Below are positions 1 through 64,000 of a stretch of DNA of 64,000 nucleotides, one piece after another (the first letter of the stretch is position 1; each line of letters opens with the position of its first letter). A program made the translations under genes and the position numbers. Below the pieces are notes generated by a model. It was not told where the DNA came from. It did no database searches and worked only from the letters and a program-made list of their open reading frames with translations. Source of the stretch: Alphaproteobacteria bacterium (lineage in GTDB: Bacteria; Pseudomonadota; Alphaproteobacteria; Rhizobiales; Rhizobiaceae); contig JANSYK010000003.1 of the NCBI GenBank assembly GCA_024742485.1, forward strand, positions 186,001 to 250,000. Reading direction: 5' to 3'.

Positions 1-1193
1 ACGTCATGTCGAACCGTCCCAAGCAGGCGGCCTATCGCGCGCCAGGTTCTCCGATGGCGGCGTTTGCCGTGGAATCGGTGATCGACGAGCTCTGCAAGAA
101 ACTCGATCTCGATCCGGTTGAGGTCCGACTGAAAAACGCGTCGAAGGAAGGCACCAAATCATCGTTTGGACCGCGCTTCGATCGAATTGGACTTGTGGAG
201 ACCCTCGAGGCCGCCAAGGCACACCCACATTATTCCGCACCCTTGGAACCAGGTCAGGGCAGGGGCCTGTCCTGCGGCTTCTGGTTCAACCATGGTGGCG
301 AAACATCCGTTTCCCTGTCTCTATCGGAAGATGGTACGGTTGCACTTTCTGTCGGCACCCCGGACATTGGCGGTTCGCGTGCATCAATGTGCTTGATGGT
401 CGCAGAAGAGTTGGGAATCCCTTACGAGAATGTCCGCACCACGATCGCGGACACTGCCACCCTGGGCTACAATGATGTCAGCCACGGATCCCGTGTCACA
501 TACGCCAGCGGGCTCGCGGCGATCAAGGCTGCGAGGGACGTGGTCAACAAGCTGTGCGCACGCGCGGCAAACAAGTGGGGCATCGACAAGGAAGCGGTGA
601 TCTGGGAAGACGGTTGCGCCAAGCCGGCCGGTCCCAACGCCGGTGATTTCGAGCCATTGCCACTGGCCAGGATCGCGCGAACCATGGGACGCACCGGTGG
701 TCCGATCTCAGGCCATTTCGAAGCGACGCCTGAAGGTGCCGGCATGAGTTTTGCGACCCATATTGTCGACGCGGAAGTGGACGGAGAAACCGGCCAGACG
801 AAAGTGACCCGTTACACAGTGGTTCAGGATGCCGGCAAGGCCATCCATCCCTCCTATGTGGAGGGCCAGTTCCAGGGCGGTGCGGCACAGGGTATCGGCT
901 GGGCACTGAACGAGGAATATATCTATGGCGAAGATGGGCGTCTGCAAAACGCCGTGTTCCTCGATTATCGGATCCCGGTTGCCTCCGATCTTCCGATGAT
1001 CGATACGGTCATCGTCGAAGTGCCGAATCCAGGTCATCCTTATGGAGTGCGCGGAGTTGGAGAAACCTCGATCTGTCCACCGCTGGCTGCCATTGCCAAT
1101 GCGGTTTCCGATGCCGCCGGCGTTCGGCTAACGGAATTGCCGATGTCACCACCGCGTATTCTGGATGCGCTGGAGCGGCAGGCCCATGGTTGA
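1..1193 (+). CDS. Molybdenum hydroxylase large subunit (xanthine/aldehyde/CO dehydrogenase family), 3' part
   Basis: This is the C-terminal part, about 397 residues, of a molybdopterin-binding subunit of the xanthine dehydrogenase/CoxL family; the reading frame is open to the left edge, so the true start lies outside the window. Visible family features are YRAPGSPMAAFAVES near the left end, which in this family sits in the second molybdopterin domain, and GVGETSICPP near the C-terminus, where the Glu of GVGE is the usual catalytic base. The enzyme hydroxylates an aromatic, heterocyclic or aldehyde substrate with water as oxygen source; the substrate cannot be told from this fragment. The FAD and 2Fe-2S subunits are expected upstream. 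The MoaD-like gene overlaps its end by 8 bp, so the two are translationally linked. Confidence 0.9.
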   Translation, partial: VMSNRPKQAAYRAPGSPMAAFAVESVIDELCKKLDLDPVEVRLKNASKEGTKSSFGPRFDRIGLVETLEAAKAHPHYSAPLEPGQGRGLSCGFWFNHGGETSVSLSLSEDGTVALSVGTPDIGGSRASMCLMVAEELGIPYENVRTTIADTATLGYNDVSHGSRVTYASGLAAIKAARDVVNKLCARAANKWGIDKEAVIWEDGCAKPAGPNAGDFEPLPLARIARTMGRTGGPISGHFEATPEGAGMSFATHIVDAEVDGETGQTKVTRYTVVQDAGKAIHPSYVEGQFQGGAAQGIGWALNEEYIYGEDGRLQNAVFLDYRIPVASDLPMIDTVIVEVPNPGHPYGVRGVGETSICPPLAAIANAVSDAAGVRLTELPMSPPRILDALERQAHG

Positions 1194-1431
1194 AGTCACA
1201 CTGTGGTCCGGCCTCAAATCCTTCACGGATGGCCAAACCACGGTTGAGGTGGAGGCCACCAATGTCGGCGAGGTGCTGCGCGGCCTCGTCGAACTCTACC
1301 CGGAGCTTGAAGCCCCCATTGAAGCGGGAGTGTCAGTCGCCGTCGATGGTCGCATCATTGCCAGCAGCCTGACAGAGCCGGTTCAGCCCGACAGCGAAGT
1401 CTATCTGCTGCAGCAACTGAAGGGCGGCTGA
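1186..1431 (+). CDS. MoaD/ThiS-family sulfur-carrier-like protein
   Basis: An 81-residue protein that starts MVEVTLWSGLKSF and ends QLKGG. The small beta-grasp length and the exposed C-terminal Gly-Gly are the signature of MoaD/ThiS sulfur carriers, in which the terminal glycine is adenylated and thiocarboxylated. The start at 1186 gives an 8-bp overlap with the molybdenum hydroxylase gene; an upstream in-frame start at 1165 would extend it by seven residues and is less likely. Its position suggests a role in maturing or sulfurating the molybdenum cofactor of that enzyme, but this is inference: canonical MoaD serves general molybdopterin synthesis and is normally beside moaE. No MoaE or MoeB is present here. 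Confidence 0.8.
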   Translation: MVEVTLWSGLKSFTDGQTTVEVEATNVGEVLRGLVELYPELEAPIEAGVSVAVDGRIIASSLTEPVQPDSEVYLLQQLKGG

Positions 1432-1458
1432 ACTCGAATCAGAGTATGGTCGGTCTGT

Positions 1459-2637
1459 TCAGCGGACGTTCCAGCCGCGTCCCTCGGTTCCGAACAGTTC
1501 ATATCCGTCAGCCGTAACCGCGACCGTATCCTCGAGCTTGATGAAGCCACGGCGAGGGTGAAGCATGGTTGTTTCGACCGAGATCACCATACCCTCTAGG
1601 AGCGGCCGGATGGCATCCACGCCCTCATAGGCCACCGGGTGGTTGGTCATCAGGAACGGCACCTCATGACTGATCACGCCCATGCCATGGGCGAAGAAGT
1701 CCGTGCAGGCCTTGTTGGTCTGCTGTGCCAATACACCCTGGGCGTGGGAGATCATGTCACCGCCGATCGTGCCTGGCGCAATTTTGGAAAACGCGGCCTG
1801 TTGGACGGTTTCGACCTCTGCCAAAAGGTCCTCGAGCTCGGCATCCGGTTCCCCGAGAACACCCATGCGACAGATATCGCCGATATAACCTCGAAGGTTT
1901 CCGCCAGAGTCGATTGACAGCACATCACCATCATTCCATTTCTGCTCAGAGGCCGCCCGATTGTGACTGGCACCGAGTGTCAGCAGGCAGTATTCGAACT
2001 GAAGTCCCCGATTGGTTTCCTCGCGCCTGAGCCGTTCAATGATGTCGAACTTTGTGTCGCCGGATCCGGAACCCGCGATCGTGGCCTGCATGGAGTCCGT
2101 TATGCGTTCGGAGGCGTCCTTCAGCACCGCAAGTTCGGCGGGAGACTTGATGGCGCGCAGATCCTCAAGGACGCGTGTTGCGTCGACAAGATTGTCTGCA
2201 TCAAAGGCATCGGCAATCATCTGATAAGAGTTGATCGGCAGAAAACTGGGCTCGATCCCGACCCTTTTGCCGGATGTGCCGGTGCTCTTGAGATGATCGA
2301 GCGCGGCCTGGACGGAGTCGACGGATCCCCAGGCGACCGGGAGAAAATTGGGAACCCAGAAGGGTTGAACCTCGTTTTCGTGCCCCTCCATCTTGTTGGC
2401 CACATAGGCCGTATGGTCCGCCTGTCCCCTGACATAGACAAGAACAGGCAGGTAACGGCTATGGCCGATCGCATCCATGGTCGAAAAGAAAATGAACCTG
2501 TAGCCCCCAAGAAGGTAGCCGACATTGTGTTTGGAAGTAGCAATCAGGACATCGATACCGGCAGCCTCCATCAGGCTGTCGAGCCGGTCAAAGCTGAAAG
2601 GCAGGGTCTCGATCGACGGTGCAACATGTCTGTTCAT
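1459..2637 (-). CDS. M24-family metallopeptidase (creatinase / Xaa-Pro dipeptidase-like)
   Basis: A 392-residue two-domain protein of the M24 pita-bread fold, with a creatinase-type N-terminal domain (about 1-150) and a C-terminal catalytic domain. All five metal ligands of the fold can be seen in order: Asp in LSIDSGG, Asp in YIGDICRMG, His in FFAHGMGVISHE, Glu in VISVETTM and Glu in IKLEDTVAV. The start at 2637 (MNRHVAP) is preferred over 2670 because AAGGAC precedes it at normal spacing. M24 members cleave Xaa-Pro bonds, creatine or ectoine-type amidines; the substrate here is not determined. It follows the cupin gene on the same strand and is the last gene of a minus-strand group that begins at 5187. 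Confidence 0.88.
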   Translation of the reverse strand: MNRHVAPSIETLPFSFDRLDSLMEAAGIDVLIATSKHNVGYLLGGYRFIFFSTMDAIGHSRYLPVLVYVRGQADHTAYVANKMEGHENEVQPFWVPNFLPVAWGSVDSVQAALDHLKSTGTSGKRVGIEPSFLPINSYQMIADAFDADNLVDATRVLEDLRAIKSPAELAVLKDASERITDSMQATIAGSGSGDTKFDIIERLRREETNRGLQFEYCLLTLGASHNRAASEQKWNDGDVLSIDSGGNLRGYIGDICRMGVLGEPDAELEDLLAEVETVQQAAFSKIAPGTIGGDMISHAQGVLAQQTNKACTDFFAHGMGVISHEVPFLMTNHPVAYEGVDAIRPLLEGMVISVETTMLHPRRGFIKLEDTVAVTADGYELFGTEGRGWNVR

Positions 2638-2673
2638 GATACTGTCCTTGAAACTGAGGCGAGGGTGCAAGCC

Positions 2674-3099
2674 CTAAGAAGGGCTGTTTTCTGCCGGGAT
2701 AATGTGAAAATCGGGGAGGTCGCGCAAGGCCAGCTCGGGACCGGCCGGCGAATAGACGACGAAAATCTCCATCGGCTCATCGCCCGTATTCTGTGTCGAA
2801 TGATAGCGGCTTTCGGGAATGAAGATCGTACATCCGGGCCCGACCTTGCGGGTGACAGGCGTGCCGTTTTCCTCTTCAACCATCTGTTCGCCTGTTCCCT
2901 TGATGATGAAGATGATTTCCTCTGCGCCGGGGTGATTGTGGCGTGTGTGACCCTTGCCGGGAGGAACGAAGACGACGCCGGCGGAGAAATTGCCGGCATT
3001 GTTGACGTCAGGGCCGACCGTCAGCGCAAGGCGTCCCCAGTCGAAGCCGAAATTGTCGACATCCTGTGGATATACGAATAATGCGTCGGTTTCACTCAT
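2674..3099 (-). CDS. Small cupin-domain protein
   Basis: A 141-residue single-domain cupin (Cupin_2 type). Motif 1 is seen as GHTRHNHPGAEEIIFIIKG, with His, His and Glu as probable metal ligands, and motif 2 as GCTIFIPESRYHSTQNTG with the fourth His. A strong AGGAGG ribosome site precedes the ATG. Such proteins bind a divalent metal and may be isomerases, dioxygenases or ligand sensors; no specific reaction can be assigned. It lies between the TIM-barrel gene and the M24 peptidase on the same strand with short gaps, so it is probably co-transcribed with the Tm-1-like pair. Confidence 0.85.
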   Translation of the reverse strand: MSETDALFVYPQDVDNFGFDWGRLALTVGPDVNNAGNFSAGVVFVPPGKGHTRHNHPGAEEIIFIIKGTGEQMVEEENGTPVTRKVGPGCTIFIPESRYHSTQNTGDEPMEIFVVYSPAGPELALRDLPDFHIIPAENSPS

Positions 3100-3123
3100 G
3101 GCGTGCTCCTCCTGTTGACACCG

Positions 3124-3963
3124 CTAGCAATCGGCAAAGGTCAGTGATTTGAATGTTGCAATCTGATCTCGTATGGCGGTTTCCGCTGGCAGCCGCTCCG
3201 CTGAACTTGCGCCGTAGAAGCCATGACACCGGTCGCAATTTTGAAGAATGAAGGCGGCATCATCCGGCATCGATATCGGTCCGCCATGACACAATACGAT
3301 CACGTCCTTGCGCACCGAACGGGCGGCAGCGGCAATGGCATTGATCTCGCCAACACAGCTTTCAAGGGTTTTAGCCGACGTCGCGCCAATCGTGCCGCCG
3401 GTCGTCACACCCATATGGGCGACAATGATATCCGCACCGGCCTTGGTCATCGACACCGCCTCTTCGGCATTGAACACATACGGCGTGGTCAAAAGGTCCA
3501 ACTGGTGAGCCTGTGCGATCATGTCGACTTCGAGGCCGAACCCCATGCCGGTTTCCTCAAAGCTCTGACGCATGGCACCATCGAAGAGACCAATCGTCGG
3601 GAAATTCTGGACCCCGGAAAATCCCATGGTTTTCAACTCAGCCAGAAATTGAGGCATCAACACGAATGGGTCAGTTCCATTGACGCCGGCAAGAACCGGT
3701 GTGTGATTGACGACCGGCAGGACCTCGACGGCCATTTCGCGAACGATCTCATTGGCATTGCCATAGGCCAGCAACCCAGCCGCCGAGCCGCGCCCGGCCA
3801 TCCGGTAACGGCCTGAATTGTAGATGATGATAAGATCGATCCCGCCGGCTTCCTCCGATTTCGCGGAAAGACCGGTGCCCGCACCGCCGCCGATTATCGG
3901 TTGCCGCTGAGCAATCATGTCCTTGAATTTCGACAGTATTTTGGTGCGTGGAATCGCAGGCAT
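3124..3963 (-). CDS. TIM-barrel protein of the PEP-hydrolase-like family (C-terminal half of Tm-1)
   Basis: A 279-residue TIM-barrel protein of the family named phosphoenolpyruvate hydrolase-like (PF09370). Recognisable stretches are [14 protein letters not shown] near the N-terminus, GVNGTDPF in the middle and [13 protein letters not shown] in the second half. The start at 3963 is preferred to 3969 because GAGGA then lies six bases upstream. In the plant Tm-1 virus-resistance protein, this barrel is fused behind a UPF0261 domain; here the UPF0261 gene is separate and immediately upstream, 21 bp away, so the two products probably act together. The bacterial substrate is not known to me; the name PEP hydrolase should not be taken as a proven activity. 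Confidence 0.85.
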
Positions 3964-3984
3964 GATCATTCCTCGGTTCGGGAT

Positions 3985-5187
3985 TCAGGTTTGGCAGATG
4001 TCCAGATAGGCCTGCGCCGCAGCCGCTGAAAACTGCGGATCGTTGATGTGACAGGGCAATGCGATGATCTGGCGCTGATCGGTCTGGGTGACTGTGGCTT
4101 CCAGGGATTCAAACAGGGCAGCATCTGCCTCCGGATCCCAGAAGGCGCCGCCCTCGATATCGAGTGCCGACACACCCTTTTGTGGAAGCAGCACTCGAAC
4201 AGGTCCGTCGCACGCATTGAGCTTTTGGCCGATCCACCGTCCGAGCTCGGCGCATTCGCCGGCTGTGGTTCTCATCAGCGTAACGTTCGGGTTGTGCGCA
4301 TAGAAATTGCGGCCAGCATAACGCTGCGGAATGGAGTCCGGTGCCCAGAAATTCACCATGTCCAGCGCGCCCACGGACATGACATAGGGAATACCCGTTC
4401 GTGCCACAACGTCCATGCGGTCCGCCCCAGCCGGCAGGACGCCACCAAACAGAAGGTCACAGACTTCTGTTGTGGTAATGTCGAGCAATCCGCTTAGAAT
4501 TCCCCCATCGACCAGCCGCTCCATCGCCCGGCCGCCGGTTCCCGTCGCATGAAAGATCAGGCAGTCGAACCGGTCTTCGAGCGCCTTGGCCGTGGCGGTT
4601 ACCGTTGGTGTCGTCACGCCGAACATGCTTAGCCCGATTGCCGGCTTGTCGGTCGATAACTCCGGCTTGGGTGCTTGAACCATCCCCAGCACGGCATGGG
4701 CGGCATTGTGCAATATGACGCGGCTCAACCGGTTCAGGCCGGCAATGTCGGTGACGGACGGAAACATCACGATGTCCGACACATCCACATAAGGGGCCGT
4801 ATCACCTGAGGCGAGGGTTGAGACCATGACTTTGGGCACGCCATAGGCAAGTTGCCGCATGCCTGCAGTCACCATTGATGTGCCACCGCCGCCGCCAACG
4901 CCGATCATCGCGCCAATCTGTTCCTGTCGCGCCTTGCAGAAATGTTCAAAGGCGGTCCCCATTGCCGCAACGGCTTCTCCGCGATCTTCGGTCGTCAAAA
5001 TGATGTCGCCGCCCTCGGGATGAAAGGACGCGATCTCCCCGGCGGCAATATCCATGGGTACGGCCGGTGGACGTGTTCCGAGATCGACGCGAATGATGTC
5101 AGTATGTTCCTGGGACAGAATATCAAAGAGAAAGGCGAGTTCCTCTCCTTTGGTGTCGGCCGTTCCCACGAGATAGATGTTGTTCAA
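3985..5187 (-). CDS. Tm-1-like ATP-binding protein (UPF0261)
   Basis: A 400-residue protein of family UPF0261 (PF06792), matching the N-terminal domain of the tomato Tm-1 protein. The N-terminus IYLVGTADTKGEELAFL and the glycine-rich IGVGGGGGTSMVTAGMR segment are typical, as is DMVNFWAPDSIPQRY. I chose a TTG start at 5187 because AGGAG lies eight bases upstream and homologues begin just before IYLVGTADTKGE; the longer frame to 5247 would run through the promoter region and lacks a good ribosome site. It is the first gene of the minus-strand group and is divergent from a TetR regulator 88 bp away, which is its likely regulator. The biochemical role is unknown. Confidence 0.88.
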   Translation of the reverse strand: MNNIYLVGTADTKGEELAFLFDILSQEHTDIIRVDLGTRPPAVPMDIAAGEIASFHPEGGDIILTTEDRGEAVAAMGTAFEHFCKARQEQIGAMIGVGGGGGTSMVTAGMRQLAYGVPKVMVSTLASGDTAPYVDVSDIVMFPSVTDIAGLNRLSRVILHNAAHAVLGMVQAPKPELSTDKPAIGLSMFGVTTPTVTATAKALEDRFDCLIFHATGTGGRAMERLVDGGILSGLLDITTTEVCDLLFGGVLPAGADRMDVVARTGIPYVMSVGALDMVNFWAPDSIPQRYAGRNFYAHNPNVTLMRTTAGECAELGRWIGQKLNACDGPVRVLLPQKGVSALDIEGGAFWDPEADAALFESLEATVTQTDQRQIIALPCHINDPQFSAAAAQAYLDICQT

Positions 5188-5257
5188 CGCCCGATCTCCT
5201 GTGACCGGTTGGTGCAATACGACAAACGGATCAACGCCGTCTTGCAAAATTTTGGGA

Positions 5258-5270
5258 CTGTAGTACCATA
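5258..5270. promoter_or_regulatory. Candidate operator between the Tm-1-like gene and the TetR gene
   Basis: The sequence ACTGTAGTACCAT lies within the 88-bp divergent intergenic region, just before the tetR start. It closely resembles ACTGGTAGTACCAAATT at 6134, upstream of the solute-binding gene, sharing TAGTACCA plus the flanking ACTG and ATT. Two such copies flanking a TetR gene suggest that the TetR protein binds them. The palindrome is imperfect here because one G is missing from the left arm. Confidence 0.45.
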
Positions 5271-5275
5271 TTGGG

Positions 5276-5956
5276 ATGACAGTCTCACGTCAACAGTCCG
5301 GCCGGTCTCCAATTGGGGAGGGCGATGCTCCCCCGGAAAAAGGCCCTCGTGCCCGCACCCGTAGGCTGATGATCGACGCCGCGAGCCAACTGATGCGTCA
5401 GGGTGCTTCACCCTCGGTCAGCGAGGTCGCCGAATATGCCGGTGTTTCCCGGTCGACGGCCTATCGATATTTTCAGACTGAAGCTGAAATGGTCCAGGCG
5501 GTGGTCGGCGAGTCGCTTGGCCCGATCCTGGCCTGGCAGTCGGACGATAAGAACCCCCGGGAACGGGTTGCCTCGCTTCTGCGGGATTCCTTTCCGCGCC
5601 TGTCACAAAACGCGGCGACATTCAGGGCGGCGCTCCGCCTGTCGCTGGAAAGCCAGAGCGATGCCGCCGGACCGTCCGACCAAAAATCCTTTGCGCGGGG
5701 TCACAGGGTGGAGCTTCTGCACCGTGCACTCCTGCCGCTGGAAGGGGTGTGCTCGGACGCTGAAATAACGCGTTTGTCGCAAGCCCTGTCAATGATCTAC
5801 GGCATCGAGGGCATGGTCGCCTTGAAAGATATCTGGGGATTGGATGGGAGTGAGGCGGAGGATGTTGCGGTCTGGGCGGCAGAGGCTCTGGTCAGCGCGA
5901 CCGTGGCTGAGTGCAAGGGAAAGCGCAGGGCGAATGGAGCACAAAAGAAAGCGTGA
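5276..5956 (+). CDS. TetR/AcrR-family transcriptional regulator
   Basis: A 226-residue regulator with a TetR-type N-terminal helix-turn-helix at about residues 28-75 (RARTRRLMIDAASQLM and then VSEVAEYAGVSRSTAYRYF), followed by a variable helical ligand-binding domain. It is divergent from the Tm-1-like gene and lies upstream of the ABC importer operon in the same direction, 302 bp before it. It could repress either or both; similar candidate operators occur on both sides of it. The ligand is unknown. The ribosome site before the ATG is weak, so the exact start is uncertain, but the domain boundaries do not depend on it. Confidence 0.88.
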   Translation: MTVSRQQSGRSPIGEGDAPPEKGPRARTRRLMIDAASQLMRQGASPSVSEVAEYAGVSRSTAYRYFQTEAEMVQAVVGESLGPILAWQSDDKNPRERVASLLRDSFPRLSQNAATFRAALRLSLESQSDAAGPSDQKSFARGHRVELLHRALLPLEGVCSDAEITRLSQALSMIYGIEGMVALKDIWGLDGSEAEDVAVWAAEALVSATVAECKGKRRANGAQKKA

Positions 5957-5972
5957 TCTGGTCTGGCCAGAT
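5956..5972. promoter_or_regulatory. Palindrome directly after tetR, GntR-operator-like
   Basis: ATCTGG-TCTGG-CCAGAT is a perfect 6-bp inverted repeat that begins at the last base of the tetR stop codon. It resembles the TGGT-N3-ACCA pattern of FadR/GntR operators with one mismatch, and shares CCAGATTG with the better site at 15995. It could be an operator of the sugar importer operon or a weak tetR terminator; there is no T-tract. Confidence 0.4.
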
Positions 5973-6100
5973 TGACGTATTTTGAGAATTTGGACTTTGT
6001 CCTCATCGTTTAGAGTGCGGGTCTTCCTGATTTCGGTCAATCCGATATGTTGAAAATTCGCCTTTTATTCATAGATACCAGTCCGTTTTTTCGATATTCG

Positions 6101-6210
6101 ATGCCCAAAACAAGCACTTGACAGATGCCCAAAACTGGTAGTACCAAATTAGTCAGATAATTCGATGATCGAAATAAAAAAAGCGCAAAACAAAACAATC
6201 GATGATCGAA
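6101..6210 (+). promoter_or_regulatory. Promoter/operator array of the 6259 ABC importer
   Basis: This intergenic stretch is unusually AT-rich for the window and full of ordered repeats. An 11-bp direct repeat ATGCCCAAAAC occurs at 6101 and 6125, 24 bp apart. A perfect -35 hexamer TTGACA lies at 6118. The palindrome TGGTA-G-TACCA at 6136-6146 overlaps the expected -10 region. The palindrome TTCGAT-G-ATCGAA at 6161-6173 recurs almost unchanged at 6198-6210, and a half copy (TCGATATTCGATG) is at 6091. The arrangement suggests at least two regulators acting on the importer promoter. The rest of the 5957-6258 gap holds nothing else that I recognise. Confidence 0.6.
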
Positions 6211-6258
6211 TGCATCAGGAGAGCATTCCATCAGCATGCAAAACGGGAGGAGACTTTT

Positions 6259-7569
6259 ATGAAAGCCAAAATTACGGGCCTGTTGGCCGGGGCGGCAATG
6301 TCCGCACTATGCGTGACATCTGCAATGGCCGAAGATCTTGTGATCTTCTGGGCCGAATGGGATCCGGCGAACTTTCTGCAGGAACTCGTCAATGAATATG
6401 AGGCCGAAACCGGTGTTTCCGTAACGGTCGAAACAACGCCGTGGTCCGATTTCCAGACCAAGGCATTTACCGAATTCAACGCGCGCGGTTCTGCATATGA
6501 CATGATCGTGGGCGACAGTCAGTGGCTGGGGGCGGCCTCGACCGGTGGACACTATGTCGACCTGACCGACTTCTTCAAGAAACACAATCTTGGTGAAGTC
6601 ATGGCACCGGCAACGGTAAAGTATTACGCGGAATATCCGGGTAACTCCGGCACCTATTGGGCCGTTCCGGCCGAGGGTGACGCCGTTGGCTGGTCCTATA
6701 GAAAGGACTGGTTCGAGGATCCGGCTGAAATGGCCGCGTTCAAGGAAAAATATGGCTATGATCTGGCGCCGCCCGCCACATGGGACCAACTGCTCGACAT
6801 CGCCGAGTTCTTCCATCGTCCCGACGAGAACCGCTACGGCGTGGCGATCTACACCGACAACTCTTACGATGCGATGGTGATGGGTGTCGAAAACGCGATC
6901 TTTTCCTATGGCGCGGAGCTCGGCAATTTCGAAACCTATGAAGTCGATGGCTATGTCAATTCCGAGGCCGCGGTAAAGGCATTGGAGGACTACAAGAAGC
7001 TTTACAGCTACACCCCTCCGGGTTGGGCCAAGGCATTTTTTGTGGAGAACAACCAGGCGATCACCGAAGGTCTGGCTGCAATGTCGATGAACTATTTCGC
7101 GTTCTTCCCTGCCTTGCTGAACGAAGCAACCAATCCTCATGCCGCCAATACCGGCTTCTTTGCCAATCCGGCCGGTCCGACCGGCGCGCAGCATGCTGCT
7201 TTGGGCGGACAGGGTATCTCCATTGTCAGCTACTCGAACAACCAGGAAGAGGCCATGAAGTTCCTCGAGTGGTTCATCAAGCCCGAGGTGCAGAAGCGGT
7301 GGGCCGAGTTGGGCGGATATACTGCGCATGCGGACACTCTGTCTTCCGAAGAGTTCCGCCAGGCAACGCCTTACAACGAAGCCTTCTACCAGACCATGTT
7401 CAAGGTAAAGGACTTCTGGGCGGTTCCGGAGTTTGCGGAACTGCTGACGGCAGCCAACCAGCGCCTCTATCCGTTCATTGTGGGTGATGAGGGCACAGCT
7501 CAGGAAACGCTCGATGCGCTTGCTGCAGACTGGCATGCGACGTTCAAGAAATATGGTCGCGTCGAATAG
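6259..7569 (+). CDS. Sugar ABC transporter substrate-binding protein (family 1)
   Basis: A 436-residue periplasmic binding protein of the extracellular solute-binding family 1 (CUT1 importers). A classic signal peptide is visible: a basic start MKAKITG, a hydrophobic core and a cleavage site after SAMA, giving a mature start EDLVIFWAEWD. The start at 6259 is chosen because GGGAGGAG precedes it; the frame extends upstream to 6202 but without reason. Downstream are two permeases and two ATPases in one operon. Substrates of this class are mono- or oligosaccharides or sugar acids; the neighbouring epimerases and dehydratases from 12079 on suggest an unusual sugar or sugar acid, which is inference. 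Confidence 0.93.
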   Translation: MKAKITGLLAGAAMSALCVTSAMAEDLVIFWAEWDPANFLQELVNEYEAETGVSVTVETTPWSDFQTKAFTEFNARGSAYDMIVGDSQWLGAASTGGHYVDLTDFFKKHNLGEVMAPATVKYYAEYPGNSGTYWAVPAEGDAVGWSYRKDWFEDPAEMAAFKEKYGYDLAPPATWDQLLDIAEFFHRPDENRYGVAIYTDNSYDAMVMGVENAIFSYGAELGNFETYEVDGYVNSEAAVKALEDYKKLYSYTPPGWAKAFFVENNQAITEGLAAMSMNYFAFFPALLNEATNPHAANTGFFANPAGPTGAQHAALGGQGISIVSYSNNQEEAMKFLEWFIKPEVQKRWAELGGYTAHADTLSSEEFRQATPYNEAFYQTMFKVKDFWAVPEFAELLTAANQRLYPFIVGDEGTAQETLDALAADWHATFKKYGRVE

Positions 7570-7592
7570 TCAATAGACGGCGCAGTCATCAG

Positions 7593-7617
7593 AAGGGGGC
7601 GGCAATCGCCCCCTTTT
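7593..7617 (+). terminator. Hairpin after the binding-protein gene
   Basis: A perfect 9-bp stem, AAGGGGGCG and CGCCCCCTT, with a 5-base loop GCAAT, runs into TTTT. It lies between the binding protein stop and the first permease. Its strength and T-run fit a partial terminator that lets the binding protein be made in excess over the membrane components, as in the malE-malF arrangement. Confidence 0.75.
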
Positions 7618-7651
7618 ACAACGACCACTTTGAATTTCTGGGGTTCCTCTC

Positions 7652-8557
7652 GTGGCAATTAATGTCATCACTCGGCTTGACCCGGGCTCACGCGCGGCGG
7701 CCAGGGGAATGAGCGATCTGACGATCCGCAACCTTTTCATCATTCCGACGATCGCTTTCCTGATCATCTTCAATATCTTCCCGCTTCTCTATTCCCTTGG
7801 TTATTCCTTTACCGATTTTCGGGCCTCGACAAATGCACCGGCCAACTTTGTCGGGCTGCAGAATTACCACTATCTTTTGACCGATCCCTTTATCTGGCGG
7901 AATTTCACGATCACGGCCAAATATGTGATCGTTTCAGTGACGGGCCAGGTGATCGTCGGTTTCGGAATGGCCATGCTTCTCAATCGCGATATTCCGCTCA
8001 AGGGATTGATCACCACTCTGTTGCTTTTGCCGATGATGCTGTCGATGGCCGTCGTCGGTCTCTTCTGGAAACTTCTCTACGATCCGTCTTTCGGCATCAT
8101 CAATTATGGCCTCGGCCTTGGAAAATTCGAGTGGCTTGCCGATCCGGATGTCGCCCTTTACGCGGTCGCGCTGACCGATATCTGGATGTGGTCACCCTTT
8201 GTCATGCTGCTATCGCTGGCCGGACTTTCCGCCGTACCCAAGCATCTTTATGAGGCGGCCGAAATCGATCGCGCAGGCAGTTTCTACACATTCTTTCGCA
8301 TAACACTGCCGCTGGTGGCGCCAATTGTCATGATCGCGATCATCTTTCGCACCATGGAAGCTTTCAAGACATTCGACCTTGCCTACATCCTGTCCAGCCA
8401 GCCGACAGCCGAGCTGATTGCCATTCGACTGTACAAGATGGCATTTTTGGAATGGCAAACCGGCATGTCATCGGCATTTGCCTATATCGTCCTCGTGATG
8501 GTTGTGGCGATCACCAACATCTATGTGAAATATCTCAACAAAGTGAAGGAACGCTAA
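7652..8557 (+). CDS. Sugar ABC transporter permease (MalF-like)
   Basis: A 301-residue inner-membrane permease of the MalF/UgpA type with six probable membrane segments; the first is IRNLFIIPTIAFLIIFNIF. The cytoplasmic EAA loop, which contacts the ATPase, is seen as YEAAEIDRAGSFYTFFRITLP. I used the GTG at 7652; an ATG at 7709 (MSDLTIRN) is also possible, and neither has a strong ribosome site. It is followed after one base by the second permease gene. It belongs with the binding protein at 6259. Confidence 0.9.
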   Translation: MAINVITRLDPGSRAAARGMSDLTIRNLFIIPTIAFLIIFNIFPLLYSLGYSFTDFRASTNAPANFVGLQNYHYLLTDPFIWRNFTITAKYVIVSVTGQVIVGFGMAMLLNRDIPLKGLITTLLLLPMMLSMAVVGLFWKLLYDPSFGIINYGLGLGKFEWLADPDVALYAVALTDIWMWSPFVMLLSLAGLSAVPKHLYEAAEIDRAGSFYTFFRITLPLVAPIVMIAIIFRTMEAFKTFDLAYILSSQPTAELIAIRLYKMAFLEWQTGMSSAFAYIVLVMVVAITNIYVKYLNKVKER

Positions 8558-8558
8558 G

Positions 8559-9518
8559 ATGGCTGCGGTCCGCACTCCCCGCGAGATATTCCTCAACCGC
8601 GTGGCAATTGCTGCGGTCATGGTTGTTCTCCTGATCATGCTGGTGCCGATTTACTGGATCGGTTCCACCGCCTTCAAACCGAGAAATCTGGCAACGACCA
8701 TCCCGCCGACAGTCTTCTTCCAGCCGGAGGTCTCACCCTTTGTGAAGCTCATGACCAAACGGTCTCAGCTACGCAAGCCGGTCGAGCAGGAAGTCTATGA
8801 TGCCGCGCCCTGGTGGGAAAAGATGGTCCTGGACGGTGGCGAGAAAGTCGTACGGACGGGCAAGGGAAAAATACGACCCTCAGGCTATGGTCAACGGTTC
8901 ACCAACTCGCTGATTGTCTCGATTATTTCAACCTTCCTTGCGGTGTCGATGGGGACACTCACGGCCTATGGGTTTTCACGGTTCAAGGTCAAAGGGGAGG
9001 ATGATTGGCTGTTTTTCATCCTGTCGACCCGAATGTTGCCACCCGTCGTGGTGGCCATTCCCATGTATCTCATGTACCGCGTGGTTGGACTCAATGACAG
9101 CCATCTCGGACTCATCATCCTCTACACGGCCTTCAACCTGTCCTTTTCGGTCTGGATCATGAAAGGGTTCATCGATGAGATTCCACGGGAGTATGAAGAG
9201 GCGGCGTTGGTCGATGGCTATACGCGCATCCAGGCCTTCTTCAAGATCGTGCTGCCCGAGGCGATGACCGGCATTGCAGCGACCGCCGTGTTCTGCTTCA
9301 TCACAGCCTGGAATGAATATGCCTTCGCGCTGATCATGACCAACCGAAGGGCACAGACCGCGCCACCCTATATTCCGAGCCAGGTTGGTTCGGGCCTGCC
9401 GGACTGGACGGTGATTGCCGCCGGTACATTCCTCTTCCTGTTGCCGGTTGCGATATTCACATTCCTTTTGCGCAATCACTTGCTGCGCGGCATGTCGTTC
9501 GGAGCGATCCGCAAATGA
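8559..9518 (+). CDS. Sugar ABC transporter permease (MalG-like)
   Basis: A 319-residue permease of the MalG type. The EAA loop is visible as YEEAALVDGYTRIQAFFKIVLPEA. The segment between the first and second membrane spans (about residues 45-110) is longer than in typical MalG proteins and rich in charged residues, including WWEKMVLDGGEKVVRTGKG. The product pairs with the permease at 7652. Its stop overlaps the start of the small membrane protein gene at 9515 by the four bases ATGA. Confidence 0.9.
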   Translation: MAAVRTPREIFLNRVAIAAVMVVLLIMLVPIYWIGSTAFKPRNLATTIPPTVFFQPEVSPFVKLMTKRSQLRKPVEQEVYDAAPWWEKMVLDGGEKVVRTGKGKIRPSGYGQRFTNSLIVSIISTFLAVSMGTLTAYGFSRFKVKGEDDWLFFILSTRMLPPVVVAIPMYLMYRVVGLNDSHLGLIILYTAFNLSFSVWIMKGFIDEIPREYEEAALVDGYTRIQAFFKIVLPEAMTGIAATAVFCFITAWNEYAFALIMTNRRAQTAPPYIPSQVGSGLPDWTVIAAGTFLFLLPVAIFTFLLRNHLLRGMSFGAIRK

Positions 9519-9727
9519 CATTCAGGCAATTGAACCAGAAATACCTGGCCCCCGGGGCGCAAACTCTGATGATTTTCGGCATCATTTCCCTGTGCCAGCC
9601 CTGGAGTCTCTTTCTGCATCAGAACGGTTTGATGCTGACGCTTATCGGACTCATCGCATTCCTTGTGACCTCGAAGATCGCGCCGGAACCGGAAGTAGTT
9701 GAAGAGACCGATGAGGACATCATCTGA
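9515..9727 (+). CDS. Small membrane protein embedded in the ABC operon
   Basis: A 70-residue protein that I do not recognise by function. It has two probable membrane segments (about residues 17-33 and 38-53, the latter with LMLTLIGLIAFLVTSK) and a very acidic C-terminal tail EPEVVEETDEDII. Translational coupling is strong evidence that it is real: it overlaps the permease stop by ATGA and its own stop TGA shares a base with the ATG of the ATPase gene. It may be an accessory subunit or stabiliser of the permease, which is inference from position only. Confidence 0.8.
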   Translation: MTFRQLNQKYLAPGAQTLMIFGIISLCQPWSLFLHQNGLMLTLIGLIAFLVTSKIAPEPEVVEETDEDII

Positions 9728-10824
9728 TGGCCCAGATCGAGCTCAGGAACGTCCAGAAATTCTTCGGCGCCGTTCAGGTGATCAAGGATATGAACCTGAC
9801 TATCGAGGATGGTGAGTTTGTTGTGATGCTGGGCCAATCCGGCTGCGGCAAGACCACCACGCTGCGGGCCATTGCCGGACTTGAAACGGTCACATCCGGA
9901 GAGATCCTGATCGACGGCAAGGAGGTGCAGAACGAGAAAGCTGCCGACCGCGATATTGCCTTCGTGTTTCAGTCCTTTTCGCTGTACCCGCATATGACGG
10001 TTTACGAGAACATCGCCTTTCCGTTGCGCGCCGTAGGAATGAGCAATTCGGAGCGTGACAAGGCCGTCAAGGAAGTTGCCGAGATTCTTCGAATACCAAA
10101 TCTCCTGAAGCGCCGGCCATCGGCCCTATCAGGTGGAGACATGCAGCGCGTGGCCATCGGCCGCGCACTCGTTCGCCGTCCCAAGGCCCTTCTCATGGAT
10201 GAACCGATCGGTGCTCTGGACGCCAAGCTTCGAGAAGAGATGCGGGCCGAAATCAAGCGCCTGCACATATCGCGCGGCTCAACCAGTGTCTATGTGACCC
10301 ATGACCAGATCGAGGCGATGTCGCTGGCCGACCGAATTGTCATCATGCATGACGGCGTTTTGCAACAGATTGGCGCACCCGAGGAAGTCTATCTGAAGCC
10401 GGCCAATCTTTTCGTGGCGCAATTTGTCGGCAGTCCGGTGATGAATGTGGCGGACGTCAGTGTCTCCGGGAATGGCGGCGATGTGAGCGTGGTCGTCGGG
10501 AAGGCCGACGCCGGGTTTGCATTTCCGCAATCAACGCTCGGTAACGCCAAGGCCGGCCATGAGTTGTCCCTGGGGATCCGACCGGAAGCGGTGTTGTTGA
10601 GCCACGACAAATCCGACGGTGCCATCGAAGTCAAATCGACCAACATCGAACCTCTCGGATCCCATGACATTGTCGATGTTCAGATTGGAAGTGAAGTGCT
10701 GAGGGCGCGAACGGAAAGTGGTTTTGTTTCGGGCGAGGGCCAGACGGTCTGGGTTAATCTCGATCCAACTCAGGCTCATTTCTTTGACCGCGCAAGCGGT
10801 CTGTCCCTGAGAGGGCACGAATAA
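9727..10824 (+). CDS. Sugar ABC transporter ATP-binding protein, first copy (UgpC/MalK-like)
   Basis: A 365-residue MalK-type ATPase. Walker A is GQSGCGKTTTLR (about residues 37-48), the Q-loop is FVFQSFSLYPHMT, the signature is LSGGDMQRVAIGRAL, Walker B is LLMDEPIGALDA and the switch His is in YVTHDQIEAMSLAD. A C-terminal MalK-like regulatory OB domain follows (about 235-365). The signature carries Asp at the position usually Gln or Glu. A second ATPase gene follows with a one-base ATG/TGA overlap, so the importer probably uses an ATPase heterodimer. Confidence 0.93.
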   Translation: MAQIELRNVQKFFGAVQVIKDMNLTIEDGEFVVMLGQSGCGKTTTLRAIAGLETVTSGEILIDGKEVQNEKAADRDIAFVFQSFSLYPHMTVYENIAFPLRAVGMSNSERDKAVKEVAEILRIPNLLKRRPSALSGGDMQRVAIGRALVRRPKALLMDEPIGALDAKLREEMRAEIKRLHISRGSTSVYVTHDQIEAMSLADRIVIMHDGVLQQIGAPEEVYLKPANLFVAQFVGSPVMNVADVSVSGNGGDVSVVVGKADAGFAFPQSTLGNAKAGHELSLGIRPEAVLLSHDKSDGAIEVKSTNIEPLGSHDIVDVQIGSEVLRARTESGFVSGEGQTVWVNLDPTQAHFFDRASGLSLRGHE

Positions 10825-11891
10825 TGGCCAATATTCAGTTGAAAGGCGTCACCAAGGAGTATGGCGTCAACAAGGCGCTGCGTGGTCTTGATTTGGAGAT
10901 CGCCGACGGAGAGTTTTTCGTGCTCCTTGGTCAGACAGGCGCAGGAAAGACCACCACGTTGCGTATTATTGCCGGTCTTGAAAAGCCGACGGACGGTCAG
11001 GTCCTGATCGACGGCGAGGATGTTGCCGACTGGAACGCTGCTGAACGGGATGTGGCTCTGGTATTGCAGCAATACTCCCTTTACCCGCGCCTGACGGTGC
11101 GCGGCAATCTGGAGTTTCCGCTGAAATCGCGGATCCGCAAACTGGACAGTGCACAAATCGCCGAGCGCGTCGACAAGGCGGCCGCCACGCTGCAGATCAC
11201 CCCGCTGCTCGATCGCAAGGTCGAGCGCCTCTCGGGTGGAGAAATGCAGCGTGTCTCCATCGGGCGTGCCATCGTGCGCGAACCCCGGGTCTTCCTGATG
11301 GACGAGCCACTCTCAGCCCTGGATGCCAAGCTGCGCGAGGCACTGCGAGTCGAACTCAAGAAGCTCCACAATGATCTGGGGGCAACCTTCCTGTTCGTGA
11401 CGCATGATCAGGTCGAAGCCATGTCCATGGGTGACAAGATTGGTGTTCTCAATCGCGGAAAACTCGTTCAGGTCGGAACACCTTCACAAGTCTACAGTGC
11501 TCCCCTCAACACATTTGTTGCCCGGGCGGTTGGAACACCACCGATGAACCTGCTTAAGGGTACGCTGTCCGGCGGGCAGGCCGTCATCGATGCCAATGGA
11601 TTTGAACTTCCGGTCAACGGGCAGGGCGGGCAGGATGGGCAGAGAATGACCTTCGGCATTCGTCCCGAAGACATTCGCCTCGAAAGCGGCGCGCCGGTGG
11701 AGGCCAGAATATTCGACATTGAGGACCACGGCGTCGTCAAGATCCTCAATATTGAGGTCGGCGAACACAGGATTCATGCAACTGTGCCGGCCCGCATGCC
11801 CGTGGCGCTGGACGAAACCATTCGGTTCGGTTGGAAGGGTGACAAAGTCTTGATGTTTGATCCTGAAACCGGGCACAATCTGTCGATCTAG
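10824..11891 (+). CDS. Sugar ABC transporter ATP-binding protein, second copy
   Basis: A 355-residue MalK-type ATPase that follows the first copy directly. Walker A is GQTGAGKTTTLR, the signature LSGGEMQRVSIGRA, Walker B FLMDEPLSALDA and the switch His is in FVTHDQVEAMSMGD. The C-terminal regulatory domain includes FGIRPEDIRLE. It is diverged from the 9727 copy, so it is a paralogous partner and not a recent duplicate. It is the last gene of the operon; the dispersed repeat begins two bases after its TAG stop. Confidence 0.93.
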   Translation: MANIQLKGVTKEYGVNKALRGLDLEIADGEFFVLLGQTGAGKTTTLRIIAGLEKPTDGQVLIDGEDVADWNAAERDVALVLQQYSLYPRLTVRGNLEFPLKSRIRKLDSAQIAERVDKAAATLQITPLLDRKVERLSGGEMQRVSIGRAIVREPRVFLMDEPLSALDAKLREALRVELKKLHNDLGATFLFVTHDQVEAMSMGDKIGVLNRGKLVQVGTPSQVYSAPLNTFVARAVGTPPMNLLKGTLSGGQAVIDANGFELPVNGQGGQDGQRMTFGIRPEDIRLESGAPVEARIFDIEDHGVVKILNIEVGEHRIHATVPARMPVALDETIRFGWKGDKVLMFDPETGHNLSI

Positions 11892-11893
11892 GA

Positions 11894-12012
11894 CAATTCA
11901 GATTTTGACGGATCCGGCAAAACCTGAACGCATCAACAAAATCAAAAAGCTGACACCGTTGTCCTGTTTCTGACAAAACGTGAAACGGTCTGGACGGCAT
12001 TGCCAGCGGTCA
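11894..12012 (+). repeat. Dispersed intergenic repeat, copy A
   Basis: This stretch between two convergent genes matches, in reverse orientation, the gap at 32291-32412. Shared blocks in the same order are CAATTCAG, CATCAACAAAATCAA (11931), GACACCGTTGTCC (11952) and CGTGAAACGG (11979). Inside it CTGTTTC and GAAACGG can form a hairpin with a loop of 11 bases; the pairing is kept in copy B with one changed base, C for the wobbling T. The element starts just after the stop of the second ATPase gene. Confidence 0.75.
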
Positions 12013-12078
12013 GATTGTGACCAATGTGCCGGTTGTTGAATTTGAACCGGCAGGCGGTTGAGCCGAATAGGAATGCTC

Positions 12079-13083
12079 TTAACATTGTCCCGTGGGGAAT
12101 CGTTCGCGATAACGTGCAACGGCATCAGGGTTGACCAGGTTCTCCGGCAATTCATCCGCCAGGATCCGGCGCACTTCCGATGCTACGCCCTGGCCCATTC
12201 TGAGCATGCTTTCCTCGGTTATGCCGGCCATGTGGGGCGTCAGAATAACGTTGTCCAAATCGAAATAGGGATGATCGGGCGGAAGCGGTTGAGTGTCGAA
12301 CACGTCAAGCGCCGCGCCACCCAGTCGATCTGTTCGGAGCGCTTCGATGAGGGGCATCTCCTCAACGACCGGCCCGCGCGACACATTGATCAAGATGGCG
12401 GAGTTCTTCATTCCCGCGATGGTGTCCGCATTGATCATGCCTCTGGTTTGCTCGTTCAGCGGACAGCAAAGGGCAACAATATCAGAGCTGGACAACAGCT
12501 CTGCAAGTGACGTTGCCACAACCCCCTTCGGGAGATTTGTCGGGCTCCTGGTGTGTGTCAGCACTTGCATGCCAAACCCTTTGGTTGCCATGGCGGACAA
12601 TGCTCTGCCGACATTTCCCATGCCGACAATCCCCAGCGTTCGACCGCTGAGCTCGCGACCGGAGTCGCTGTGATGGCGTCCCGCCGCCCAACCTTTCGAG
12701 CGTAGATCGGTGGAAACACGCCGATGTTTGCGAAGCAGGGCAAGGCTGGTCCAGATGACATGTTCCGCGACGGTAATTGCATTGGCGCCCGGAACATTGG
12801 CGACCAGAACACCGGCTGCCGTTGCGATGTCTACCGGGATCATGTCCAGACCGGCACCATGTCTGACCGTGGCCCGGAGCCTTTCTTCGCGCCTGATGAT
12901 TTCCGGGTTGATCGGGGCGCGGACCACAATGATCTCCGCGCCGACGCTTTCAGCCAGGATGGCATCCGATGTCGGGGCACTGGCGACAACCAACGTGCTC
13001 CTATCGCTCATCTGGGCAGCAACGGCTGGATGGAGAGGATGGGTGGAGAAAATCACAGGCGCCGGCTCCGCTGGTTCGCTCAA
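12079..13083 (-). CDS. D-2-hydroxyacid dehydrogenase family protein
   Basis: A 334-residue NAD(P)-dependent 2-hydroxyacid dehydrogenase. The Rossmann motif is GIVGMGNVGRAL (about residues 150-161). The catalytic Arg is in NVSRGPVVEE and the catalytic His in LTPHMAGIT. The start is a TTG at 13083 that overlaps the stop of the GntR gene as TTGA; a GTG nine codons later is an alternative. Members reduce 2-oxo acids or oxidise 2-hydroxy acids such as glycerate or phosphoglycerate. Being last in an operon with an acid-sugar dehydratase, it probably handles a 2-keto acid product, which is inference. Confidence 0.9.
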   Translation of the reverse strand: MSEPAEPAPVIFSTHPLHPAVAAQMSDRSTLVVASAPTSDAILAESVGAEIIVVRAPINPEIIRREERLRATVRHGAGLDMIPVDIATAAGVLVANVPGANAITVAEHVIWTSLALLRKHRRVSTDLRSKGWAAGRHHSDSGRELSGRTLGIVGMGNVGRALSAMATKGFGMQVLTHTRSPTNLPKGVVATSLAELLSSSDIVALCCPLNEQTRGMINADTIAGMKNSAILINVSRGPVVEEMPLIEALRTDRLGGAALDVFDTQPLPPDHPYFDLDNVILTPHMAGITEESMLRMGQGVASEVRRILADELPENLVNPDAVARYRERFPTGQC

Positions 13084-13784
13084 TCGGTCGGGTCGTCATT
13101 GCCGGATTCCAGCAACTCCGTCCAATAGCTGACCGCGCCCCGCAGATGCGTGTTCATCAATGCGCGCGCAAGAACGCCATCGCGGCTGCGAAGCGCCTCG
13201 TAGATTTGCTGATGTTCGAGATGCGAGCGGCGGTTGCGGTCCTCCTTCTGGAAGTAGATCGGCAGGCGCTTCTCGCTGAGGGCATAGAATGTCGTGCAGA
13301 TATTGTAGAAAACACTGTTCTGGGTGGCGCGGACGATCTCGAGGTGAAAATCGTGATCAAGGCCGAACAGACCTTGTCCCTCCGCGATGCACGTTTCGGA
13401 TTTCTCGAGGATTTCTTCCAGCCGGTCGTAATTCTCCTGGGTCGCACGTTCCGCTGCCATTTCCGCAGCCTTGATCTCATGAATCTTTCGGACTTCGACA
13501 GCCTCGTAGATCTGTCGTGGTTCCAGCGGAATGCCGGCCCGCGCGTAGAACGCCAATGCTTCGATGCCAGCATGTTTGTCATTGAGGTAGATGCCCGACT
13601 TGGCGCGGCGTTCGACGACCTGCATTGCCTCGAGAATGGCAAGTGCTTCACGGACCTGTCCACGACTGACGGCAAAATGCTCGGCCAGTTCCCGTTCGGA
13701 CGGAGCTTTCCCGCCATTGGTCTTGGCGGCGGTAAAGATATGGGCTGTGAGGGTTGGTAGAAAAGCGCTCTTCTGCATGGTCAT
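13080..13784 (-). CDS. GntR-family regulator with FCD domain (FadR subfamily)
   Basis: A 234-residue regulator with an N-terminal winged helix-turn-helix (SERELAEHFAVSRGQVREALAI, about residues 28-49; quoted in parts) and an all-helical FCD ligand domain. Ligand-site residues include the Asp and His of LDHDFHLEIV. It overlaps both neighbours by four bases (ATGA upstream, TTGA downstream), so it is translated within the catabolic operon. FadR-type regulators bind TGGT-N3-ACCA palindromes; two good matches lie at 15995 and 16163 between the two divergent operons, so it probably controls both and is released by a pathway acid. Confidence 0.9.
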   Translation of the reverse strand: MTMQKSAFLPTLTAHIFTAAKTNGGKAPSERELAEHFAVSRGQVREALAILEAMQVVERRAKSGIYLNDKHAGIEALAFYARAGIPLEPRQIYEAVEVRKIHEIKAAEMAAERATQENYDRLEEILEKSETCIAEGQGLFGLDHDFHLEIVRATQNSVFYNICTTFYALSEKRLPIYFQKEDRNRRSHLEHQQIYEALRSRDGVLARALMNTHLRGAVSYWTELLESGNDDPTD

Positions 13785-14950
13785 GGCATGACGGCATGGG
13801 CCCTGATGAAGTCTTCATTCATGGTCAGTCCGAGACCGGGTGTTTCCGGTATGGCGATCTTGCCGTCCTCTACTTTCAAATCCTCATGCACGATATCGTG
13901 TATCATCGGGTTCGCGCCAAGTGAATACTCGACCACAAAACTGGCGGGTGAAGCCGCACATATGTGCAATCCCGAAAAGAAACAGGGTGCGCCGGCCCAA
14001 AGATGCGGTGCCAATTTCAGATTGAAGGCGCTCGCCAGGGAGCCGATCCGCATTGCCTCGGAAATCCCGCCGCAAAAGGCGGGGTCAGGTTGCAGGATGT
14101 CGGCGGCCCTCAACACTGCGATATCGCGAAAGGCATAACGGGTGGCTTCGCTTTCGCCGGTTGCGATCGGGATATGGGTGGATGCACGCAGTTCCGCCGT
14201 GCCTCTTTTGTCATCCGCGATAATGGGCTCCTCAAACCACGCCAGATCACAATCGGCGACCAAATGCGCAAAACGTCGCGCATCTCCCACGGTGAAGGTG
14301 CCATGGGCATCCACCATAAGGTCGACATCGGGACCGAGGGCCGCGCGTGCAGCCTTGACGCGCGCCGCGGAAACATTGGGCGAGCCGTCCATGGCGCCAA
14401 CGCGCATTTTGACCGCCCGGAAATCTCCGGTTTTGACATAGGACGACAGTTGCTCACCGATTGTATCAACGGGAGCCCAGCCGCCGGATGCGTAGGCGGG
14501 CAGCCGGTCCGACTTGCGGCCGCCCAGTAATTTCCAGATGGGTTTCCCCTGTGATTTGCCGAGGATGTCCCACAAGGCAATGTCGATCGCGCTGATTGCC
14601 GCGACCGTCATTCCGCGTCTTGCCAGCTCCGGCATGGCGTGTCCGGCCGCGGCAGCCGTATTGCTGCGCACGCCATTATAAAGGTCTTCCCAGATAAAGG
14701 TGATGTCCGCCGGATCACGTCCGATGATTTTCGGACCAAACTCGTGATTGAGCAGGTGGACGAGCGTTCCGTATTGCCCGGTGCTGCCCGCTGCATTTTT
14801 TCCCTCGCCCCAGCCGACGAGGCCATCATCAGTCTCGATTTTCAAGATGGCGGAATCAAATGTTTTCGTACGGCCAAAATCACTGACGTGCTGGTCGTTC
14901 TTTTCAATGGGGATTTTAACCCACCATGCCTGGACCGATGTGATGCGCAT
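13781..14950 (-). CDS. Mandelate racemase/muconate lactonizing enzyme family protein
   Basis: A 389-residue member of the enolase superfamily. Metal and catalytic residues can be followed: KMRVGA (second barrel strand, where the usual pattern is Lys-x-Lys; here Lys-Met-Arg), Asp in LMVDAHG, Glu in WFEEPI, Glu in ATGESEATR and His in APHLWAG. The family dehydrates acid sugars or racemises carboxylates after abstracting an alpha proton. The neighbouring sugar epimerase-like genes and the ABC importer make an acid-sugar dehydratase the most likely role. Substrate is not determined. Confidence 0.88.
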   Translation of the reverse strand: MRITSVQAWWVKIPIEKNDQHVSDFGRTKTFDSAILKIETDDGLVGWGEGKNAAGSTGQYGTLVHLLNHEFGPKIIGRDPADITFIWEDLYNGVRSNTAAAAGHAMPELARRGMTVAAISAIDIALWDILGKSQGKPIWKLLGGRKSDRLPAYASGGWAPVDTIGEQLSSYVKTGDFRAVKMRVGAMDGSPNVSAARVKAARAALGPDVDLMVDAHGTFTVGDARRFAHLVADCDLAWFEEPIIADDKRGTAELRASTHIPIATGESEATRYAFRDIAVLRAADILQPDPAFCGGISEAMRIGSLASAFNLKLAPHLWAGAPCFFSGLHICAASPASFVVEYSLGANPMIHDIVHEDLKVEDGKIAIPETPGLGLTMNEDFIRAHAVMP

Positions 14951-15026
14951 TGAGATATCCGGGGTCTGTTGGATTTCACCCCCGGCGCCAAGGGAGGTTG
15001 TGCGCCGAGGGGCGTCAGATTGCGAG

Positions 15027-15914
15027 TTATTTCATCAGCGGCAGGAGTGTCTCCGCCGTAATTCGCATCTGATCGGAGTAGAATTCTTCCGACAAAAGGC
15101 TGGAGCCATGATCTTCGATGAACTTCAGCTGTTCTGGAGAGATGTCGACCGGGTTCTTTTCGATCATGTCCGGATAGATCGCGGCCGGCGTTCGGTCGAC
15201 TGGCGCGACGAATTCATTGGTCAGTGCGCCATCATAACCGATTTCCTTCAGTGTCCCGACGATTTTTGCCCAATCGAGATGACCCAGACCGGCTGCGAAA
15301 CGGTTGTTGTCGGCGACATGAAAGTCAAACAGCCGGTCGCCCGCCAGTCGTATGGCGTCATAGATATCGGATTCCTCGATATTGAGGTGAAACGCATCCA
15401 GGCAGACGCCGCATTCCGGACCGACGGCATCGGCCAGAGCCAGCGCCTGGGCGCATCGGTTGAAGAGGTAGGTCTCGAAGCGGTTCAGGGGTTCAATGGC
15501 GATTTTCACGCCACGCGCCTGCGCATGGGCGAAGCACTCCTTGGTCGCGTCCACGACCCACGTCCATTCCTCTTCGGGAGTCGCATCCGGCGCAACCTTG
15601 CCAACCGTCGCCGGCACGACCGTGACCAGTTCCCCGTCAAGTTCCGACACCATGGTAATGACATCCTTGACGTAATCGACGGAGCGGGCACGCTGACCTT
15701 CGTCCTTGGCCGCCAGGTTGCGTTCCTCCAGCATGAGCGTCACGGCGCCCCAGCAGCGGATCCCATGTTCCTTCAACTGAGCCCGTGTTTCATTGACATT
15801 GTACTGTTCGGGTTCACCGGAGATTTCGACACTCTCATAGCCGTAGGCCTTGATGCGTCTCAGCGTCACATCCAGCGGTTCCGCCCGCATCCAGTTGTGG
15901 GTCGATAGGTGCAT
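15027..15914 (-). CDS. Sugar phosphate isomerase/epimerase-like TIM barrel
   Basis: A 295-residue TIM-barrel protein of the xylose isomerase-like (AP endonuclease 2) family. The expected metal ligands are Glu in IAIEPLNRFE, Asp and His in VCLDAFHLNIEE, His in DFHVADNN and Glu in TNEFVAP. It starts the minus-strand operon that continues with the dehydratase gene after 76 bp. It resembles the protein encoded divergently at 16224, so the two may act on related sugars. Specific activity (ketose 3-epimerase, hydroxypyruvate isomerase or other) cannot be read from sequence. Confidence 0.88.
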   Translation of the reverse strand: MHLSTHNWMRAEPLDVTLRRIKAYGYESVEISGEPEQYNVNETRAQLKEHGIRCWGAVTLMLEERNLAAKDEGQRARSVDYVKDVITMVSELDGELVTVVPATVGKVAPDATPEEEWTWVVDATKECFAHAQARGVKIAIEPLNRFETYLFNRCAQALALADAVGPECGVCLDAFHLNIEESDIYDAIRLAGDRLFDFHVADNNRFAAGLGHLDWAKIVGTLKEIGYDGALTNEFVAPVDRTPAAIYPDMIEKNPVDISPEQLKFIEDHGSSLLSEEFYSDQMRITAETLLPLMK

Positions 15915-15994
15915 TTCATGTCTCCCTCGGTCTCTTGCTCCTGTCGCGGTCGCGATTTTGGCCGCTTTGAAGCACGATTTTCATTCAGCGTAAA

Positions 15995-16007
15995 CTGGTT
16001 CGACCAG
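15995..16007. promoter_or_regulatory. GntR/FadR-type operator 1
   Basis: CTGGT-TCG-ACCAG is a perfect inverted repeat that matches the FadR-subfamily pattern TGGT-N3-ACCA. It lies 81 bp upstream of the minus-strand operon start at 15914. The regulator encoded in that operon (13080-13784) is the natural candidate. The site shares CCAGATTG with the palindrome at 5956. Confidence 0.65.
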
Positions 16008-16143
16008 ATTGCGCCGAATTTTTCTGCAGGTCAAGTGGATGATATCCGGGAAAGAAGTGGCTTTTATCATAATTACTGCGTGAATTTGGCGTATTTTTGA
16101 TCAGCAATGCCAAAAGGTCGGTTTTCGAACACGGAGAATGCTA

Positions 16144-16173
16144 TTGACCAAATCGATGCATTTGGTATGACCA
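16144..16173. promoter_or_regulatory. GntR/FadR-type operator 2 with nested palindrome
   Basis: TGGT-ATG-ACCA at 16163-16173 again matches the FadR-subfamily operator. It is nested with a second perfect repeat, ACCAAAT at 16147 and ATTTGGT, so three half sites are evenly placed about 50 to 75 bases before the gene at 16224. The remainder of the 309-bp gap between 15914 and 16224 shows no other recognisable element. Confidence 0.6.
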
Positions 16174-16223
16174 GTTGATCCAATATTGAGAAGACCAATG
16201 TTTCGGCTTTCGGAGAGCAGCCA

Positions 16224-17087
16224 ATGAAAATCGGTATGTGCATGTATCTTTGGGCAACCGAAATCGGTCCCGAACATGAACCCGTTCTTCGTGACATCAA
16301 AGCAACCGGATTCAATGGCATCGAAGTGCCGATTTTCGGTGGAACGCCGGGCGATTTCAAACAGACCGGGCAATTGCTGGACGAGATTGGGTTGGCGCGA
16401 ACCGGCACGACCGCCATCTCGGATCCGGCGATGAATCTGATCTCGCCGGACCCGTCGGAACGGGCAGCCGGACTGGAATACATGAATTGGGCATTGGAGT
16501 GTTGTGCGGCGGTCGGCGCCGATACGCTCTGCGGTCCGTTGCATTCGACGCTTGGCCATTTTTCCAATGAGGCACCGACGCAAGCGGAATTTGAGCGTTC
16601 GGTGGAATCGCAAAGACAGGTCGCCACGCATGCGGAAGCGGCCGGTGTTACCGTGGCGCTTGAGGCGGTCAACCGGTTTGAATGCTATCTGGTCAACACG
16701 ATGGATGCTTTGTGTTCACATGTCCGCGAAATCGGTCACCCGAACATCCGGGCCATGTATGATACGTTTCACGCCAATCTGGAAGAATCCGATCCTATCC
16801 GTGCGTTGACAGACAATGCCGACGTGATCGCGCATATCCACATTTCGGAAAACGATCGCGGTGTTCCCGGACGCGGACACATTCCCTGGCCGGACACCTA
16901 TGCCGCTATCGCGCGGACGGGGTATGACAAATGGTTGACCATAGAAAGTTTCGGACGCGGGTTACCGGATCTTGCCGCAGCCACTAAAGTGTGGCGAGAA
17001 TTCGCTGAAAGCAACGAAGCCGTTTATCGCGATGGCTTTGCCCATATCAGCCGGTCCATGCAGGAAGCCGGACTAACCCAGGACTGA
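16224..17087 (+). CDS. D-tagatose 3-epimerase-like sugar isomerase/epimerase
   Basis: A 287-residue TIM-barrel protein of the xylose isomerase-like family, close in pattern to ketose 3-epimerases. Metal ligands appear as Glu in VALEAVNRFECYL, Asp and His in MYDTFHANLEE, His in HIHISENDRG and Glu in LTIESFG. The combination EAVNRFE, TFHANLEE and HISENDRG is typical of D-psicose/D-tagatose 3-epimerases. It starts a plus-strand operon with the gene at 17113, divergent from the dehydratase operon. Probable role: epimerisation of the imported ketose or its derivative. Confidence 0.88.
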   Translation: MKIGMCMYLWATEIGPEHEPVLRDIKATGFNGIEVPIFGGTPGDFKQTGQLLDEIGLARTGTTAISDPAMNLISPDPSERAAGLEYMNWALECCAAVGADTLCGPLHSTLGHFSNEAPTQAEFERSVESQRQVATHAEAAGVTVALEAVNRFECYLVNTMDALCSHVREIGHPNIRAMYDTFHANLEESDPIRALTDNADVIAHIHISENDRGVPGRGHIPWPDTYAAIARTGYDKWLTIESFGRGLPDLAAATKVWREFAESNEAVYRDGFAHISRSMQEAGLTQD

Positions 17088-17112
17088 CGACGACAAAAGA
17101 GAGGAAATCACC

Positions 17113-18171
17113 ATGCGGACGATAAAGGGACCAGCACTGTTTCTGGCGCAATTTGCTGCGGACGAGGCACCCTTCGACACTTTGCCAAACATCACCAAAT
17201 GGGCTGCGGAATGCGGCTACAGGGGCGTTCAGCTCCCGAGCTGGGACAGTCGTCTGATTGACCTCAACAAGGCGGCCGAGTCAAAGGACTATTGTGACGA
17301 GTTGAAGGGCCAGGCGGCGGAAAACGGCGTGGAGATCACCGACCTTTCGACTCACCTGCAAGGACAGCTCGTGGCCGTGCATCCGGCCTATGACGAGGCG
17401 TTTGACGGTTTTGCCGCGCCCGAAGTGCGAGGCAATCCGAAACAGCGTCAGGAATGGGCTGTCGACCAGGTCAAGAAGGCACTGTCTGCGTCGAGGAATC
17501 TGGGTTGCAGCGCGCACGCCACTTTTTCGGGCGCTCTGGCCTGGCCGTTTCTGTACCCGTGGCCGCAACGGCCACAAGGCCTCGTCGAAACGGCATTTGA
17601 CGAACTCGCCGCGCGCTGGAAACCCATCCTCGATCATGCCGACGATGTGGGTGTGGATGTGTGTTATGAAATTCACCCCGGTGAAGATCTGCACGATGGC
17701 GTGACATTCGAAATGTTCCTGGAGCGTGTCGGCAATCACCCGCGCTGCAACATGCTCTACGATCCGTCGCACTATGTGCTGCAATGTCTGGATTACCTCG
17801 ACAATCTGGACATCTACAAGGATCGAATCCGCATGTTCCATGTCAAGGACGCCGAATTCAATCCGACGGGTCGCCAGGGCGTCTATTCCGGTTACCAGAG
17901 CTGGGTCAATCGCGCCGGACGGTTCCGTTCGCTGGGAGACGGCCAGGTGGATTTTGCCGCGATTTTTTCCAAGATGGCGGCCAATGATTTCGACGGTTGG
18001 GCGGTTGTCGAATGGGAATGCGCGATCAAACATCCCGAAGACGGCGCGCGCGAAGGGGCCCAATTCGTCAAGGATCACATTATCCGCGTCACCGAGCGGG
18101 CTTTTGACGATTTCGCCAGCGGTGAAACCGATGTCGCGGCCAATCGAAGAATGCTTGGACTGGATCGGTAA
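17113..18171 (+). CDS. Sugar phosphate isomerase/epimerase-like TIM barrel
   Basis: A 352-residue member of the xylose isomerase-like TIM-barrel family, longer than the two neighbouring homologues. Metal ligands fit: Glu in VCYEIHPGEDLHDG, Asp and His in LYDPSHYVLQ, His in MFHVKDAEF and Glu in AVVEWECA. It lies 25 bp after the 3-epimerase-like gene with AGAGGAAA before its ATG, so the two are co-transcribed. It is a distinct subfamily whose reaction is unknown to me. Confidence 0.87.
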   Translation: MRTIKGPALFLAQFAADEAPFDTLPNITKWAAECGYRGVQLPSWDSRLIDLNKAAESKDYCDELKGQAAENGVEITDLSTHLQGQLVAVHPAYDEAFDGFAAPEVRGNPKQRQEWAVDQVKKALSASRNLGCSAHATFSGALAWPFLYPWPQRPQGLVETAFDELAARWKPILDHADDVGVDVCYEIHPGEDLHDGVTFEMFLERVGNHPRCNMLYDPSHYVLQCLDYLDNLDIYKDRIRMFHVKDAEFNPTGRQGVYSGYQSWVNRAGRFRSLGDGQVDFAAIFSKMAANDFDGWAVVEWECAIKHPEDGAREGAQFVKDHIIRVTERAFDDFASGETDVAANRRMLGLDR

Positions 18172-18207
18172 CGGACCCAACCCAGCCGGACCGGCGGTGG
18201 CGGTGCC

Positions 18208-18702
18208 TTAGTCTTTGCCGCCGGCAGGATGCATCGGCGCGCGGCTTGCGTCGTTGTTTTCCTGAATGAGTTTGCTCATGAGCTCCATCAGCGTTGCATA
18301 TTCATCCGGGCTCAGCGGCTTGGAAAGGCGTCGTTGAGCCTCGATCATGGCAGGCTGAACGGCATCGACGAATGTCTGGCCCTTTGGCGTGATCCGAGTG
18401 AGTTTGGCGCGCTTGTCCTTCAGGCTGGGTGGGCGCTCCAGAAGTTCTCTGCGTTCAAGACGTCGAACAACATCCGCCACGGTATTTCGGTCGACGCCAA
18501 GTTGCTTGGCGATCGACACCTGATCAAGCGACTGACGGTCATAAAGAACCGACAGAACACCGAACTGCACGGGTGTGATATTGAAATCGTCACATTCTTC
18601 CAGAAACATCGCGACATGAATCTGATGAAGCCTTCGGATGAGGAATCCGGGGCGATTCCATAAATCCGTGTAGTCGCGTCTCGTCTGATTTTTGCCGGTC
18701 AT
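18208..18702 (-). CDS. MarR-family transcriptional regulator
   Basis: A 164-residue MarR-type winged-helix regulator. The recognition region is VSIAKQLGVDRNTVADVVRRLE (about residues 63-84; quoted within the limit in two parts: VSIAKQLGVD and RNTVADVVRRLE), followed by the wing with DKRAKLTRITPKG. It is encoded divergently from the 11-gene hyuA-cofGH operon. Nearly identical 18-bp palindromes lie on the promoters of that operon and of the TRAP importer, the length and symmetry expected of a MarR dimer site. It probably represses both and responds to the substrate or a pathway CoA ester. Confidence 0.9.
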   Translation of the reverse strand: MTGKNQTRRDYTDLWNRPGFLIRRLHQIHVAMFLEECDDFNITPVQFGVLSVLYDRQSLDQVSIAKQLGVDRNTVADVVRRLERRELLERPPSLKDKRAKLTRITPKGQTFVDAVQPAMIEAQRRLSKPLSPDEYATLMELMSKLIQENNDASRAPMHPAGGKD

Positions 18703-18829
18703 GAATCTCTTCAGGTGATTCCATTTTGTTCGATTGCTTCGGGGAACTTAGGTTCCGTGCCGCTGGACGGCAACCGCGAATTTGCCCGGAGCGGAGTGAC
18801 TTTCGTCCGAGCAGAGGGCTTCGGAGTTG

Positions 18830-18857
18830 TTGACTCCCGTTAATTACGTAGTACACT
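18830..18857 (+). promoter_or_regulatory. Candidate sigma70 promoter of the hyuA-cofGH operon
   Basis: TTGACT at 18830 and TACACT at 18852 are separated by 16 bases and read towards hyuA. The -10 element lies inside the palindrome at 18845-18862, so a bound regulator would block it. The leader to hyuA at 19092 is then about 230 bases; I saw no clear structure or ORF in it. Apart from this promoter and operator, the 389-bp gap after marR holds nothing recognised. Confidence 0.5.
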
Positions 18858-18862
18858 ACCTA
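18845..18862. promoter_or_regulatory. MarR-type operator, copy 1
   Basis: TACGTAGTACACTACCTA contains the perfect inverted repeat GTAGT-AC-ACTAC. It differs at only two of 18 positions from the sequence at 35447-35464 on the TRAP transporter promoter. Size and symmetry fit a MarR dimer, and marR is the adjacent divergent gene. Confidence 0.75.
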
Positions 18863-19091
18863 TTAATGATGGCGACCGCGAGGACGGATGTATGTCCGGA
18901 CAGGGAAGAGGTCGCGAATTTGAATGATAGGTGAGGAAAACTGTTGTGTTCATTCGCATTCGAGGGCCAGTAGGCGATCCGCGCGCCGCATTGATTTCGG
19001 CCTGCGGCTCCCGCACCCCTGCGGTCATCGGCGGCCTGTCCGAGCGGTGTTTGGGCCTATCTGTGGCGACCCTTGACGATGAGGTGGGCCG

Positions 19092-21170
19092 ATGGGCTGG
19101 ACAATAGGTGTTGATGTCGGCGGAACCTTCACGGATTTCTTTGCCTCCTGTGATGAGACCGGGGCTTTCCATGTGGGAAAAACCCCCTCGACACCGGCCA
19201 ATCCCGCACAGGCAATCCTGACCGGTCTCGTCGCGCTTTGCGAACAGTTCGAGATTCCGCTGGATAAGATTGGGCGGCTGTCGCACGGTACGACCGTCGG
19301 CACCAATGCATTGATTCAGCGCACCGGAAGTCCCGTCGCGCTGATCACGACAAAGGGGTTTCGCGATCTGCTTGAGATCGGACGCCAGACCCGGCCACAC
19401 ATGTATGATCTGCAGAAAGATCATCCTGCACCGCTGGTGGAGCGGGAGCACCGAATCGAGCTTGCCGAACGGATCGGTGCGGCTGGTGAGATTGTCAATA
19501 CACCGGGTGAAGATGACATTGTATCGGCAGTTGAGGCGGTGGTCGCATCCGGCGCCGAGGCCTGCGCCGTTGGTTTCCTGTTCGCCTTTCGCAATCCCGT
19601 CCACGAGCAACGCGTTGCAGACGTGTTGCGCGAACGCGCACCGGATTTGGCGATCTCGATTTCATCGGAAGTGCAACCGGAATTCAGGGAATATGAGCGG
19701 CTGTCAACAACCGTGCTGAACGCTTATCTGCAACCGGTTTTGGGTGAATATCTGCAGACGCTTGAAAAGGGTGTCGCCGACAGCGCACCCATGGCGACTT
19801 TGGGCATTAATCAGTCGAGCGGCGGTCTGATGTCGCCGCGGCGCGCACGAGAGTTTCCCGTTCGCACAGCGTTGTCGGGTCCGGCTGCGGGAGCTGTCGG
19901 CGCTGCCCATGCAGCACGTCAGACGGGTCGACGCAACGTGATCACCCTGGATATGGGCGGCACGAGTGCCGATGTCGCCCTGATCCGTGATTACAAGGTT
20001 GATCTGAGCTTCGATCGCGACGTGGCAGGCTTTCCCATTCGCATGCCCTGCGTGGACGTGGAGACGGTCGGTGCCGGCGGTGGATCGATTGCCTGGTTTG
20101 ACAGGGACGGTCTTCTCAAGGCCGGTCCGATCAGTGCCGGGGCAGATCCCGGGCCAGCATGCTATGGCCGCGGTGGAAATCGTCCGACCGTGACCGATGC
20201 CAATCTGCTGCTCGGACGATTGTCGTCGCGCGGCCTGCTGGACGGCGATATGGGACTGGACCGGTCCTTGTCATCTGCCGCCTATCAGCCGCTTGCCGAC
20301 AAGCTTGGCTTCACCGTTGAGAAAACGGCCCATGGAGTGCTCGGGATTGTAGTTGCCAACATGGTGCGAACCATCCGCACCATTTCAGTCGAACGCGGAC
20401 ACGATCCCCGTGACTTTGTCCTGATGCCCTTCGGCGGGGCCGGTCCCCTCCATGCACGTGATGTTGCGGTCAGTCTGGGCATCGGTGAATTGCTGGTACC
20501 GGCGGCGCCCGGCATCGTCTGCGCCCAGGGATTGCTCGTTTCGGACCTCAAGGAAGATTTTGTCGTCAGCAAGCGTTTTCGCCTCGATGATGCTGGGCTC
20601 GGCCAATTGCGCGAAGCACTGGATGGGCTACAGAAGAGCGCTGTTGAGTGGTTTGATGCGGAAAAGGCGCCTGAGGACGGACGCCGTCTCGATCTGGTCG
20701 TGGACGCCCGTTATGTCGGGCAGAATTTCGAACTGGCGGTGCCGGTTGCTGGTGCCCGCACCCTCTCGGCGCAGGCACTGCCGGATCTGGAGCAGATGAC
20801 CGCAAGATTCAGCGCGGCGCACGAGACCGCCTATGGTTATGCCAGCGCCGACGATCCGATTGAAATTGTCAACGTCCGGCTATCGGCGAGCGCTCGTCTT
20901 CACAATCAGGAAGACCGGCCCAACCCCACCGAAACGCCGTCCGCGCCACAGGTCCGTGACCGGCGTGAGGTCTATTTCGATGCGGACAGCCCCATTGAGG
21001 CAAATGTTTATTCAAGGGCGGATCTGGTACCCGGACAAAGCCTGACCGGTCCGGCCATTATCGAACAATTGGACACGACAACACCCCTCTATACGGGGGA
21101 TCGGGCAGTCGTGACAGCCGACGGACATCTGATCATCGCGATCAATGCCGATGCGGGAGACGGATCATGA
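19092..21170 (+). CDS. hyuA: Hydantoinase/oxoprolinase family protein, subunit A
   Basis: A 692-residue protein of the HyuA / 5-oxoprolinase / acetone carboxylase beta family. It has an actin-like ATPase fold: phosphate-1 motif IGVDVGGTFTDFF at residues 5-17, SHGTTVGTNALIQRTG near 75-90, and DMGGTSADVALI in the middle. With subunit B such enzymes use ATP to phosphorylate and open a lactam or hydantoin ring, or to activate a ketone for carboxylation. First gene of the 11-gene operon; GAGGTGG precedes its ATG and its stop overlaps hyuB by ATGA. The true substrate is not known; the symbol names the family only. Confidence 0.9.
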   Translation: MGWTIGVDVGGTFTDFFASCDETGAFHVGKTPSTPANPAQAILTGLVALCEQFEIPLDKIGRLSHGTTVGTNALIQRTGSPVALITTKGFRDLLEIGRQTRPHMYDLQKDHPAPLVEREHRIELAERIGAAGEIVNTPGEDDIVSAVEAVVASGAEACAVGFLFAFRNPVHEQRVADVLRERAPDLAISISSEVQPEFREYERLSTTVLNAYLQPVLGEYLQTLEKGVADSAPMATLGINQSSGGLMSPRRAREFPVRTALSGPAAGAVGAAHAARQTGRRNVITLDMGGTSADVALIRDYKVDLSFDRDVAGFPIRMPCVDVETVGAGGGSIAWFDRDGLLKAGPISAGADPGPACYGRGGNRPTVTDANLLLGRLSSRGLLDGDMGLDRSLSSAAYQPLADKLGFTVEKTAHGVLGIVVANMVRTIRTISVERGHDPRDFVLMPFGGAGPLHARDVAVSLGIGELLVPAAPGIVCAQGLLVSDLKEDFVVSKRFRLDDAGLGQLREALDGLQKSAVEWFDAEKAPEDGRRLDLVVDARYVGQNFELAVPVAGARTLSAQALPDLEQMTARFSAAHETAYGYASADDPIEIVNVRLSASARLHNQEDRPNPTETPSAPQVRDRREVYFDADSPIEANVYSRADLVPGQSLTGPAIIEQLDTTTPLYTGDRAVVTADGHLIIAINADAGDGS

Positions 21171-22858
21171 CGGATGAATTGCCGAAGCTCGATCCGATAA
21201 AGCTGGAAATTCTGGCCAACGGATTGCGGTCGATCGCAGACGAGTGTTTTGCCGCACTCATGCGTTCCGCCTATTCCACCAACATCAAGGAACGTCGGGA
21301 TCATTCCATTGTGATCGTGGACCGGCAGGGCAGGCTGGTGGTGCAGGCGGCGTTGACCCTTCCGATCCACATCGCCTCCATGAGCGGCCTGATGCGTTGC
21401 CTGCTCGACAAGTTCGGCGACGATATTCAGGAGGGTGACATATTCGTCGCCAATGACCCGCACACCGCCGGTGGTACACACCTGCCGGACATCAACTATG
21501 CAATGCCGGTTTTCATCGATGGCGAACTGGTCGCATTTATCTGCAATATCGCGCACCACGCGGATGTTGGCGGCATGGTGCCCGGGTCGATGGCCGGTGG
21601 CATGTCCGAAATTTATCAGGAAGGCCTGAGAATACCGGTCGTCAAGCTGTTTCGCCGTGGCGAATTGCAGACCGACATCATGGACATTCTTTTACTGAAT
21701 GTACGCGTTCCCGATGAACGGCGCGGCGATCACAATGCGCAGATTGCATCGTGCAAGCTTGGCGCACGGCGTTTCCTTGAAGTCGTTGGCGCGCACGGGC
21801 TGCCCAGTGTTCTGGCCGCCTTTGACGAAATCATTTCTCGAACTGCTCAACGCATGCGGGCCGCGATTTCCGAAATTCCGGACGGATCCTATGAATTCGA
21901 GGACTTCATGGACGGTGACGGCATCGATACGATGGATATTCCGATCCGGATCGCGATAACCGTCAAGGGCGACAATATTCGCCTGGATTTCGCCGGCACG
22001 AGCCCCCAGGTAGCTGGCAATATCAACACCACGATGAACGCGGTCCAGGCCAGTGTCTGTTACGCCCTGATCGCGGTTCTCGATTCCGAGATTCCGAGCA
22101 ACCAGGGTGTGCTGGATGTCGTTGACATCGTCGCCGAGCCCGGCACGCTCCTCAATTCGATCTTTCCGGCACCGGTTGCAGCCCGCGCGCATGCCTGCCA
22201 GCGGGCCATCGATGTGGTACTCGGTGCCCTGTCACAGGCGTTGCCTGACAAGGTCATTGCGGCCGCCAACGGCGCCAACACCACTGCCGTGTTTTCGGGC
22301 GTCGATCCGCGCACGGACAGCCCCTATCTCTATCTGGAGACGCTCGGTGGCGGAATGGGCGCGCGAGCGACCAAGGACGGCAAGGACGGCGTGCAGGTCG
22401 GCATTACCAATACGTCGAACCTGCCGGTGGAATCCATCGAACAGGAATACCCGCTGCGTGTCGAGGAATACAGCCTGGTGGAGGATTCGGGCGGTGCCGG
22501 CAGATATCGTGGCGGAATGGGATTGCGCCGGGTCGTCACACCCGTCGATCACAGCTGTGTCTTCAACGGTGCGGGGGAGCGATTTCGCTATCGTCCCTGG
22601 GGTCTTTTCGGCGGCCAGGATGGTGGCTCCGGCCAGTTCCTGATCCGCAACGGAGAGGGCGAAAAAAGGCTGGGCGACAAGCCCGGCGAGGTGGATGTGT
22701 CGCCACAGGCACGGATCGTGATCGAAACACCCGGTGCCGGCGGCTATGGCGCCCCCGAGGAGCGCGATGGTGATGCTGTCAATCGCGATCAGCGCAGTGG
22801 CAAGTTCTCATCAACATACATTCAAAGCAACTACAGCGGCGTCCAACGGGAGAGGTAG
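21167..22858 (+). CDS. hyuB: Hydantoinase/oxoprolinase family protein, subunit B
   Basis: A 563-residue HyuB-type subunit. Conserved stretches include ECFAALMRSAYSTNIKERRD near the N-terminus (the family Glu and Arg-Ser region), VANDPHTAGGTHLPDI near residue 95 and GGGMGARATKDG near 400. It overlaps hyuA by four bases, as expected for a stoichiometric partner. The C-terminal 40 residues after the GYGAPEER segment are typical in position. Together HyuAB should catalyse the ATP-dependent step on a cyclic amide or ketone substrate. Confidence 0.9.
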   Translation: MTDELPKLDPIKLEILANGLRSIADECFAALMRSAYSTNIKERRDHSIVIVDRQGRLVVQAALTLPIHIASMSGLMRCLLDKFGDDIQEGDIFVANDPHTAGGTHLPDINYAMPVFIDGELVAFICNIAHHADVGGMVPGSMAGGMSEIYQEGLRIPVVKLFRRGELQTDIMDILLLNVRVPDERRGDHNAQIASCKLGARRFLEVVGAHGLPSVLAAFDEIISRTAQRMRAAISEIPDGSYEFEDFMDGDGIDTMDIPIRIAITVKGDNIRLDFAGTSPQVAGNINTTMNAVQASVCYALIAVLDSEIPSNQGVLDVVDIVAEPGTLLNSIFPAPVAARAHACQRAIDVVLGALSQALPDKVIAAANGANTTAVFSGVDPRTDSPYLYLETLGGGMGARATKDGKDGVQVGITNTSNLPVESIEQEYPLRVEEYSLVEDSGGAGRYRGGMGLRRVVTPVDHSCVFNGAGERFRYRPWGLFGGQDGGSGQFLIRNGEGEKRLGDKPGEVDVSPQARIVIETPGAGGYGAPEERDGDAVNRDQRSGKFSSTYIQSNYSGVQRER

Positions 22859-22862
22859 TCTG

Positions 22863-23891
22863 ATGCGCGTTTATTCCATGGTTCGACCAAAACGGCTGGA
22901 AGAATTCCCCGATGCCATCGCCCGGGCCGAGAAGCTCGGCTATGACGGCACCACACTGCTTGAATTGACGGTACCGCCGACCTTGTCGGCGGTCGCCGGT
23001 GCCATGACGACCAGCAAAATCGATCTTCTGACAGGCGTTTTCGTGGCCTTTCCGCGCAGTCCGATGGCAACAGCCTATGACGCCTGGTCCATACAGTCAC
23101 TCTCCAAGGGTCGATTCCAGTTGGGAATTGGCAGCCAGATCAAGGCGCACCTGACGCGTCGGTTCAGCATGGAATTCAAGCCGCCGGTCAAGCGGATGCG
23201 GGAGTATATTCAGTCGCTGCATGCGATCTGGGACTGCTGGCAGAATGGCACGAGGCTCGACTATGAGGGTGAGTTCTACAAGTTCAACCTCATGATTCCC
23301 TACTACAATCCCGGGCCTCTCGATTACCCAAGGGTTCCGATCTACGTTGCCGCCATCAACAAGCTGATGTGCCAGTTGACCGGCGAACTCGCCGACGGAC
23401 ACCTGCCGGGCGACCCGATTACCGACAAATGGTTCGCCGAGGTGATGCTTCCCAACCTCGAAATCGGTGCAAAAAAGGCTGGCCGCACGCTCGATGATAT
23501 CGATCTGGGCAGTTACGGATTCATTGGCTGTGCAACCACCGATGAGGGTCTCGAGCGGGTTCGTGAAGGGCTTAAGGAGCGCGTGGCGCTTTATGCTTCG
23601 ACGCCGGAATACGAAAAGATGCTGGATATGCACGGCTGGGACGTGAATCTGACCCACTTCATCGAAATGGCGCGCGAGCAGAAATGGAAGGAAATGGCGC
23701 GCCTCGTATCCGATGAGATGCTTGAGGCATACGCCGTGATCGCCAAGCCACAGGAGTTGCCGGCGGCGCTCGAACGGCGTTTTGGCGGGCAGGTGAATCG
23801 GCTTCAGGTCGATGAATCATGGTTCGATGGCTTGTCAGACGACGATATTGTCGGGCTGGTTTCCGAGATCAAGAAAATCCCCTCGCGGTAA
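22863..23891 (+). CDS. LLM-class F420-dependent oxidoreductase, first copy
   Basis: A 342-residue bacterial-luciferase-like TIM-barrel oxidoreductase. Features are LGYDGTTLLEL near the N-terminus, LSKGRFQLGIGSQIKAH at about residues 80-96 and the C-terminal half with LPNLEIGAKKAGRT. The pattern resembles the F420-dependent branch of the luciferase-like family more than FMN monooxygenases, and the operon encodes F420 synthesis, so F420H2 as cofactor is likely but inferred. The start at 22863 (MRVYSMVRPK) has GAGAGGT upstream; the open frame extends back into hyuB without support. Confidence 0.87.
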   Translation: MRVYSMVRPKRLEEFPDAIARAEKLGYDGTTLLELTVPPTLSAVAGAMTTSKIDLLTGVFVAFPRSPMATAYDAWSIQSLSKGRFQLGIGSQIKAHLTRRFSMEFKPPVKRMREYIQSLHAIWDCWQNGTRLDYEGEFYKFNLMIPYYNPGPLDYPRVPIYVAAINKLMCQLTGELADGHLPGDPITDKWFAEVMLPNLEIGAKKAGRTLDDIDLGSYGFIGCATTDEGLERVREGLKERVALYASTPEYEKMLDMHGWDVNLTHFIEMAREQKWKEMARLVSDEMLEAYAVIAKPQELPAALERRFGGQVNRLQVDESWFDGLSDDDIVGLVSEIKKIPSR

Positions 23892-23892
23892 G

Positions 23893-25395
23893 ATGAGCAA
23901 CGAGGGGCAAACCGAATTGGCCGTGGCTGGCCGGGACTACGCGGCGCAGGAGTGGGCGCGGCTGTGTGCCCGCGATCCGCAGTCGCTTGCCGTCGTGGAA
24001 CCGGATCGGCGGGTCACGGTCGGTGAACTCGTCCAAAAAGCCCGTGACAGGGCCGGGCAATTGATCGCCCAGGGTGTGGTTCCCGGCGACCGGGTCATTG
24101 TGGCGCGACCCAACATGATCGAATTCGTGGTTGATTACCTCGCCATCCGCCTGTGCGGAGCTGTGCTGGTCAATCTTCCCTGGTCGGCCGGCACCAGCAT
24201 CACGGAGCTGGCGGACATTCTGGATGCACGCTGTGTGATTTTGACCGAACATCTTGTCGGCGATAATCCATTGTTCGATCAGCTCGGCGATCGGCGTTTC
24301 CGACCAGATGAACCGGCGCCGATTGGCCCTCCTGCTCCGGCGGCACGGTTCGAAGAAGAGCTCGCCTGGCTAGCCTGTACCTCCGGCACGACGGGGACCC
24401 CGAAGGCTGCGATGCATACGGGGTCGACACTGGAACGGCAGACGGAAGTATTTGCAGAGCATTTCGGTCTGACGGCCGATGATCCGATTCTTGTTTCTTC
24501 ACCGGTCGGACATGCGGTTGCGCTGCTTTTTGGCGTGCGTCTGTCGCTGTTTCTCGGGTCCCTCATGGTCCTGGTGCCGCGATGGAAGATCGAGACCGCC
24601 GTTGACCTGATCGATCAATACAAATGCGTCTATACGGTTGCGCCGACACCTTTTCTTGTCGATGCGGTGGCCTATGCGGAGGAGCAGGGTTGCGAGCGGC
24701 TGAAATCGCTGCGGTTCTTCCCGTCGGCCGGAGCACCGGTGCCGCGCTCTCTGGTCAAGCGCGCATATGATGCGCTGCCCCATTGCCAGGTCTGGTCCTA
24801 TTTCGGCACGTCGGAAGCCGGCGCCGTGACGGCGGTCCCGCTCGATGCCGATCTCGACAAACGTCTCCAGACCGACGGCACCGCGCTGCCGGGGATTGAA
24901 ACCCGCGTCGTGGATGGCGAACTCGAATTGCGTGGTGCCAGCCAGATGATGAGCGGCTACTGGAGTGGTGATCCGGGAGGCCGATTGAAGGACGATGGCT
25001 GGTATTCCACCGGCGATGCGGCCCTGCAACGCGATGACGGTTATATCCGCATGATCGGCCGGGCCCGCGATATCATCCTGCGCGGCGGTGAGAACATATC
25101 GCCGCTTGAAATCGAAAATGTGTTGCTCGGACATCCAGCCGTCAATGATGTGTCGATTGTCGGCTATCCCGATGACCGGCTCGGATCCCGACTGGCCGCT
25201 GTTGTTGTTGCAACGGCGCCAGTTTCGCTTGAGGATCTTCGCGAGCGGTGTCGGGAGGTTGGGCTCGACAAGGCAAAATGGCCTGAATTCATGACTGAAA
25301 TCGACATCATTCCCCTGTCCGCGATCGGCAAGGTTCGCCGCGACGTTCTGGAGGAAATGGTTTTGGAACATATCAAACGGGATGTGTCGGCCTGA
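23893..25395 (+). CDS. AMP-dependent acyl-CoA synthetase/ligase
   Basis: A 500-residue ANL-superfamily enzyme. The ATP-binding P-loop is CTSGTTGTPKAAMHTG (about residues 161-176), motif A5 is YFGTSEAGAVT, motif A7 is STGDAALQRDDGYIRMIGR with the hinge RARDIILRGGENISPLEIE, and the C-terminal catalytic Lys is in LSAIGKVRRDV. It adenylates a carboxylic acid and forms a CoA thioester. Substrate unknown; closest in style to aryl or medium-chain acid ligases. It starts one base after the LLM stop. The operon also holds a thioesterase, so CoA activation and release seem to flank a reductive step. Confidence 0.9.
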   Translation: MSNEGQTELAVAGRDYAAQEWARLCARDPQSLAVVEPDRRVTVGELVQKARDRAGQLIAQGVVPGDRVIVARPNMIEFVVDYLAIRLCGAVLVNLPWSAGTSITELADILDARCVILTEHLVGDNPLFDQLGDRRFRPDEPAPIGPPAPAARFEEELAWLACTSGTTGTPKAAMHTGSTLERQTEVFAEHFGLTADDPILVSSPVGHAVALLFGVRLSLFLGSLMVLVPRWKIETAVDLIDQYKCVYTVAPTPFLVDAVAYAEEQGCERLKSLRFFPSAGAPVPRSLVKRAYDALPHCQVWSYFGTSEAGAVTAVPLDADLDKRLQTDGTALPGIETRVVDGELELRGASQMMSGYWSGDPGGRLKDDGWYSTGDAALQRDDGYIRMIGRARDIILRGGENISPLEIENVLLGHPAVNDVSIVGYPDDRLGSRLAAVVVATAPVSLEDLRERCREVGLDKAKWPEFMTEIDIIPLSAIGKVRRDVLEEMVLEHIKRDVSA

Positions 25396-25424
25396 CCGAT
25401 GTGTCGCGAGCAGAGGAGTTACCC

Positions 25425-26357
25425 ATGGCAACGGTCCAGGTCGGCTTTCACGTTGATGGCGATGTTTGGGAACCGGAACAGATTACCGGCGTCGAGGATG
25501 CCGGTTTCGACATTTTGACAACCGGTGAGCACATCATTTTCTTCCGCCCCATTCTCGATACCGTCACGGTTCTGTCCTACGCAGCAGCGGTGACCAAGCG
25601 CATCAAGCTTGTGCCCTCCACATTGATCCTGCCACTGCGGCATCCGACCCTCATGGCCAAGGAACTGACTTCGATCGACATTCTGTCGAAAGGCCGGTTG
25701 ATTGCCTCCGTCGGCATTGGTGGCGACTATCCGCGTGAGTTCGATGCGTGCGGAATTTCCATGAAGGAGCGTGGTGTACGTGCCAATGAAGGCATTGAGA
25801 TCATGCGCAAATACTGGTCCGGTGAACGTTTTGACTACCACGGAAAGATCTTTCAGCTCGACGATGTCGACATGCTGCCACCGCCTTATCAAAAGGGCGG
25901 TCCACCGCTCTGGGTGTGTGGGCGCAGCGATCCTGCGATGCGTCGCGCAGCACGGCTGGGTGACGGATGGCAACCCTATATGTACACACCGGACCTGCTG
26001 AAGGAGTCTGTCGACAAGGTCCATGGATTTGCCGACGAGATTGGCCGTCGACTGCCCGAGGACTTTGCCTTTACCAGTTTTGTCTATGTGAGCATGCATG
26101 ACGACGTTCAGGAAGCCCGCGACAGGGCCATCGAACAGCTCTCCTACCGGTTCAATATGCCGTTTGAGAAAATCGTCGACAAATATTGCGCCTATGGTCC
26201 GTCGGACCGGATTATCGAAAATCTCGCGGAATATGTGGCCAGCGGAGCAAATCACCTCATCGTCGCTCTGGTCATGCCGCCCGAAGAGCGCATGGATTAC
26301 GTCGAAAAATTCGCGACGGAGATCCTCCCGGCTCTTCAGCAGATGAAGACGCCGTGA
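25425..26357 (+). CDS. LLM-class F420-dependent oxidoreductase, second copy
   Basis: A 310-residue luciferase-like TIM-barrel protein, distinct from the first copy. Typical segments are LVPSTLILPLRHPTLMAKEL, ILSKGRLIASVGIGGDYPRE and PLWVCGRSDPAMRRAARLGDG. These match the F420-dependent type in which a non-prolyl cis peptide region follows VPST. GAGGAG lies ahead of the ATG at 25425. Two different LLM enzymes in an F420 operon suggest two sequential reductions or hydride transfers. Electron donor F420H2 is inferred from the neighbours. Confidence 0.87.
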   Translation: MATVQVGFHVDGDVWEPEQITGVEDAGFDILTTGEHIIFFRPILDTVTVLSYAAAVTKRIKLVPSTLILPLRHPTLMAKELTSIDILSKGRLIASVGIGGDYPREFDACGISMKERGVRANEGIEIMRKYWSGERFDYHGKIFQLDDVDMLPPPYQKGGPPLWVCGRSDPAMRRAARLGDGWQPYMYTPDLLKESVDKVHGFADEIGRRLPEDFAFTSFVYVSMHDDVQEARDRAIEQLSYRFNMPFEKIVDKYCAYGPSDRIIENLAEYVASGANHLIVALVMPPEERMDYVEKFATEILPALQQMKTP

Positions 26358-26364
26358 GGCGGTG

Positions 26365-26814
26365 ATGGACAAACATCTGACCATTGCGGACATGCAGGCG
26401 CTGATCAATCAGTCGCGCTTTCATCAGCTGTTTCAACCCGAAGTGCAGGATGTCGACTACGACCGACTTCAGTTGATTATCAAAATGGCGATGAGCGATC
26501 ATTTCGAGCGCCAGCCTGGGACCGATCAGTGGCATGGCGGCACTATTTCGGCGATCATAGATATTGCCGGTTGCTATTGCCTCTCCCTTTTGGCCGGCGA
26601 GCCGCTACCGACAATCAATTTTCGGGCCGATTATCTCAGACCGGCTGTCGGAACGGATTTGACAGCCATTGCACGCATCCGTCGCGCCGGCCGGACGGTC
26701 GGCGTTGTCGATGTGGATGTCGAGGATGACAACCAACGGCTGGTCGCAGTCGGACGGGCGTGTTTTTCCATTCAAAAGCGGCCACCGGCAGCAGCAACCA
26801 ACAGCGAGGGATAG
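26365..26814 (+). CDS. PaaI-type hotdog-fold thioesterase
   Basis: A 149-residue hotdog-fold protein. The active-site region HGGTISAIIDIAGCYC matches the PaaI/YbaW pattern in which a Gly-Gly and an Asp in the long helix shape the CoA thioester site, and LPTINFRADYLRPAVG is the following beta strand. It probably hydrolyses a CoA thioester made by the ligase at 23893. It begins seven bases after the LLM gene; a GTG one codon earlier is possible. Confidence 0.85.
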   Translation: MDKHLTIADMQALINQSRFHQLFQPEVQDVDYDRLQLIIKMAMSDHFERQPGTDQWHGGTISAIIDIAGCYCLSLLAGEPLPTINFRADYLRPAVGTDLTAIARIRRAGRTVGVVDVDVEDDNQRLVAVGRACFSIQKRPPAAATNSEG

Positions 26815-26818
26815 GACC

Positions 26819-27517
26819 ATGACAAGCGAAGCGGACAGCCAGACAATATCCATCGTCGGCGGAACCGGCGCCCTCGGTTCCGGACTGGCCATGCGATGGG
26901 CCAGGGCAGGGCACCGGATCACCATCGGTTCCCGCGACGGCGATCGCGCTGTTCAAGTTGCAGCAGACCTTTCGGCAAAAGCTGATGCCTCCATCTCCGG
27001 AATGGAAAATGCGGGCGCAGCGGCGGCCGGTGACATTGTCGTTTTGACCGTCCCCTATTCGAACCATCAGGCCACCCTGGAGGCCATCAGGCCGCATTTG
27101 GCCGGCAAGATTCTGGTCGATGTCACCGTTCCGCTCATGCCACCCAAGGTGCGTACCGTACAATTGCCCGAGGGTGGCTCGGTTGCGAAAGGAACACAAA
27201 CATCTCTGGGAGAGGACGTCCGTGTTGTTTCGGCGTTCCAGAATGTTGCCGCAACCCATTTGGCCGATCTCGATCATGCGATTGACTGCGATGTCCTGGT
27301 TTGTGGCAATGATCCGGAGGCGCGCGGCATGGTCATTGGACTGGCCAAGGATGCAGACATGCGTGCCTGGCATGCCGGCCGCATCGACAATTCAACGGTT
27401 GCGGAAGCCCTGACATCAACATTGATATTCATCAATGGACACTACAAGATCGACGGAGCCGGATTGCGCATCACCGGTGAACCGGGCTCTTCAACACCGG
27501 CCAAACCCGAAAGCTGA
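26819..27517 (+). CDS. npdG: NADPH:coenzyme F420 reductase
   Basis: A 232-residue protein of the F420:NADPH oxidoreductase (Fno/NpdG) family. The N-terminal dinucleotide site reads ISIVGGTGALGSGLAMRWA, followed by IGSRDGDRA, the NADPH 2'-phosphate recognition segment (Ser-Arg). The shared motif VVSAFQNVAATHL lies at about residues 138-150. It transfers hydride from NADPH to F420, supplying F420H2 for the two LLM enzymes. In picrate and dinitrophenol degraders the same gene type sits beside F420-dependent reductases. It starts at 26819, five bases after the thioesterase gene. Confidence 0.9.
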   Translation: MTSEADSQTISIVGGTGALGSGLAMRWARAGHRITIGSRDGDRAVQVAADLSAKADASISGMENAGAAAAGDIVVLTVPYSNHQATLEAIRPHLAGKILVDVTVPLMPPKVRTVQLPEGGSVAKGTQTSLGEDVRVVSAFQNVAATHLADLDHAIDCDVLVCGNDPEARGMVIGLAKDADMRAWHAGRIDNSTVAEALTSTLIFINGHYKIDGAGLRITGEPGSSTPAKPES

Positions 27518-27524
27518 AAGCCGA

Positions 27525-28295
27525 ATGGTCCGCGAACTGAGCATCAGGGCACTTGAAAATTTCCCGCTGGTGGAGGCTGGAGATGATCTTGCACGTCTGA
27601 TCGCGGATGCAATGGCGGAAAACAAGATAGAACCGATGGACGGTGACATCTTCGTTCTCGCCCAGAAAATCGTGTCCAAGGCTACGGATTGCCTGGTCGA
27701 TCTGCAGACAATCACACCGGGTGAAAAGGCTCGGGAACTGGCAAGTATCGTCAACAAGGATCCCCGGCTGGTCGAAGTCATATTGACGGAAAGTCGCGCC
27801 GTTCTGCGCCACGTGCCGGATGTTCTGATCACCGAACACCACAGCGGCTGGATCATGGCCAACGCCGGTATCGATGCATCAAATGTGGCCGGCGAGGATG
27901 AGGTCCTGCTGTTGCCGCGTGACCCGGACGGGTACTGCGGTAAGCTGCGTCAGCAACTCCAGACAAGGTATGCGGTGAATGTCGGCGTGCTCATCAATGA
28001 CAGTTTTGGTCGCCCCTGGCGGCTGGGCACAACCGGCGTCGCGCTCGGCGCGGCCGGATTGCCCAGCCTGTGGGACCGTCGTGGCGACACCGATCTCTTT
28101 GGACGGGAGCTGAAAGTCAGTCAGCAGGCCATTGCCGACGAGATTGCCGCGGCGGCGTCGCTTCTCCAGGGGCAGGGCAATGAAGGCCGGCCCGTGATTC
28201 TCATCAGGGGCTTTGATTTTGCTGCACCTGGTTCACCGCCCGAGCGACCGGCCGCGGATCTTCTTCGCAGCACCGGCGAGGATTTGTTTCGATGA
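27525..28295 (+). CDS. cofE: Coenzyme F420-0:L-glutamate ligase
   Basis: A 256-residue CofE-type enzyme that adds glutamate residues to F420-0 using GTP. Landmarks are [20 protein letters not shown] (about residues 41-60), [11 protein letters not shown] with the metal-binding Glu, [19 protein letters not shown] and the [21 protein letters not shown] region. It lacks the C-terminal FMN-reductase-like domain that is fused to it in actinobacterial FbiB, so the final dehydro-F420 reduction step, if it occurs here, needs another enzyme. The start at 27525 gives an ATG eight bases after npdG; its 3' end overlaps cofD by ATGA. Confidence 0.92.
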
Positions 28296-29254
28296 CCGGC
28301 GACCGCATCATAGCCTTGTCTGGCGGTGTCGGCGGCGCCAAGCTCGTTTTGGGCTTGTCCCATGTTCTGTCTGCCGAAAATCTTATGGTCGTGACCAACA
28401 CAGCCGATGATTTTGACCATTTGGGTCTGCGCATCTGTCCCGACACCGATACGGTGATCTACACGCTGTCAGGCCTGTCCGACCCGCAACGTGGCTGGGG
28501 CAGGGTGAATGAAACCTGGAAATTCATGGAAGCGCTGCGCGCGATGGGGGGTCCAGATTGGTTCAATCTCGGTGATGGCGATCTTGCATTGCACGTCATG
28601 CGGACGGACCGCTTGAACGCTGGAGAAACGTTGACGGATGTCATGCGCCAGATCGCAGCGGATCTTGGCATTGGGCCGGTAGTGGTGCCCATGTGCGATC
28701 AACCGGTGTCGACCATGGTTCAAACGACGGATGGACCGCTTGCCTTTCAGCACTATTTCGTGCGGGAGCAATGTGCCCCAACGGTGACGGGGTTCGAGTT
28801 TGCCGGCATCGACGCGGCCCTTCCCAATCCCGTGCTCATGGAGGCGCTGGATGACAAACCTGCCGCCATTCTGATCGCACCGTCCAACCCCTATGTCAGC
28901 GTTGATCCGATCCTCGCGGTGCCGGGTCTGCGTTCGGCACTCAAGCAGAGCAAAACACCCATCATTGCGGTATCGCCGATCATCGGCGGGCAGGCGATAA
29001 AGGGACCGGCGGCGAAGATGATGGCTGAATTGGGCGCATCTGTATCGACCGTCGAAATTGCCCGTTTCTATCAGGGGTTTGTGGATGGTCTGATTATCGA
29101 TGAAATCGACCGCCATCTTGCTGCCGAAGTGGCCGCGTTTGGCATAGAGGTCAGGGTGGCGCAGACCGTGATGAGAAGCCTGGACGACCGTATCGCGCTG
29201 GCCAGGCTCGCCCTCAGTTTTGCCGATGAGCTTCGCGAAAGGGACGGACAGTGA
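28292..29254 (+). CDS. cofD: 2-phospho-L-lactate transferase (or phosphoenolpyruvyl transferase) CofD/FbiA
   Basis: A 320-residue CofD-type enzyme. The N-terminal nucleotide motif LSGGVGGAKLVLGL is diagnostic, followed by NTADDFDHLGLRICPDTDTV, which in the family contacts FO and metal. It joins FO to a phosphorylated three-carbon unit from the CofC product to make F420-0 or its dehydro form. It overlaps both neighbours by four bases (ATGA upstream, GTGA downstream). Which three-carbon unit is used (phosphoenolpyruvate, 2-phospholactate or 3-phosphoglycerate) cannot be decided from sequence alone. Confidence 0.93.
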   Translation: MTGDRIIALSGGVGGAKLVLGLSHVLSAENLMVVTNTADDFDHLGLRICPDTDTVIYTLSGLSDPQRGWGRVNETWKFMEALRAMGGPDWFNLGDGDLALHVMRTDRLNAGETLTDVMRQIAADLGIGPVVVPMCDQPVSTMVQTTDGPLAFQHYFVREQCAPTVTGFEFAGIDAALPNPVLMEALDDKPAAILIAPSNPYVSVDPILAVPGLRSALKQSKTPIIAVSPIIGGQAIKGPAAKMMAELGASVSTVEIARFYQGFVDGLIIDEIDRHLAAEVAAFGIEVRVAQTVMRSLDDRIALARLALSFADELRERDGQ

Positions 29255-29916
29255 CCGACATCATCATCCCCATCAAGCACCTGTCCGCAGCGAAAACCCG
29301 GTTGGCCTGCCAGTTGAGTCCGGACAAACGGGCCGGCCTCGTTCTGGCGATGCTGCAGGATCTTCTGACAACGATTACCGGTATCGGACACCGGCGAATA
29401 TGGATCGTCACTAGTGACAGGACAGTCGTCCAAACCGTTCGTCGCTTCAATGTCTCCTGGGTGCCGGAGACACGGGCACGAGGTTACAACGCCGCTGTAA
29501 CTTTGGGCATTGCATCGGTGCCTGCCGGAAGCGATATCGCGATCGTACCCGGTGACATTCCGCTCGCCAAACCCGATGAGATCGCCCGGCTGATTGCACC
29601 CACCGATCCGTCACGGCCGACCGTCCGTCTTGTCCCGTCTCGGGACCGGCAGGGCACCAACGGACTATTCATGTCAGCCAATGCCCGTATCGAACCCGGA
29701 TTTGGACCGGGGAGTTTCAAGGGACACACGCGCAGAGCCATGGCCAGGCATCTTGAACCGACGAACCTGGAAGCGCCGGGAATGGCCCTGGACATCGATA
29801 CGCCGGCCGATTTGCTGGATTTAAGCGCATGTGCCGGCACCGGCGTCACCGGCCGGTACCTGCTTGGAATGGGCTTGGCCGACGACCATGATCGCTATGA
29901 CAGGGGGGCGGCATGA
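29251..29916 (+). CDS. cofC: 2-phospho-L-lactate guanylyltransferase family protein CofC/FbiD
   Basis: A 221-residue nucleotidyltransferase. The N-terminal signature IIIPIKHLSAAKTRL (about residues 4-18), IVPGDIPLAKPDEI with the metal-binding Asp and the C-terminal FGPGSFKGHTRRA match CofC. It activates a phosphorylated three-carbon acid with GTP for CofD. It begins with GTG in a GTGA overlap with cofD and ends in ATGA with the FO synthase gene. Proteobacterial homologues are known to vary in substrate (for example 3-phosphoglycerate in Paraburkholderia), so the tail of this F420 may differ from the mycobacterial form. Confidence 0.9.
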   Translation: MTDIIIPIKHLSAAKTRLACQLSPDKRAGLVLAMLQDLLTTITGIGHRRIWIVTSDRTVVQTVRRFNVSWVPETRARGYNAAVTLGIASVPAGSDIAIVPGDIPLAKPDEIARLIAPTDPSRPTVRLVPSRDRQGTNGLFMSANARIEPGFGPGSFKGHTRRAMARHLEPTNLEAPGMALDIDTPADLLDLSACAGTGVTGRYLLGMGLADDHDRYDRGAA

Positions 29917-32273
29917 ACGTCGTGAAAACCCGGATTGGAGGCTCGAACCGCTTGTCCGACGAACAGGCTCTCGATCTGCTCAATCAGCCTTTTGAAAGCG
30001 TCCGCCTGCGGGCGGTCGCCATGCGCGACAGCGGCCATGGGCGGCTCATCAGTCACTCGAAGAAGGTGTTCATACCGCTGACCCAATTGTGCCGTGATGT
30101 GTGCCACTATTGCACCTTCGCCAAAGCGCCAAGAAGGCTCGATGCGCCGTATCTGATTGCCGAAGAGGTCCTGGAGATTGCTCATGCCGGCAAGGCGGCC
30201 GGCTGCAAGGAGGCGCTGTTTACGCTTGGTGACAAGCCCGAATTGCGTTACCGGGCCGCGCGTCAGGCTTTGGACGAACTCGGTTTCGCCAGCACGATCG
30301 AATATCTGAATGCCATGGCCGCTCTGGTTTATCGAGAAACGGGTCTTCTTCCACATCTCAATCCGGGGGTTATGACGGCCGACGAGATTGCATCCTTGCG
30401 GGAGGTTTCGGTCTCGATGGGCATCATGCTGGAAAGCACATCGCAGCGCCTGATGGAGCCTGGCCAGTGTCATCACGGTTCACCGGACAAGGAACCTTCT
30501 ATCCGCCTTCAGACCATTGAGGAATGCGGCAGACAGAAAGTACCATTCACCAGCGGTATTTTGATCGGAATCGGTGAGACGCGTCACGAACGCATTGAGA
30601 GCCTGCTGGAATTGCGCCGGCTGCACGAGCGCCACGGGCATCTGCAAGAAATCATCATACAGAATTTTCGAGCAAAGCCCGGCACACGAATGGCGGGTGC
30701 CCCAGAACCCGATTTGGAAGACTTGCAGCAGACCATCGCGATGGCCCGGCTGATATTCGGCCCGACCATGTCCATTCAGGCACCGCCAAACCTTTCGGCT
30801 GGCGGTGTGAAGGAATTGATTGATGCGGGCATCAATGACTGGGGTGGTGTATCGCCGGTGACCCCGGATCACGTCAATCCCGAAGCACCCTGGCCACATC
30901 TCGACGATCTGGCGGAGCAAACCGCAAGAAGCGGCAAGATTCTGGTCGAGCGTCTCGCTGTCTATCCTGCCTACGCGCTACACGGGGAGACATGGCTGGA
31001 CCGCGCATTTCAATCCCCGGTGCTTGGAGCGATCGACGGCGATGGTTTGGCCCGAACGGATGAATGGGTTCCGGGTTATGCAGGACAGGAGCTGCCGGAC
31101 CTGACGTCGACTCCAGGCTTCCTGAATGATCGCGGGCTCGACCGGATCCTCCTCGAGGCGACGCAAGGGCGCGACCTGTCGGAGACGGAAGTCGCACGGC
31201 TTCTGGCCGCACGGGACGGCGAAATCGCCGATGTGACCGAGGCCGCTGACCGTCTGAGGCGAAAGGTCAATGGTGATGACGTCAGCTATGTGGTCACACG
31301 GAACATCAACTACACCAATATCTGCTATTACAAATGCAAATTCTGCGCCTTCTCGAAAGGCAAGATGAGTGAGAACCTGCGCGGGCGTCCCTATAATCTG
31401 ACACCCGATATTGTCGTGCAGCGCGCCCGTGAGGCCTGGGACCGCGGTGCTGTCGAGGTCTGCCTGCAGGGCGGCATTCATCCCGATTACACGGGGCAGA
31501 CCTACCTGGATATCCTGCGGGCGATCAAATCCGAACTGCCGGACATGCATGTGCACGCATTTTCACCGCTCGAAGTGTACCAGGGGGCTGCCACTCTTGG
31601 TGTTCCAGTGGCGGAATTTCTCGGACAATTGATCGAAGCAGGACTTGGCAGCCTGCCAGGCACAGCTGCGGAAATCCTTGACGACGAGGTGCGAGCGACG
31701 CTGTGCCCGGACAAGATCAACACAAGGCAATGGTTCGACGTCATCGACACGGCACACCGCCTCGGATTGAAAACCACGGCCACGATCATGTTCGGCCACA
31801 TCGACCGTCCTCACCACTGGGCACGCCATCTTTTGCGCCTGCGCGCGCAGCAACAGCGCACGGGAGGGTTCACGGAACTCGTGCCGCTGCCCTTCGTCCA
31901 CATGGAGTCGCCGATCTATCTCAAGGGGCTGTCCCGGCGCGGTCCTACCTGGCGGGAATCGATTCTGTTGCATGCCGTAGCACGATTGGCGCTGCATCCG
32001 CTCATCACCAACATTCAGGCCTCCTGGGTCAAGCTCGGTCGCAATGGAATCGCGGCTTGCCTCGGGGCAGGGGTCAACGATATCGGTGGAACCTTGATGG
32101 ACGAGACCATCACGCGTTCAGCCGGAGCAGAGCATGGTCAGGAAATGACGCCCGAGGCCATGGAGGCGCTGTTGGCCAGACTCGATCGGCCATCCCGTCA
32201 ACGCACGACGCTTTATGGAAATGCATCCAACGAACGGCGGAATGCCTCCTTTACATCCGTGGTGCCCGCCTGA
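29913..32273 (+). CDS. fbiC: Bifunctional FO synthase (fused CofG-CofH, FbiC type)
   Basis: A 786-residue protein with two radical-SAM domains. The first iron-sulfur motif, CRDVCHYC, is at about residues 60-67 (CofG half, 1-370); the second, CYYKCKFC, is at about 470-477 (CofH half, 410-770). Together they make the deazaflavin FO from tyrosine and 5-amino-6-ribitylamino-uracil. The CofG-first fusion is the bacterial FbiC form; methanogens use separate proteins. It is the last gene of the operon and overlaps cofC by ATGA. With cofC, cofD and cofE this completes the core F420 pathway in one transcript. Confidence 0.94.
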   Translation: MNVVKTRIGGSNRLSDEQALDLLNQPFESVRLRAVAMRDSGHGRLISHSKKVFIPLTQLCRDVCHYCTFAKAPRRLDAPYLIAEEVLEIAHAGKAAGCKEALFTLGDKPELRYRAARQALDELGFASTIEYLNAMAALVYRETGLLPHLNPGVMTADEIASLREVSVSMGIMLESTSQRLMEPGQCHHGSPDKEPSIRLQTIEECGRQKVPFTSGILIGIGETRHERIESLLELRRLHERHGHLQEIIIQNFRAKPGTRMAGAPEPDLEDLQQTIAMARLIFGPTMSIQAPPNLSAGGVKELIDAGINDWGGVSPVTPDHVNPEAPWPHLDDLAEQTARSGKILVERLAVYPAYALHGETWLDRAFQSPVLGAIDGDGLARTDEWVPGYAGQELPDLTSTPGFLNDRGLDRILLEATQGRDLSETEVARLLAARDGEIADVTEAADRLRRKVNGDDVSYVVTRNINYTNICYYKCKFCAFSKGKMSENLRGRPYNLTPDIVVQRAREAWDRGAVEVCLQGGIHPDYTGQTYLDILRAIKSELPDMHVHAFSPLEVYQGAATLGVPVAEFLGQLIEAGLGSLPGTAAEILDDEVRATLCPDKINTRQWFDVIDTAHRLGLKTTATIMFGHIDRPHHWARHLLRLRAQQQRTGGFTELVPLPFVHMESPIYLKGLSRRGPTWRESILLHAVARLALHPLITNIQASWVKLGRNGIAACLGAGVNDIGGTLMDETITRSAGAEHGQEMTPEAMEALLARLDRPSRQRTTLYGNASNERRNASFTSVVPA

Positions 32274-32290
32274 AGAGCAGTTTCCGCCTG

Positions 32291-32412
32291 TGACCCCTGG
32301 GGGCGCAGTGTTCCAGGCCGTTTCACGTTTTTATCAGAAACGGGACAACGGTGTCGGCCGTTGATTTTGTTGATGTATTCTGGTTTTGCTGAACCCATAA
32401 AAACCTGAATTG
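32291..32412 (-). repeat. Dispersed intergenic repeat, copy B
   Basis: This is the inverse-orientation partner of the element at 11894-12012, filling the gap between the convergent fbiC and dctM genes. Read on the minus strand it begins eight bases after the dctM stop and carries the same blocks in the same order (CAATTCAG; CATCAACAAAATCAA; GACACCGTTGTCC; CGTGAAACGG). The internal hairpin CCGTTTC/GAAACGG is perfect here. Confidence 0.75.
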
Positions 32413-32420
32413 CTCCAAAG

Positions 32421-33734
32421 CTATCCCAGCAGGTTGGGCAGCCAGGTCGCAATGCCGGGAAACACGATCATGATGCCGATACCGGTAAGGAACAGCACCA
32501 CGAACGGCCATACCGCCCTGTAAACATCGCTGATGCTCATTTCGGGCACGACGGCCTTGAAGGCGAACAGGGTGTAGCCAAAAGGTGGTGTGATGGCGCC
32601 CAGCGTGATGTTGACCAGGAACAACAGCCAGAACCAGACAGGATCATAGCCCAGATCCGTGACAACCGGCTGATAGATCGGAATCGTCAGCAAAATGACT
32701 GCGATCGTGTCGATGAACATGCACAGAACGAACGGCACGGCCAGCATGATGATCAGCATAGCGATGGGACCGAAGCCAAGATTGGCCACAAGCTCGACCA
32801 ATTCGCTGGTGGCGCCGGTAAACGCCAGCAACTGCGTAAACATTTTCGACATGGCCATGATCGCCAGGATCATGGCCGAAACGGTGATCGACGCCATGAC
32901 CGAATCCCAGATCATCCTGAAGCTGAGATTGCGGTAGATTGCCGCCGTGATCAGGGCGCCGAGAACGCCGGTCGCCGCCGACTCCGACGGCGTTGCGATG
33001 CCCAGCATGATGAAGCCCATGACCGAGAATATGACGATCGCGAAGGGCAAAATACGTATGAGCGCCATGACCTGTTCGCCGATGGCAACGTTTTCGCGCT
33101 CGGAAGCGATGTTGCTCGGAGCCAGTTTCGGGTTCATGGCGATCCGGACAAAGACATAAATCAGGAAAATCCCGCCAAGCAGCAGACCCGGCACAACACC
33201 GGCAATCAGCAATTTTGCAATGGACACATCGGCGATCGACCCGACGATAATGGCGAGCAGGCTGGGCGGGATGATGGGCGCGAGGCTGGCGCCGCTGACA
33301 ATCAGGCCCGCGGCGATGTCCCGATCATATCCCCGGGTCTGCATGCCCGGCATGATGGCGCGCCCCAGCATGGCCGCGACCGCCATGGCAACGCCGGAAA
33401 GTGCACCGAAAACCGCAGACAGAACGACCACAAGAACATATTGGCGCCCACGCACCCGACCGACCAGCTTGTCGATGGAATCGAACAGCACATCCATGGT
33501 GCCCGAACGAAACAGAAGTTCGCCCATCAGGATGAACAGCGGTATCGACGCCAGTGATGTGGTCGAAACCGTGTCCAGAATGCTGTTGGCAAACATCGGA
33601 AAGCCGGCGGGGCCGATGATCACATAAACGCCGCACAGGATAGCAAACAGAAAGGCAAGAAAGATCGGAGCGCCCGAAAGAAACAGGGCAAAAAGGATGG
33701 CGATGCCGATCAAGAGTGTCGTGTACCACTCCAT
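32421..33734 (-). CDS. dctM: TRAP transporter large permease (DctM)
   Basis: A 437-residue polytopic inner-membrane protein of the DctM family, with about a dozen hydrophobic segments. Typical stretches are FLSGAPIFLAFLFAILCG near the N-terminus, GRAIMPGMQTRGYDRDIAAG and SGASLAPIIPPS (the conserved SG-x-LAP-I-PPS region). It is the ion-coupled transport subunit, working with DctQ and DctP to take up a carboxylate. Its ATG shares a base with the dctQ stop (TGATG). The shared MarR-type operator upstream of dctP ties it to the F420 operon. Confidence 0.93.
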   Translation of the reverse strand: MEWYTTLLIGIAILFALFLSGAPIFLAFLFAILCGVYVIIGPAGFPMFANSILDTVSTTSLASIPLFILMGELLFRSGTMDVLFDSIDKLVGRVRGRQYVLVVVLSAVFGALSGVAMAVAAMLGRAIMPGMQTRGYDRDIAAGLIVSGASLAPIIPPSLLAIIVGSIADVSIAKLLIAGVVPGLLLGGIFLIYVFVRIAMNPKLAPSNIASERENVAIGEQVMALIRILPFAIVIFSVMGFIMLGIATPSESAATGVLGALITAAIYRNLSFRMIWDSVMASITVSAMILAIMAMSKMFTQLLAFTGATSELVELVANLGFGPIAMLIIMLAVPFVLCMFIDTIAVILLTIPIYQPVVTDLGYDPVWFWLLFLVNITLGAITPPFGYTLFAFKAVVPEMSISDVYRAVWPFVVLFLTGIGIMIVFPGIATWLPNLLG

Positions 33735-34261
33735 CAGCTGGCGCTTCCGGCAAGTGTACTGGTGGTATCACGTTCGGAGGCTGGCGCATTTCGCAGCATG
33801 TAGAGGGAACTCAATGCCAGTCCATACGTGATGAACACGGACACCCACCACTGCGGAATGGGGATGATCGCCAGGGTCTCTATGTTTCGCGAATACTGCC
33901 TCAGATTTTCCTGCAGACTGATGATGGCAGCAAAGCCGAGGCAAGCAAATCCGATCAGATTGATGACGGTATGAAAATACGCCTTCAACCTGTCGGGCAT
34001 GATATCGACCAGGATCGTAACGGCCACATGGCCTTTGTCCTTGGTCACTTTCGGCAGGGCCAGGAATACCGAAGCGCACAAAAAGTAGGAGACGAAGTCG
34101 CTGACCCATGCCGTGGGCGCATTGAACATATAGCGTGTCACGACTTCATAAACATAGAAGGCCACGATGCAGATCAAACCGATTGCCGCCAGGAATGCAG
34201 CAGCCTTTGTGAGCCAATCGTGTAGGGTGCAGAGCCCGCCGAGTATTCTGTTCATGGCCAT
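33734..34261 (-). CDS. dctQ: TRAP transporter small permease (DctQ)
   Basis: A 175-residue membrane protein of the DctQ family with four probable membrane segments. The family pattern VVTRYMFNAPTAWVSDFVSY, with the Arg and the aromatic residues, is present at about residues 43-62. It scaffolds the DctM subunit. ATG codons at 34261 and 34255 are both possible starts. A hairpin separates it from dctP. Confidence 0.9.
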   Translation of the reverse strand: MAMNRILGGLCTLHDWLTKAAAFLAAIGLICIVAFYVYEVVTRYMFNAPTAWVSDFVSYFLCASVFLALPKVTKDKGHVAVTILVDIMPDRLKAYFHTVINLIGFACLGFAAIISLQENLRQYSRNIETLAIIPIPQWWVSVFITYGLALSSLYMLRNAPASERDTTSTLAGSAS

Positions 34262-34342
34262 TCACGCTCGCTACCTGAAACCCCGGATACCGGAAGATTT
34301 GGAATGGGCGGTCTCAGAACATTTATCGGCGGTTTGAAGTGA

Positions 34343-34365
34343 TCCGCGGCATCTGGTGCCGCGGA
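34343..34365 (-). terminator. Hairpin between dctP and dctQ
   Basis: A perfect 9-bp stem, TCCGCGGCA and TGCCGCGGA, with a 5-base loop. On the minus strand there is no T-run behind it, so it more likely stabilises the 3' end of dctP mRNA or attenuates partly than terminates fully. It occupies the same place as the hairpins after the other binding-protein genes at 7569 and 57948. Confidence 0.65.
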
Positions 34366-34383
34366 CCTGCTATCGCTTCAGTA

Positions 34384-35358
34384 TCACATGCCCTTGGAGG
34401 CGACGAAATCCCTGAATTCTTCACCGGTCGCACCGGACTTTTCAATGGCAACCTCCATGGCGCGGTCGGCAAACAGTTTGTTGGCCTCCTCCAGGGAGTA
34501 GCCGATCGAGGTGCTTTTTGCGCCGCCCTCAACCATGGCTGCATTTTCTTCGTCGAGCAATTTGTTGAAGATGCCCACTGTGTCCTGTTCCAGCTTGTAG
34601 CCGGCATCGAGCAGAACTTTCTGCGTGTCGGCGTCAAGCGCGTTCCATTTGTCCAGGTTCATCATGATCAAATAGGACACCGTGCCGAATGCCGGTTCGG
34701 CAAGATAAGGCGTTACCTCATGGAATTTGAAGCCGACGGCGCCGACGCTGGGCCAGACCAGCCCGTCGATAACGCCTTTCTCGGCTGCCGAGTAAAGCTC
34801 GCCAAAGGGAATGACGACTGCCGTTCCACCCAATGAGCCGACAATCTTGTTGTAGGAGGGCAGGGCACGGATCTTCATGCCGTCCAGTTTTTTGCCCGGG
34901 TCCATCTCGTTTTTGAGGAAAAAGCGAAATCCGGTTGTTGCCGTCGGAATGGAAACCACCTTCAGGTTCTGCGTCTCCTGATAATGCTTGTCGATCCAGT
35001 CCCAGACACCGCTGCTGCGGCGTTTTTCAATGTCGCCGTTGACAGCATCAATGGCTGCACCGATGCCGGTAGTACCGGTGTGATAAAGGCCATGGGTGTA
35101 GATCAGATCAAAGACACCAGACGCAACCGGCTGAAGCTGTTTGCCGGCGGGAACCACTTCCGGTCCGCTCGGTTTGATCGACACCTTTCCATCGGACATC
35201 TGCTCCACCAGATCGATGTATCCATAGGCCATGTTGGCTGTACCGGAATGGTTTGCTCCCCAGGCGGTGAGCATTTTCATATCGGCTGCCACGAGGGCGG
35301 TTGTCGAGATTGCAACGCCGACGGCGGTCGCCGTCAAATATGTAAGAAGCTTGTTCAT
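34384..35358 (-). CDS. dctP: TRAP transporter substrate-binding protein (DctP)
   Basis: A 324-residue periplasmic binding protein. The signal peptide starts MNKLLTYLTATAVG and probably ends after ALVAA. The family Arg that contacts a substrate carboxylate is expected in the segment GMKIRALPSYNKIVGSLGG, where R is followed by the binding-site region. GGAGGAC lies before the ATG at 35358; the frame extends to 35427 without support. It should bind an organic acid. The promoter ahead of it carries the same operator as the hyuA-cofGH operon, so its ligand is probably that operon's substrate. Confidence 0.92.
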   Translation of the reverse strand: MNKLLTYLTATAVGVAISTTALVAADMKMLTAWGANHSGTANMAYGYIDLVEQMSDGKVSIKPSGPEVVPAGKQLQPVASGVFDLIYTHGLYHTGTTGIGAAIDAVNGDIEKRRSSGVWDWIDKHYQETQNLKVVSIPTATTGFRFFLKNEMDPGKKLDGMKIRALPSYNKIVGSLGGTAVVIPFGELYSAAEKGVIDGLVWPSVGAVGFKFHEVTPYLAEPAFGTVSYLIMMNLDKWNALDADTQKVLLDAGYKLEQDTVGIFNKLLDEENAAMVEGGAKSTSIGYSLEEANKLFADRAMEVAIEKSGATGEEFRDFVASKGM

Positions 35359-35444
35359 GCGTGTCCTCCATTGGTTCTGATTGCCAGCTGTTCCCGCTGT
35401 TTCAGGCGCCGGGACCCTGACGTCCATCTCACACCATTTGCAAT

Positions 35445-35473
35445 AGTATGTAGTACACTACGTATTTTGTCGA
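35445..35473 (-). promoter_or_regulatory. Candidate promoter of the TRAP operon
   Basis: On the minus strand TCGACA (35473-35468) and CATACT (35450-35445) are 17 bases apart and read towards dctP. The MarR-type palindrome lies between and over them, as at the hyuA promoter. Other than this, the 398-bp gap from dctP to the aminotransferase gene holds nothing recognised. Confidence 0.5.
35447..35464. promoter_or_regulatory. MarR-type operator, copy 2
   Basis: TATGTAGTACACTACGTA matches copy 1 at 18845-18862 in 16 of 18 positions, and is closer to a perfect palindrome. It lies in the gap that serves both dctP (minus) and the aminotransferase gene (plus). Confidence 0.75.
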
Positions 35474-35756
35474 CTCTAAAGTTTGGAATGACGCTAACGG
35501 TCGGAAATCATACAAGAAAGCCTACCGATGACGGGATGATAGGGGTCGTGCAGGAGCGCAGAATCGCGCAATTCCACCGTCTGAGATGATCTGGGGCAGG
35601 GCGGACGCTCGCAGATCGGGACCGATCGCCGGTCTTGCGACCGCATCGGGAACCGGAGGGTTCATTACCAATCCGAATGGAGCCATGTGGACTTATCGAT
35701 ATTGAGGTCGGGCAACCCGTGCAATCCTGCTGTCTCCAATCCAAAGGAGCAGGACC

Positions 35757-36968
35757 GTGAATTGCAAGCCAGCCCTCAGACCCGCGACCCGTATGAAATC
35801 CGTGGGCCTGTCCGAAATCGTCAGAATATCTGAAAAAACCAACAGACTTCGCGCCGAGGGCCGCGACCTGATTACCCTGAGCACCGGGGAACCGGATTTT
35901 CCGACACCCGGGCATGTCCTCGAAGCAGCGAACATTGCGATGCGTCAGGGGCAGACCCGATACACGCCGACGGCCGGAACACAAGAGTTGCGACAATCGA
36001 TTTGCGCAGCCGCACGCCGTGATCTCAACATCAACTACGCACCGTCTCAGGTCGTCGTGGGGACAGGTGCCAAGCAGATCTTGTTCAACCTGTTCATGGC
36101 GTCGCTGGATCCGGGGGATGAGGTGATCATCCCGGCGCCCTATTGGACCACTTACCCTGACATTGTCTCCGTTTGTGGTGGGACGCCCGTCATTGTGCGG
36201 ACCTCGACAGGTTCAGGTATGAAAATCACGCCGGATCAGTTGACTGCGGCGATTACCCCGAGAACCCGCTGGCTGCTTGTCAATTCCCCGGCAAATCCCA
36301 CCGGCGCCCTGTACTCCGCGTCAGAGCTCACCGCCCTTGCGAATGTTCTGCGACATCATCCCCATGTGGGCATTGTCTCGGATGAGATATACCAGCACAT
36401 AGCCTTCGCTTCCTTTTCCTCCTTTGGCGTTGTCGCACCGGATTTGGCGGACCGGATGGTCATCGTCAGCGGCGTGTCGAAGGCCTATGCGATGACCGGC
36501 TGGCGCATCGGATGGGCCATCGGGCCGCAAAATTTCATCAATTCGCTGGTCGCCATACAGGGGCAGTCTACCTCAGGAGCCTGCAGCATCGCACAGGCAG
36601 CGGCCATTGCCGCCCTCGAAGGACCACAGGATCTGCTGGAGGAACGCAAACAGGCGTTTCTCGTACGCCGGGACCTGGTTGTGAAAGAACTCAACGCGGT
36701 CCAAGGCTTGAGTTGCACCGTTCCCGATGGTGCATTCTATGTGTTCCCGTCCTGTCATGAGGCAATCGGCCAGCGGGCCGCCAACGGCACCGTTATGGAA
36801 ACGGAAGTCGATTTTTGCAACTACCTGCTGGAATCCGAGGGTGTGGCGGTAGTGCCGGGGCGGGCATTCGGCACACCGGGACATGTCAGGGTGTCTTTTG
36901 CTTATGCCCGTCAGACACTTGTTGAAGCTCTTGGGCGCATCCGCCGAGCGTGCGAAATGCTGGAATAA
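35757..36968 (+). CDS. Class I/II PLP-dependent aminotransferase
   Basis: A 403-residue fold-type I aminotransferase of the aspartate aminotransferase family. The N-terminal LSTGEPDFPTPGHV segment, the NSPANPTGA loop with the conserved Asn, VSDEIYQHI with the PLP-ring Asp, and the Schiff-base Lys in SGVSKAYAMTGWRIGWAIG are all present. The start is GTG at 35757 with AGGAG ahead. It lies next to the TRAP operon and near the second MarR operator, so it may take part in the same pathway, for example by deaminating an amino acid released from the substrate. This link is inferred from position. Confidence 0.9.
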   Translation: MNCKPALRPATRMKSVGLSEIVRISEKTNRLRAEGRDLITLSTGEPDFPTPGHVLEAANIAMRQGQTRYTPTAGTQELRQSICAAARRDLNINYAPSQVVVGTGAKQILFNLFMASLDPGDEVIIPAPYWTTYPDIVSVCGGTPVIVRTSTGSGMKITPDQLTAAITPRTRWLLVNSPANPTGALYSASELTALANVLRHHPHVGIVSDEIYQHIAFASFSSFGVVAPDLADRMVIVSGVSKAYAMTGWRIGWAIGPQNFINSLVAIQGQSTSGACSIAQAAAIAALEGPQDLLEERKQAFLVRRDLVVKELNAVQGLSCTVPDGAFYVFPSCHEAIGQRAANGTVMETEVDFCNYLLESEGVAVVPGRAFGTPGHVRVSFAYARQTLVEALGRIRRACEMLE

Positions 36969-37016
36969 GAACCTCTCCATCGTACTCTTCCAAAATCCGG
37001 ATACGGACGATGCAGC

Positions 37017-37720
37017 TCAGGTCCGGTGCCGCCGGGAAAAGATCGGCGAATGCTTGATGATCACATAGATTGCCCTGATGCCGTCGCGTCAGCCGACTTT
37101 CTTGCCTTCCGCATAGGTACGGCCTGCATAGGAGCTCCCGACTTCGTAGATCCGCACATCCAGCCGTGCGATTTTCGCGGTGACCTCCGGTTCAAATCCG
37201 AATCTCTTTTCCGATAAACTGATCCGATCGAGAACGGATTTGCGAAAAACCTTGTACGCGCATTCCATATCCGTCAGGTTCAGATTGGTGAAGACATTGG
37301 AGCAGAATGTCAAAATACCGTTGCCCAACCGGTGCCAGAAATAGAGAACCCGATGCGGTTGGCCACCGGCAAACCGGGAGCCGTAAACGATGTCGGCCAG
37401 ATCCTCCTCTATGGGCTGAAGAAGCTGGCGTAGTCTGCGCAATTATACTCCAGATCTGCGTCCTGCACGATAACCACGTCACCCGTAGCCGTCGCAAACC
37501 CGCTATGAAGAGCCGCGCCCTTGCCCTCGTTCACTTTATGGACGACGAGTTGGTCGATCAGTGGCGCAAGTTCACCCTCCAGCAAATCACGCGTGCCATC
37601 ACTTGATGCATCATTGGCGACAATGATTTCCTTGTTTTAGTCAACTGCGCTGACACGTTCCAGCACCGCGCCAATCGTGGCTGCTTCGTTGAAGCACGGA
37701 ATGACAATCGACAATTTCAT
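37017..37720 (-). pseudogene. Decayed family 2 glycosyltransferase
   Basis: Reading from 37720 the product begins MKLSIVIPCFNEAATIG, the start of a dolichyl-phosphate-mannose-synthase-like glycosyltransferase. Three lesions interrupt it. Codon 28 is TAA (37639-37637), after which the frame goes on with NKEIIVANDASSDGT, containing the nucleotide-binding DxSxDGT motif, and [11 protein letters not shown] with DAD. One base is then missing near 37425, so the frame moves to the one carrying [18 protein letters not shown] and [15 protein letters not shown]. Finally TGA (37091-37089) stands where the family has Trp after EGKKVG; the frame continues RDGIRAIYVIIK to a stop at 37017. The gene is clearly non-functional unless sequencing errors account for all three. 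Confidence 0.85.
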
Positions 37721-37915
37721 AATGTTGGGTGCTGTTGGGAGGACGGAATGGGCGATAAATCGCGTCGATCCTAGCCCAAAGGCGCAACAAGTTGAAATGG
37801 AACATGACGGGCAACCGCAAGTTCATCCGATCTCAATGCAGCGGGGACTATGGATCAGGCCCGAGGCAAGCGGCGTCAACAAGATTGACCTCGCGTCCGA
37901 AAGATACGACGGCAC

Positions 37916-38134
37916 TCAGTGCCGCCTTCCCATCGGCATGACCATGCCGTCCAGGGCCACAAGGTCAGGGAGAGACTGCTTCCACAACTCCGGAAGCGTT
38001 GCCGAATAAACGGAGACAAGCCAACCGGCAAAGATGAGGCTGATCCACTGTAGCGCCGTCAGGCCGGCGCCGATCCACACCAGCGCGAGCGGACGTGCGC
38101 TACGCGTATCGCCAACCATGGTCAGCCCCCCCAA
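37916..38134 (-). CDS. Small putative membrane protein or gene remnant
   Basis: An open frame of up to 72 residues with one clear hydrophobic segment, LALVWIGAGLTALQWISLIF. The codon choice looks protein-coding. The start is uncertain: in this frame a TTG at 38134 or ATG at 38119 could serve. Just upstream an ATG opens another frame that would read into this one if the run of seven T followed by seven G at 38136-38149 differed by one base. It lies beside the glycosyltransferase pseudogene and may be debris of a membrane protein from the same lost locus. I do not recognise a family. The stretch 37721-37915 holds nothing else. Confidence 0.3.
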   Translation of the reverse strand: MGGLTMVGDTRSARPLALVWIGAGLTALQWISLIFAGWLVSVYSATLPELWKQSLPDLVALDGMVMPMGRRH

Positions 38135-38208
38135 AAAAACGATTCATAAGGGGGATGTCCTGCGGGGTTCAAGACCGCCGCGTCCAAATTTTTACGAGCT
38201 ACGGAAAC

Positions 38209-39222
38209 CTATTGGTCAAACAGGTGGCAATGCACCTTCCGGTTTCCCACAACCGTTGCCTTTGGCTCTTCGCTGGCGCATCGCGCAAAGGCATGCGGGC
38301 AGCGGTCCCTCAGGCGGCAACCGGACGGCGGGTTGCGCGCATCCGGCGCGCCGCTCCTGATTGGCAAGGCCTCGTGGGATTGATCCGGGTGCGGGACCGG
38401 CACGGCGGACACCAGCGCCTTTGTATAGGGATGCAACGGCTCGCGGACGATTTCCTCGGTCGGCCCATCCTCGACGATACAGCCCAGATACATCACGATC
38501 GTCCGTTCGCAGACATAGCGCACCAGCGCCAGGTCATGGCTGATATAGATCGCTGTCAGACCCAGCCTTTCACGCACTTCGCGAAAGAGGTTCAAGATCC
38601 CCGCCCGTACGCTCACGTCGAGCATTGAAACTGGCTCGTCAGCAACGACAAAAGTCGGTTCAAGGATCAGTGCCCTCGCCATCACGACGCGCTGAAGCTG
38701 CCCACCGGACATCTGGTGCGGAAATCGGTCGAGAAACTGCCGCGGATTTGGCAAATGCACCAGTTCCATCGCCCTGTCGATACGCTCTGCCTGTTCCGCC
38801 TTGGCGACACCGACATTGACAAGTGGTTCGGCAAGCGACTGAGCAATGGTGAAGCGCGGATTCAGGGCTTCAAAGGGGTTTTGAAAAATCATCTGCGCCT
38901 TGGTGCGATAGGTCTTGAGATCCTTCCCCTCACAGGTCGCCAGATCCATGTCCTCGAACAGAATTCGCCCTTCCGTCGCGTCCTCCAGCTTGAGCAACAA
39001 CCGGCCCATCGTCGTCTTGCCGCAACCGGATTCTCCGAGCAGCCCGACGCTCTCGCCCTTGTTGAGTGCAAAATTGACGCCATCCACCGCCTTGACGATG
39101 GTCGGACCGCCGCGCATGGCGGCCATCAGCGGATTGCCGACACTGAAATGCTTGCGCACATTGTCGATCCGGATCAATGGCGTATCGGGTGCCTGTTCCT
39201 CCACGGGTAACGAATTGCTCAT
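38209..39222 (-). CDS. dppF: Dipeptide/oligopeptide ABC transporter ATP-binding protein (DppF/OppF-like)
   Basis: A 337-residue ATPase. Walker A is GESGCGKTTMGR, the Q-loop follows in MIFQNPFEALNPR, the signature is MSGGQLQRVVMARAL and Walker B is FVVADEPVSMLD. The C-terminal oligopeptide/dipeptide transporter domain includes the Cys-rich CRLRDRCPHAFARC, which in this family can hold an iron-sulfur cluster. The start at 39222 gives an ATGA overlap with the upstream ATPase gene; an earlier ATG at 39237 lies inside that gene. Last gene of the operon. Confidence 0.93.
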   Translation of the reverse strand: MSNSLPVEEQAPDTPLIRIDNVRKHFSVGNPLMAAMRGGPTIVKAVDGVNFALNKGESVGLLGESGCGKTTMGRLLLKLEDATEGRILFEDMDLATCEGKDLKTYRTKAQMIFQNPFEALNPRFTIAQSLAEPLVNVGVAKAEQAERIDRAMELVHLPNPRQFLDRFPHQMSGGQLQRVVMARALILEPTFVVADEPVSMLDVSVRAGILNLFREVRERLGLTAIYISHDLALVRYVCERTIVMYLGCIVEDGPTEEIVREPLHPYTKALVSAVPVPHPDQSHEALPIRSGAPDARNPPSGCRLRDRCPHAFARCASEEPKATVVGNRKVHCHLFDQ

Positions 39223-40235
39223 GCCATCTCCGCCCATGTTTCGGGCTTCGCGGCCTGCTCACGAAGTGCGTCGGCTTCCGAGGAGCGAAGACAAGCGGCA
39301 AAATGTCCACCGCCCACATCAATCAGCGGAATGTCGCTGGTACGGCATCGGTCTTCGGCAAACGGACACCGTGGTGCAAACCGACAGCCATCGGGCGGGT
39401 TGCTGAGATCGGGAGGATGGCCTTCGATCGGCGTCAACAGCCCCTCGCTCGACTGCAGGTCGGGAAACGCGTTGTAAAGACCCATCGTGTAGGGATGGTA
39501 GGGCGCCGTCAGCACAGTCGTGGTGTCACCCGATTCAACCACGCGGCCCGCATACATCACGACGATCCGGTCGCACACATAGGCAACCACGGAAATGTCG
39601 TGGGTCACCAGAATGACCGAGATGCCGAGCTTGTCCTGCAGCGATTTCAGCGTGTCGAGAATCTGCCGCTGGACGATGACGTCAAGGGCGGTCACCGGCT
39701 CGTCGGCAATCACCAGTTTCGGATTGAGGGCGAGGGCCAGCGCGATGGCCACGCGCTGTCGCATGCCGCCTGAAAACTGGTGCGGATAGTCACCCAGGCG
39801 CTGCTTTTCGATGCCGACCATTTCGAACAGTTCTTCCGCCCGAGCCCGCGCGTCGGTCTTGTTGTACCCGCCACGTTGAATGAGCACTTCATTGATCTGC
39901 TTTTCGATGGTGTAAACCGGATCGAGCGAGTTCATGGCGCTTTGCGGAATGAAGGCGATGTCCCGCCAGCGCAGCTCGTTCATGTCGGGTTCGCTCAGGG
40001 ACAGCAGGTTCTTTCCGTCAAAAAAGACCTCTCCGCCATCGAAACTGGCACTCTTGGCCATGATCCGGGTCAGGCCCCTGGCAACGGTGGTCTTGCCGCA
40101 ACCCGATTCCCCGACCAGCCCGACAATCGAACCGCTAGGTATAGAAAATGTTGCATCGTCGACCGCACGGACCTTGGATGTGCCGACGGCGTAGGAGATC
40201 TTCAGGCCCTCGACGCGCAGGATGTCATCGCTCAT
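39219..40235 (-). CDS. dppD: Dipeptide/oligopeptide ABC transporter ATP-binding protein (DppD/OppD-like)
   Basis: A 338-residue ATPase partner of DppF. Walker A is GESGCGKTTVARG, the Q-loop is FIPQSAMNSLDP, the signature is FSGGMRQRVAIALAL and Walker B is LVIADEPVTALD. A C-terminal Cys motif, CRFAPRCPFAEDRC, is also present. It follows dppC after seven bases. Confidence 0.93.
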   Translation of the reverse strand: MSDDILRVEGLKISYAVGTSKVRAVDDATFSIPSGSIVGLVGESGCGKTTVARGLTRIMAKSASFDGGEVFFDGKNLLSLSEPDMNELRWRDIAFIPQSAMNSLDPVYTIEKQINEVLIQRGGYNKTDARARAEELFEMVGIEKQRLGDYPHQFSGGMRQRVAIALALALNPKLVIADEPVTALDVIVQRQILDTLKSLQDKLGISVILVTHDISVVAYVCDRIVVMYAGRVVESGDTTTVLTAPYHPYTMGLYNAFPDLQSSEGLLTPIEGHPPDLSNPPDGCRFAPRCPFAEDRCRTSDIPLIDVGGGHFAACLRSSEADALREQAAKPETWAEMA

Positions 40236-40242
40236 GGCCGGC

Positions 40243-41148
40243 CTACTCCTTCAACTTCGGAAACAGGATTTCCTCATAGCCTCGGCTGATGAAGAACCCG
40301 GCGACGACAACAAGGACGATGCAGATTCCAGGCGGCACGAACCAGTAGTAGCCGCCCTGTGAAAGCGCCTGACTGGCATAGGCGTCCTGCAGCATGTAAC
40401 CCCATGAGATGGTTTCAGGATCACCGAAGCCGAGGAAGCTGATGGCGGCTTCCGTGAGAATTGCCCAGCCAATGGCGATGGAACCGTAGAGGAAGCTCAG
40501 CGGAAGGATGTTGGGTGCGATATGCCGGAAGACGATTTTCAGGTCCGATGAGCCTGAAACCCGTGCTGCGTCGATATAGGCGCGCGTGCGCAATGTCAGG
40601 ACCTGGCTGCGAATGACGCGGCCCGTATCGCGCCACAGGATCAGAGCCATGGCAAGAACGACGTTCCAGATCGAAGGTTCCAGAAATGCGGCCAGAACAA
40701 TGACGAAGGGCAGAAATGGGATGCCGAAGGCGATGTCGGCGGCACGCATCAACAGGATGTCTATCCAGCCGCCGAAATAGCCTGAAAGCAGGCCGACGAC
40801 GGTTCCGATCACCGCGACCATGAAGGCGGCTGTCAGGCCGATCAGCAACGCGCTACGCGATCCGTAGATCAGTTGAGAATAGATATCGCGCCCGAGACTG
40901 GTTGTTCCCAGAACAAATCCGTCTTCCAGCGGTCGCAGATCGGCGGCCAGCTGATAATCCTTGTCGAACAGGATTTCCAACGGGTCATGGGTTGCCAGCT
41001 GATCGGCAAATATGGCGACCAGAAAAAAGACGGCATAGATCAGCAGCCCGACAACCGCGAACGGATCGTCCAGTGGCAAACGGATTTTCCGCAGCACGCG
41101 CATCACGGGGTTGCCGGTGTTTGCCGGTTCCGCCGTCGCGCTACGCAT
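40243..41148 (-). CDS. dppC: Dipeptide/oligopeptide ABC transporter permease (DppC-like)
   Basis: A 301-residue permease with an N-terminal OppC-type segment (about residues 20-60), then GTTSLGRDIYSQLIYGSR, the conserved DppC entry to the transmembrane domain, and the EAA-type loop YIDAARVSGSSDLKIVFRHI (quoted as family motif). Five or six membrane segments follow. It overlaps dppB by eight bases. Confidence 0.92.
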   Translation of the reverse strand: MRSATAEPANTGNPVMRVLRKIRLPLDDPFAVVGLLIYAVFFLVAIFADQLATHDPLEILFDKDYQLAADLRPLEDGFVLGTTSLGRDIYSQLIYGSRSALLIGLTAAFMVAVIGTVVGLLSGYFGGWIDILLMRAADIAFGIPFLPFVIVLAAFLEPSIWNVVLAMALILWRDTGRVIRSQVLTLRTRAYIDAARVSGSSDLKIVFRHIAPNILPLSFLYGSIAIGWAILTEAAISFLGFGDPETISWGYMLQDAYASQALSQGGYYWFVPPGICIVLVVVAGFFISRGYEEILFPKLKE

Positions 41149-42070
41149 GGGAAATCCTCGGATCCAACAAGGTGTAGAGAAGGTCGGCCAGCAAATTCAT
41201 CAATACGACCACAACCGCGATCATCAGGAAGGCGCCCTGGGCCAACGGATAGTCGCTGGCAGAGACAGCGTTGACGAGTTCGCGTCCAAGGCCTGGCCAG
41301 GAAAAGACCGTTTCGACCACAACGTTGCCCTGAATCTGGTAGCCGACGGCAATGGCGAACGATGTCATCACCGGGAGCAGGGCGTTGCGGGCGGCATGAC
41401 GAACGACCACCGTCCAGCTCGACAGGCCTTTGATCCGGGCCATGGTGACAAAATCCTCATTCATCACCTCAAGCATGTTGGAACGCATCAACAACAGCGG
41501 CAGGCCCTGGCTGTAGATCGCCAGGGTCATGGCCGGAAGGACGAGGTGGGAAAGAAAATCGCGCGACGTATAGAGCGCAAAATAGCTCGCATATTCGGAA
41601 CCGGGGCTGCGTGTCCCGCCGGCCGGAAACCAGCCGAGTGTAAAGCTGAACAGGGCCAGCAGCAGCATTCCAAGCCAGAACTCGGGAAGAGCCCGGGTCG
41701 TCAGGACCAATGGAATGGCGGCCCGTTCGGCGAAGGTGTCCCGCTTCCAGGCCAGCCACGCGCCAACGATGATGCCGAAAGTGTAGGCAATGATCAATGA
41801 GCTGAATGTCAGGATCAGCGTGTTCGGCAGCAGTTCCAGCACGCGGGTGCCGACCGGCTGTCTGTAGAAGAAGCTGTCGCCCAGCTCCCCCTGAAGGAGG
41901 TTCCACAGATAAATGAAATATTGTTCCCACAATGGCCGGTCGAGACCGAACTTTGCCATCAGCGCCGCCTGTTGCTCGACCGTGAATGTCGGGTCGATAT
42001 AGGCCGCCAGCGGATTGCTCGGCATCAGACGAAACATCAGGAACAGAATCGTTGCGACCGCCCAGAGCAC
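41141..42070 (-). CDS. dppB: Dipeptide/oligopeptide ABC transporter permease (DppB-like)
   Basis: At least 309 residues, a DppB-type permease. It shows the family pattern FRLMPSNPLAAYI after the first membrane span, FGLDRPLWEQYFIYL, and the EAA loop with MARIKGLSSWTVVVRHAARNA. The only ordinary start codon in frame is the GTG at 42070, which falls inside the first hydrophobic segment. The frame is open back to the dppA stop and would add residues such as LGLKQIGGRLAQLVF, which look like a genuine DppB N-terminus. An ATT at 42118 has AAAAGGAAG upstream at good spacing and may be the real initiation codon. Confidence 0.88.
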   Translation of the reverse strand: MLWAVATILFLMFRLMPSNPLAAYIDPTFTVEQQAALMAKFGLDRPLWEQYFIYLWNLLQGELGDSFFYRQPVGTRVLELLPNTLILTFSSLIIAYTFGIIVGAWLAWKRDTFAERAAIPLVLTTRALPEFWLGMLLLALFSFTLGWFPAGGTRSPGSEYASYFALYTSRDFLSHLVLPAMTLAIYSQGLPLLLMRSNMLEVMNEDFVTMARIKGLSSWTVVVRHAARNALLPVMTSFAIAVGYQIQGNVVVETVFSWPGLGRELVNAVSASDYPLAQGAFLMIAVVVVLMNLLADLLYTLLDPRISHA

Positions 42071-42145
42071 AAAGACCAGTTGCGCCAGGCGGCCGCCTAT
42101 TTGTTTAAGCCCAAGAATGACTTGCTTCCTTTTGTCTAAGCAGGA

Positions 42146-43792
42146 CTATTCAGCAAGCGTTTCCTTGACACCATCAGGGTAGTGCAGGGCGCCGCCCTTG
42201 ACGGTGTAACCGGCTTTTTCGAGATGGGATTTGGCCACGTCCGTGCCGGTCTTGAAGTCGTTCACACCTTCATTGTGCCAAAAGCCCAGCGCCGGCGAGA
42301 TCACCGAATTGGATTTGACGGCAAATCCACGGAAGGCAGCGCCAACAATCAGATCACGGTTGATCGCATAGGACAGTGCCTTGCGGAACTCGGGATCATT
42401 GAAGGGCGGGCGGCGGTTGTTGAAGGCAACATAGCGAAAGCCCATGTCGATGGTCGAAACGACTTCCAGATCACCATCCTGCTCGACAAGGTCGAGGAGA
42501 ATCTTGGGATCGCCGGAAAAATCAGCCAGGAAGTTGATTTCACCGGAACGCAGCATGCCGATGGCAGCTTCCGTATTCGGGACGATCCGCAAGATCCAAC
42601 GCTCTGCCTTGGGAGGCGAGAAATGATCTTTGTTGGCTTCCAGCACGACCTCTTCATTGGTGGTCCAGCTTACGAATTTGTAAGGGCCGGAGCCAATCGG
42701 AGTGGTTTCCTGGTAGTCTTCGGCATTGTCTTCCTTGGTCGCAAGGTCAGCCAGCACGGGTTCCCAGATGTGTTTGGGAATGATGTTGAGCTTCGCGAGG
42801 CTGGCGGTCAGGAAGGCAGCAGTCGGGTTGACCAGCTTGAAGGTGATCTTGTTGCCGTCGGTCGTGATGCTCTCGATGTTGCTGACAAACGGCTTGTACA
42901 TTGGGACTTCGTCACCCATGGCCGCTTCGAACGAGAACTTCACGTCGTCCGCGGTGACCGGCTTGCCATCATGCCACATCATGCCGTCGCGCAGGACCAC
43001 TTCAATGGTCTTTTCGTCGATCCAGTTGTAGCTTTCGGCTGCCCAAGGCTTCGGCAGACCATCCGGTCCGATGCGAAGAAGGCGGTCCCAGATAAGTTCT
43101 GTGATCCAGCTGTCGGTTCCACCGGAAATCCAGAGCGGGTTGATGCCCTGAATATTGTCCGACGAGTTCAGGATGATGTCCTTTTGCTCGCCCAGCGGTT
43201 CCATCGAAATGAAGGACCAGGTGTTCTTGATGCCGATACCGCCCTGATCGACAACCGTTGCCGGATCCCAGACATTCTTGTCGAAGGCAAAGGTCGATTT
43301 GGGATGAACAAGCATCAGGTTGGGCTGATCCTCGGCGAGGATCGACTGCGCCTTGTAGAGGAGTTCCTGACGTTTTTCCGGGTCAGTCTCGATCCGCTGT
43401 GCTTCCACCGTCGCATCCAGTTCAGGATTTGAGTAGCCGATGAAGTTGTAGCCCTTCGGTGCGGTGGAGGAGTGGAACAGATTATAGATCAGTTCGTCGG
43501 GGTCAGACCGTTCCGGACGACCCACCATCTGCCAGCCGGTCGTGTCCCACTTGTCCCGGTTGTACCAGACCAGGTCAGCCATCTGTTCCCAGGGCATCAC
43601 GTCGACCTTGACATCGAGACCAAGCTTTCTCCACTCCTGTGCGATCAGCTGAACAAACTGGAATTCCTGCGGCTGGGCCGCCTGGGGACGCGTGGTGATC
43701 TTGATTTCTCGAATCTTGTCACCCTCGGCAAATGCCTGCGTGGCCATTGTGGCCCCGGCAAGCAAGAGCGCGGTTCGTAAAAGCTTCTTCAT
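42146..43792 (-). CDS. Peptide ABC transporter substrate-binding protein, apparently circularly permuted
   Basis: A 548-residue family 5 periplasmic binding protein with signal peptide MKKLLRTALLLAGATMATQAFA. The order of conserved blocks is unusual. Segments that belong near the C-terminus of DppA-like proteins come first: FVQLIAQEWRKLGLDV (about 46-61), YNLFHSS (103-109), GYSNPELDATVEAQ (119-132) and NTWSF (190-194). Segments that normally open the mature protein come later: DRLLRIGPDGLPKPWAAES (236-254) and LRDGMMWHDGKPVTADDV (267-284), followed by the middle part with FRKALSYAINRD. The protein ends at LHYPDGVKETLAE, where ordinary homologues go on into the block found here at the N-terminus. 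It is followed by dppB, C, D and F, so it is probably functional. Confidence 0.88.
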   Translation of the reverse strand: MKKLLRTALLLAGATMATQAFAEGDKIREIKITTRPQAAQPQEFQFVQLIAQEWRKLGLDVKVDVMPWEQMADLVWYNRDKWDTTGWQMVGRPERSDPDELIYNLFHSSTAPKGYNFIGYSNPELDATVEAQRIETDPEKRQELLYKAQSILAEDQPNLMLVHPKSTFAFDKNVWDPATVVDQGGIGIKNTWSFISMEPLGEQKDIILNSSDNIQGINPLWISGGTDSWITELIWDRLLRIGPDGLPKPWAAESYNWIDEKTIEVVLRDGMMWHDGKPVTADDVKFSFEAAMGDEVPMYKPFVSNIESITTDGNKITFKLVNPTAAFLTASLAKLNIIPKHIWEPVLADLATKEDNAEDYQETTPIGSGPYKFVSWTTNEEVVLEANKDHFSPPKAERWILRIVPNTEAAIGMLRSGEINFLADFSGDPKILLDLVEQDGDLEVVSTIDMGFRYVAFNNRRPPFNDPEFRKALSYAINRDLIVGAAFRGFAVKSNSVISPALGFWHNEGVNDFKTGTDVAKSHLEKAGYTVKGGALHYPDGVKETLAE

Positions 43793-43843
43793 ATTGAGTT
43801 CTCCCTTGTCGTTTTCATTGGAGTACCGGCCAATGGCCTGGCA

Positions 43844-44599
43844 TTATCCGACCCGAAGATCGGCAACTTTCTTTCCCGTGGACACTTTCGGTGGCGTGGC
43901 AAAAGCTGTCTTCGAATGGGAAAGATTCATAGAAACCAGCGTTTCCGCCTGTTTCAGAGCGGCCATTCCGGCGTTGACAAATGGCACGCCGACAGATGCC
44001 GAAATCTCGTCTGACATGTCGAGGAATGACATGGTCATGCAACCGAAGATGATGGCGTCCGCCCGATCCTGTTCAACGCATTTATTGGCCACATCGATCA
44101 TTCTGGCTTTGGTCGCCGATTGGTCCGACATCAATTCCAGGACCGGGATGCCGGTGGCCCGCACCGATGCGAGTTTTTCTCGAACACCTGCCCTGACAGC
44201 CAGATATTCCTGACCCGCGATCAGCGTATCAAAAATGGTCAGAACGCTGAATTTGTGTCCCAAGGAGGCAGCCAGAAGCATGGATGATTCACAGGGGCCA
44301 ACCACAGGTATGGAGAGAAGTTCGCGAGCTGCTTCCAGCCCCGGATCGCCAAAACAGCCAATGATCGCGGCGTCATAGCCTTCGTCCTCGATCTGCATGA
44401 GCAGATCAAGCGTCGGCGGAATCGAGAGAATCTCCTCATAGGAGGATTCGATCGAGTGTGGACCCTTCTCGACATCGCGGACATCGACCGTTGTGCCCTC
44501 AAATGCCCAGTCGTTGAGGAGGCCTTCCCGCCGTTTGACTTCCGCCAGGCCCATTGGGCCTTTTGACATGGGTCCGGGGACAACATAGGCAATGCGCAT
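43844..44599 (-). CDS. Asp/Glu/hydantoin racemase family protein
   Basis: A 251-residue racemase-like protein. The two catalytic cysteines of the fold are visible in AAIIGCFGDPGLEAARE (about residue 82) and AIIFGCMTMSFLDMS. The spacing and the GCFGDPG motif fit hydantoin racemase-like enzymes, which epimerise 5-substituted hydantoins, though allantoin racemase or maleate isomerase-like roles are possible. It is first in the minus-strand group that continues with the peptide ABC operon after 51 bp, and is divergent from the IclR regulator, with an IclR-type palindrome between them. Confidence 0.87.
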   Translation of the reverse strand: MRIAYVVPGPMSKGPMGLAEVKRREGLLNDWAFEGTTVDVRDVEKGPHSIESSYEEILSIPPTLDLLMQIEDEGYDAAIIGCFGDPGLEAARELLSIPVVGPCESSMLLAASLGHKFSVLTIFDTLIAGQEYLAVRAGVREKLASVRATGIPVLELMSDQSATKARMIDVANKCVEQDRADAIIFGCMTMSFLDMSDEISASVGVPFVNAGMAALKQAETLVSMNLSHSKTAFATPPKVSTGKKVADLRVG

Positions 44600-44638
44600 G
44601 ATAACCCATCCAACTTGACATATAGCGTTTCATACAGC

Positions 44639-44651
44639 AAAACACTGTTTT
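44639..44651. promoter_or_regulatory. IclR-type operator, copy 1
   Basis: AAAACA-C-TGTTTT is a perfect 6-bp inverted repeat in the gap between the racemase gene and iclR. Exactly the same 13 bases occur at 45659-45671 before the M28 gene, and GTTTCATAC/TGAAACAC half sites lie close to each copy. Confidence 0.75.
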
Positions 44652-44708
44652 AATTTGTTAACATTAGTTGAATTGGAGTGCGCATGCAAGTCCTGGCGGG
44701 AGCCTCTG

Positions 44709-45500
44709 ATGTCTGACGGCAAGAATTACAGAATCGCGGCGGTTGACCGTGCACTCAGTGTTTTGGAGATTCTCAGCCAGCGCGGTGAACTCGGCGTAAC
44801 GGAAATCGCCACCGAACTTGGCATGACCAAGAGCCTCGTTTTCCGCATACTGCACACGCTTGAAGTCCGCGGTTACGTGGCCAAAGATTCGGTTCGGGCT
44901 CTATACGGGCTCGGATATCGTGCATGGCACCTGGCTGATGAGGCGGCAAAGCAGCGGGGACTGCTCCGGGTAGCTGGACCATTGATGGAAGAATTGCGCG
45001 ATCGCTTCAATGAAAGCGTCAACCTTCTTGTGCGCGACGGGCTGAATGCCCTGGTGGTCACCACACGCGAAAGTCGCCATTCCATGCGCCTGTTTGCCAA
45101 GCCGGGCCGGCGTGGCCCTCTGCATGCGGGCGGTGGATCGATGGTGCTTCTTGCCTTTGCGCCGCCTGATGTGCGTCAGGAGACCATTGCCGGTGCGCTG
45201 CCCCACTTCACATCCGCCACTATCACGGACCCAGTAGAACTGGAGCAGAAACTGTTCCAGATTGAATCCGACGGCTTCAACGTCACAAAGGAAGATCTCG
45301 ATGAGGGGGCGTTTTCCATTGCCGCGCCCATTTACGGCCCCAATGGTGAGGTGGTCGCAGCCGTTTCGGTCGCGGGTCCGGTCACGCGGTTCAACGACTC
45401 GGTTCGCGATCAAATCCTTGCTGGTGTGCTCGACGCCGCAGAGCGCATAGCAAAGGGCCTCGGCGCGACACCCGCCAAGGCCACCGCTGCCGTGGCTTGA
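44709..45500 (+). CDS. IclR-family transcriptional regulator
   Basis: A 263-residue regulator with the IclR N-terminal winged helix (AVDRALSVLEILSQRG and then VTEIATELGMTKSLVFRIL, about residues 12-52) and a C-terminal ligand-binding domain that includes RRGPLHAGGGSMVLLAF and FSIAAPIYGPNGEVVAAVSV. The start at 44709 has GGGAG ahead of it; the frame opens earlier at 44655 over the operator. It probably controls the racemase-peptide transporter operon, itself and the M28 gene, since identical palindromes lie at 44639 and 45659. Confidence 0.9.
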   Translation: MSDGKNYRIAAVDRALSVLEILSQRGELGVTEIATELGMTKSLVFRILHTLEVRGYVAKDSVRALYGLGYRAWHLADEAAKQRGLLRVAGPLMEELRDRFNESVNLLVRDGLNALVVTTRESRHSMRLFAKPGRRGPLHAGGGSMVLLAFAPPDVRQETIAGALPHFTSATITDPVELEQKLFQIESDGFNVTKEDLDEGAFSIAAPIYGPNGEVVAAVSVAGPVTRFNDSVRDQILAGVLDAAERIAKGLGATPAKATAAVA

Positions 45501-45658
45501 TGTCCGCCGGATATCCGCATGCCATGCGCAATTGGTTTCGGGTCAAGCTTCCCAGGCCGGTCTTCCGGCGATAGGCCGCCGAAACCGTACTGCCCCTTCT
45601 ACCAATGATTGCCGTCGCACTTGATTTGCCGGGGCAAGCTTGATAATTTCCAAAAAAC

Positions 45659-45671
45659 AAAACACTGTTTT
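45659..45671. promoter_or_regulatory. IclR-type operator, copy 2
   Basis: AAAACACTGTTTT, identical to copy 1, is placed 86 bp before the M28 hydrolase gene. The remaining bases of the 256-bp gap after iclR show nothing else. Confidence 0.75.
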
Positions 45672-45756
45672 GATGAGTGAAACACGGCAATTGATCGCAT
45701 CTTCGTTCTGAAGGTCGGTACGCCGCCAATGCCTGCCATGTAGTGAGGAGAACCCC

Positions 45757-47487
45757 ATGAACGAGATTGAAAATGCGCTGCTGTCCGAAGTGAGTCTCGA
45801 CGAGCCGTGGGGTCTCGTGGAGAGTTTCTCCACATTCAAGCGGGAACATCCAACGGACGTCAATCGCGGTATGGACGAGGTTGTTTCCCGGCTGGAGAGA
45901 CACGGCGTCGAAGTAAAGGTCCACGAGCCAGACCTCTTCTTGAGTCTGCCGGGCGTGGCGCGGGTCGAAGTCGATGGCCAGACGTTCCGGGCCAAGCCGC
46001 CGGCATTCAGCATTGATGCCCGTGAGGGGCTGGAAGGCGAGTTGGTCTATATCGGTGCCAACCAGGCCGATGACATCGACACGATATTCGACAAGAAGCT
46101 CGATCCGACCCGTGATGTGCGGTCTCTCATTTCGGGAAAAATCGTTATTTCAGAGGGCTTTGCCAGCCCGGGAATGATCGCCCAGTTCGAGGAACTCGGT
46201 GCGATTGGGGTCATCGGAATCAATCCGGGTGTCGATATTCACTGGGGTATCTGCACCACCATTTGGGGCGTGCCTGATCTTGATGATTTGCCGCGCAAGC
46301 CCAATGTGGTCTCCGTGGCCGTCAACAATCCGGATGGACTGGCTCTGATCGAGATTGCCAAGGCCGGTGGACGGATCAAATTGTTCGTTGAGATGGAAGA
46401 GGGCTGGTTTTCCTCGAAACTTCCCGAAGTGTTCATCCGCGGCAACAAGGAGCCGGAAAAATACGTTCTGCTGCACGGCCATCTCGATAGCTGGGATGTG
46501 GGCGTCGGCGACAACGCCACCGGTGATGCGACCATGTTGGAGGTTGCGCGTGTTCTGTGGAAAAATCGCGACAAGCTGGACCGGTCGGTCCGCATCGCTT
46601 GGTGGCCCGGCCACTCGACCGGTCGCTATGCCGGTTCGACCTGGTTTGCCGACGAATTCGCCATCGATCTGGAGGAAAATTGTGTGGCGCAGGTCAATTG
46701 CGACAGCCCTGGTTGTCGCTGGGCAACGGAGTTCCTCAACCTGTCGCGAATGTCGGAGACCGACGCCTTTATCGCCAAGGCGATCGAGGATGTTGCCGGC
46801 AAGCCAACCTTTGGTGAACGGCCGCACCGTGCGGGTGACTATTCCTTCAACAATATCGGAATTTCGAGCTACTTCATGCTCTCGTCGACCATGACGGTGG
46901 CGATGCGTGAGGAAAAGGGCTACTACGCCGTTGGCGGATGTGGCGGCAACATTGCCTGGCATACCGAGAACGATACGCTGGAAATTGCCGACAAGGACAT
47001 CTTGCTGCGTGACATCAAGCTCTATTTGCTGTCGGTTTTCCGTAACGCCAATGCCGAGATCTTGCCATTCGACTGGCGCGAAACCACGCGGGAATTCCTC
47101 GACACGATCGGTTCCTACCAGGAGAAGGCGGGCACACGCTTTGATCTGGGACCGTCCAAAGGTGCCGTTGAGGCACTGCAGGCGGCGCTGGAGACATTTT
47201 ATGCCGGCATTGACTCCGGTGGGATCGCGCCGGGCGTTGCCAATCAGGTCATCCAGGACCTGGCGCGTATTCTGGTTCCGATCAACTTTACCCGCGAAGC
47301 TAGGTTCCGGCATGACCCGGCATTGACCGTGCCACCACTGCCTACCATTTCCGTTGCTGCCGAGCTGGATGATCATGCCGGTGGAAATGAGGGTTTTGCT
47401 CTGACCCAATTGACTCGTGGCCAAAATCGCCTGGTGTCCGCAATCAATCAGGCAAGGCGGCAGGTTGAGCAGGCCAACCCGGCCTGA
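45757..47487 (+). CDS. M28-family metallohydrolase with altered active site
   Basis: A 576-residue protein of the M28 zinc peptidase fold with an inserted PA-like domain (about residues 100-220, including GFASPGMIAQFEELGAIG). Metal ligands His and Asp are in LLHGHLDSWDVG (about 241-245), the bridging Asp in GDNATGDAT, an Asp in NCDSPG (about 314) and the last His in IAWHTENDTLE (about 400). Where active peptidases have Gly-Glu-Glu before the helix with Gly-Ser, this protein reads PGHSTGRYAGS (about 279-289), so both the catalytic base Glu and a metal-binding Glu are replaced. It may be an amidohydrolase of different mechanism or an inactive binding protein. No signal peptide is evident. GAGGAG precedes the ATG. 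Confidence 0.85.
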   Translation: MNEIENALLSEVSLDEPWGLVESFSTFKREHPTDVNRGMDEVVSRLERHGVEVKVHEPDLFLSLPGVARVEVDGQTFRAKPPAFSIDAREGLEGELVYIGANQADDIDTIFDKKLDPTRDVRSLISGKIVISEGFASPGMIAQFEELGAIGVIGINPGVDIHWGICTTIWGVPDLDDLPRKPNVVSVAVNNPDGLALIEIAKAGGRIKLFVEMEEGWFSSKLPEVFIRGNKEPEKYVLLHGHLDSWDVGVGDNATGDATMLEVARVLWKNRDKLDRSVRIAWWPGHSTGRYAGSTWFADEFAIDLEENCVAQVNCDSPGCRWATEFLNLSRMSETDAFIAKAIEDVAGKPTFGERPHRAGDYSFNNIGISSYFMLSSTMTVAMREEKGYYAVGGCGGNIAWHTENDTLEIADKDILLRDIKLYLLSVFRNANAEILPFDWRETTREFLDTIGSYQEKAGTRFDLGPSKGAVEALQAALETFYAGIDSGGIAPGVANQVIQDLARILVPINFTREARFRHDPALTVPPLPTISVAAELDDHAGGNEGFALTQLTRGQNRLVSAINQARRQVEQANPA

Positions 47488-47489
47488 TC

Positions 47490-48509
47490 ATGCGAGCCGC
47501 CTGGTACACGCGCACGGGAACGGCCGCCGAAGTTCTTGAACTCGGCGACCTGCCGCCCGAGACGCTTGGCCCCTTGTCACCTGGCGAAGTGAAAATCCAG
47601 CTGTGTGCCTCCGGCATCAATCCTGCCGACGTCAAGCGGCGCGCGGGGTGGGGCGGCTCCAACATGCAACATGACCTCGTGATTCCCCATGCCGATGGTG
47701 CAGGGGTGGTGGAAGCGGTCGGTGAGGGCGTACCGGACTCCCTGGTGGGGCAAAGGGTCTGGCTTCACAATGCACAAGGTGGATATGGCGAGGCCGGCCG
47801 GGCATTCGGAACGGCGGCCGAAACCATTCAACTGCCGGCCAGTCAGGTCTTCGCCTTGCCGGACCAACTCGATTTTGCAGACGGGGCGTGTCTTGGCATT
47901 CCGGCTTTGACGGCCTTTCACGCGGTCTTTGCGGATGGCCCGGTTTCGGGAAAGACCATTCTTGTCACAGGAGCGGCCGGCGCGGTCGGCCACTTTGCCG
48001 CACAGTTCGCCCGCGATGCCGGTGCACATGTCATCGCCACGGTAAGCACCGAGGAAAAGGCGGCCCATGTCGCCGACATCGGCGTGCACGACATAATTTT
48101 TCGGCACAATGAGGACGTTGCAGAGCGCGTCTTGACGCTGACTGGCGGGGAGGGTGCCGACCGCATCGTCGAGGTGGATTTCGGCGCCAATCTGGATGTG
48201 ATTCAGAAGATCCTCAAGCCAGGGGCAGTGATTGCAGCCTATTCATCCACGGCGGTCCCGGAACCGACGCTGCCCTATTATGCCTTTGCCTTTCGCGGTG
48301 CGACGCTGCGGTTCATTCAGGGGTTCTTGCTTTCACCTGAAGTGATTGGGGCAGCAACGGAACTGATCGGAAAGATGGCGGCACGCGACGCACTGAAGGT
48401 TGCAATCGCCGCCCGGTTGCCGCTGAACAAGATTGTCGAGGCGCATGAAATGGTCGAAAGCGGTAATGCGATCGGCAATGTCGTTCTCGATGTAAGCGAA
48501 CACCATTGA
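47490..48509 (+). CDS. NADPH:quinone reductase (zeta-crystallin-like, MDR family)
   Basis: A 339-residue zinc-free medium-chain reductase. The N-terminal GroES-like domain carries LCASGINPADVKRR, and the nucleotide-binding domain starts ILVTGAAGAVGHFAAQFARDAG (about residues 153-174; quoted as ILVTGAAGAVGH). No structural-zinc Cys cluster is seen. It reduces quinones or activated alkenes with NADPH. The gene starts two bases after the M28 stop, so both are in the IclR-regulated transcript. Confidence 0.9.
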   Translation: MRAAWYTRTGTAAEVLELGDLPPETLGPLSPGEVKIQLCASGINPADVKRRAGWGGSNMQHDLVIPHADGAGVVEAVGEGVPDSLVGQRVWLHNAQGGYGEAGRAFGTAAETIQLPASQVFALPDQLDFADGACLGIPALTAFHAVFADGPVSGKTILVTGAAGAVGHFAAQFARDAGAHVIATVSTEEKAAHVADIGVHDIIFRHNEDVAERVLTLTGGEGADRIVEVDFGANLDVIQKILKPGAVIAAYSSTAVPEPTLPYYAFAFRGATLRFIQGFLLSPEVIGAATELIGKMAARDALKVAIAARLPLNKIVEAHEMVESGNAIGNVVLDVSEHH

Positions 48510-48540
48510 CCTTTAGCGCAGGCCGGTTCCGCAACTGACG

Positions 48541-48972
48541 TCAGTAATCAAGCTTGTCCAGCATTGCGAGCAGCACGGTCTGCTCCTTTTCTGTCAGCTT
48601 GCCACGCAATTTGAGATCCTGTTCCAACGCAACCCTTCCAAGCTCCGCGTAGGTGGCCAATCCGTCTTTGGTCAGCGACAGATGTTCAACACGGCGATCG
48701 TTTTCATTGGTTTCGCGCTTGAGCCAACGCCGCTTTTCCAGCGAAAAGACGGCTCGGGAAACCTTTGTTTTGTGAATTTTGGCGCGGTTGCAGATATCGG
48801 TTGCGGTCATCGATCCGAACTGGCCAAGATTGGCCAGGACCCGCCATTCCGGCCGAGTCATGCCATGGCGTTTCCGGTAGATGTCCTGAAATGCAAAGCT
48901 GGCCGCCTCTGCAGCCTGGTTGAGGCGGTAGGGCAGAAACGTCCGCAAATCGAATTGACCGCCATCCTTCAT
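48541..48972 (-). CDS. MarR-family transcriptional regulator of the homogentisate cluster
   Basis: A 143-residue MarR-type regulator. The winged helix includes TATDICNRAKIHKTKVSRAV and the wing DRRVEHLSLTKDG. It is encoded divergently from hmgA, 169 bp apart, and is the likely regulator of the homogentisate operon. Candidate sites in the gap are the inverted repeat at 49039-49066 and two GTTAC direct repeats near 48995 and 49011. Confidence 0.9.
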   Translation of the reverse strand: MKDGGQFDLRTFLPYRLNQAAEAASFAFQDIYRKRHGMTRPEWRVLANLGQFGSMTATDICNRAKIHKTKVSRAVFSLEKRRWLKRETNENDRRVEHLSLTKDGLATYAELGRVALEQDLKLRGKLTEKEQTVLLAMLDKLDY

Positions 48973-49038
48973 GTTGTCAGGAATACCGTTTGATAGTTAC
49001 AAAATCAATGGTTACGTTTTTGACAAAAATAAGAACAT

Positions 49039-49066
49039 CCGCTCGAATGAATGCTTGTTCGGGCGG
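49039..49066. promoter_or_regulatory. Inverted repeat upstream of hmgA
   Basis: CCGCTCGAA and TTCGGGCGG form a repeat with eight of nine positions paired and a 10-base spacer, 76 bp before hmgA. It could be the operator of the divergent MarR regulator or a leader hairpin. Confidence 0.5.
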
Positions 49067-49141
49067 TCACGTTTGTCCAAACAACGCTTGACCTGATCCA
49101 AAAGCAGGCAGGCCATACCGCACCAACCATGATGGAGTCCC

Positions 49142-50500
49142 ATGATGCTCGATCACGCCGACAATCAAACTGCGACTGCACGTGCCCGAACCGAAACCCA
49201 GGATTATATGCCGGGATTCGGGAATGATTTCGAAACCGAAAGTCTCCCGGGTGCGCTGCCGCAAGGTCAAAACAGCCCTCAAAAATGCAATTACGGCCTC
49301 TATGCCGAGCAGCTTTCCGGCTCACCCTTTACCGCACCGCGCGGCACCAATGAACGGTCCTGGCTTTATCGTATCCGCCCAAGCGTGAAACACACGAACC
49401 GCTTCAATTCCATTTCGCACAATCATTGGCTCAGCGCCCCGTCGGCTCCAGCACCATCCTTGCCGCTGGGACAGTATCGCTGGGATCCGATGCCCATGCC
49501 GACGGAAAAGACCGACTTCGTGGCGGGGATGCGGACGATCACCACCGCTGGCGATGCCGCAACGCAGGTCGGCATGGCCGCCCATGTCTATGCCTGCAAC
49601 AGAGACATGGAAGACGATTATTTTTTCAACGCCGATGGCGAGTTGCTGATTGTCCCTCAGGTCGGCCGGATGCGGTTTTTCACCGAAATGGGGATCATCG
49701 ATGTTGAGCCGAATGAAATCTGTCTCATTCCGCGCGGGATGATCTTCAAGGCATTGTGCCTCGACGAGGAAGCGCGCGGATATGTTTGCGAGAACTATGG
49801 TGCGAAGTTTACACTTCCGGATCGCGGGCCCATTGGCGCCAATTGCCTTGCCAATCCGCGCGACTTCAAGACACCGGTTGCAGCCTATGAGGACAAGGAA
49901 ACCGAATGTCGTTTGCTGGTCAAATGGTGCGGAACGTTCCACGAGACGGTCATCGATCACGGGCCGCTCGATGTGGTCGCCTGGCACGGAAACTACGCAC
50001 CGTTCAAATATGACCTTCGGACCTTCTCACCGGTCGGGGCCATCCTGTTCGATCACCCGGATCCGTCTATCTTCACGGTGCTGACCGCGCCGACCGAGGA
50101 AGCCGGCACCGCCAATATCGACTTTGTTATTTTTCCGCCACGCTGGATGGTGGCCGAACATACGTTCCGTCCACCCTGGTATCACCGCAATATCATGAGT
50201 GAGTTCATGGGCCTGATCCATGGCCAGTACGATGCCAAGGAGGAAGGGTTCGTTCCGGGCGGGATGAGCCTGCACAACATGATGCTGCCCCATGGCCCCG
50301 ATACATTCGGTTTCGAAAAAGCGTCGAATTCGAACCTCGGTCCGACCAAGCTGGATGACACGATGGCTTTCATGTTCGAGACACGTTATCCGCAAATGGT
50401 AACGGATTTCGCCGCCGGGCTTGCAGAATTGCAGGACGATTATATCGATTGCTGGAAAGGCCTCGACCGGAAGTTCGACGGCACGCCGGGCATCAAATAA
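49142..50500 (+). CDS. hmgA: Homogentisate 1,2-dioxygenase
   Basis: A 452-residue homogentisate dioxygenase, normal length for the family. [19 protein letters not shown] at the N-terminus is typical, and the iron site region reads [20 protein letters not shown], with the His and Glu ligands. It opens the ring of homogentisate to maleylacetoacetate using iron(II) and oxygen. It is first in the plus-strand operon with fah, an MBL protein, a flavin monooxygenase, a DUF2783 protein and maiA. An ATG one codon later is an equally good start. Confidence 0.96.
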
Positions 50501-50531
50501 CAACAATCAAAACCATATTCTGGGGTACTCA

Positions 50532-51803
50532 ATGAGACGAATCGATTCCTGGGTCGAAAGCGCCAACAGCACTGAAACCCATTTTCCACTGAACAATCTT
50601 CCCTACGGTGTCTATTCCCGCGCCGGATCACAACTGCACTGCTGCACGGCCATCGGTGACAATGTCCTGGATCTGGCGGCATTGGAAGAAGCCGGATTGA
50701 TCTCGGCAGGGCAGGGTCCTGTTTTTGCGCGGGACAACATCAATGCCTTCATGGCCTGCGGTGCCGCCGCATGGGACGCCGTCCGTGACCGGTTGATCCA
50801 GTTGCTGAAGGACGGCGGCGATCCGGCATTGCGGAACGACGCCGACCTGCGGGCCGCCGCCATTGTTCCGATGGATGATGTTGCCATGCACATGCCGTTT
50901 CAGGTTGCCGAATATACGGATTTCTATTCCGGCAGACAGCATGCGGAAAATGTCGGCACAATGTTTCGCGGCAAGGAAAATGCTCTGCCACCGAACTGGC
51001 TCCATATCCCGATCGGTTACAATGGCCGTGCTTCGACCGTTGTTGTCAGTGGCACCGACATTCGCCGTCCGTTGGGTCAGATGAAACCGCCGGATGCCGA
51101 CGCACCGGTTTTCGGTCCTTGTCGGCGGCTCGACATCGAGCTTGAAATGGGCGCCGTTGTCGGCACACCCAATACCATGGGACAGCCGGTCTCTGTCGAT
51201 GAAGCCGATGACATGATCTTCGGTTACGTCCTCCTCAATGACTGGTCGGCGCGCGATATCCAGGCATGGGAATATCAACCACTCGGTCCGTTCCAGGCAA
51301 AGGTATTCGCCACATCGATCAGCCCATGGGTTGTGACCAAGGCAGCGCTGGAGGCGTTTCGCGTTGCGACACCGGAGCGGGAAAAGCAGCTGCTGCCCTA
51401 TCTGCATGAGAGCCGACCATTGCTCTATGACATAGAGCTGGAAGTGCTGATGCAATCCGGATCAGCACAAAAGCCCACATCCATTTCGGCCACGAACTAT
51501 TCCAACATGTACTATTCGGCCGCCCAGCAACTGGCCCACCACGCCATTGGCGGCTGCAAGATGAACACCGGCGACCTGTTGGGGTCCGGAACCATCTCCG
51601 GTCCGGAGAAATCCGGCTTCGGCTCGCTGCTCGAAATCACATGGGGCGGCAAGGAGCCCCTGACATTGGACGGTGGTGAAACGCGCACATTCATCGAGGA
51701 TGGCGATACCCTGACCCTGACCGGTTTCGCCAGGGGCGAGGACTACCGGATAGGCTTCGGTGCGTGCGCCGGAACCATCCTGCCATCCCCTGAACTCAGC
51801 TAG
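50532..51803 (+). CDS. fah: Fumarylacetoacetase
   Basis: A 423-residue fumarylacetoacetate hydrolase. Conserved stretches are YTDFYSGRQHAENVGTMFRG (metal-binding Asp and catalytic His), LELEMGAVVG-type Glu pair seen as DIELEMGAVVG, and NDWSARDIQAWEYQPLGPF. It cleaves fumarylacetoacetate to fumarate and acetoacetate, the last step of the pathway. The start at 50532 (MRRIDSWVE) follows hmgA by 31 bases; the longer frame overlaps hmgA and is not supported. Confidence 0.95.
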   Translation: MRRIDSWVESANSTETHFPLNNLPYGVYSRAGSQLHCCTAIGDNVLDLAALEEAGLISAGQGPVFARDNINAFMACGAAAWDAVRDRLIQLLKDGGDPALRNDADLRAAAIVPMDDVAMHMPFQVAEYTDFYSGRQHAENVGTMFRGKENALPPNWLHIPIGYNGRASTVVVSGTDIRRPLGQMKPPDADAPVFGPCRRLDIELEMGAVVGTPNTMGQPVSVDEADDMIFGYVLLNDWSARDIQAWEYQPLGPFQAKVFATSISPWVVTKAALEAFRVATPEREKQLLPYLHESRPLLYDIELEVLMQSGSAQKPTSISATNYSNMYYSAAQQLAHHAIGGCKMNTGDLLGSGTISGPEKSGFGSLLEITWGGKEPLTLDGGETRTFIEDGDTLTLTGFARGEDYRIGFGACAGTILPSPELS

Positions 51804-51816
51804 AAAGACACACATC

Positions 51817-52767
51817 ATGGCCAAGGCATTCGCATCGCAAGGGGACCTTGCGGAAAAGCAGATTTCATTCACACAAATCGGTTCGGGCCTCTGGGCCTTC
51901 ACGGCCGAAGGCGATCCCAATTCGGGAATCATCATCGGAGATGATTCAGTCATGGTGATCGAGGCACAGGCGACACCTCGTCTTGCCAGGAAGGTGATCG
52001 AGAAGGTCCGTTCCGTGACGGACAAGCCGATCAGCCACCTTGTTCTGACCCACTACCACGCAGTACGCGTGCTCGGTGCGTCCGCCTACGGCGCGCCGCA
52101 GATCATCATGAGCGAGAAGGCCCGCTCGATGGTCGTCGAACGGGGACAGGAAGACTGGGACTCTGAATTTGATCGCTTTCCGCGCCTGTTTCAGGGGCAT
52201 GAGGAAATCCCCGGCCTGACATGGCCGACCACGACATTCAACAATCGCATGAGCGTCTATCTGGGAAACCGCCGTGTTGATCTGATGCATCTCGGCCGTG
52301 CCCACACGGCCGGCGACATCGTGGCCTATGTTCCGGATGAAAATGTCATGTTCACCGGTGATATCGTTGAGTACAAATCGGCCTGCTATTGCGGCGACGG
52401 ACATTTTCATGACTGGCCCGGCACCATGGAAGCCATTCGCCGCTTCGACGTCGACGCGATTGCGCCGGGGCGTGGCGACGCGCTTGTCGGCAAGGCCAAG
52501 GTCAATGAAGCGCTGGACCTGACCCGCGATTTCCTTGAATCTACTTACAAGCCCGTTGCGAAAGTCGCCCTTGGCGGCGGCTCCCTCAAGGAGGCCTGGA
52601 ATGCCTGCCGGGAGCATTGCGATGCAAAATTCGGTGACTATGCGATCTACGAACATTGCCTGCCCTTCAATGTCGCCCGTGCCTATGACGAGGCAAGGGA
52701 CATCGATACGCCGCGTATCTGGACCGCCGAGCGTGACAAGGAAATGTGGGACGCACTCCAAGATTAA
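51817..52767 (+). CDS. MBL-fold metallo-hydrolase-like protein
   Basis: A 316-residue metallo-beta-lactamase-fold protein. The first metal motif, normally His-x-His-x-Asp-His, reads THYHAVRVLGAS, keeping two His but with Val-Arg in place of Asp-His. Later parts are MHLGRAHTAGDIVAYVPD with His, VMFTGDIVEY with the bridging Asp, and APGRGDALVG where a His would usually sit. So much of the second metal site is absent; the protein may bind one metal or have a different role. It lies between fah and the flavin monooxygenase, and its function in homogentisate degradation is unknown. Confidence 0.87.
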   Translation: MAKAFASQGDLAEKQISFTQIGSGLWAFTAEGDPNSGIIIGDDSVMVIEAQATPRLARKVIEKVRSVTDKPISHLVLTHYHAVRVLGASAYGAPQIIMSEKARSMVVERGQEDWDSEFDRFPRLFQGHEEIPGLTWPTTTFNNRMSVYLGNRRVDLMHLGRAHTAGDIVAYVPDENVMFTGDIVEYKSACYCGDGHFHDWPGTMEAIRRFDVDAIAPGRGDALVGKAKVNEALDLTRDFLESTYKPVAKVALGGGSLKEAWNACREHCDAKFGDYAIYEHCLPFNVARAYDEARDIDTPRIWTAERDKEMWDALQD

Positions 52768-52793
52768 TCTGTTCGAAACAGGCGGTCAGATCA

Positions 52794-54419
52794 ATGGCAC
52801 ATTACAAATACGAACCCTTTGACTATGTTACGCCGCCGGAAGTTGCTGGTGGAGAAACCAGGCAATATCAGGTGGCCATTATCGGCGCCGGTCCCATAGG
52901 ACTGGCGGCGGCCATCGATCTGGCGTTGCATGACGTACCGACCGTCGTCGTCGACGACAACAATGTGGTTTCCGTGGGGTCGAGAGCCATCTGTTGGTCG
53001 AAGAGAACACTGGAGATCTTTGACCGCCTCGGTGTTGGCGAACGCATGCTGGAAAAGGGCGTCACCTGGAAGGTTGGCCGGCTTTTTCATCGCGACCACG
53101 AAGTCTACAACTTCGATCTGCTGCCGGAAGATGGACACAAGATGCCCGCCTTCATCAATCTGCAGCAATACTATGTGGAACAATATCTTGTCGAGCGCGC
53201 GCGCGAGTTTCCCGATCTGATCGATCTGCGGTTCAAGAACAAGGTGATTGCGCAAGATCTTGCCGATGATGGTGTGACGCTCCAGATCGAGACACCTGAC
53301 GGCCCTTATTCCCTGCGGGCCGATTACGTCATTGCCTGCGATGGAGCGGGCTCGCCGACGCGGCACCGCATGGGCCTGCGTTTCGACGGGCATACCTTCC
53401 ATGAGCAATTCCTGATCGCCGACGTCGACATGCCCGAAAGCCCGTTCAAGACCGAGCATCCTGAACGCTGGTTCTGGTTCGATCCGCCCTTTCACAATGG
53501 CCAGTCGGCGCTTCTGCACAAACAGCCGGACAACATTTACCGCATCGACCTGCAACTTGGGCCGGATGCCGATGCGGAGGAGGAAAAGAAGGAAGTCAAT
53601 GTGCTCCCGCGTATCCGGGCGATGGTCGGAGACAAACCGTTCACGCTTGACTGGGTCAGTGTGTACAAATTCACCTGCGCCAGACTGGAACGGTTTGTCC
53701 ATGGCCGCATGATCTTTGCCGGCGACAGCGCCCATGTTGTCTCGCCCTTTGGCGCACGGGGCGGCAATGGCGGGATCCAGGACACGGACAATCTGTGCTG
53801 GAAACTGGCCATGATCATCAAGGGGGATGCGAGCGATGCGTTGCTCGAGACCTATGATCAAGAGCGGCGACACGGTTCCGATGAAAACCTCCTGAATTCA
53901 TCGCGTGCGACCAATTTCATGACACCGAAATCCCAAATGGAAGCGATCTTTCGAAACGAAACGCTGATCCTGGCGGAAACAATGCCGTTTGCCCGCAAAC
54001 TGGTGAATTCCGGCAGGCTCTCAGAACCCTGTTCGCTCACGGGGCACGATCTCCAAACACCGGCGGAACCCGATCCGGCCGGACTTGATCCGGGGATGTC
54101 CTGTCCCGATGCGCCTGTCCTTAATCAAGGCAAGGAGTCGTGGCTGCTTGATCATCTCGGTGGCCGTTTCGTTCTGTTGACAATTGGCGATGTGGCGCTG
54201 CCGGACAGCCCGGTGGAGATCGATCATCTTTCGGTAACAACACGTGGCAGCGATGCCGGCACCCTCGAGGATCACCGGCAGTTCGTTGCCGATCGTTACG
54301 GTGATGTCACCGCCTATCTGATCCGGCCGGACCAGCATATCGCGGCACGCTTTGAGGGCGCCGTTTCGGCGGCGGCGTTGAACGAAGCACTGAAGCGGGC
54401 AAGAGGGCAGCAATCATGA
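52794..54419 (+). CDS. FAD-dependent aromatic monooxygenase (PheA/MhpA/MhaA type)
   Basis: A 541-residue group A flavoprotein monooxygenase (PF01494). The FAD motif GAGPIGLAAAIDLA (about residues 25-38), the DG motif ACDGAGSPTRHRMG and the GD motif FAGDSAHVVSPFGARGGNGG are all present, with a thioredoxin-like C-terminal domain typical of phenol hydroxylases. In a homogentisate cluster it would hydroxylate a ring precursor; by analogy to Pseudomonas MhaA, 3-hydroxyphenylacetate 6-hydroxylation to homogentisate is a good candidate. The start at 52794 (MAHYKYEPF) is 26 bases after the MBL gene. Substrate is inferred. Confidence 0.88.
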   Translation: MAHYKYEPFDYVTPPEVAGGETRQYQVAIIGAGPIGLAAAIDLALHDVPTVVVDDNNVVSVGSRAICWSKRTLEIFDRLGVGERMLEKGVTWKVGRLFHRDHEVYNFDLLPEDGHKMPAFINLQQYYVEQYLVERAREFPDLIDLRFKNKVIAQDLADDGVTLQIETPDGPYSLRADYVIACDGAGSPTRHRMGLRFDGHTFHEQFLIADVDMPESPFKTEHPERWFWFDPPFHNGQSALLHKQPDNIYRIDLQLGPDADAEEEKKEVNVLPRIRAMVGDKPFTLDWVSVYKFTCARLERFVHGRMIFAGDSAHVVSPFGARGGNGGIQDTDNLCWKLAMIIKGDASDALLETYDQERRHGSDENLLNSSRATNFMTPKSQMEAIFRNETLILAETMPFARKLVNSGRLSEPCSLTGHDLQTPAEPDPAGLDPGMSCPDAPVLNQGKESWLLDHLGGRFVLLTIGDVALPDSPVEIDHLSVTTRGSDAGTLEDHRQFVADRYGDVTAYLIRPDQHIAARFEGAVSAAALNEALKRARGQQS

Positions 54420-54625
54420 CGAACGGATCAACAATGCACCTGGATGATCGCCTTGGTGCTGATGGTGATGATTTCTATCATCACCTGATGGAAGCCCATG
54501 AGGGCCTGTCGCTGGAACAGTCGCAAAATCTCAATGCGCGCCTCGTGCTGATTATGGCCAACCAGATCGGCGACATCGACATTCTGAAATCTGTGTTGAC
54601 GGCGGCTGTCGAGGCCGGCAGATGA
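54416..54625 (+). CDS. DUF2783 small protein, possible monooxygenase coupling protein
   Basis: A 69-residue acidic, helical protein of the DUF2783 family (HEGLSLEQSQNLNARLVLIM is the conserved middle, residues 25-44). It overlaps the monooxygenase by ATGA and maiA by four bases, so it is surely translated. In Pseudomonas the 3-hydroxyphenylacetate hydroxylase MhaA needs a small coupling protein MhaB made from the next gene; size and position here suggest the same role, although I cannot verify homology by eye. Confidence 0.85.
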   Translation: MTNGSTMHLDDRLGADGDDFYHHLMEAHEGLSLEQSQNLNARLVLIMANQIGDIDILKSVLTAAVEAGR

Positions 54626-55257
54626 CCACGCCGGTGCTATATGATTATTGGCGATCCTCGGCAAGTTACCGGGTCCGTATCGCGCTGAACCTGATCGGCA
54701 TAGAACATCGGCTGGAAACCGTTGATCTTCTGAAGGCTGAACACCGGTCCGATGCTCATGTGAAACGCAACCCGCAAGGGCTTGTTCCGGCGTTGGACAT
54801 TGATGGCCACATGCTCACCCAATCGCTGGCGATCATCGAATATCTCGATGAAACCCGGCAAGTCGGTTTGCTGCCCGAAGAACCACTTGATCGGCAGCGT
54901 GTGCGGGCGCTGGCCAATGCAATCGCCATGGAAATCCACCCGGTCTGCAACACCTCCGTTGCGGCCCATGTCATGGAACTCACCGGTGGCGGAGATGACG
55001 TGCGTCGCGCCTGGATGCAAAAATTTATCAACAAGGGATTGCATGCCTTCGAGATGATGCTCGAAAGAGGCCCGACCGGTCTGTTTTGCTACGGCGACAC
55101 GCCGGGCCTTGCAGACATATGCCTGGTGCCGCAGCTCTACAATGCCGAGCGCTGGGGTGCAGACCTGACCGGCTGTCCGAAGCTCGTGGCCATCGGTGAG
55201 CGGTGCAATGCGCTCAAGCCGTTCGCCGAGGCGCATCCCGACGTTGTCAACTCATAG
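54622..55257 (+). CDS. maiA: Maleylacetoacetate isomerase (zeta-class glutathione transferase)
   Basis: A 211-residue glutathione transferase of the zeta class. The N-terminal active-site motif SSASYRVRIALNL (residues 12-24) is diagnostic, and QSLAIIEYLDE carries the glutathione-binding Gln-Ser. It isomerises maleylacetoacetate to fumarylacetoacetate between HmgA and Fah. It is the last gene of the operon and ends 26 bases before the convergent GntR gene. Confidence 0.95.
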   Translation: MTTPVLYDYWRSSASYRVRIALNLIGIEHRLETVDLLKAEHRSDAHVKRNPQGLVPALDIDGHMLTQSLAIIEYLDETRQVGLLPEEPLDRQRVRALANAIAMEIHPVCNTSVAAHVMELTGGGDDVRRAWMQKFINKGLHAFEMMLERGPTGLFCYGDTPGLADICLVPQLYNAERWGADLTGCPKLVAIGERCNALKPFAEAHPDVVNS

Positions 55258-55283
55258 GTATTGCATCGACCGGCCCTTGGCCG

Positions 55284-56045
55284 TCAGCGGGCTGCAAGGC
55301 CGAACTGCTGTTGCGCGTCCTGATCTTCGAAGAAATGGGGATGCAGATCGGCGATTTCGTCGATAAACTCGAGGACCCGGCGAAGATGCGTGCGCATGGC
55401 ACCTGCAGCCTTGTCTGCGTCTCCTGCTTCAATCGCTTCGATGATGGCATTGTGCTGTTCGACAATGACACCGATATCCGTTTCCACCGTTGCGAGTGAA
55501 AGATGACGGCATCGGTCCATGTGAATTTTCGATCGAACGATCTCTTCCCACAGGCCCGGCAATCCGGCAAAGGTTGCAATCAAACGGTGAAAATCCTCGT
55601 CTGAACTGTAGAAACGCTTGTCGTCCTCTATGGCCGCGAACGTTTTCTGCAAAGCGACTTCGGCCCTTAGTTTTTTGATCAACTCCGTTTTGTCGTTCAA
55701 TTGTGCGACGCGTTGAACGAGTCCGACCTCGAGCGCTTCGCGAAGGAACTGCGATCGTTCCAGATCGGATTTGCGCAACGGTGAGACGATTGTTCCGCGT
55801 TGCGGATAGATGTCGACGAGATGGTGTGCGGCGAGCCGCGCAAGGGCTTCGCGGATCGGCGTCCGGCTGACGCCAATGCGTTCGGAGATCTTCTTTTCCG
55901 AAATTGCCTCATAGGGCTTGAGTTTGAAGGATACGATTTCATCCCGCATTGCCTGGAAAACTCGGTCAGTCAGCGAAAGGGCGCCGCCGCCTTGAGCATA
56001 TCTGCCAGTGCCTGCCAATTTGACCGTCCCTCGCTCCGTATTCAT
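55284..56045 (-). CDS. GntR-family regulator with FCD domain
   Basis: A 253-residue FadR-subfamily regulator. The winged helix includes ISEKKISERIGVSRTPIREA (about residues 48-67), followed by an FCD domain with Asp and His residues in SSDEDFHRLIATF and EQHNAIIEAIEAGD that usually hold a metal. It is the last gene of the minus-strand operon that starts with the SDR at 62376 and overlaps the permease gene by ATGA. A GntR-type palindrome lies at 62401, just ahead of the operon, which fits autoregulation by a pathway acid. Confidence 0.9.
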   Translation of the reverse strand: MNTERGTVKLAGTGRYAQGGGALSLTDRVFQAMRDEIVSFKLKPYEAISEKKISERIGVSRTPIREALARLAAHHLVDIYPQRGTIVSPLRKSDLERSQFLREALEVGLVQRVAQLNDKTELIKKLRAEVALQKTFAAIEDDKRFYSSDEDFHRLIATFAGLPGLWEEIVRSKIHMDRCRHLSLATVETDIGVIVEQHNAIIEAIEAGDADKAAGAMRTHLRRVLEFIDEIADLHPHFFEDQDAQQQFGLAAR

Positions 56046-56923
56046 GATCCTGAAACCCGCATACCTTCCATGAAATGCTTCCTGAGCAACATGAACATCA
56101 TTATCGACGGCGCACTGGCAATGACAGCGGCGGTCAGGACAACATTCGGTCCCGTTGAGGAATAGCTGCCCTGGAACACCTGCAGCGCATTCATGATCGA
56201 GCGTACCTCGGCCCGATTGGCCAGAACTGTGGAAAACAGAAGATCATTCCAGATCCAGGTAAACTGCAACAGGAATGTTGCCGTGATCGGTCCCCAGCAA
56301 TTGGGCAGCACGATGCGCCGGAAAATGGTGAATTCGCTGGCTCCGTCCATTCGTGCGGCTTCATCCATGTCCCGCGGAATTCCGTTCATGTAGTTACGCA
56401 ACACCAGGACCGGAAAGGGAATGCAAATGGCTGAATAAAACAGCACCATTCCGAAATGCGTGTTGAGTATGCCAACCTTCTGATAAAAAAAGAAGAGTGG
56501 AATCAGATACATCTGAAGCGGAAAGATTGTTCCCGAAAAGATCAGCATGAACCACAGATTCTTGCGCTTGAAGTCTATTCTCGACAACCCGTAGGCTGCG
56601 AGTGCGGCAATGAAAACAGCAATCCCCGCACCGAGAAATCCGTAAAGAGCCGAGTTCCAGAGACCGGCCCCCATCTTTGCGTGGGTCCAGGCTGTGACGG
56701 CGTTTTCCACCACCGGCGCCAGTCCACTTGGCAGGGAAAGGGGGTGATTGAGGGAGTACTCTTCCGTTGTCTTGAAAATCGAAATGGCCAGGTAGTAGAA
56801 CGGAACGACCCACACCGCGCTTATGATCACAGCCGCGGTCAGCGCCAGCCAGTTGCGTTGTTTGGACGCGCGCTCCTTGTCGACTATTGCGGCAAAATCG
56901 ATGCCATCCATGGTGTTTGACAT
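56042..56923 (-). CDS. Sugar ABC transporter permease (MalG-like)
   Basis: A 293-residue permease with six probable membrane segments. The EAA loop is MDEAARMDGASEFTIFRRIV. It belongs to the second CUT1 importer, after the MalF-like permease (13-bp gap) and before the regulator gene. Confidence 0.92.
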   Translation of the reverse strand: MSNTMDGIDFAAIVDKERASKQRNWLALTAAVIISAVWVVPFYYLAISIFKTTEEYSLNHPLSLPSGLAPVVENAVTAWTHAKMGAGLWNSALYGFLGAGIAVFIAALAAYGLSRIDFKRKNLWFMLIFSGTIFPLQMYLIPLFFFYQKVGILNTHFGMVLFYSAICIPFPVLVLRNYMNGIPRDMDEAARMDGASEFTIFRRIVLPNCWGPITATFLLQFTWIWNDLLFSTVLANRAEVRSIMNALQVFQGSYSSTGPNVVLTAAVIASAPSIMMFMLLRKHFMEGMRVSGS

Positions 56924-56936
56924 AATCTGATCCCGC

Positions 56937-57896
56937 CTATCGCATCATCCGGTCAACCCGGTGCTGAAGCACAGCCTGGATCCATGTCACGCTGAAGACG
57001 ACAATGCCGATGATCACCGCAATCGCCGAACCGAAGGCCCAGGAGCCTTTCTGGAAGGCCTCGAAATACATGAAGACCGCCAGAGACAATGTCCGTTGGC
57101 CGGGGTAGCTGGCACCCATGACCCATAGCAGGTCGAACACGGTAAAGCCGGCCAGAACCGATAGAATGGTGACGACAAGCAGGGTCGGCAAAAGCAATGG
57201 CAACACGATATGACGGAAGACCTGACCGCTGGAAGCGCCGTCGATGCGCGCTGCCTCGATCGGATCACGTGGGATTGCGCTCAATCCCAGCAGGATCAGC
57301 ACCATGACAAGTCCGACGCTTTGCCAGACAAAGGTGGCGATGATCGCCGGCGTGACGGTGTTTTCCTGATAGAGCCAGCCAATGTCGACATCGCCTCCGG
57401 TGACAAACCCCAGAAACCGATTGACGACCCCATCCGGTGCATAAACATAGAACCAGAGAACGCCAACCGCCGTCGGAGCCAGGATGCGGGGGATGAAAAT
57501 GATGTTCTTGAAGAGGTTTTCAAAGGGCACACCACGCAGGAAAACGGCAAGCGCGAGGCCGATGGCCAGTGGAAAGACGATCGAAGCCACTACCCAGATT
57601 GACGTGTTGTAAAGGGCATCTGCAAAAAATGGATTGGTGCCGAGCCTGACGTAGTTTGCGATGCCGGCGAACTGGTCAATTCCCTTGAATTTGGCCCATT
57701 TCGTGAAACTCAGATAGACATTGAACGCCACCGGCGCCAGAAGGAGAGACGACACGAGCAGGATTGCCGGCAGCATGAATGCAAAGGCCACCCAGAAATT
57801 CTTGCGCTGCAGTTTTCGCTCATTGGCGCGTATCTGCGACCAGCCGATCCGGTCGAGAATTTCCTGGTCGCTTGGGTTTTGGCCGTTGGATGTCAT
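56937..57896 (-). CDS. Sugar ABC transporter permease (MalF-like)
   Basis: A 319-residue permease. The first membrane segment is FWVAFAFMLPAILLVSSLLL and the EAA loop is IEAARIDGASSGQVFRHIVL. The start at 57896 (MTSNGQNPSDQE) has GGAAG ahead. The gene is separated from the binding-protein gene by a strong hairpin. Confidence 0.92.
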   Translation of the reverse strand: MTSNGQNPSDQEILDRIGWSQIRANERKLQRKNFWVAFAFMLPAILLVSSLLLAPVAFNVYLSFTKWAKFKGIDQFAGIANYVRLGTNPFFADALYNTSIWVVASIVFPLAIGLALAVFLRGVPFENLFKNIIFIPRILAPTAVGVLWFYVYAPDGVVNRFLGFVTGGDVDIGWLYQENTVTPAIIATFVWQSVGLVMVLILLGLSAIPRDPIEAARIDGASSGQVFRHIVLPLLLPTLLVVTILSVLAGFTVFDLLWVMGASYPGQRTLSLAVFMYFEAFQKGSWAFGSAIAVIIGIVVFSVTWIQAVLQHRVDRMMR

Positions 57897-57914
57897 ATTG
57901 CTTCCGTCAAAGGC

Positions 57915-57941
57915 GGGCAGTTGGTACGCGACCAACTGCCC
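57915..57941 (-). terminator. Hairpin between binding-protein and permease genes
   Basis: A perfect 11-bp stem, GGGCAGTTGGT and ACCAACTGCCC, with a 5-base loop. It lies seven bases after the binding-protein stop and has no T-run on the minus strand, so an mRNA-stabilising or partial attenuator role is likely. Confidence 0.7.
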
Positions 57942-57947
57942 GACAGA

Positions 57948-59186
57948 TTAGCGGTTGGCCCAGTATTCGGCGTTGAGTGCCTGTATGTTGGACATCACGC
58001 TTTCAGCGGTCTCCATGGTCGGGTCAAGCATGAACCGGTTGAATTCCGCTACTGCTTCTCCCTGGATATCGGCAGGAACGGCTTCCCACCAACGGTCGAA
58101 AGCCAACGTGCCATTTGCGTCAACGTCGGCATTGACCTTGGCGACCACGGAGTTGGGTGGTGTCGCGTTCTTGTTGCCAAGTGCGTTGCCGGATGCAGCA
58201 GCCCAGGCATTGGCGCCATCGACCGAGACGAAATATTTGAGCGCATTTACAACGTCCGGCTTGTCCAGCGCTGCCTTCGACAGGACGATGGGTCCGCCTT
58301 CAATGATGACCGAGGAGGGAAGGGCAGGGTCCTGGTTGGGCATGATGAAGGCACCGAACTCCTCGTCCGCCTTCATTCCGGCCGCCTCGACAAGACCAAT
58401 GGCCCAGTCGCCGATCAGGTAGATTGCGCCCTTGCCACGGGCAAAGTCAGCGGCTTCCTCGTTCGAGCGCGGATCGGAGAAGTAGCCCTTCGCGTACCAG
58501 TCCGACCAGATCTTGAAGGCGTTTCGAACCGCGTCGCTGTCATAGGCCACCGTTCCGTCATGCAGTCCCTTGTAGGCCTCCGGATCGGTACGCAGCATGA
58601 TTTCCTGGAACCAGATGAACCCGCGCCAGCCATCCTGCGTCGTCGCATGGAAGGGGGTGAAGCCGGCAGCCTTGAGCTTGTCGGCTGCGGCCATCAGTTC
58701 GTCCCACGTTTTCGGCTCGGAGATTCCGGCCTCCTCGAACTGCTTCTTGTTGTAGAGCGCAATCCAGCGCGACAAGTGCAGCGGGACGCCGTAAATGTGA
58801 TCGCCGACCTTGTAGAAATCGCGGACGCTTGGATCGAAATCTCCGCTGGCAATCAGCTCTTCCCAGATGCCATCCAGTTCTGCAATCGCACCGGTTTCGA
58901 CCAATTCGGCAAAGATGCCGCCGGTCCACCAGGTGAACATGTCTGGCATGTCGCCACTTGCCACTGAAGACTGGATGAAGGCCTTGTATTGCTCCGGCGC
59001 TGAATAGGCGCTCTCAATGATCTTGTTTCCGGTCTTTTCACCCGCAGAGTCACCGACCTTTTGCAGGGCTTCGGACCAGAATCCCTTGTCGTGGACCAGT
59101 TCGACATCGTCGGCCGAAGCTGACAGCGACCCGGCAGTGACCAGACAGGCGGTCACGGTCGCGGTGATGAGAGATTTGAGTTTCAT
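57948..59186 (-). CDS. Sugar ABC transporter substrate-binding protein (family 1)
   Basis: A 412-residue periplasmic binding protein with signal peptide MKLKSLITATVTACLVTAG and cleavage probably after LSASA. Mature segments such as MFTWWTGGIFAELVETGAI and GKGAIYLIGDWAIGLVEAAG are typical of family 1 sugar binding proteins. GGAGGAAG precedes the ATG. It follows the ATPase gene and precedes the permeases, an order also seen in other acid-sugar importers. Ligand unknown. Confidence 0.92.
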   Translation of the reverse strand: MKLKSLITATVTACLVTAGSLSASADDVELVHDKGFWSEALQKVGDSAGEKTGNKIIESAYSAPEQYKAFIQSSVASGDMPDMFTWWTGGIFAELVETGAIAELDGIWEELIASGDFDPSVRDFYKVGDHIYGVPLHLSRWIALYNKKQFEEAGISEPKTWDELMAAADKLKAAGFTPFHATTQDGWRGFIWFQEIMLRTDPEAYKGLHDGTVAYDSDAVRNAFKIWSDWYAKGYFSDPRSNEEAADFARGKGAIYLIGDWAIGLVEAAGMKADEEFGAFIMPNQDPALPSSVIIEGGPIVLSKAALDKPDVVNALKYFVSVDGANAWAAASGNALGNKNATPPNSVVAKVNADVDANGTLAFDRWWEAVPADIQGEAVAEFNRFMLDPTMETAESVMSNIQALNAEYWANR

Positions 59187-59216
59187 GTCTTCCTCCTTTG
59201 GTTGTTCTTCCCCAGG

Positions 59217-60335
59217 TCACCCTACGGTAACCTGATCGCTTAGAACCGAATTCCCAGATTGGGTGTCGAACACATGGATGCGATCGACATTGAACAGGAA
59301 ATTCAGGGTTTCCCCTGACTCGACGATCCTTGGTTGATGCATTCGGCTGATGATCTCCGTCTGGTTGATGTTGAAAAACAAGAGGGTCTCGTTTCCCAGC
59401 ATCTCGGAGAATTCGACAGCTCCGGTGACCGATACGGAGCGGGTTGGCTCGATGCCGTGTTGCTCCGGAACGATGTCCTCCGGCCGGAATCCAACGGTGA
59501 TTTCCTGCCCGGCGGACAGCACATCGGCAAAACGTTCGGATGGAAGCGGCACGGTAAAATCGTCATTGGAAAAACAAAGTTGACCGTCGATTTCCACGGC
59601 GGTGCCGGCAAGAAGATTCATTCTCGGTGAGCCGATAAATCCGGCAACGAACAGATTTGCGGGTGCCTCGAAAATATCGATGGGCGTGCCGGTCTGTTCG
59701 ATGTTGCCACCGCGCATGACGACGATGAAATCAGCCAGTGTCATGGCCTCGATCTGATCGTGGGTCACATAGATGGTAGTGACCTGTAGCCGCCGCTGTA
59801 GGCGTTTGATCTCGACCCGCATCTGGTTGCGCAGTTTCGCGTCGAGATTGGAGAGAGGTTCGTCAAAAAGAAACACCCTCGGTTCGCGGACAATCGCCCG
59901 TCCCATGGCAACTCTCTGCCGCTGGCCACCCGACAATTGCGATGGCTTGCGGTCCAGGAACGGGTGCAATTCAAGCACCGTCACCGCTTCGTCAATCCGC
60001 CGTTCGATCTCGCTGTGATCAAGCTTCTCGAGCTTCAGCGAGAATTCGAGGTTCTGCCTGACTGTCATGTGCGGATAGAGCGCATATGACTGGAAGACCA
60101 TCGCGACACCGCGATCGCGCGATGGCAGGTCGTTGACGACTTCGCCATCAACCTGCAATTCGCCATGGGAGATGTTTTCCAGCCCGGCGATCATGCGAAG
60201 TGTCGTGGATTTTCCGCATCCGGAAGGGCCGACGAATACCGCGAAAGAACGGTCCGGAATGTCCAGATTGATGCCGCGCACAGCGATGTCGCTGCCATAG
60301 ACCTTTACAATGTCTTTCAGACAGACCGATGCCAT
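59217..60335 (-). CDS. Sugar ABC transporter ATP-binding protein (UgpC/MalK-like)
   Basis: A 372-residue MalK-type ATPase. Walker A is GPSGCGKSTTLRM, the Q-loop is MVFQSYALYPHMT, the signature LSGGQRQRVAMGRA, Walker B VFLFDEPLSNLDA and the switch His lies in YVTHDQIEAMTLAD. The regulatory C-terminal domain contains VGFRPEDIVPE. The ATG at 60335 shares a base with the stop of the dehydratase gene (TGATG). Confidence 0.94.
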   Translation of the reverse strand: MASVCLKDIVKVYGSDIAVRGINLDIPDRSFAVFVGPSGCGKSTTLRMIAGLENISHGELQVDGEVVNDLPSRDRGVAMVFQSYALYPHMTVRQNLEFSLKLEKLDHSEIERRIDEAVTVLELHPFLDRKPSQLSGGQRQRVAMGRAIVREPRVFLFDEPLSNLDAKLRNQMRVEIKRLQRRLQVTTIYVTHDQIEAMTLADFIVVMRGGNIEQTGTPIDIFEAPANLFVAGFIGSPRMNLLAGTAVEIDGQLCFSNDDFTVPLPSERFADVLSAGQEITVGFRPEDIVPEQHGIEPTRSVSVTGAVEFSEMLGNETLLFFNINQTEIISRMHQPRIVESGETLNFLFNVDRIHVFDTQSGNSVLSDQVTVG

Positions 60336-61603
60336 CACACCTGTCCACTTGTATTGGTGGCCGGATAGACGCGCGGGGCTGATTTGACGGTGGGGTCGGC
60401 AAATCGGGTCTCCGGCAGGCGTGCATACCAGCCCTGCCGGCCCGGGTCCCGGTCATACGCATAGCCACCCTGCGCCCGGAAGTTTTCAGCAAATTCCTCG
60501 ATCTTGCCGCGATCGACCTCGATGCCCAGGCCGGGACCTTTCGGCAAGGGGATAATGCCGTTTTCGTAGCGCATCGGACCGCCCAGAAGCACGTCGTCGC
60601 GCAGGTGATGATAATGCGCATCCGCTGCAAAATTGAGGTTTGGCAGCGCAGCGCCCAGATGCAACATGGAGGCCAGCTGAATTCCAAGTTCCCCGGAAGA
60701 ATGAACCGCCGCCGAATATTGGAACGTTTCCATGATGATGCCTGCTTTGTGTGCCTGTCTGAGGCCGCCCCAGAATGTGGTGTCGAGCAGAACGACATCG
60801 ACATTGTCGTGCAGAATGCTCTGGGAGAGCTGCTCGAAATTGACAACCACCTGATTGGTTGCGGTTGGGATCCGCGTACGGTCGCGAACCCGCCGCATAC
60901 CCTCAAGGCCCCAGGTGGGATCCTCGAGATAGTCATTGTTCAACGTTTCCAGGGCGTGTGAGACACGGATGGATTCTTCGACTGACCACACCCCGTTGGG
61001 GTCCAGCCGCAGGCGATCCTCCGGGAAAGCCTGCGCCAGGGCCCGCATCACTTCAATATCGTGGTCGGGAGCAAAGTGCCCGCCCTTGAGCTTGTGGGTC
61101 CGGAAACCGTGCCGGTCTTTGAGTTCCTGCGCATGTGCGACGAGTTCGTCCGGATAGGTTTCCCCGCCATTTGTGCCGTTTTCATCGAAATAGCGATAAA
61201 AGAGGTAGGAAGCGAACGGTATGTCTTCGCGGATTGCCCCGCCCAGCAGGTCGCAGGCTCGAACACCAAGCCTTTTGCCGGCAAGGTCCATACAGGCCAT
61301 TTCGATCGCCGCGTGGATTTGAAGGCGATTGTTGTAAAGGCTTGCCGTGGGATTCATGATTTTCCAGCGCAACTGCTCAAGTTGTAGCGGATCGTGCCCC
61401 TTGAGATAGGGCAGGAGCGCCAGGACCGATTGCTCAGCCGATTGACCACCGCCGCCCATCTCGCCAAAGCCGGACCGTCCCTCGTCGTCGATGATTTCCA
61501 CAATGGTGCGCACAAAACGCCCCCAATGGGCCCCATGTCCATGCCTCAGCGGTGCTTCCAGCGGAACGGCCACTGTCGTGGCCCGGATATCGGCAATGCT
61601 CAT
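60335..61603 (-). CDS. Glucarate-dehydratase-like enolase superfamily enzyme
   Basis: A 422-residue member of the enolase superfamily, glucarate dehydratase branch. Diagnostic residues are the Lys-x-Lys of HKLKGG, Asp in RLDPNGVW, Glu in YLEDPTWG, an Asn as third metal ligand in ATNQVVVN (a trait of the glucarate dehydratase subgroup) and His in AVHSSGELGIQLA. It probably dehydrates an aldaric or uronic acid to a 3-deoxy-2-keto acid. It overlaps the SDR gene upstream (ATGA) and the ATPase gene downstream. True glucarate is one candidate, but the specificity loop cannot be judged here. Confidence 0.88.
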   Translation of the reverse strand: MSIADIRATTVAVPLEAPLRHGHGAHWGRFVRTIVEIIDDEGRSGFGEMGGGGQSAEQSVLALLPYLKGHDPLQLEQLRWKIMNPTASLYNNRLQIHAAIEMACMDLAGKRLGVRACDLLGGAIREDIPFASYLFYRYFDENGTNGGETYPDELVAHAQELKDRHGFRTHKLKGGHFAPDHDIEVMRALAQAFPEDRLRLDPNGVWSVEESIRVSHALETLNNDYLEDPTWGLEGMRRVRDRTRIPTATNQVVVNFEQLSQSILHDNVDVVLLDTTFWGGLRQAHKAGIIMETFQYSAAVHSSGELGIQLASMLHLGAALPNLNFAADAHYHHLRDDVLLGGPMRYENGIIPLPKGPGLGIEVDRGKIEEFAENFRAQGGYAYDRDPGRQGWYARLPETRFADPTVKSAPRVYPATNTSGQV

Positions 61604-62376
61604 GTTTCATCCCGCACGGGCGAGCCACCGATAATGCTCAGCAAACCACCATCGACCCGGATGATTTCACCGGTAATGAAGGATGCCTGCTCGGAAAGAA
61701 GGAAATGAACGAGATTGGCGACTTCTTCAGCCCTTGCTGCACGACCAAGCGGGTGCATGCTCCGGATGGTGTCCCAAACGGCCTTCTCGTCGTCGGCCAG
61801 AGCGACCGCATTGCGCAGCATCGGCGTGTCGACCGAGCCCGGCGCAACGGCATTGCAGCGCACGCCATCCTTGGCAAAGTCAACCGCGATGGATTTCACA
61901 AGACCCATCAGCCCGTGTTTGGACGCGGTATAGGCAGCAACATTGGTCTGAGTTGCTAGACCCTGAACCGACGACATGAACACCAAGGAACCGCCCGATT
62001 TGACCAGGCTGGGCAGGCTCGCATGTGCAACGTAAAAGCCGCTGCTCAAATTCACCTCGATCACGTTCCGCCATTCTTCCGGATCCGTCGAGGCTGCGGT
62101 GCCATATCGTTGAATTCCCGCATTGTGCGAGACCCAGTCAAGGCCACCAAATACACTGTTGGCGGTTGAGACCGCGTCCTGACAGGCATGGGGGTTTGCG
62201 ACGGAGCCGATGACTGTTTCCACCCGGCAGCCCGTTTGTCGCAATTCACCGGCCACGGCTTCGAGCGGGTCGCCCGCAATATCAAGCAGAACCAGATCGG
62301 CTCCAGACTGCGCCAGTCGCCTGGCCACAGCCTCACCAATTCCCATCGATGCACCGGTGACAAGCGCCACGGTCAT
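61600..62376 (-). CDS. SDR-family oxidoreductase
   Basis: A 258-residue short-chain dehydrogenase. The nucleotide motif is TGASMGIGEA (residues 7-16), followed by NAGIQ, and the catalytic Tyr and Lys lie in YTASKHGLMG. GGGAGG precedes two adjacent ATGs (62379 and 62376); the second has the better spacing. It is the first gene of the operon with the dehydratase and ABC importer, so it probably oxidises the imported sugar or an intermediate. Confidence 0.92.
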   Translation of the reverse strand: MTVALVTGASMGIGEAVARRLAQSGADLVLLDIAGDPLEAVAGELRQTGCRVETVIGSVANPHACQDAVSTANSVFGGLDWVSHNAGIQRYGTAASTDPEEWRNVIEVNLSSGFYVAHASLPSLVKSGGSLVFMSSVQGLATQTNVAAYTASKHGLMGLVKSIAVDFAKDGVRCNAVAPGSVDTPMLRNAVALADDEKAVWDTIRSMHPLGRAARAEEVANLVHFLLSEQASFITGEIIRVDGGLLSIIGGSPVRDET

Positions 62377-62400
62377 CATCTGTCCTCCCGACTGATCACC

Positions 62401-62417
62401 TGGTAGTACGACTACCA
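62401..62417. promoter_or_regulatory. GntR-type operator ahead of the SDR operon
   Basis: TGGTAGT-ACG-ACTACCA is a perfect 7-bp inverted repeat, 24 bp before the SDR start. It fits a FadR-subfamily site and the GntR gene that ends this operon is the natural regulator. Its left arm is identical to part of the palindrome at 6136. Nothing else was recognised in the gap to 62620. Confidence 0.65.
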
Positions 62418-62620
62418 TGTTAGTTGTATTAGTATGCGGTATTGGCGGGAGTCAAGCGGGCCGGATGTGGAAAAAGTCTGTCGGGTACTCAAAAGCATTT
62501 CAGGCAGATAGGTCTGATCGGTGTTCGCGCAGGAACGGGTTCCCATGGCAATCGTGAAACCGACCTACAGCGACCGCCTGTCTGTAATTCCTGTTTGCAA
62601 AAGTGCAGGCAACGTGAAGA

Positions 62621-63559
62621 TCAAGCCTTTGCCATTCGATCCGCTGTGTTTGTTTGTTGCCCTGGCAAATGACCCTTGAGTAAACGGTTGAGCAGCTTGA
62701 TGCCTGCCAACTCGGACGTGCTCCTGCGGAACGCCATACCTGTGTCAAAACCCCAGATCGGCTCGCTGAGTTTGATCTCGGTCAGATTTCGTGATTCAGC
62801 CTCTGGGTGCAGAGTGTCTGCGGTATACACCAGCAGGTCGGATGAGCCGGCAATCGAAAACATGGTAACAAGAGAACTGAGGCGCAATGCAACTCGGGGC
62901 AGCGGTAGACCCCGCGAATGAAAATAGTAATTGAGATGCTCTAAACCCTTCTGGTCGTTCGTGAAACTCGTCCAGTCATATTTGCAGAGCAAGTCGGGTT
63001 TGACGGGAGTATGGGACACCAGAGGGTGTGATGTGCTGGCAAACACGGTCATGTCCGACCATCCCACACGAGTGACGGCGATTTCATCACTTTCGTCGAT
63101 ATCATGCAGGGAGCCGAGCCAAACGTCGATGTCGCCGTCTATGAGTTGTGGCAGGAGATGATCCGTGACACCGGTTTGCACTTCGATATCAATGTTCGGA
63201 TAAACAGCGCGAAATCCAGCAAGTAAAGTCGGAAACACGCTCAGGCTCCAGGCCGGACCCACGCCAATTCTCACCAATCCTCCCGAGCCCTCGGTCAAAG
63301 CTGCGATCTCGGTTTCGACAAAGCGCGCCTCGTTGACAATGTTCTGTGCATGTTGACGTAGCATGTGCGCGAATTCTGTCGGGCGGACGCCATCTGGTGT
63401 CCGTTTGAAGAGCGGCATGCCGATATGGTTCTCCAATTTGCCGATGCTTTTGGAAATGGCCGGTTGGGTGACGTGAACCACCTCCGCAGCGGCCCGAAGG
63501 TTTCGATAATCATAAGCGGCGATAAAATGCGAGAGTGCACGCGCGTAAAGGATTTCCAT
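62621..63559 (-). CDS. LysR-family transcriptional regulator
   Basis: A 312-residue LysR-type regulator. The N-terminal helix-turn-helix is NLRAAAEVVHVTQPAISKSI (about residues 19-38) with ENHIGMPLFKRTPDGVRPTE, followed by a periplasmic-binding-like effector domain from about residue 90. It is divergent from the TctC-type gene at 63708, and a perfect 9-bp inverted repeat lies between them. It probably activates that transporter in response to its ligand. Confidence 0.92.
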   Translation of the reverse strand: MEILYARALSHFIAAYDYRNLRAAAEVVHVTQPAISKSIGKLENHIGMPLFKRTPDGVRPTEFAHMLRQHAQNIVNEARFVETEIAALTEGSGGLVRIGVGPAWSLSVFPTLLAGFRAVYPNIDIEVQTGVTDHLLPQLIDGDIDVWLGSLHDIDESDEIAVTRVGWSDMTVFASTSHPLVSHTPVKPDLLCKYDWTSFTNDQKGLEHLNYYFHSRGLPLPRVALRLSSLVTMFSIAGSSDLLVYTADTLHPEAESRNLTEIKLSEPIWGFDTGMAFRRSTSELAGIKLLNRLLKGHLPGQQTNTADRMAKA

Positions 63560-63595
63560 TTCGCCTCATTCCTTTTTGTTATCGATAGGACAGTA

Positions 63596-63630
63596 TTTGA
63601 AATTGGATTTTATCGAAAGTGAATTTCAAA
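63596..63630. promoter_or_regulatory. LysR-type inverted repeat
   Basis: TTTGAAATT at 63596 and AATTTCAAA at 63622 form a perfect 9-bp inverted repeat with a 17-base spacer that contains TTATCGAAAG; a related TTATCGATAG lies at 63579. It is 36 bp after the lysR start and 78 bp ahead of the tctC-like gene, as expected for a shared regulator site. Confidence 0.65.
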
Positions 63631-63707
63631 ATGGCAGTCAGACAGAAACTTGGTAGTCGGAATTCTTCCAAACTGCCTTGCTTGGAAAACCTGCCAGGGA
63701 GGAAAAA

Positions 63708-64000
63708 ATGGCAAAAAATGGATTAAAGATGTTGCTGACCGCCGGTGCGTTTGCACTGGCCGGTATTGCACCGGCCAAGGCCGAATTTCCTGAGCGGCAA
63801 GTGCAGGTTATCTTCCCCTGGTCACCCGGCGTTGCCTATGCCGTGTCACAAGTTGTGGCGGACCGCATGGGCAAGGAACTGGGTCAGACGATGCCGGTTA
63901 ATTCGGTCACTGGCGCCAGCGGCGTCAAGGCAGCGCTCAACGTCCTCAACTCACCGGCAAATGGCTACAAGGTTTTTGACGGCTATGTTGCCCCGATCCT
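63708..64000 (+). CDS. Tripartite tricarboxylate transporter substrate-binding protein (TctC/Bug family), 5' part
   Basis: The first 97 residues of a TctC-type periplasmic binding protein; the rest is beyond the window. The signal peptide runs MAKNGLKMLLTAGAFALAG and probably ends after APAKA, giving FPERQVQVIFPW, which matches the family start. The following segment reads SPGVAYAVSQVVADRM where typical members have a Gly-Gly or Gly-Gly-Gly before an Asp, so the ligand loop is unusual. GGGAGGAAA precedes the ATG. Such proteins bind carboxylates and deliver them to a TctAB permease, expected downstream. Confidence 0.85.
   Translation, partial: MAKNGLKMLLTAGAFALAGIAPAKAEFPERQVQVIFPWSPGVAYAVSQVVADRMGKELGQTMPVNSVTGASGVKAALNVLNSPANGYKVFDGYVAPI

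What the first reader, a model, noticed from the sequence alone, without database searches (positions are those of the whole stretch)
19092..32273. Complete F420 biosynthesis set in one transcript with hydantoinase-like, CoA-ligase and LLM oxidoreductase genes
Eleven genes are joined by overlaps of four bases or gaps of at most about 30 bases: hyuA, hyuB, LLM, acyl-CoA ligase, LLM, thioesterase, npdG, cofE, cofD, cofC and fused FO synthase. The sequence shows a full route from FO synthase to polyglutamyl F420, an F420 reductase and two probable users. In the proteobacteria I know of, F420 genes are patchy and are seldom described inside an inducible catabolic operon. Inference: an imported acid (perhaps a cyclic amide or N-heterocycle) is handled by HyuAB, made a CoA ester, reduced by F420H2 through two LLM enzymes and released by the thioesterase. 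This is my best candidate for an undescribed pathway.
Basis: partly seen in the sequence, partly recalled or inferred. Interest (0 to 1): 0.88.

Follow-up and report, generated by a model that had tools for sequence, protein, structure and literature searches.

The report
Catabolic operon making its own F420
A bacterium related to Hoeflea carries one switchable set of genes that seems to import and break down an unidentified ring-shaped organic acid, and the same set also builds F420, the rare vitamin-like cofactor its enzymes probably need; the same set occurs in other alpha- and gammaproteobacteria, which offers a testable role for F420 in bacteria where its purpose has been unclear.

Summary
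In detail: eleven same-strand genes (19092-32273), junctions -4 to +29 bases, with curated matches for NpdG, CofE, CofD, CofC and fused CofGH. A genome scan found 13 further loci with this operon in alpha- and gammaproteobacteria, 12 with marR and 11 with TRAP genes. The palindrome GTAGTAYACTAC lies before hyuA in 13 of 13 readable copies and, in the window, also in the TRAP promoter; the 6.9-Mb genome has only these two sites. The genome's only two luciferase-like (LLM) genes are in the operon. Operon CofD proteins form one clade. Hence: a MarR-controlled catabolic unit, probably spread horizontally, that makes its own F420. HyuAB keeps the motifs of ATP-dependent lactamases and scores nearer to them than to carboxylases. 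Most likely route: acid import, CoA activation, F420H2-dependent reduction by two LLM enzymes, ATP-dependent opening of a cyclic amide, thioester release. An N-heterocyclic acid is inferred from HyuAB and from other F420 loci that pair cyclic-amide hydrolases with Mo hydroxylases. Substrate, F420 use by the LLMs and order of steps are untested. My paper searches listed no description.

The parts
18208..18702 (-). MarR-family regulator, divergent from the operon
   Evidence: Pfam MarR; linked in 12 of 13 relatives, in L122 displaced behind dctP; L128 holds no DNA on that side
18830..18857 (+). sigma-70-type promoter of hyuA, TTGACT-16-TACACT
   Evidence: the scan by itself is near chance (9 found, 6.9 expected), the evidence is its conservation with the operator
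18848..18859 (.). MarR-type operator GTAGTACACTAC overlapping the -10 box
   Evidence: 13 of 13 readable copies within 1 mismatch; only 2 sites in the own genome
19092..21170 (+). HyuA, ATP-binding subunit of an ATP-dependent lactamase/hydantoinase
   Evidence: motifs DVGGTFTD, DMGGT, GADPGP
21167..22858 (+). HyuB, metal-site subunit
   Evidence: tetrad D45-H105-D108-H130 in 13 of 13 copies, window included
22863..23891 (+). LLM1, TIGR03617 LLM oxidoreductase
   Evidence: the only PDB matches at E<=1e-10 are F420-dependent Mer
23893..25395 (+). acyl-CoA ligase; top solved match 4-chlorobenzoate-CoA ligase, fatty-acid and aryl-acid ligases almost level
25425..26357 (+). LLM2, TIGR03619 LLM oxidoreductase
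26365..26814 (+). hotdog-fold acyl-CoA thioesterase
26819..27517 (+). NpdG, NADPH:F420 reductase
   Evidence: TIGR01915 195 bits, cut-off 150
27525..28295 (+). CofE, F420-0:glutamate ligase
   Evidence: TIGR01916 264 bits, cut-off 181
28292..29254 (+). CofD
   Evidence: TIGR01819 297 bits, cut-off 257
29251..29916 (+). CofC, 2-PL/PEP-type guanylyltransferase
   Evidence: TIGR03552 159 bits, cut-off 105; Gly at the position that marks 3-PG use, by my reading of the alignments
29913..32273 (+). fused FO synthase CofGH (FbiC)
   Evidence: NF006687 1152 bits, cut-off 1018
32421..33734 (-). TRAP transporter DctM
   Evidence: TRAP genes linked in 11 of 13 relatives
33734..34261 (-). TRAP transporter DctQ
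34384..35427 (-). TRAP solute-binding protein DctP; start more likely at the inner Met (about 35361), since the promoter ends at 35445
35445..35473 (-). promoter of dctPQM, TCGACA-17-CATACT
35450..35461 (.). second operator GTAGTACACTAC, in the spacer of the dctPQM promoter
   Evidence: second of the two sites of the own genome

Best explanation
A MarR-controlled, probably horizontally spread catabolic operon that supplies its own cofactor. With the effector absent, MarR covers the -10 box of the hyuA promoter and the spacer of the dctPQM promoter. The effector, presumably the substrate or a metabolite, lifts repression of both. TRAP imports an organic acid; the ligase makes its CoA thioester; NpdG makes F420H2 from NADPH; LLM1 and LLM2 add hydrides to the activated ring; HyuAB phosphorylates and hydrolyses the resulting cyclic amide; the thioesterase frees the opened acid. 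CofGH, CofC, CofD and CofE make the cofactor in the same transcript. Shown by sequence: gene content, linkage, conserved palindrome, shared ancestry of the copies. Inferred: one transcript, MarR binding, F420 use, reducing direction, order of steps, and an N-heterocyclic acid as substrate.
For: Compact gene joints; conserved order in 13 further loci of two classes; palindrome before hyuA in 13 of 13 readable operon copies within 1 mismatch, and before dctP in 8 of 12 within 2; only these two sites in the 6.87-Mb genome with the longer pattern, 0 control hits there. Both LLM genes of the genome lie here; likewise 2 of 2 in G782, and in G777 3 of 3 lie in F420 clusters. Operon CofD one clade of 11, 100/99. 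cofE-cofD absent from 2 operons, in genomes that have cofD elsewhere: a full one in G777, a 72-position fragment at a contig end in G778. The two genomes with LLM2 relatives outside the operon, G784 and G785, also have cofD. HyuA and HyuB score highest against N-methylhydantoinase and 6yra (caprolactamase by my reading), lower against carboxylases, and all family motifs are kept. Other F420 loci hold a cyclic-amide hydrolase and a Mo hydroxylase: S. meliloti pSymA by its annotation and L050.
Against: No substrate, F420 or transcript was measured. Fold comparison of LLM2 mixes F420 and FMN enzymes. The ligase does not discriminate: 4-chlorobenzoate ligase 144 bits, FadD13 141, dihydroxybenzoate ligase 140, and its best NCBIfam match is a medium-chain fatty-acid ligase far below cut-off. 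In the flanks read, a Mo hydroxylase lies beside the operon in 1 of 13 relatives (L130), and its close relatives are in 3 of the 10 other genomes searched, not in the window's. L131 has no TRAP genes in the 40 kb read. No dctP operator within 2 mismatches in 4 of 12 loci, and hits that loose are expected about 2.2 times per 64 kb. Six of the eight other operon genomes searched carry LLM genes outside any F420 cluster that I saw, so F420 may have other uses there.
Confidence: 0.6

Rival explanations
1. The LLM enzymes run in the oxidising direction, like the F420-reducing glucose-6-phosphate and alcohol dehydrogenases: they oxidise a substrate with F420, and NpdG returns the electrons to NADP+.
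For: FGD1 is a sequence and fold neighbour of LLM2 and the F420 alcohol dehydrogenase a fold neighbour; the NpdG family is reversible (recalled).
Against: LLM1 matches only Mer among solved structures at E<=1e-10, though Mer too is reversible (recalled); a low-potential deazaflavin is of little use for a plain oxidation (inference).
Confidence: 0.15
2. The LLM enzymes are FMNH2-dependent oxygenases, and F420 made by the operon serves other enzymes.
For: LLM2's best sequence match in the PDB is a luciferase-like monooxygenase, and its fold matches mix both kinds.
Against: Both pass the cut-offs of F420-named families; no flavin reductase among the named genes of the operon; the own genome has no other LLM gene to use F420 (other F420-enzyme families were not excluded); npdG lies two genes behind LLM2.
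Confidence: 0.1
3. HyuAB is a carboxylase of a ketone or an enol, as in acetone or acetophenone carboxylation, and there is no cyclic amide.
For: Same superfamily; shared ATP and metal motifs (PMC8453981, passages).
Against: Scores favour hydrolases: HyuA 515 and 393 bits against 263 and 234 or less; HyuB 288 and 248 against 128 and 69; no third subunit in the operon, whereas acetone carboxylase has three.
Confidence: 0.12
4. The operon is biosynthetic: it builds and modifies a small molecule and the TRAP genes are a neighbour.
For: Ligase, thioesterase and F420 reductases also occur in natural-product clusters (recalled).
Against: Palindrome shared with the importer in 8 of 12 loci, TRAP linked in 11 of 13 relatives, no carrier protein or assembly enzyme among the named genes.
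Confidence: 0.06

Closest known systems
F420-dependent catabolism of actinobacteria (picrate: npd genes; aflatoxin reduction)
   Same: NADPH:F420 reductase and F420H2 reductases acting on electron-poor rings (recalled; PMC8498797: passages, and section 23)
   Different: There the cofactor genes are not in the catabolic operon (recalled); here biosynthesis, reductase, probable users, hydrolase and regulator form one unit, in Proteobacteria
ATP-dependent lactamase family: caprolactamase CapAB, N-methylhydantoinase, 5-oxoprolinase
   Same: HyuA ATP motifs and HyuB D-H-D-H metal site; best PDB matches
   Different: Only 55% and 31% of the score needed for the CapA and CapB equivalogs (553 and 305 of 1000 bits); joined to F420 and CoA genes
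Isonicotinate degradation of Mycobacterium via citrazinyl-CoA (recalled; not found)
   Same: Same logic as recalled: CoA ester of a hydroxypyridine acid, ring reduction, hydrolysis of a cyclic imide, in an F420-making genus
   Different: Genes not compared; no Mo hydroxylase in this operon
F420 cluster of Sinorhizobium meliloti pSymA (strain R28)
   Same: npdG-cofE-cofD-cofC-cofGH with CoA transferase, TIGR03619 LLM, dihydroorotase and a Mo hydroxylase, by the record's annotation (cofE by tblastn)
   Different: Different CoA, hydrolase and import genes; its LLM 35% identical to LLM2; its CofD outside the operon clade

Membership tests
F420 biosynthesis gene set | CofGH/FbiC, CofC, CofD and CofE above curated cut-offs | tested here: met
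F420 biosynthesis gene set | 3-PG type: Ser/Thr at the diagnostic CofC position | tested here: not met
   Gly in 13 of 13 copies, window included (residue from passages of PMC8764529; position mapped by my reading): 2-PL or PEP type
F420 biosynthesis gene set | dehydro-F420 reductase if PEP is used | tested here: inconclusive
   none fused to CofE or named in the operon; rest of the genome not searched for it
F420-dependent LLM oxidoreductases | sequence above the cut-off of an F420-named LLM family | tested here: met
   LLM1 TIGR03617, LLM2 TIGR03619
F420-dependent LLM oxidoreductases | F420H2 bound and used | not testable with these tools
   fold matches of LLM2 mix F420 and FMN enzymes; LLM1 model failed
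ATP-dependent lactamase family | ATP motifs DxGGTxTD, DxGGT, GxxPGP in the large subunit | tested here: met
   13 of 13 HyuA, window included; motifs from passages of PMC8453981
ATP-dependent lactamase family | Asp-His-Asp-His metal site in the small subunit | tested here: met
   13 of 13 HyuB, window included
ATP-dependent lactamase family | ATP-dependent hydrolysis of a cyclic amide | not testable with these tools
   no assay; carboxylases share the motifs
Caprolactamase CapAB | NCBIfam equivalog cut-offs | tested here: not met
   553 and 305 bits, cut-off 1000
MarR-controlled regulon | conserved palindrome at the promoter next to marR | tested here: met
MarR-controlled regulon | binding by this MarR and release by a ligand | not testable with these tools
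   no assay

The most novel reading that the evidence does not exclude
Proteobacteria hold a general F420-dependent reductive route for N-heteroaromatic acids: ring oxygenation by a Mo hydroxylase where needed, CoA activation, hydride addition by LLM enzymes, ring opening by a cyclic-amide hydrolase. It has been assembled more than once (this operon; S. meliloti pSymA; L050), and the cofactor genes travel with the pathway. Hydroxypyridine carboxylates such as citrazinate, or N-methylpyridone acids from marine betaines such as homarine or trigonelline, are candidates.
Probability: 0.3. Interest if true: 0.85.

Novelty: new variant of a known kind. Interest (0 to 1): 0.72.

Why it matters
[quoted passage not shown] This unit gives a concrete hypothesis: F420 made on demand for one pathway, under one regulator, with the likely users named. 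In the window's genome the two LLM genes of the operon are the only LLM genes. If confirmed, it adds an undescribed catabolic route and a case of a cofactor pathway spreading together with its users.

Tried and rejected
AlphaFold of LLM1 from 13 orthologues gave pLDDT 39, not used. LLM2 gave pLDDT 89.7, but Foldseek ranks F420 and FMN enzymes together: no verdict on the cofactor. PF04075 gave nothing in the own genome, but nothing rang in the controls either, so it says nothing; PF01243 gave six hits, not examined further. The class search for LLM1 (385 genomes) found, apart from the window's own gene, only relatives of 29-44% identity in 29 genomes. The best plasmid match of LLM2 is 35%. Ectoine, sugar-acid and nicotinate (NicC/NicE) readings of flanking genes were dropped: the flanks differ from locus to locus. 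A Mo hydroxylase as a fixed part was rejected. Paper searches for the pathway or nearby subjects: 0 papers; 9; 20 of 24 listed; 20 of 8,228 listed; 19; 4; I saw listings with abstract starts, and none described it. Whether F420-linked HyuAB loci exist outside Proteobacteria was not tested beyond. In the trees, the catabolic genes group the window with four gammaproteobacterial copies (98/99), whereas npdG-cofC-cofGH place it, weakly (81/85), with alphaproteobacteria, so exchange between parts of the unit is possible. Rows dropped: in the CofD tree L040 (copy of L123) and L072 (length); in the RpoB tree the fragments from the genomes of L122 and L040, and the genomes of L124 and L125 gave no RpoB; in the npdG-cofC-cofGH tree L121, L125 and L128.

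Full report
Observation. The eleven genes are present at the stated place and strand, with junctions of -4, 4, 1, 29, 7, 4, 7, -4, -4 and -4 bases. Pfam and NCBIfam name them HyuA, HyuB, LLM (TIGR03617), AMP-binding acyl-CoA ligase, LLM (TIGR03619), hotdog thioesterase, NpdG, CofE, CofD, CofC and bifunctional CofGH. NpdG, CofE (TIGR01916), CofD, CofC, CofGH and both LLM proteins pass their NCBIfam cut-offs. A MarR gene lies divergently before hyuA and a TRAP operon (dctPQM) converges from behind.

Not chance: conservation. In 397 genomes of the order, CofD passes its cut-off in 47. I read 48 stretches of up to 20 kb around CofD genes; only one, L040, has the whole set. LLM2 at E<=1e-90 is in 2 of 397 genomes, the window's and that of L040. 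A scan of the genome collection (84,980 species) with LLM2 gave 126 pattern stretches and 16 relatives: 13 lie in the operon, 2 (L126, L127) are 55-56% relatives without cof genes beside them, 1 (L132) is a weak match. Carriers include Hoeflea poritis, Rhizobiaceae, Hyphomicrobiales, Tepidamorphus and Rhodobacteraceae MAGs, and four gammaproteobacteria (L121, L124, L125, L131). The eleven genes stand complete and in order in 8 of the 13 (L117, L119, L120, L123, L124, L129, L130, L131); three are cut by the end of the held DNA (L121, L125, L128); two (L118, L122) lack cofE and cofD. Joints are mostly under 35 bases but reach 82 in L121 and L125, 135 in L124 and 141 in L131. marR is linked in 12 of 13. 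TRAP genes are linked in 11 of 13, behind the operon in alphaproteobacteria and before it in L124 and L125; L131 has none in the 40 kb read, and L121 none in its held DNA. The scan relied on two exact peptides and will have missed divergent copies.

One regulon. In the window the marR-hyuA gap holds the palindrome GTAGTACACTAC on the -10 box of TTGACT-16-TACACT. The palindrome is present within one mismatch in 13 of 13 copies whose upstream DNA is held, the window included (7 exact, 6 with one mismatch). A second copy lies in the spacer of the dctPQM promoter: exact in the window, and within two mismatches in 8 of 12 loci where that region is held; it was not found in L119, L120, L122 and L129. 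Hits that loose are expected about 2.2 times per 64 kb by single-base shuffling, and a few lie inside genes. With the longer pattern GTAGTAYACTMCSTATT and one mismatch, the window's 6.87-Mb genome has exactly these two sites and no control hit; over 14 genomes 10 have a match, and the control pattern gave 3 hits, in G780 and G783. Binding by MarR is inferred. No copy within two mismatches lies between 19092 and 32273 in the window; promoter and terminator scans there are near chance.

Cofactor and users belong together. The window's genome has two LLM genes (PF00296), both here. The genome of L130 (G782) has also two, both in the operon; the genome of L118 (G777) has three, two in the operon and one in a second F420 cluster. 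The other eight genomes searched hold 4 to 32: six of them carry the operon (G181, G778, G779, G780, G781, G783; 4 to 12 LLM genes) and two carry LLM2 relatives only (G784, G785; 19 and 32), so the link is not exclusive there. In one search, CofD passed the cut-off in 8 of 9 genomes; in five of the seven operon genomes the hit is the operon's own gene. The telling ones are the genome of L118, with a full CofD elsewhere, that of L122, with a 72-position fragment at a contig end, and those of L126 and L127, with a full CofD away from the LLM2 relative. L118 and L122, which lack cofE-cofD in the operon, each have a close operon relative that keeps them (L117, L123), so the losses look independent. 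CofD of 11 operon copies forms one clade (100/99) among 66 proteins, and the nearest outsiders are the CofD of the genomes of L126 and L127 (94/97). More generally, 39 of 48 F420 stretches of the order encode an LLM enzyme (the model was trained partly on these hits, and no background rate was measured).

Horizontal spread. By RpoB (10 genomes; 14 sought) the window is next to L118 (96% identity) and Hoeflea poritis, and the two gammaproteobacteria stand apart. The joined HyuA, HyuB, LLM1, ligase and LLM2 proteins instead group the window with four gammaproteobacterial copies (98/99). The npdG-cofC-cofGH tree places it, weakly, with alphaproteobacteria (81/85). The window's organism is thus, by RpoB, close to Hoeflea and other Rhizobiaceae.

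Enzymes. HyuA: N-methylhydantoinase 515 bits, 6yra 393, acetophenone carboxylase 263, acetone carboxylase 234; HyuB 288, 248, 128, 69. I take 6yra for caprolactamase from residue numbering against PMC8453981 (passages). The ATP motifs and the Asp-His-Asp-His site are kept in 13 of 13. LLM1 matches only F420-dependent Mer at E<=1e-10; LLM2 matches a monooxygenase, FGD1, Mer and FMN enzymes, and its model (pLDDT 89.7) ranks Mer first but with FMN enzymes close behind. The ligase's top match is 4-chlorobenzoate-CoA ligase, but FadD13 and dihydroxybenzoate ligases score almost the same, so it says little about the acid. DctP is nearest to 4mnc. CofC has Gly at the position that marks 3-PG use, in 13 of 13 (PMC8764529 passages).

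Mechanism and substrate. Parts fit: import of an acid, CoA ester, hydride addition from F420H2, hydrolysis of a cyclic amide at the cost of ATP, thioester release. Nitrogen in the ring follows from HyuAB, not from an assay. Other F420 loci repeat the parts list: S. meliloti pSymA has, by annotation, a dihydroorotase, CoA transferase, TIGR03619 LLM, deacylase and a three-subunit Mo hydroxylase around npdG-cofE-cofD-cofC-cofGH (cofE not in the table but found by tblastn); L050 has HyuAB (HyuA cut by the stretch end), an M20 hydrolase, a Mo hydroxylase and an LLM around cofE-cofD-cofC-cofGH. L130 has a Mo hydroxylase and a glycine-betaine-type ABC system beside the operon; close relatives of that hydroxylase (68-73%) are in three of ten other genomes, while the best in the window's genome is 35%. 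The genome of L127 has LLM2, HyuAB and ligase relatives in one cluster and, elsewhere, HyuAB with a Mo hydroxylase and an OYE-type flavoenzyme. Isonicotinate breakdown through citrazinyl-CoA, recalled and not read, has the same chemistry.

Known or new. Searches covered the open library; in the listings I saw no paper on this operon. The 2021 review (section 23) leaves the role of F420 in Alphaproteobacteria open. A 2026 paper on homarine breakdown is cited in PMC13390433 but is not held, so overlap with it is unchecked; the citing text names Mgd, which is not among the operon's genes. I class the unit as a new variant: known enzyme families and a known cofactor, in a combination that I did not find described.

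Noticed in passing
L118 12077-12101 and L122 12134-12363: Operon copies without cofE and cofD but with intact cofC and cofGH; the genome of L118 holds a full cofD elsewhere, that of L122 a fragment at a contig end.
   Followed up: partly
L142 (1499-7944): Second F420 cluster in the genome of L118: TIGR03842 LLM, NpdG, CofE, CofD, two separate CofGH-related genes, near a tripartite tricarboxylate-type transporter and a TPP enzyme (the last two named by eye).
   Followed up: partly
L111 and L205: S. meliloti pSymA R28: F420 genes annotated with CoA transferase, LLM, dihydroorotase, transhydrogenase and Mo hydroxylase; a parallel catabolic-looking cluster.
   Followed up: partly
L050 2-19274: HyuAB, M20 hydrolase and Mo hydroxylase beside cofE-cofD-LLM-cofC-cofGH in another family of the order.
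   Followed up: partly
L112-L116: F420 genes on plasmids of Aromatoleum, Paraburkholderia, Agrobacterium, Novosphingobium (only cofE and cofD found in the stretch) and Croceicoccus, with differing partner genes.
   Followed up: no
window 6-1193: End of a Mo hydroxylase large subunit (32% to that of L130), 18 kb before the operon.
   Followed up: no
window 13781-18171: Mandelate-racemase-type enolase and three xylose-isomerase-type barrels next to the operon; not seen beside the operon in the relatives' flanks.
   Followed up: no
window 38209-45500: Oligopeptide-type ABC system, Asp/Glu/hydantoin racemase and IclR regulator.
   Followed up: no
window 50421-54419: Fumarylacetoacetase-type hydrolase, metallo-beta-lactamase-fold protein and FAD monooxygenase in a row, aromatic-catabolism-like.
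   Followed up: no
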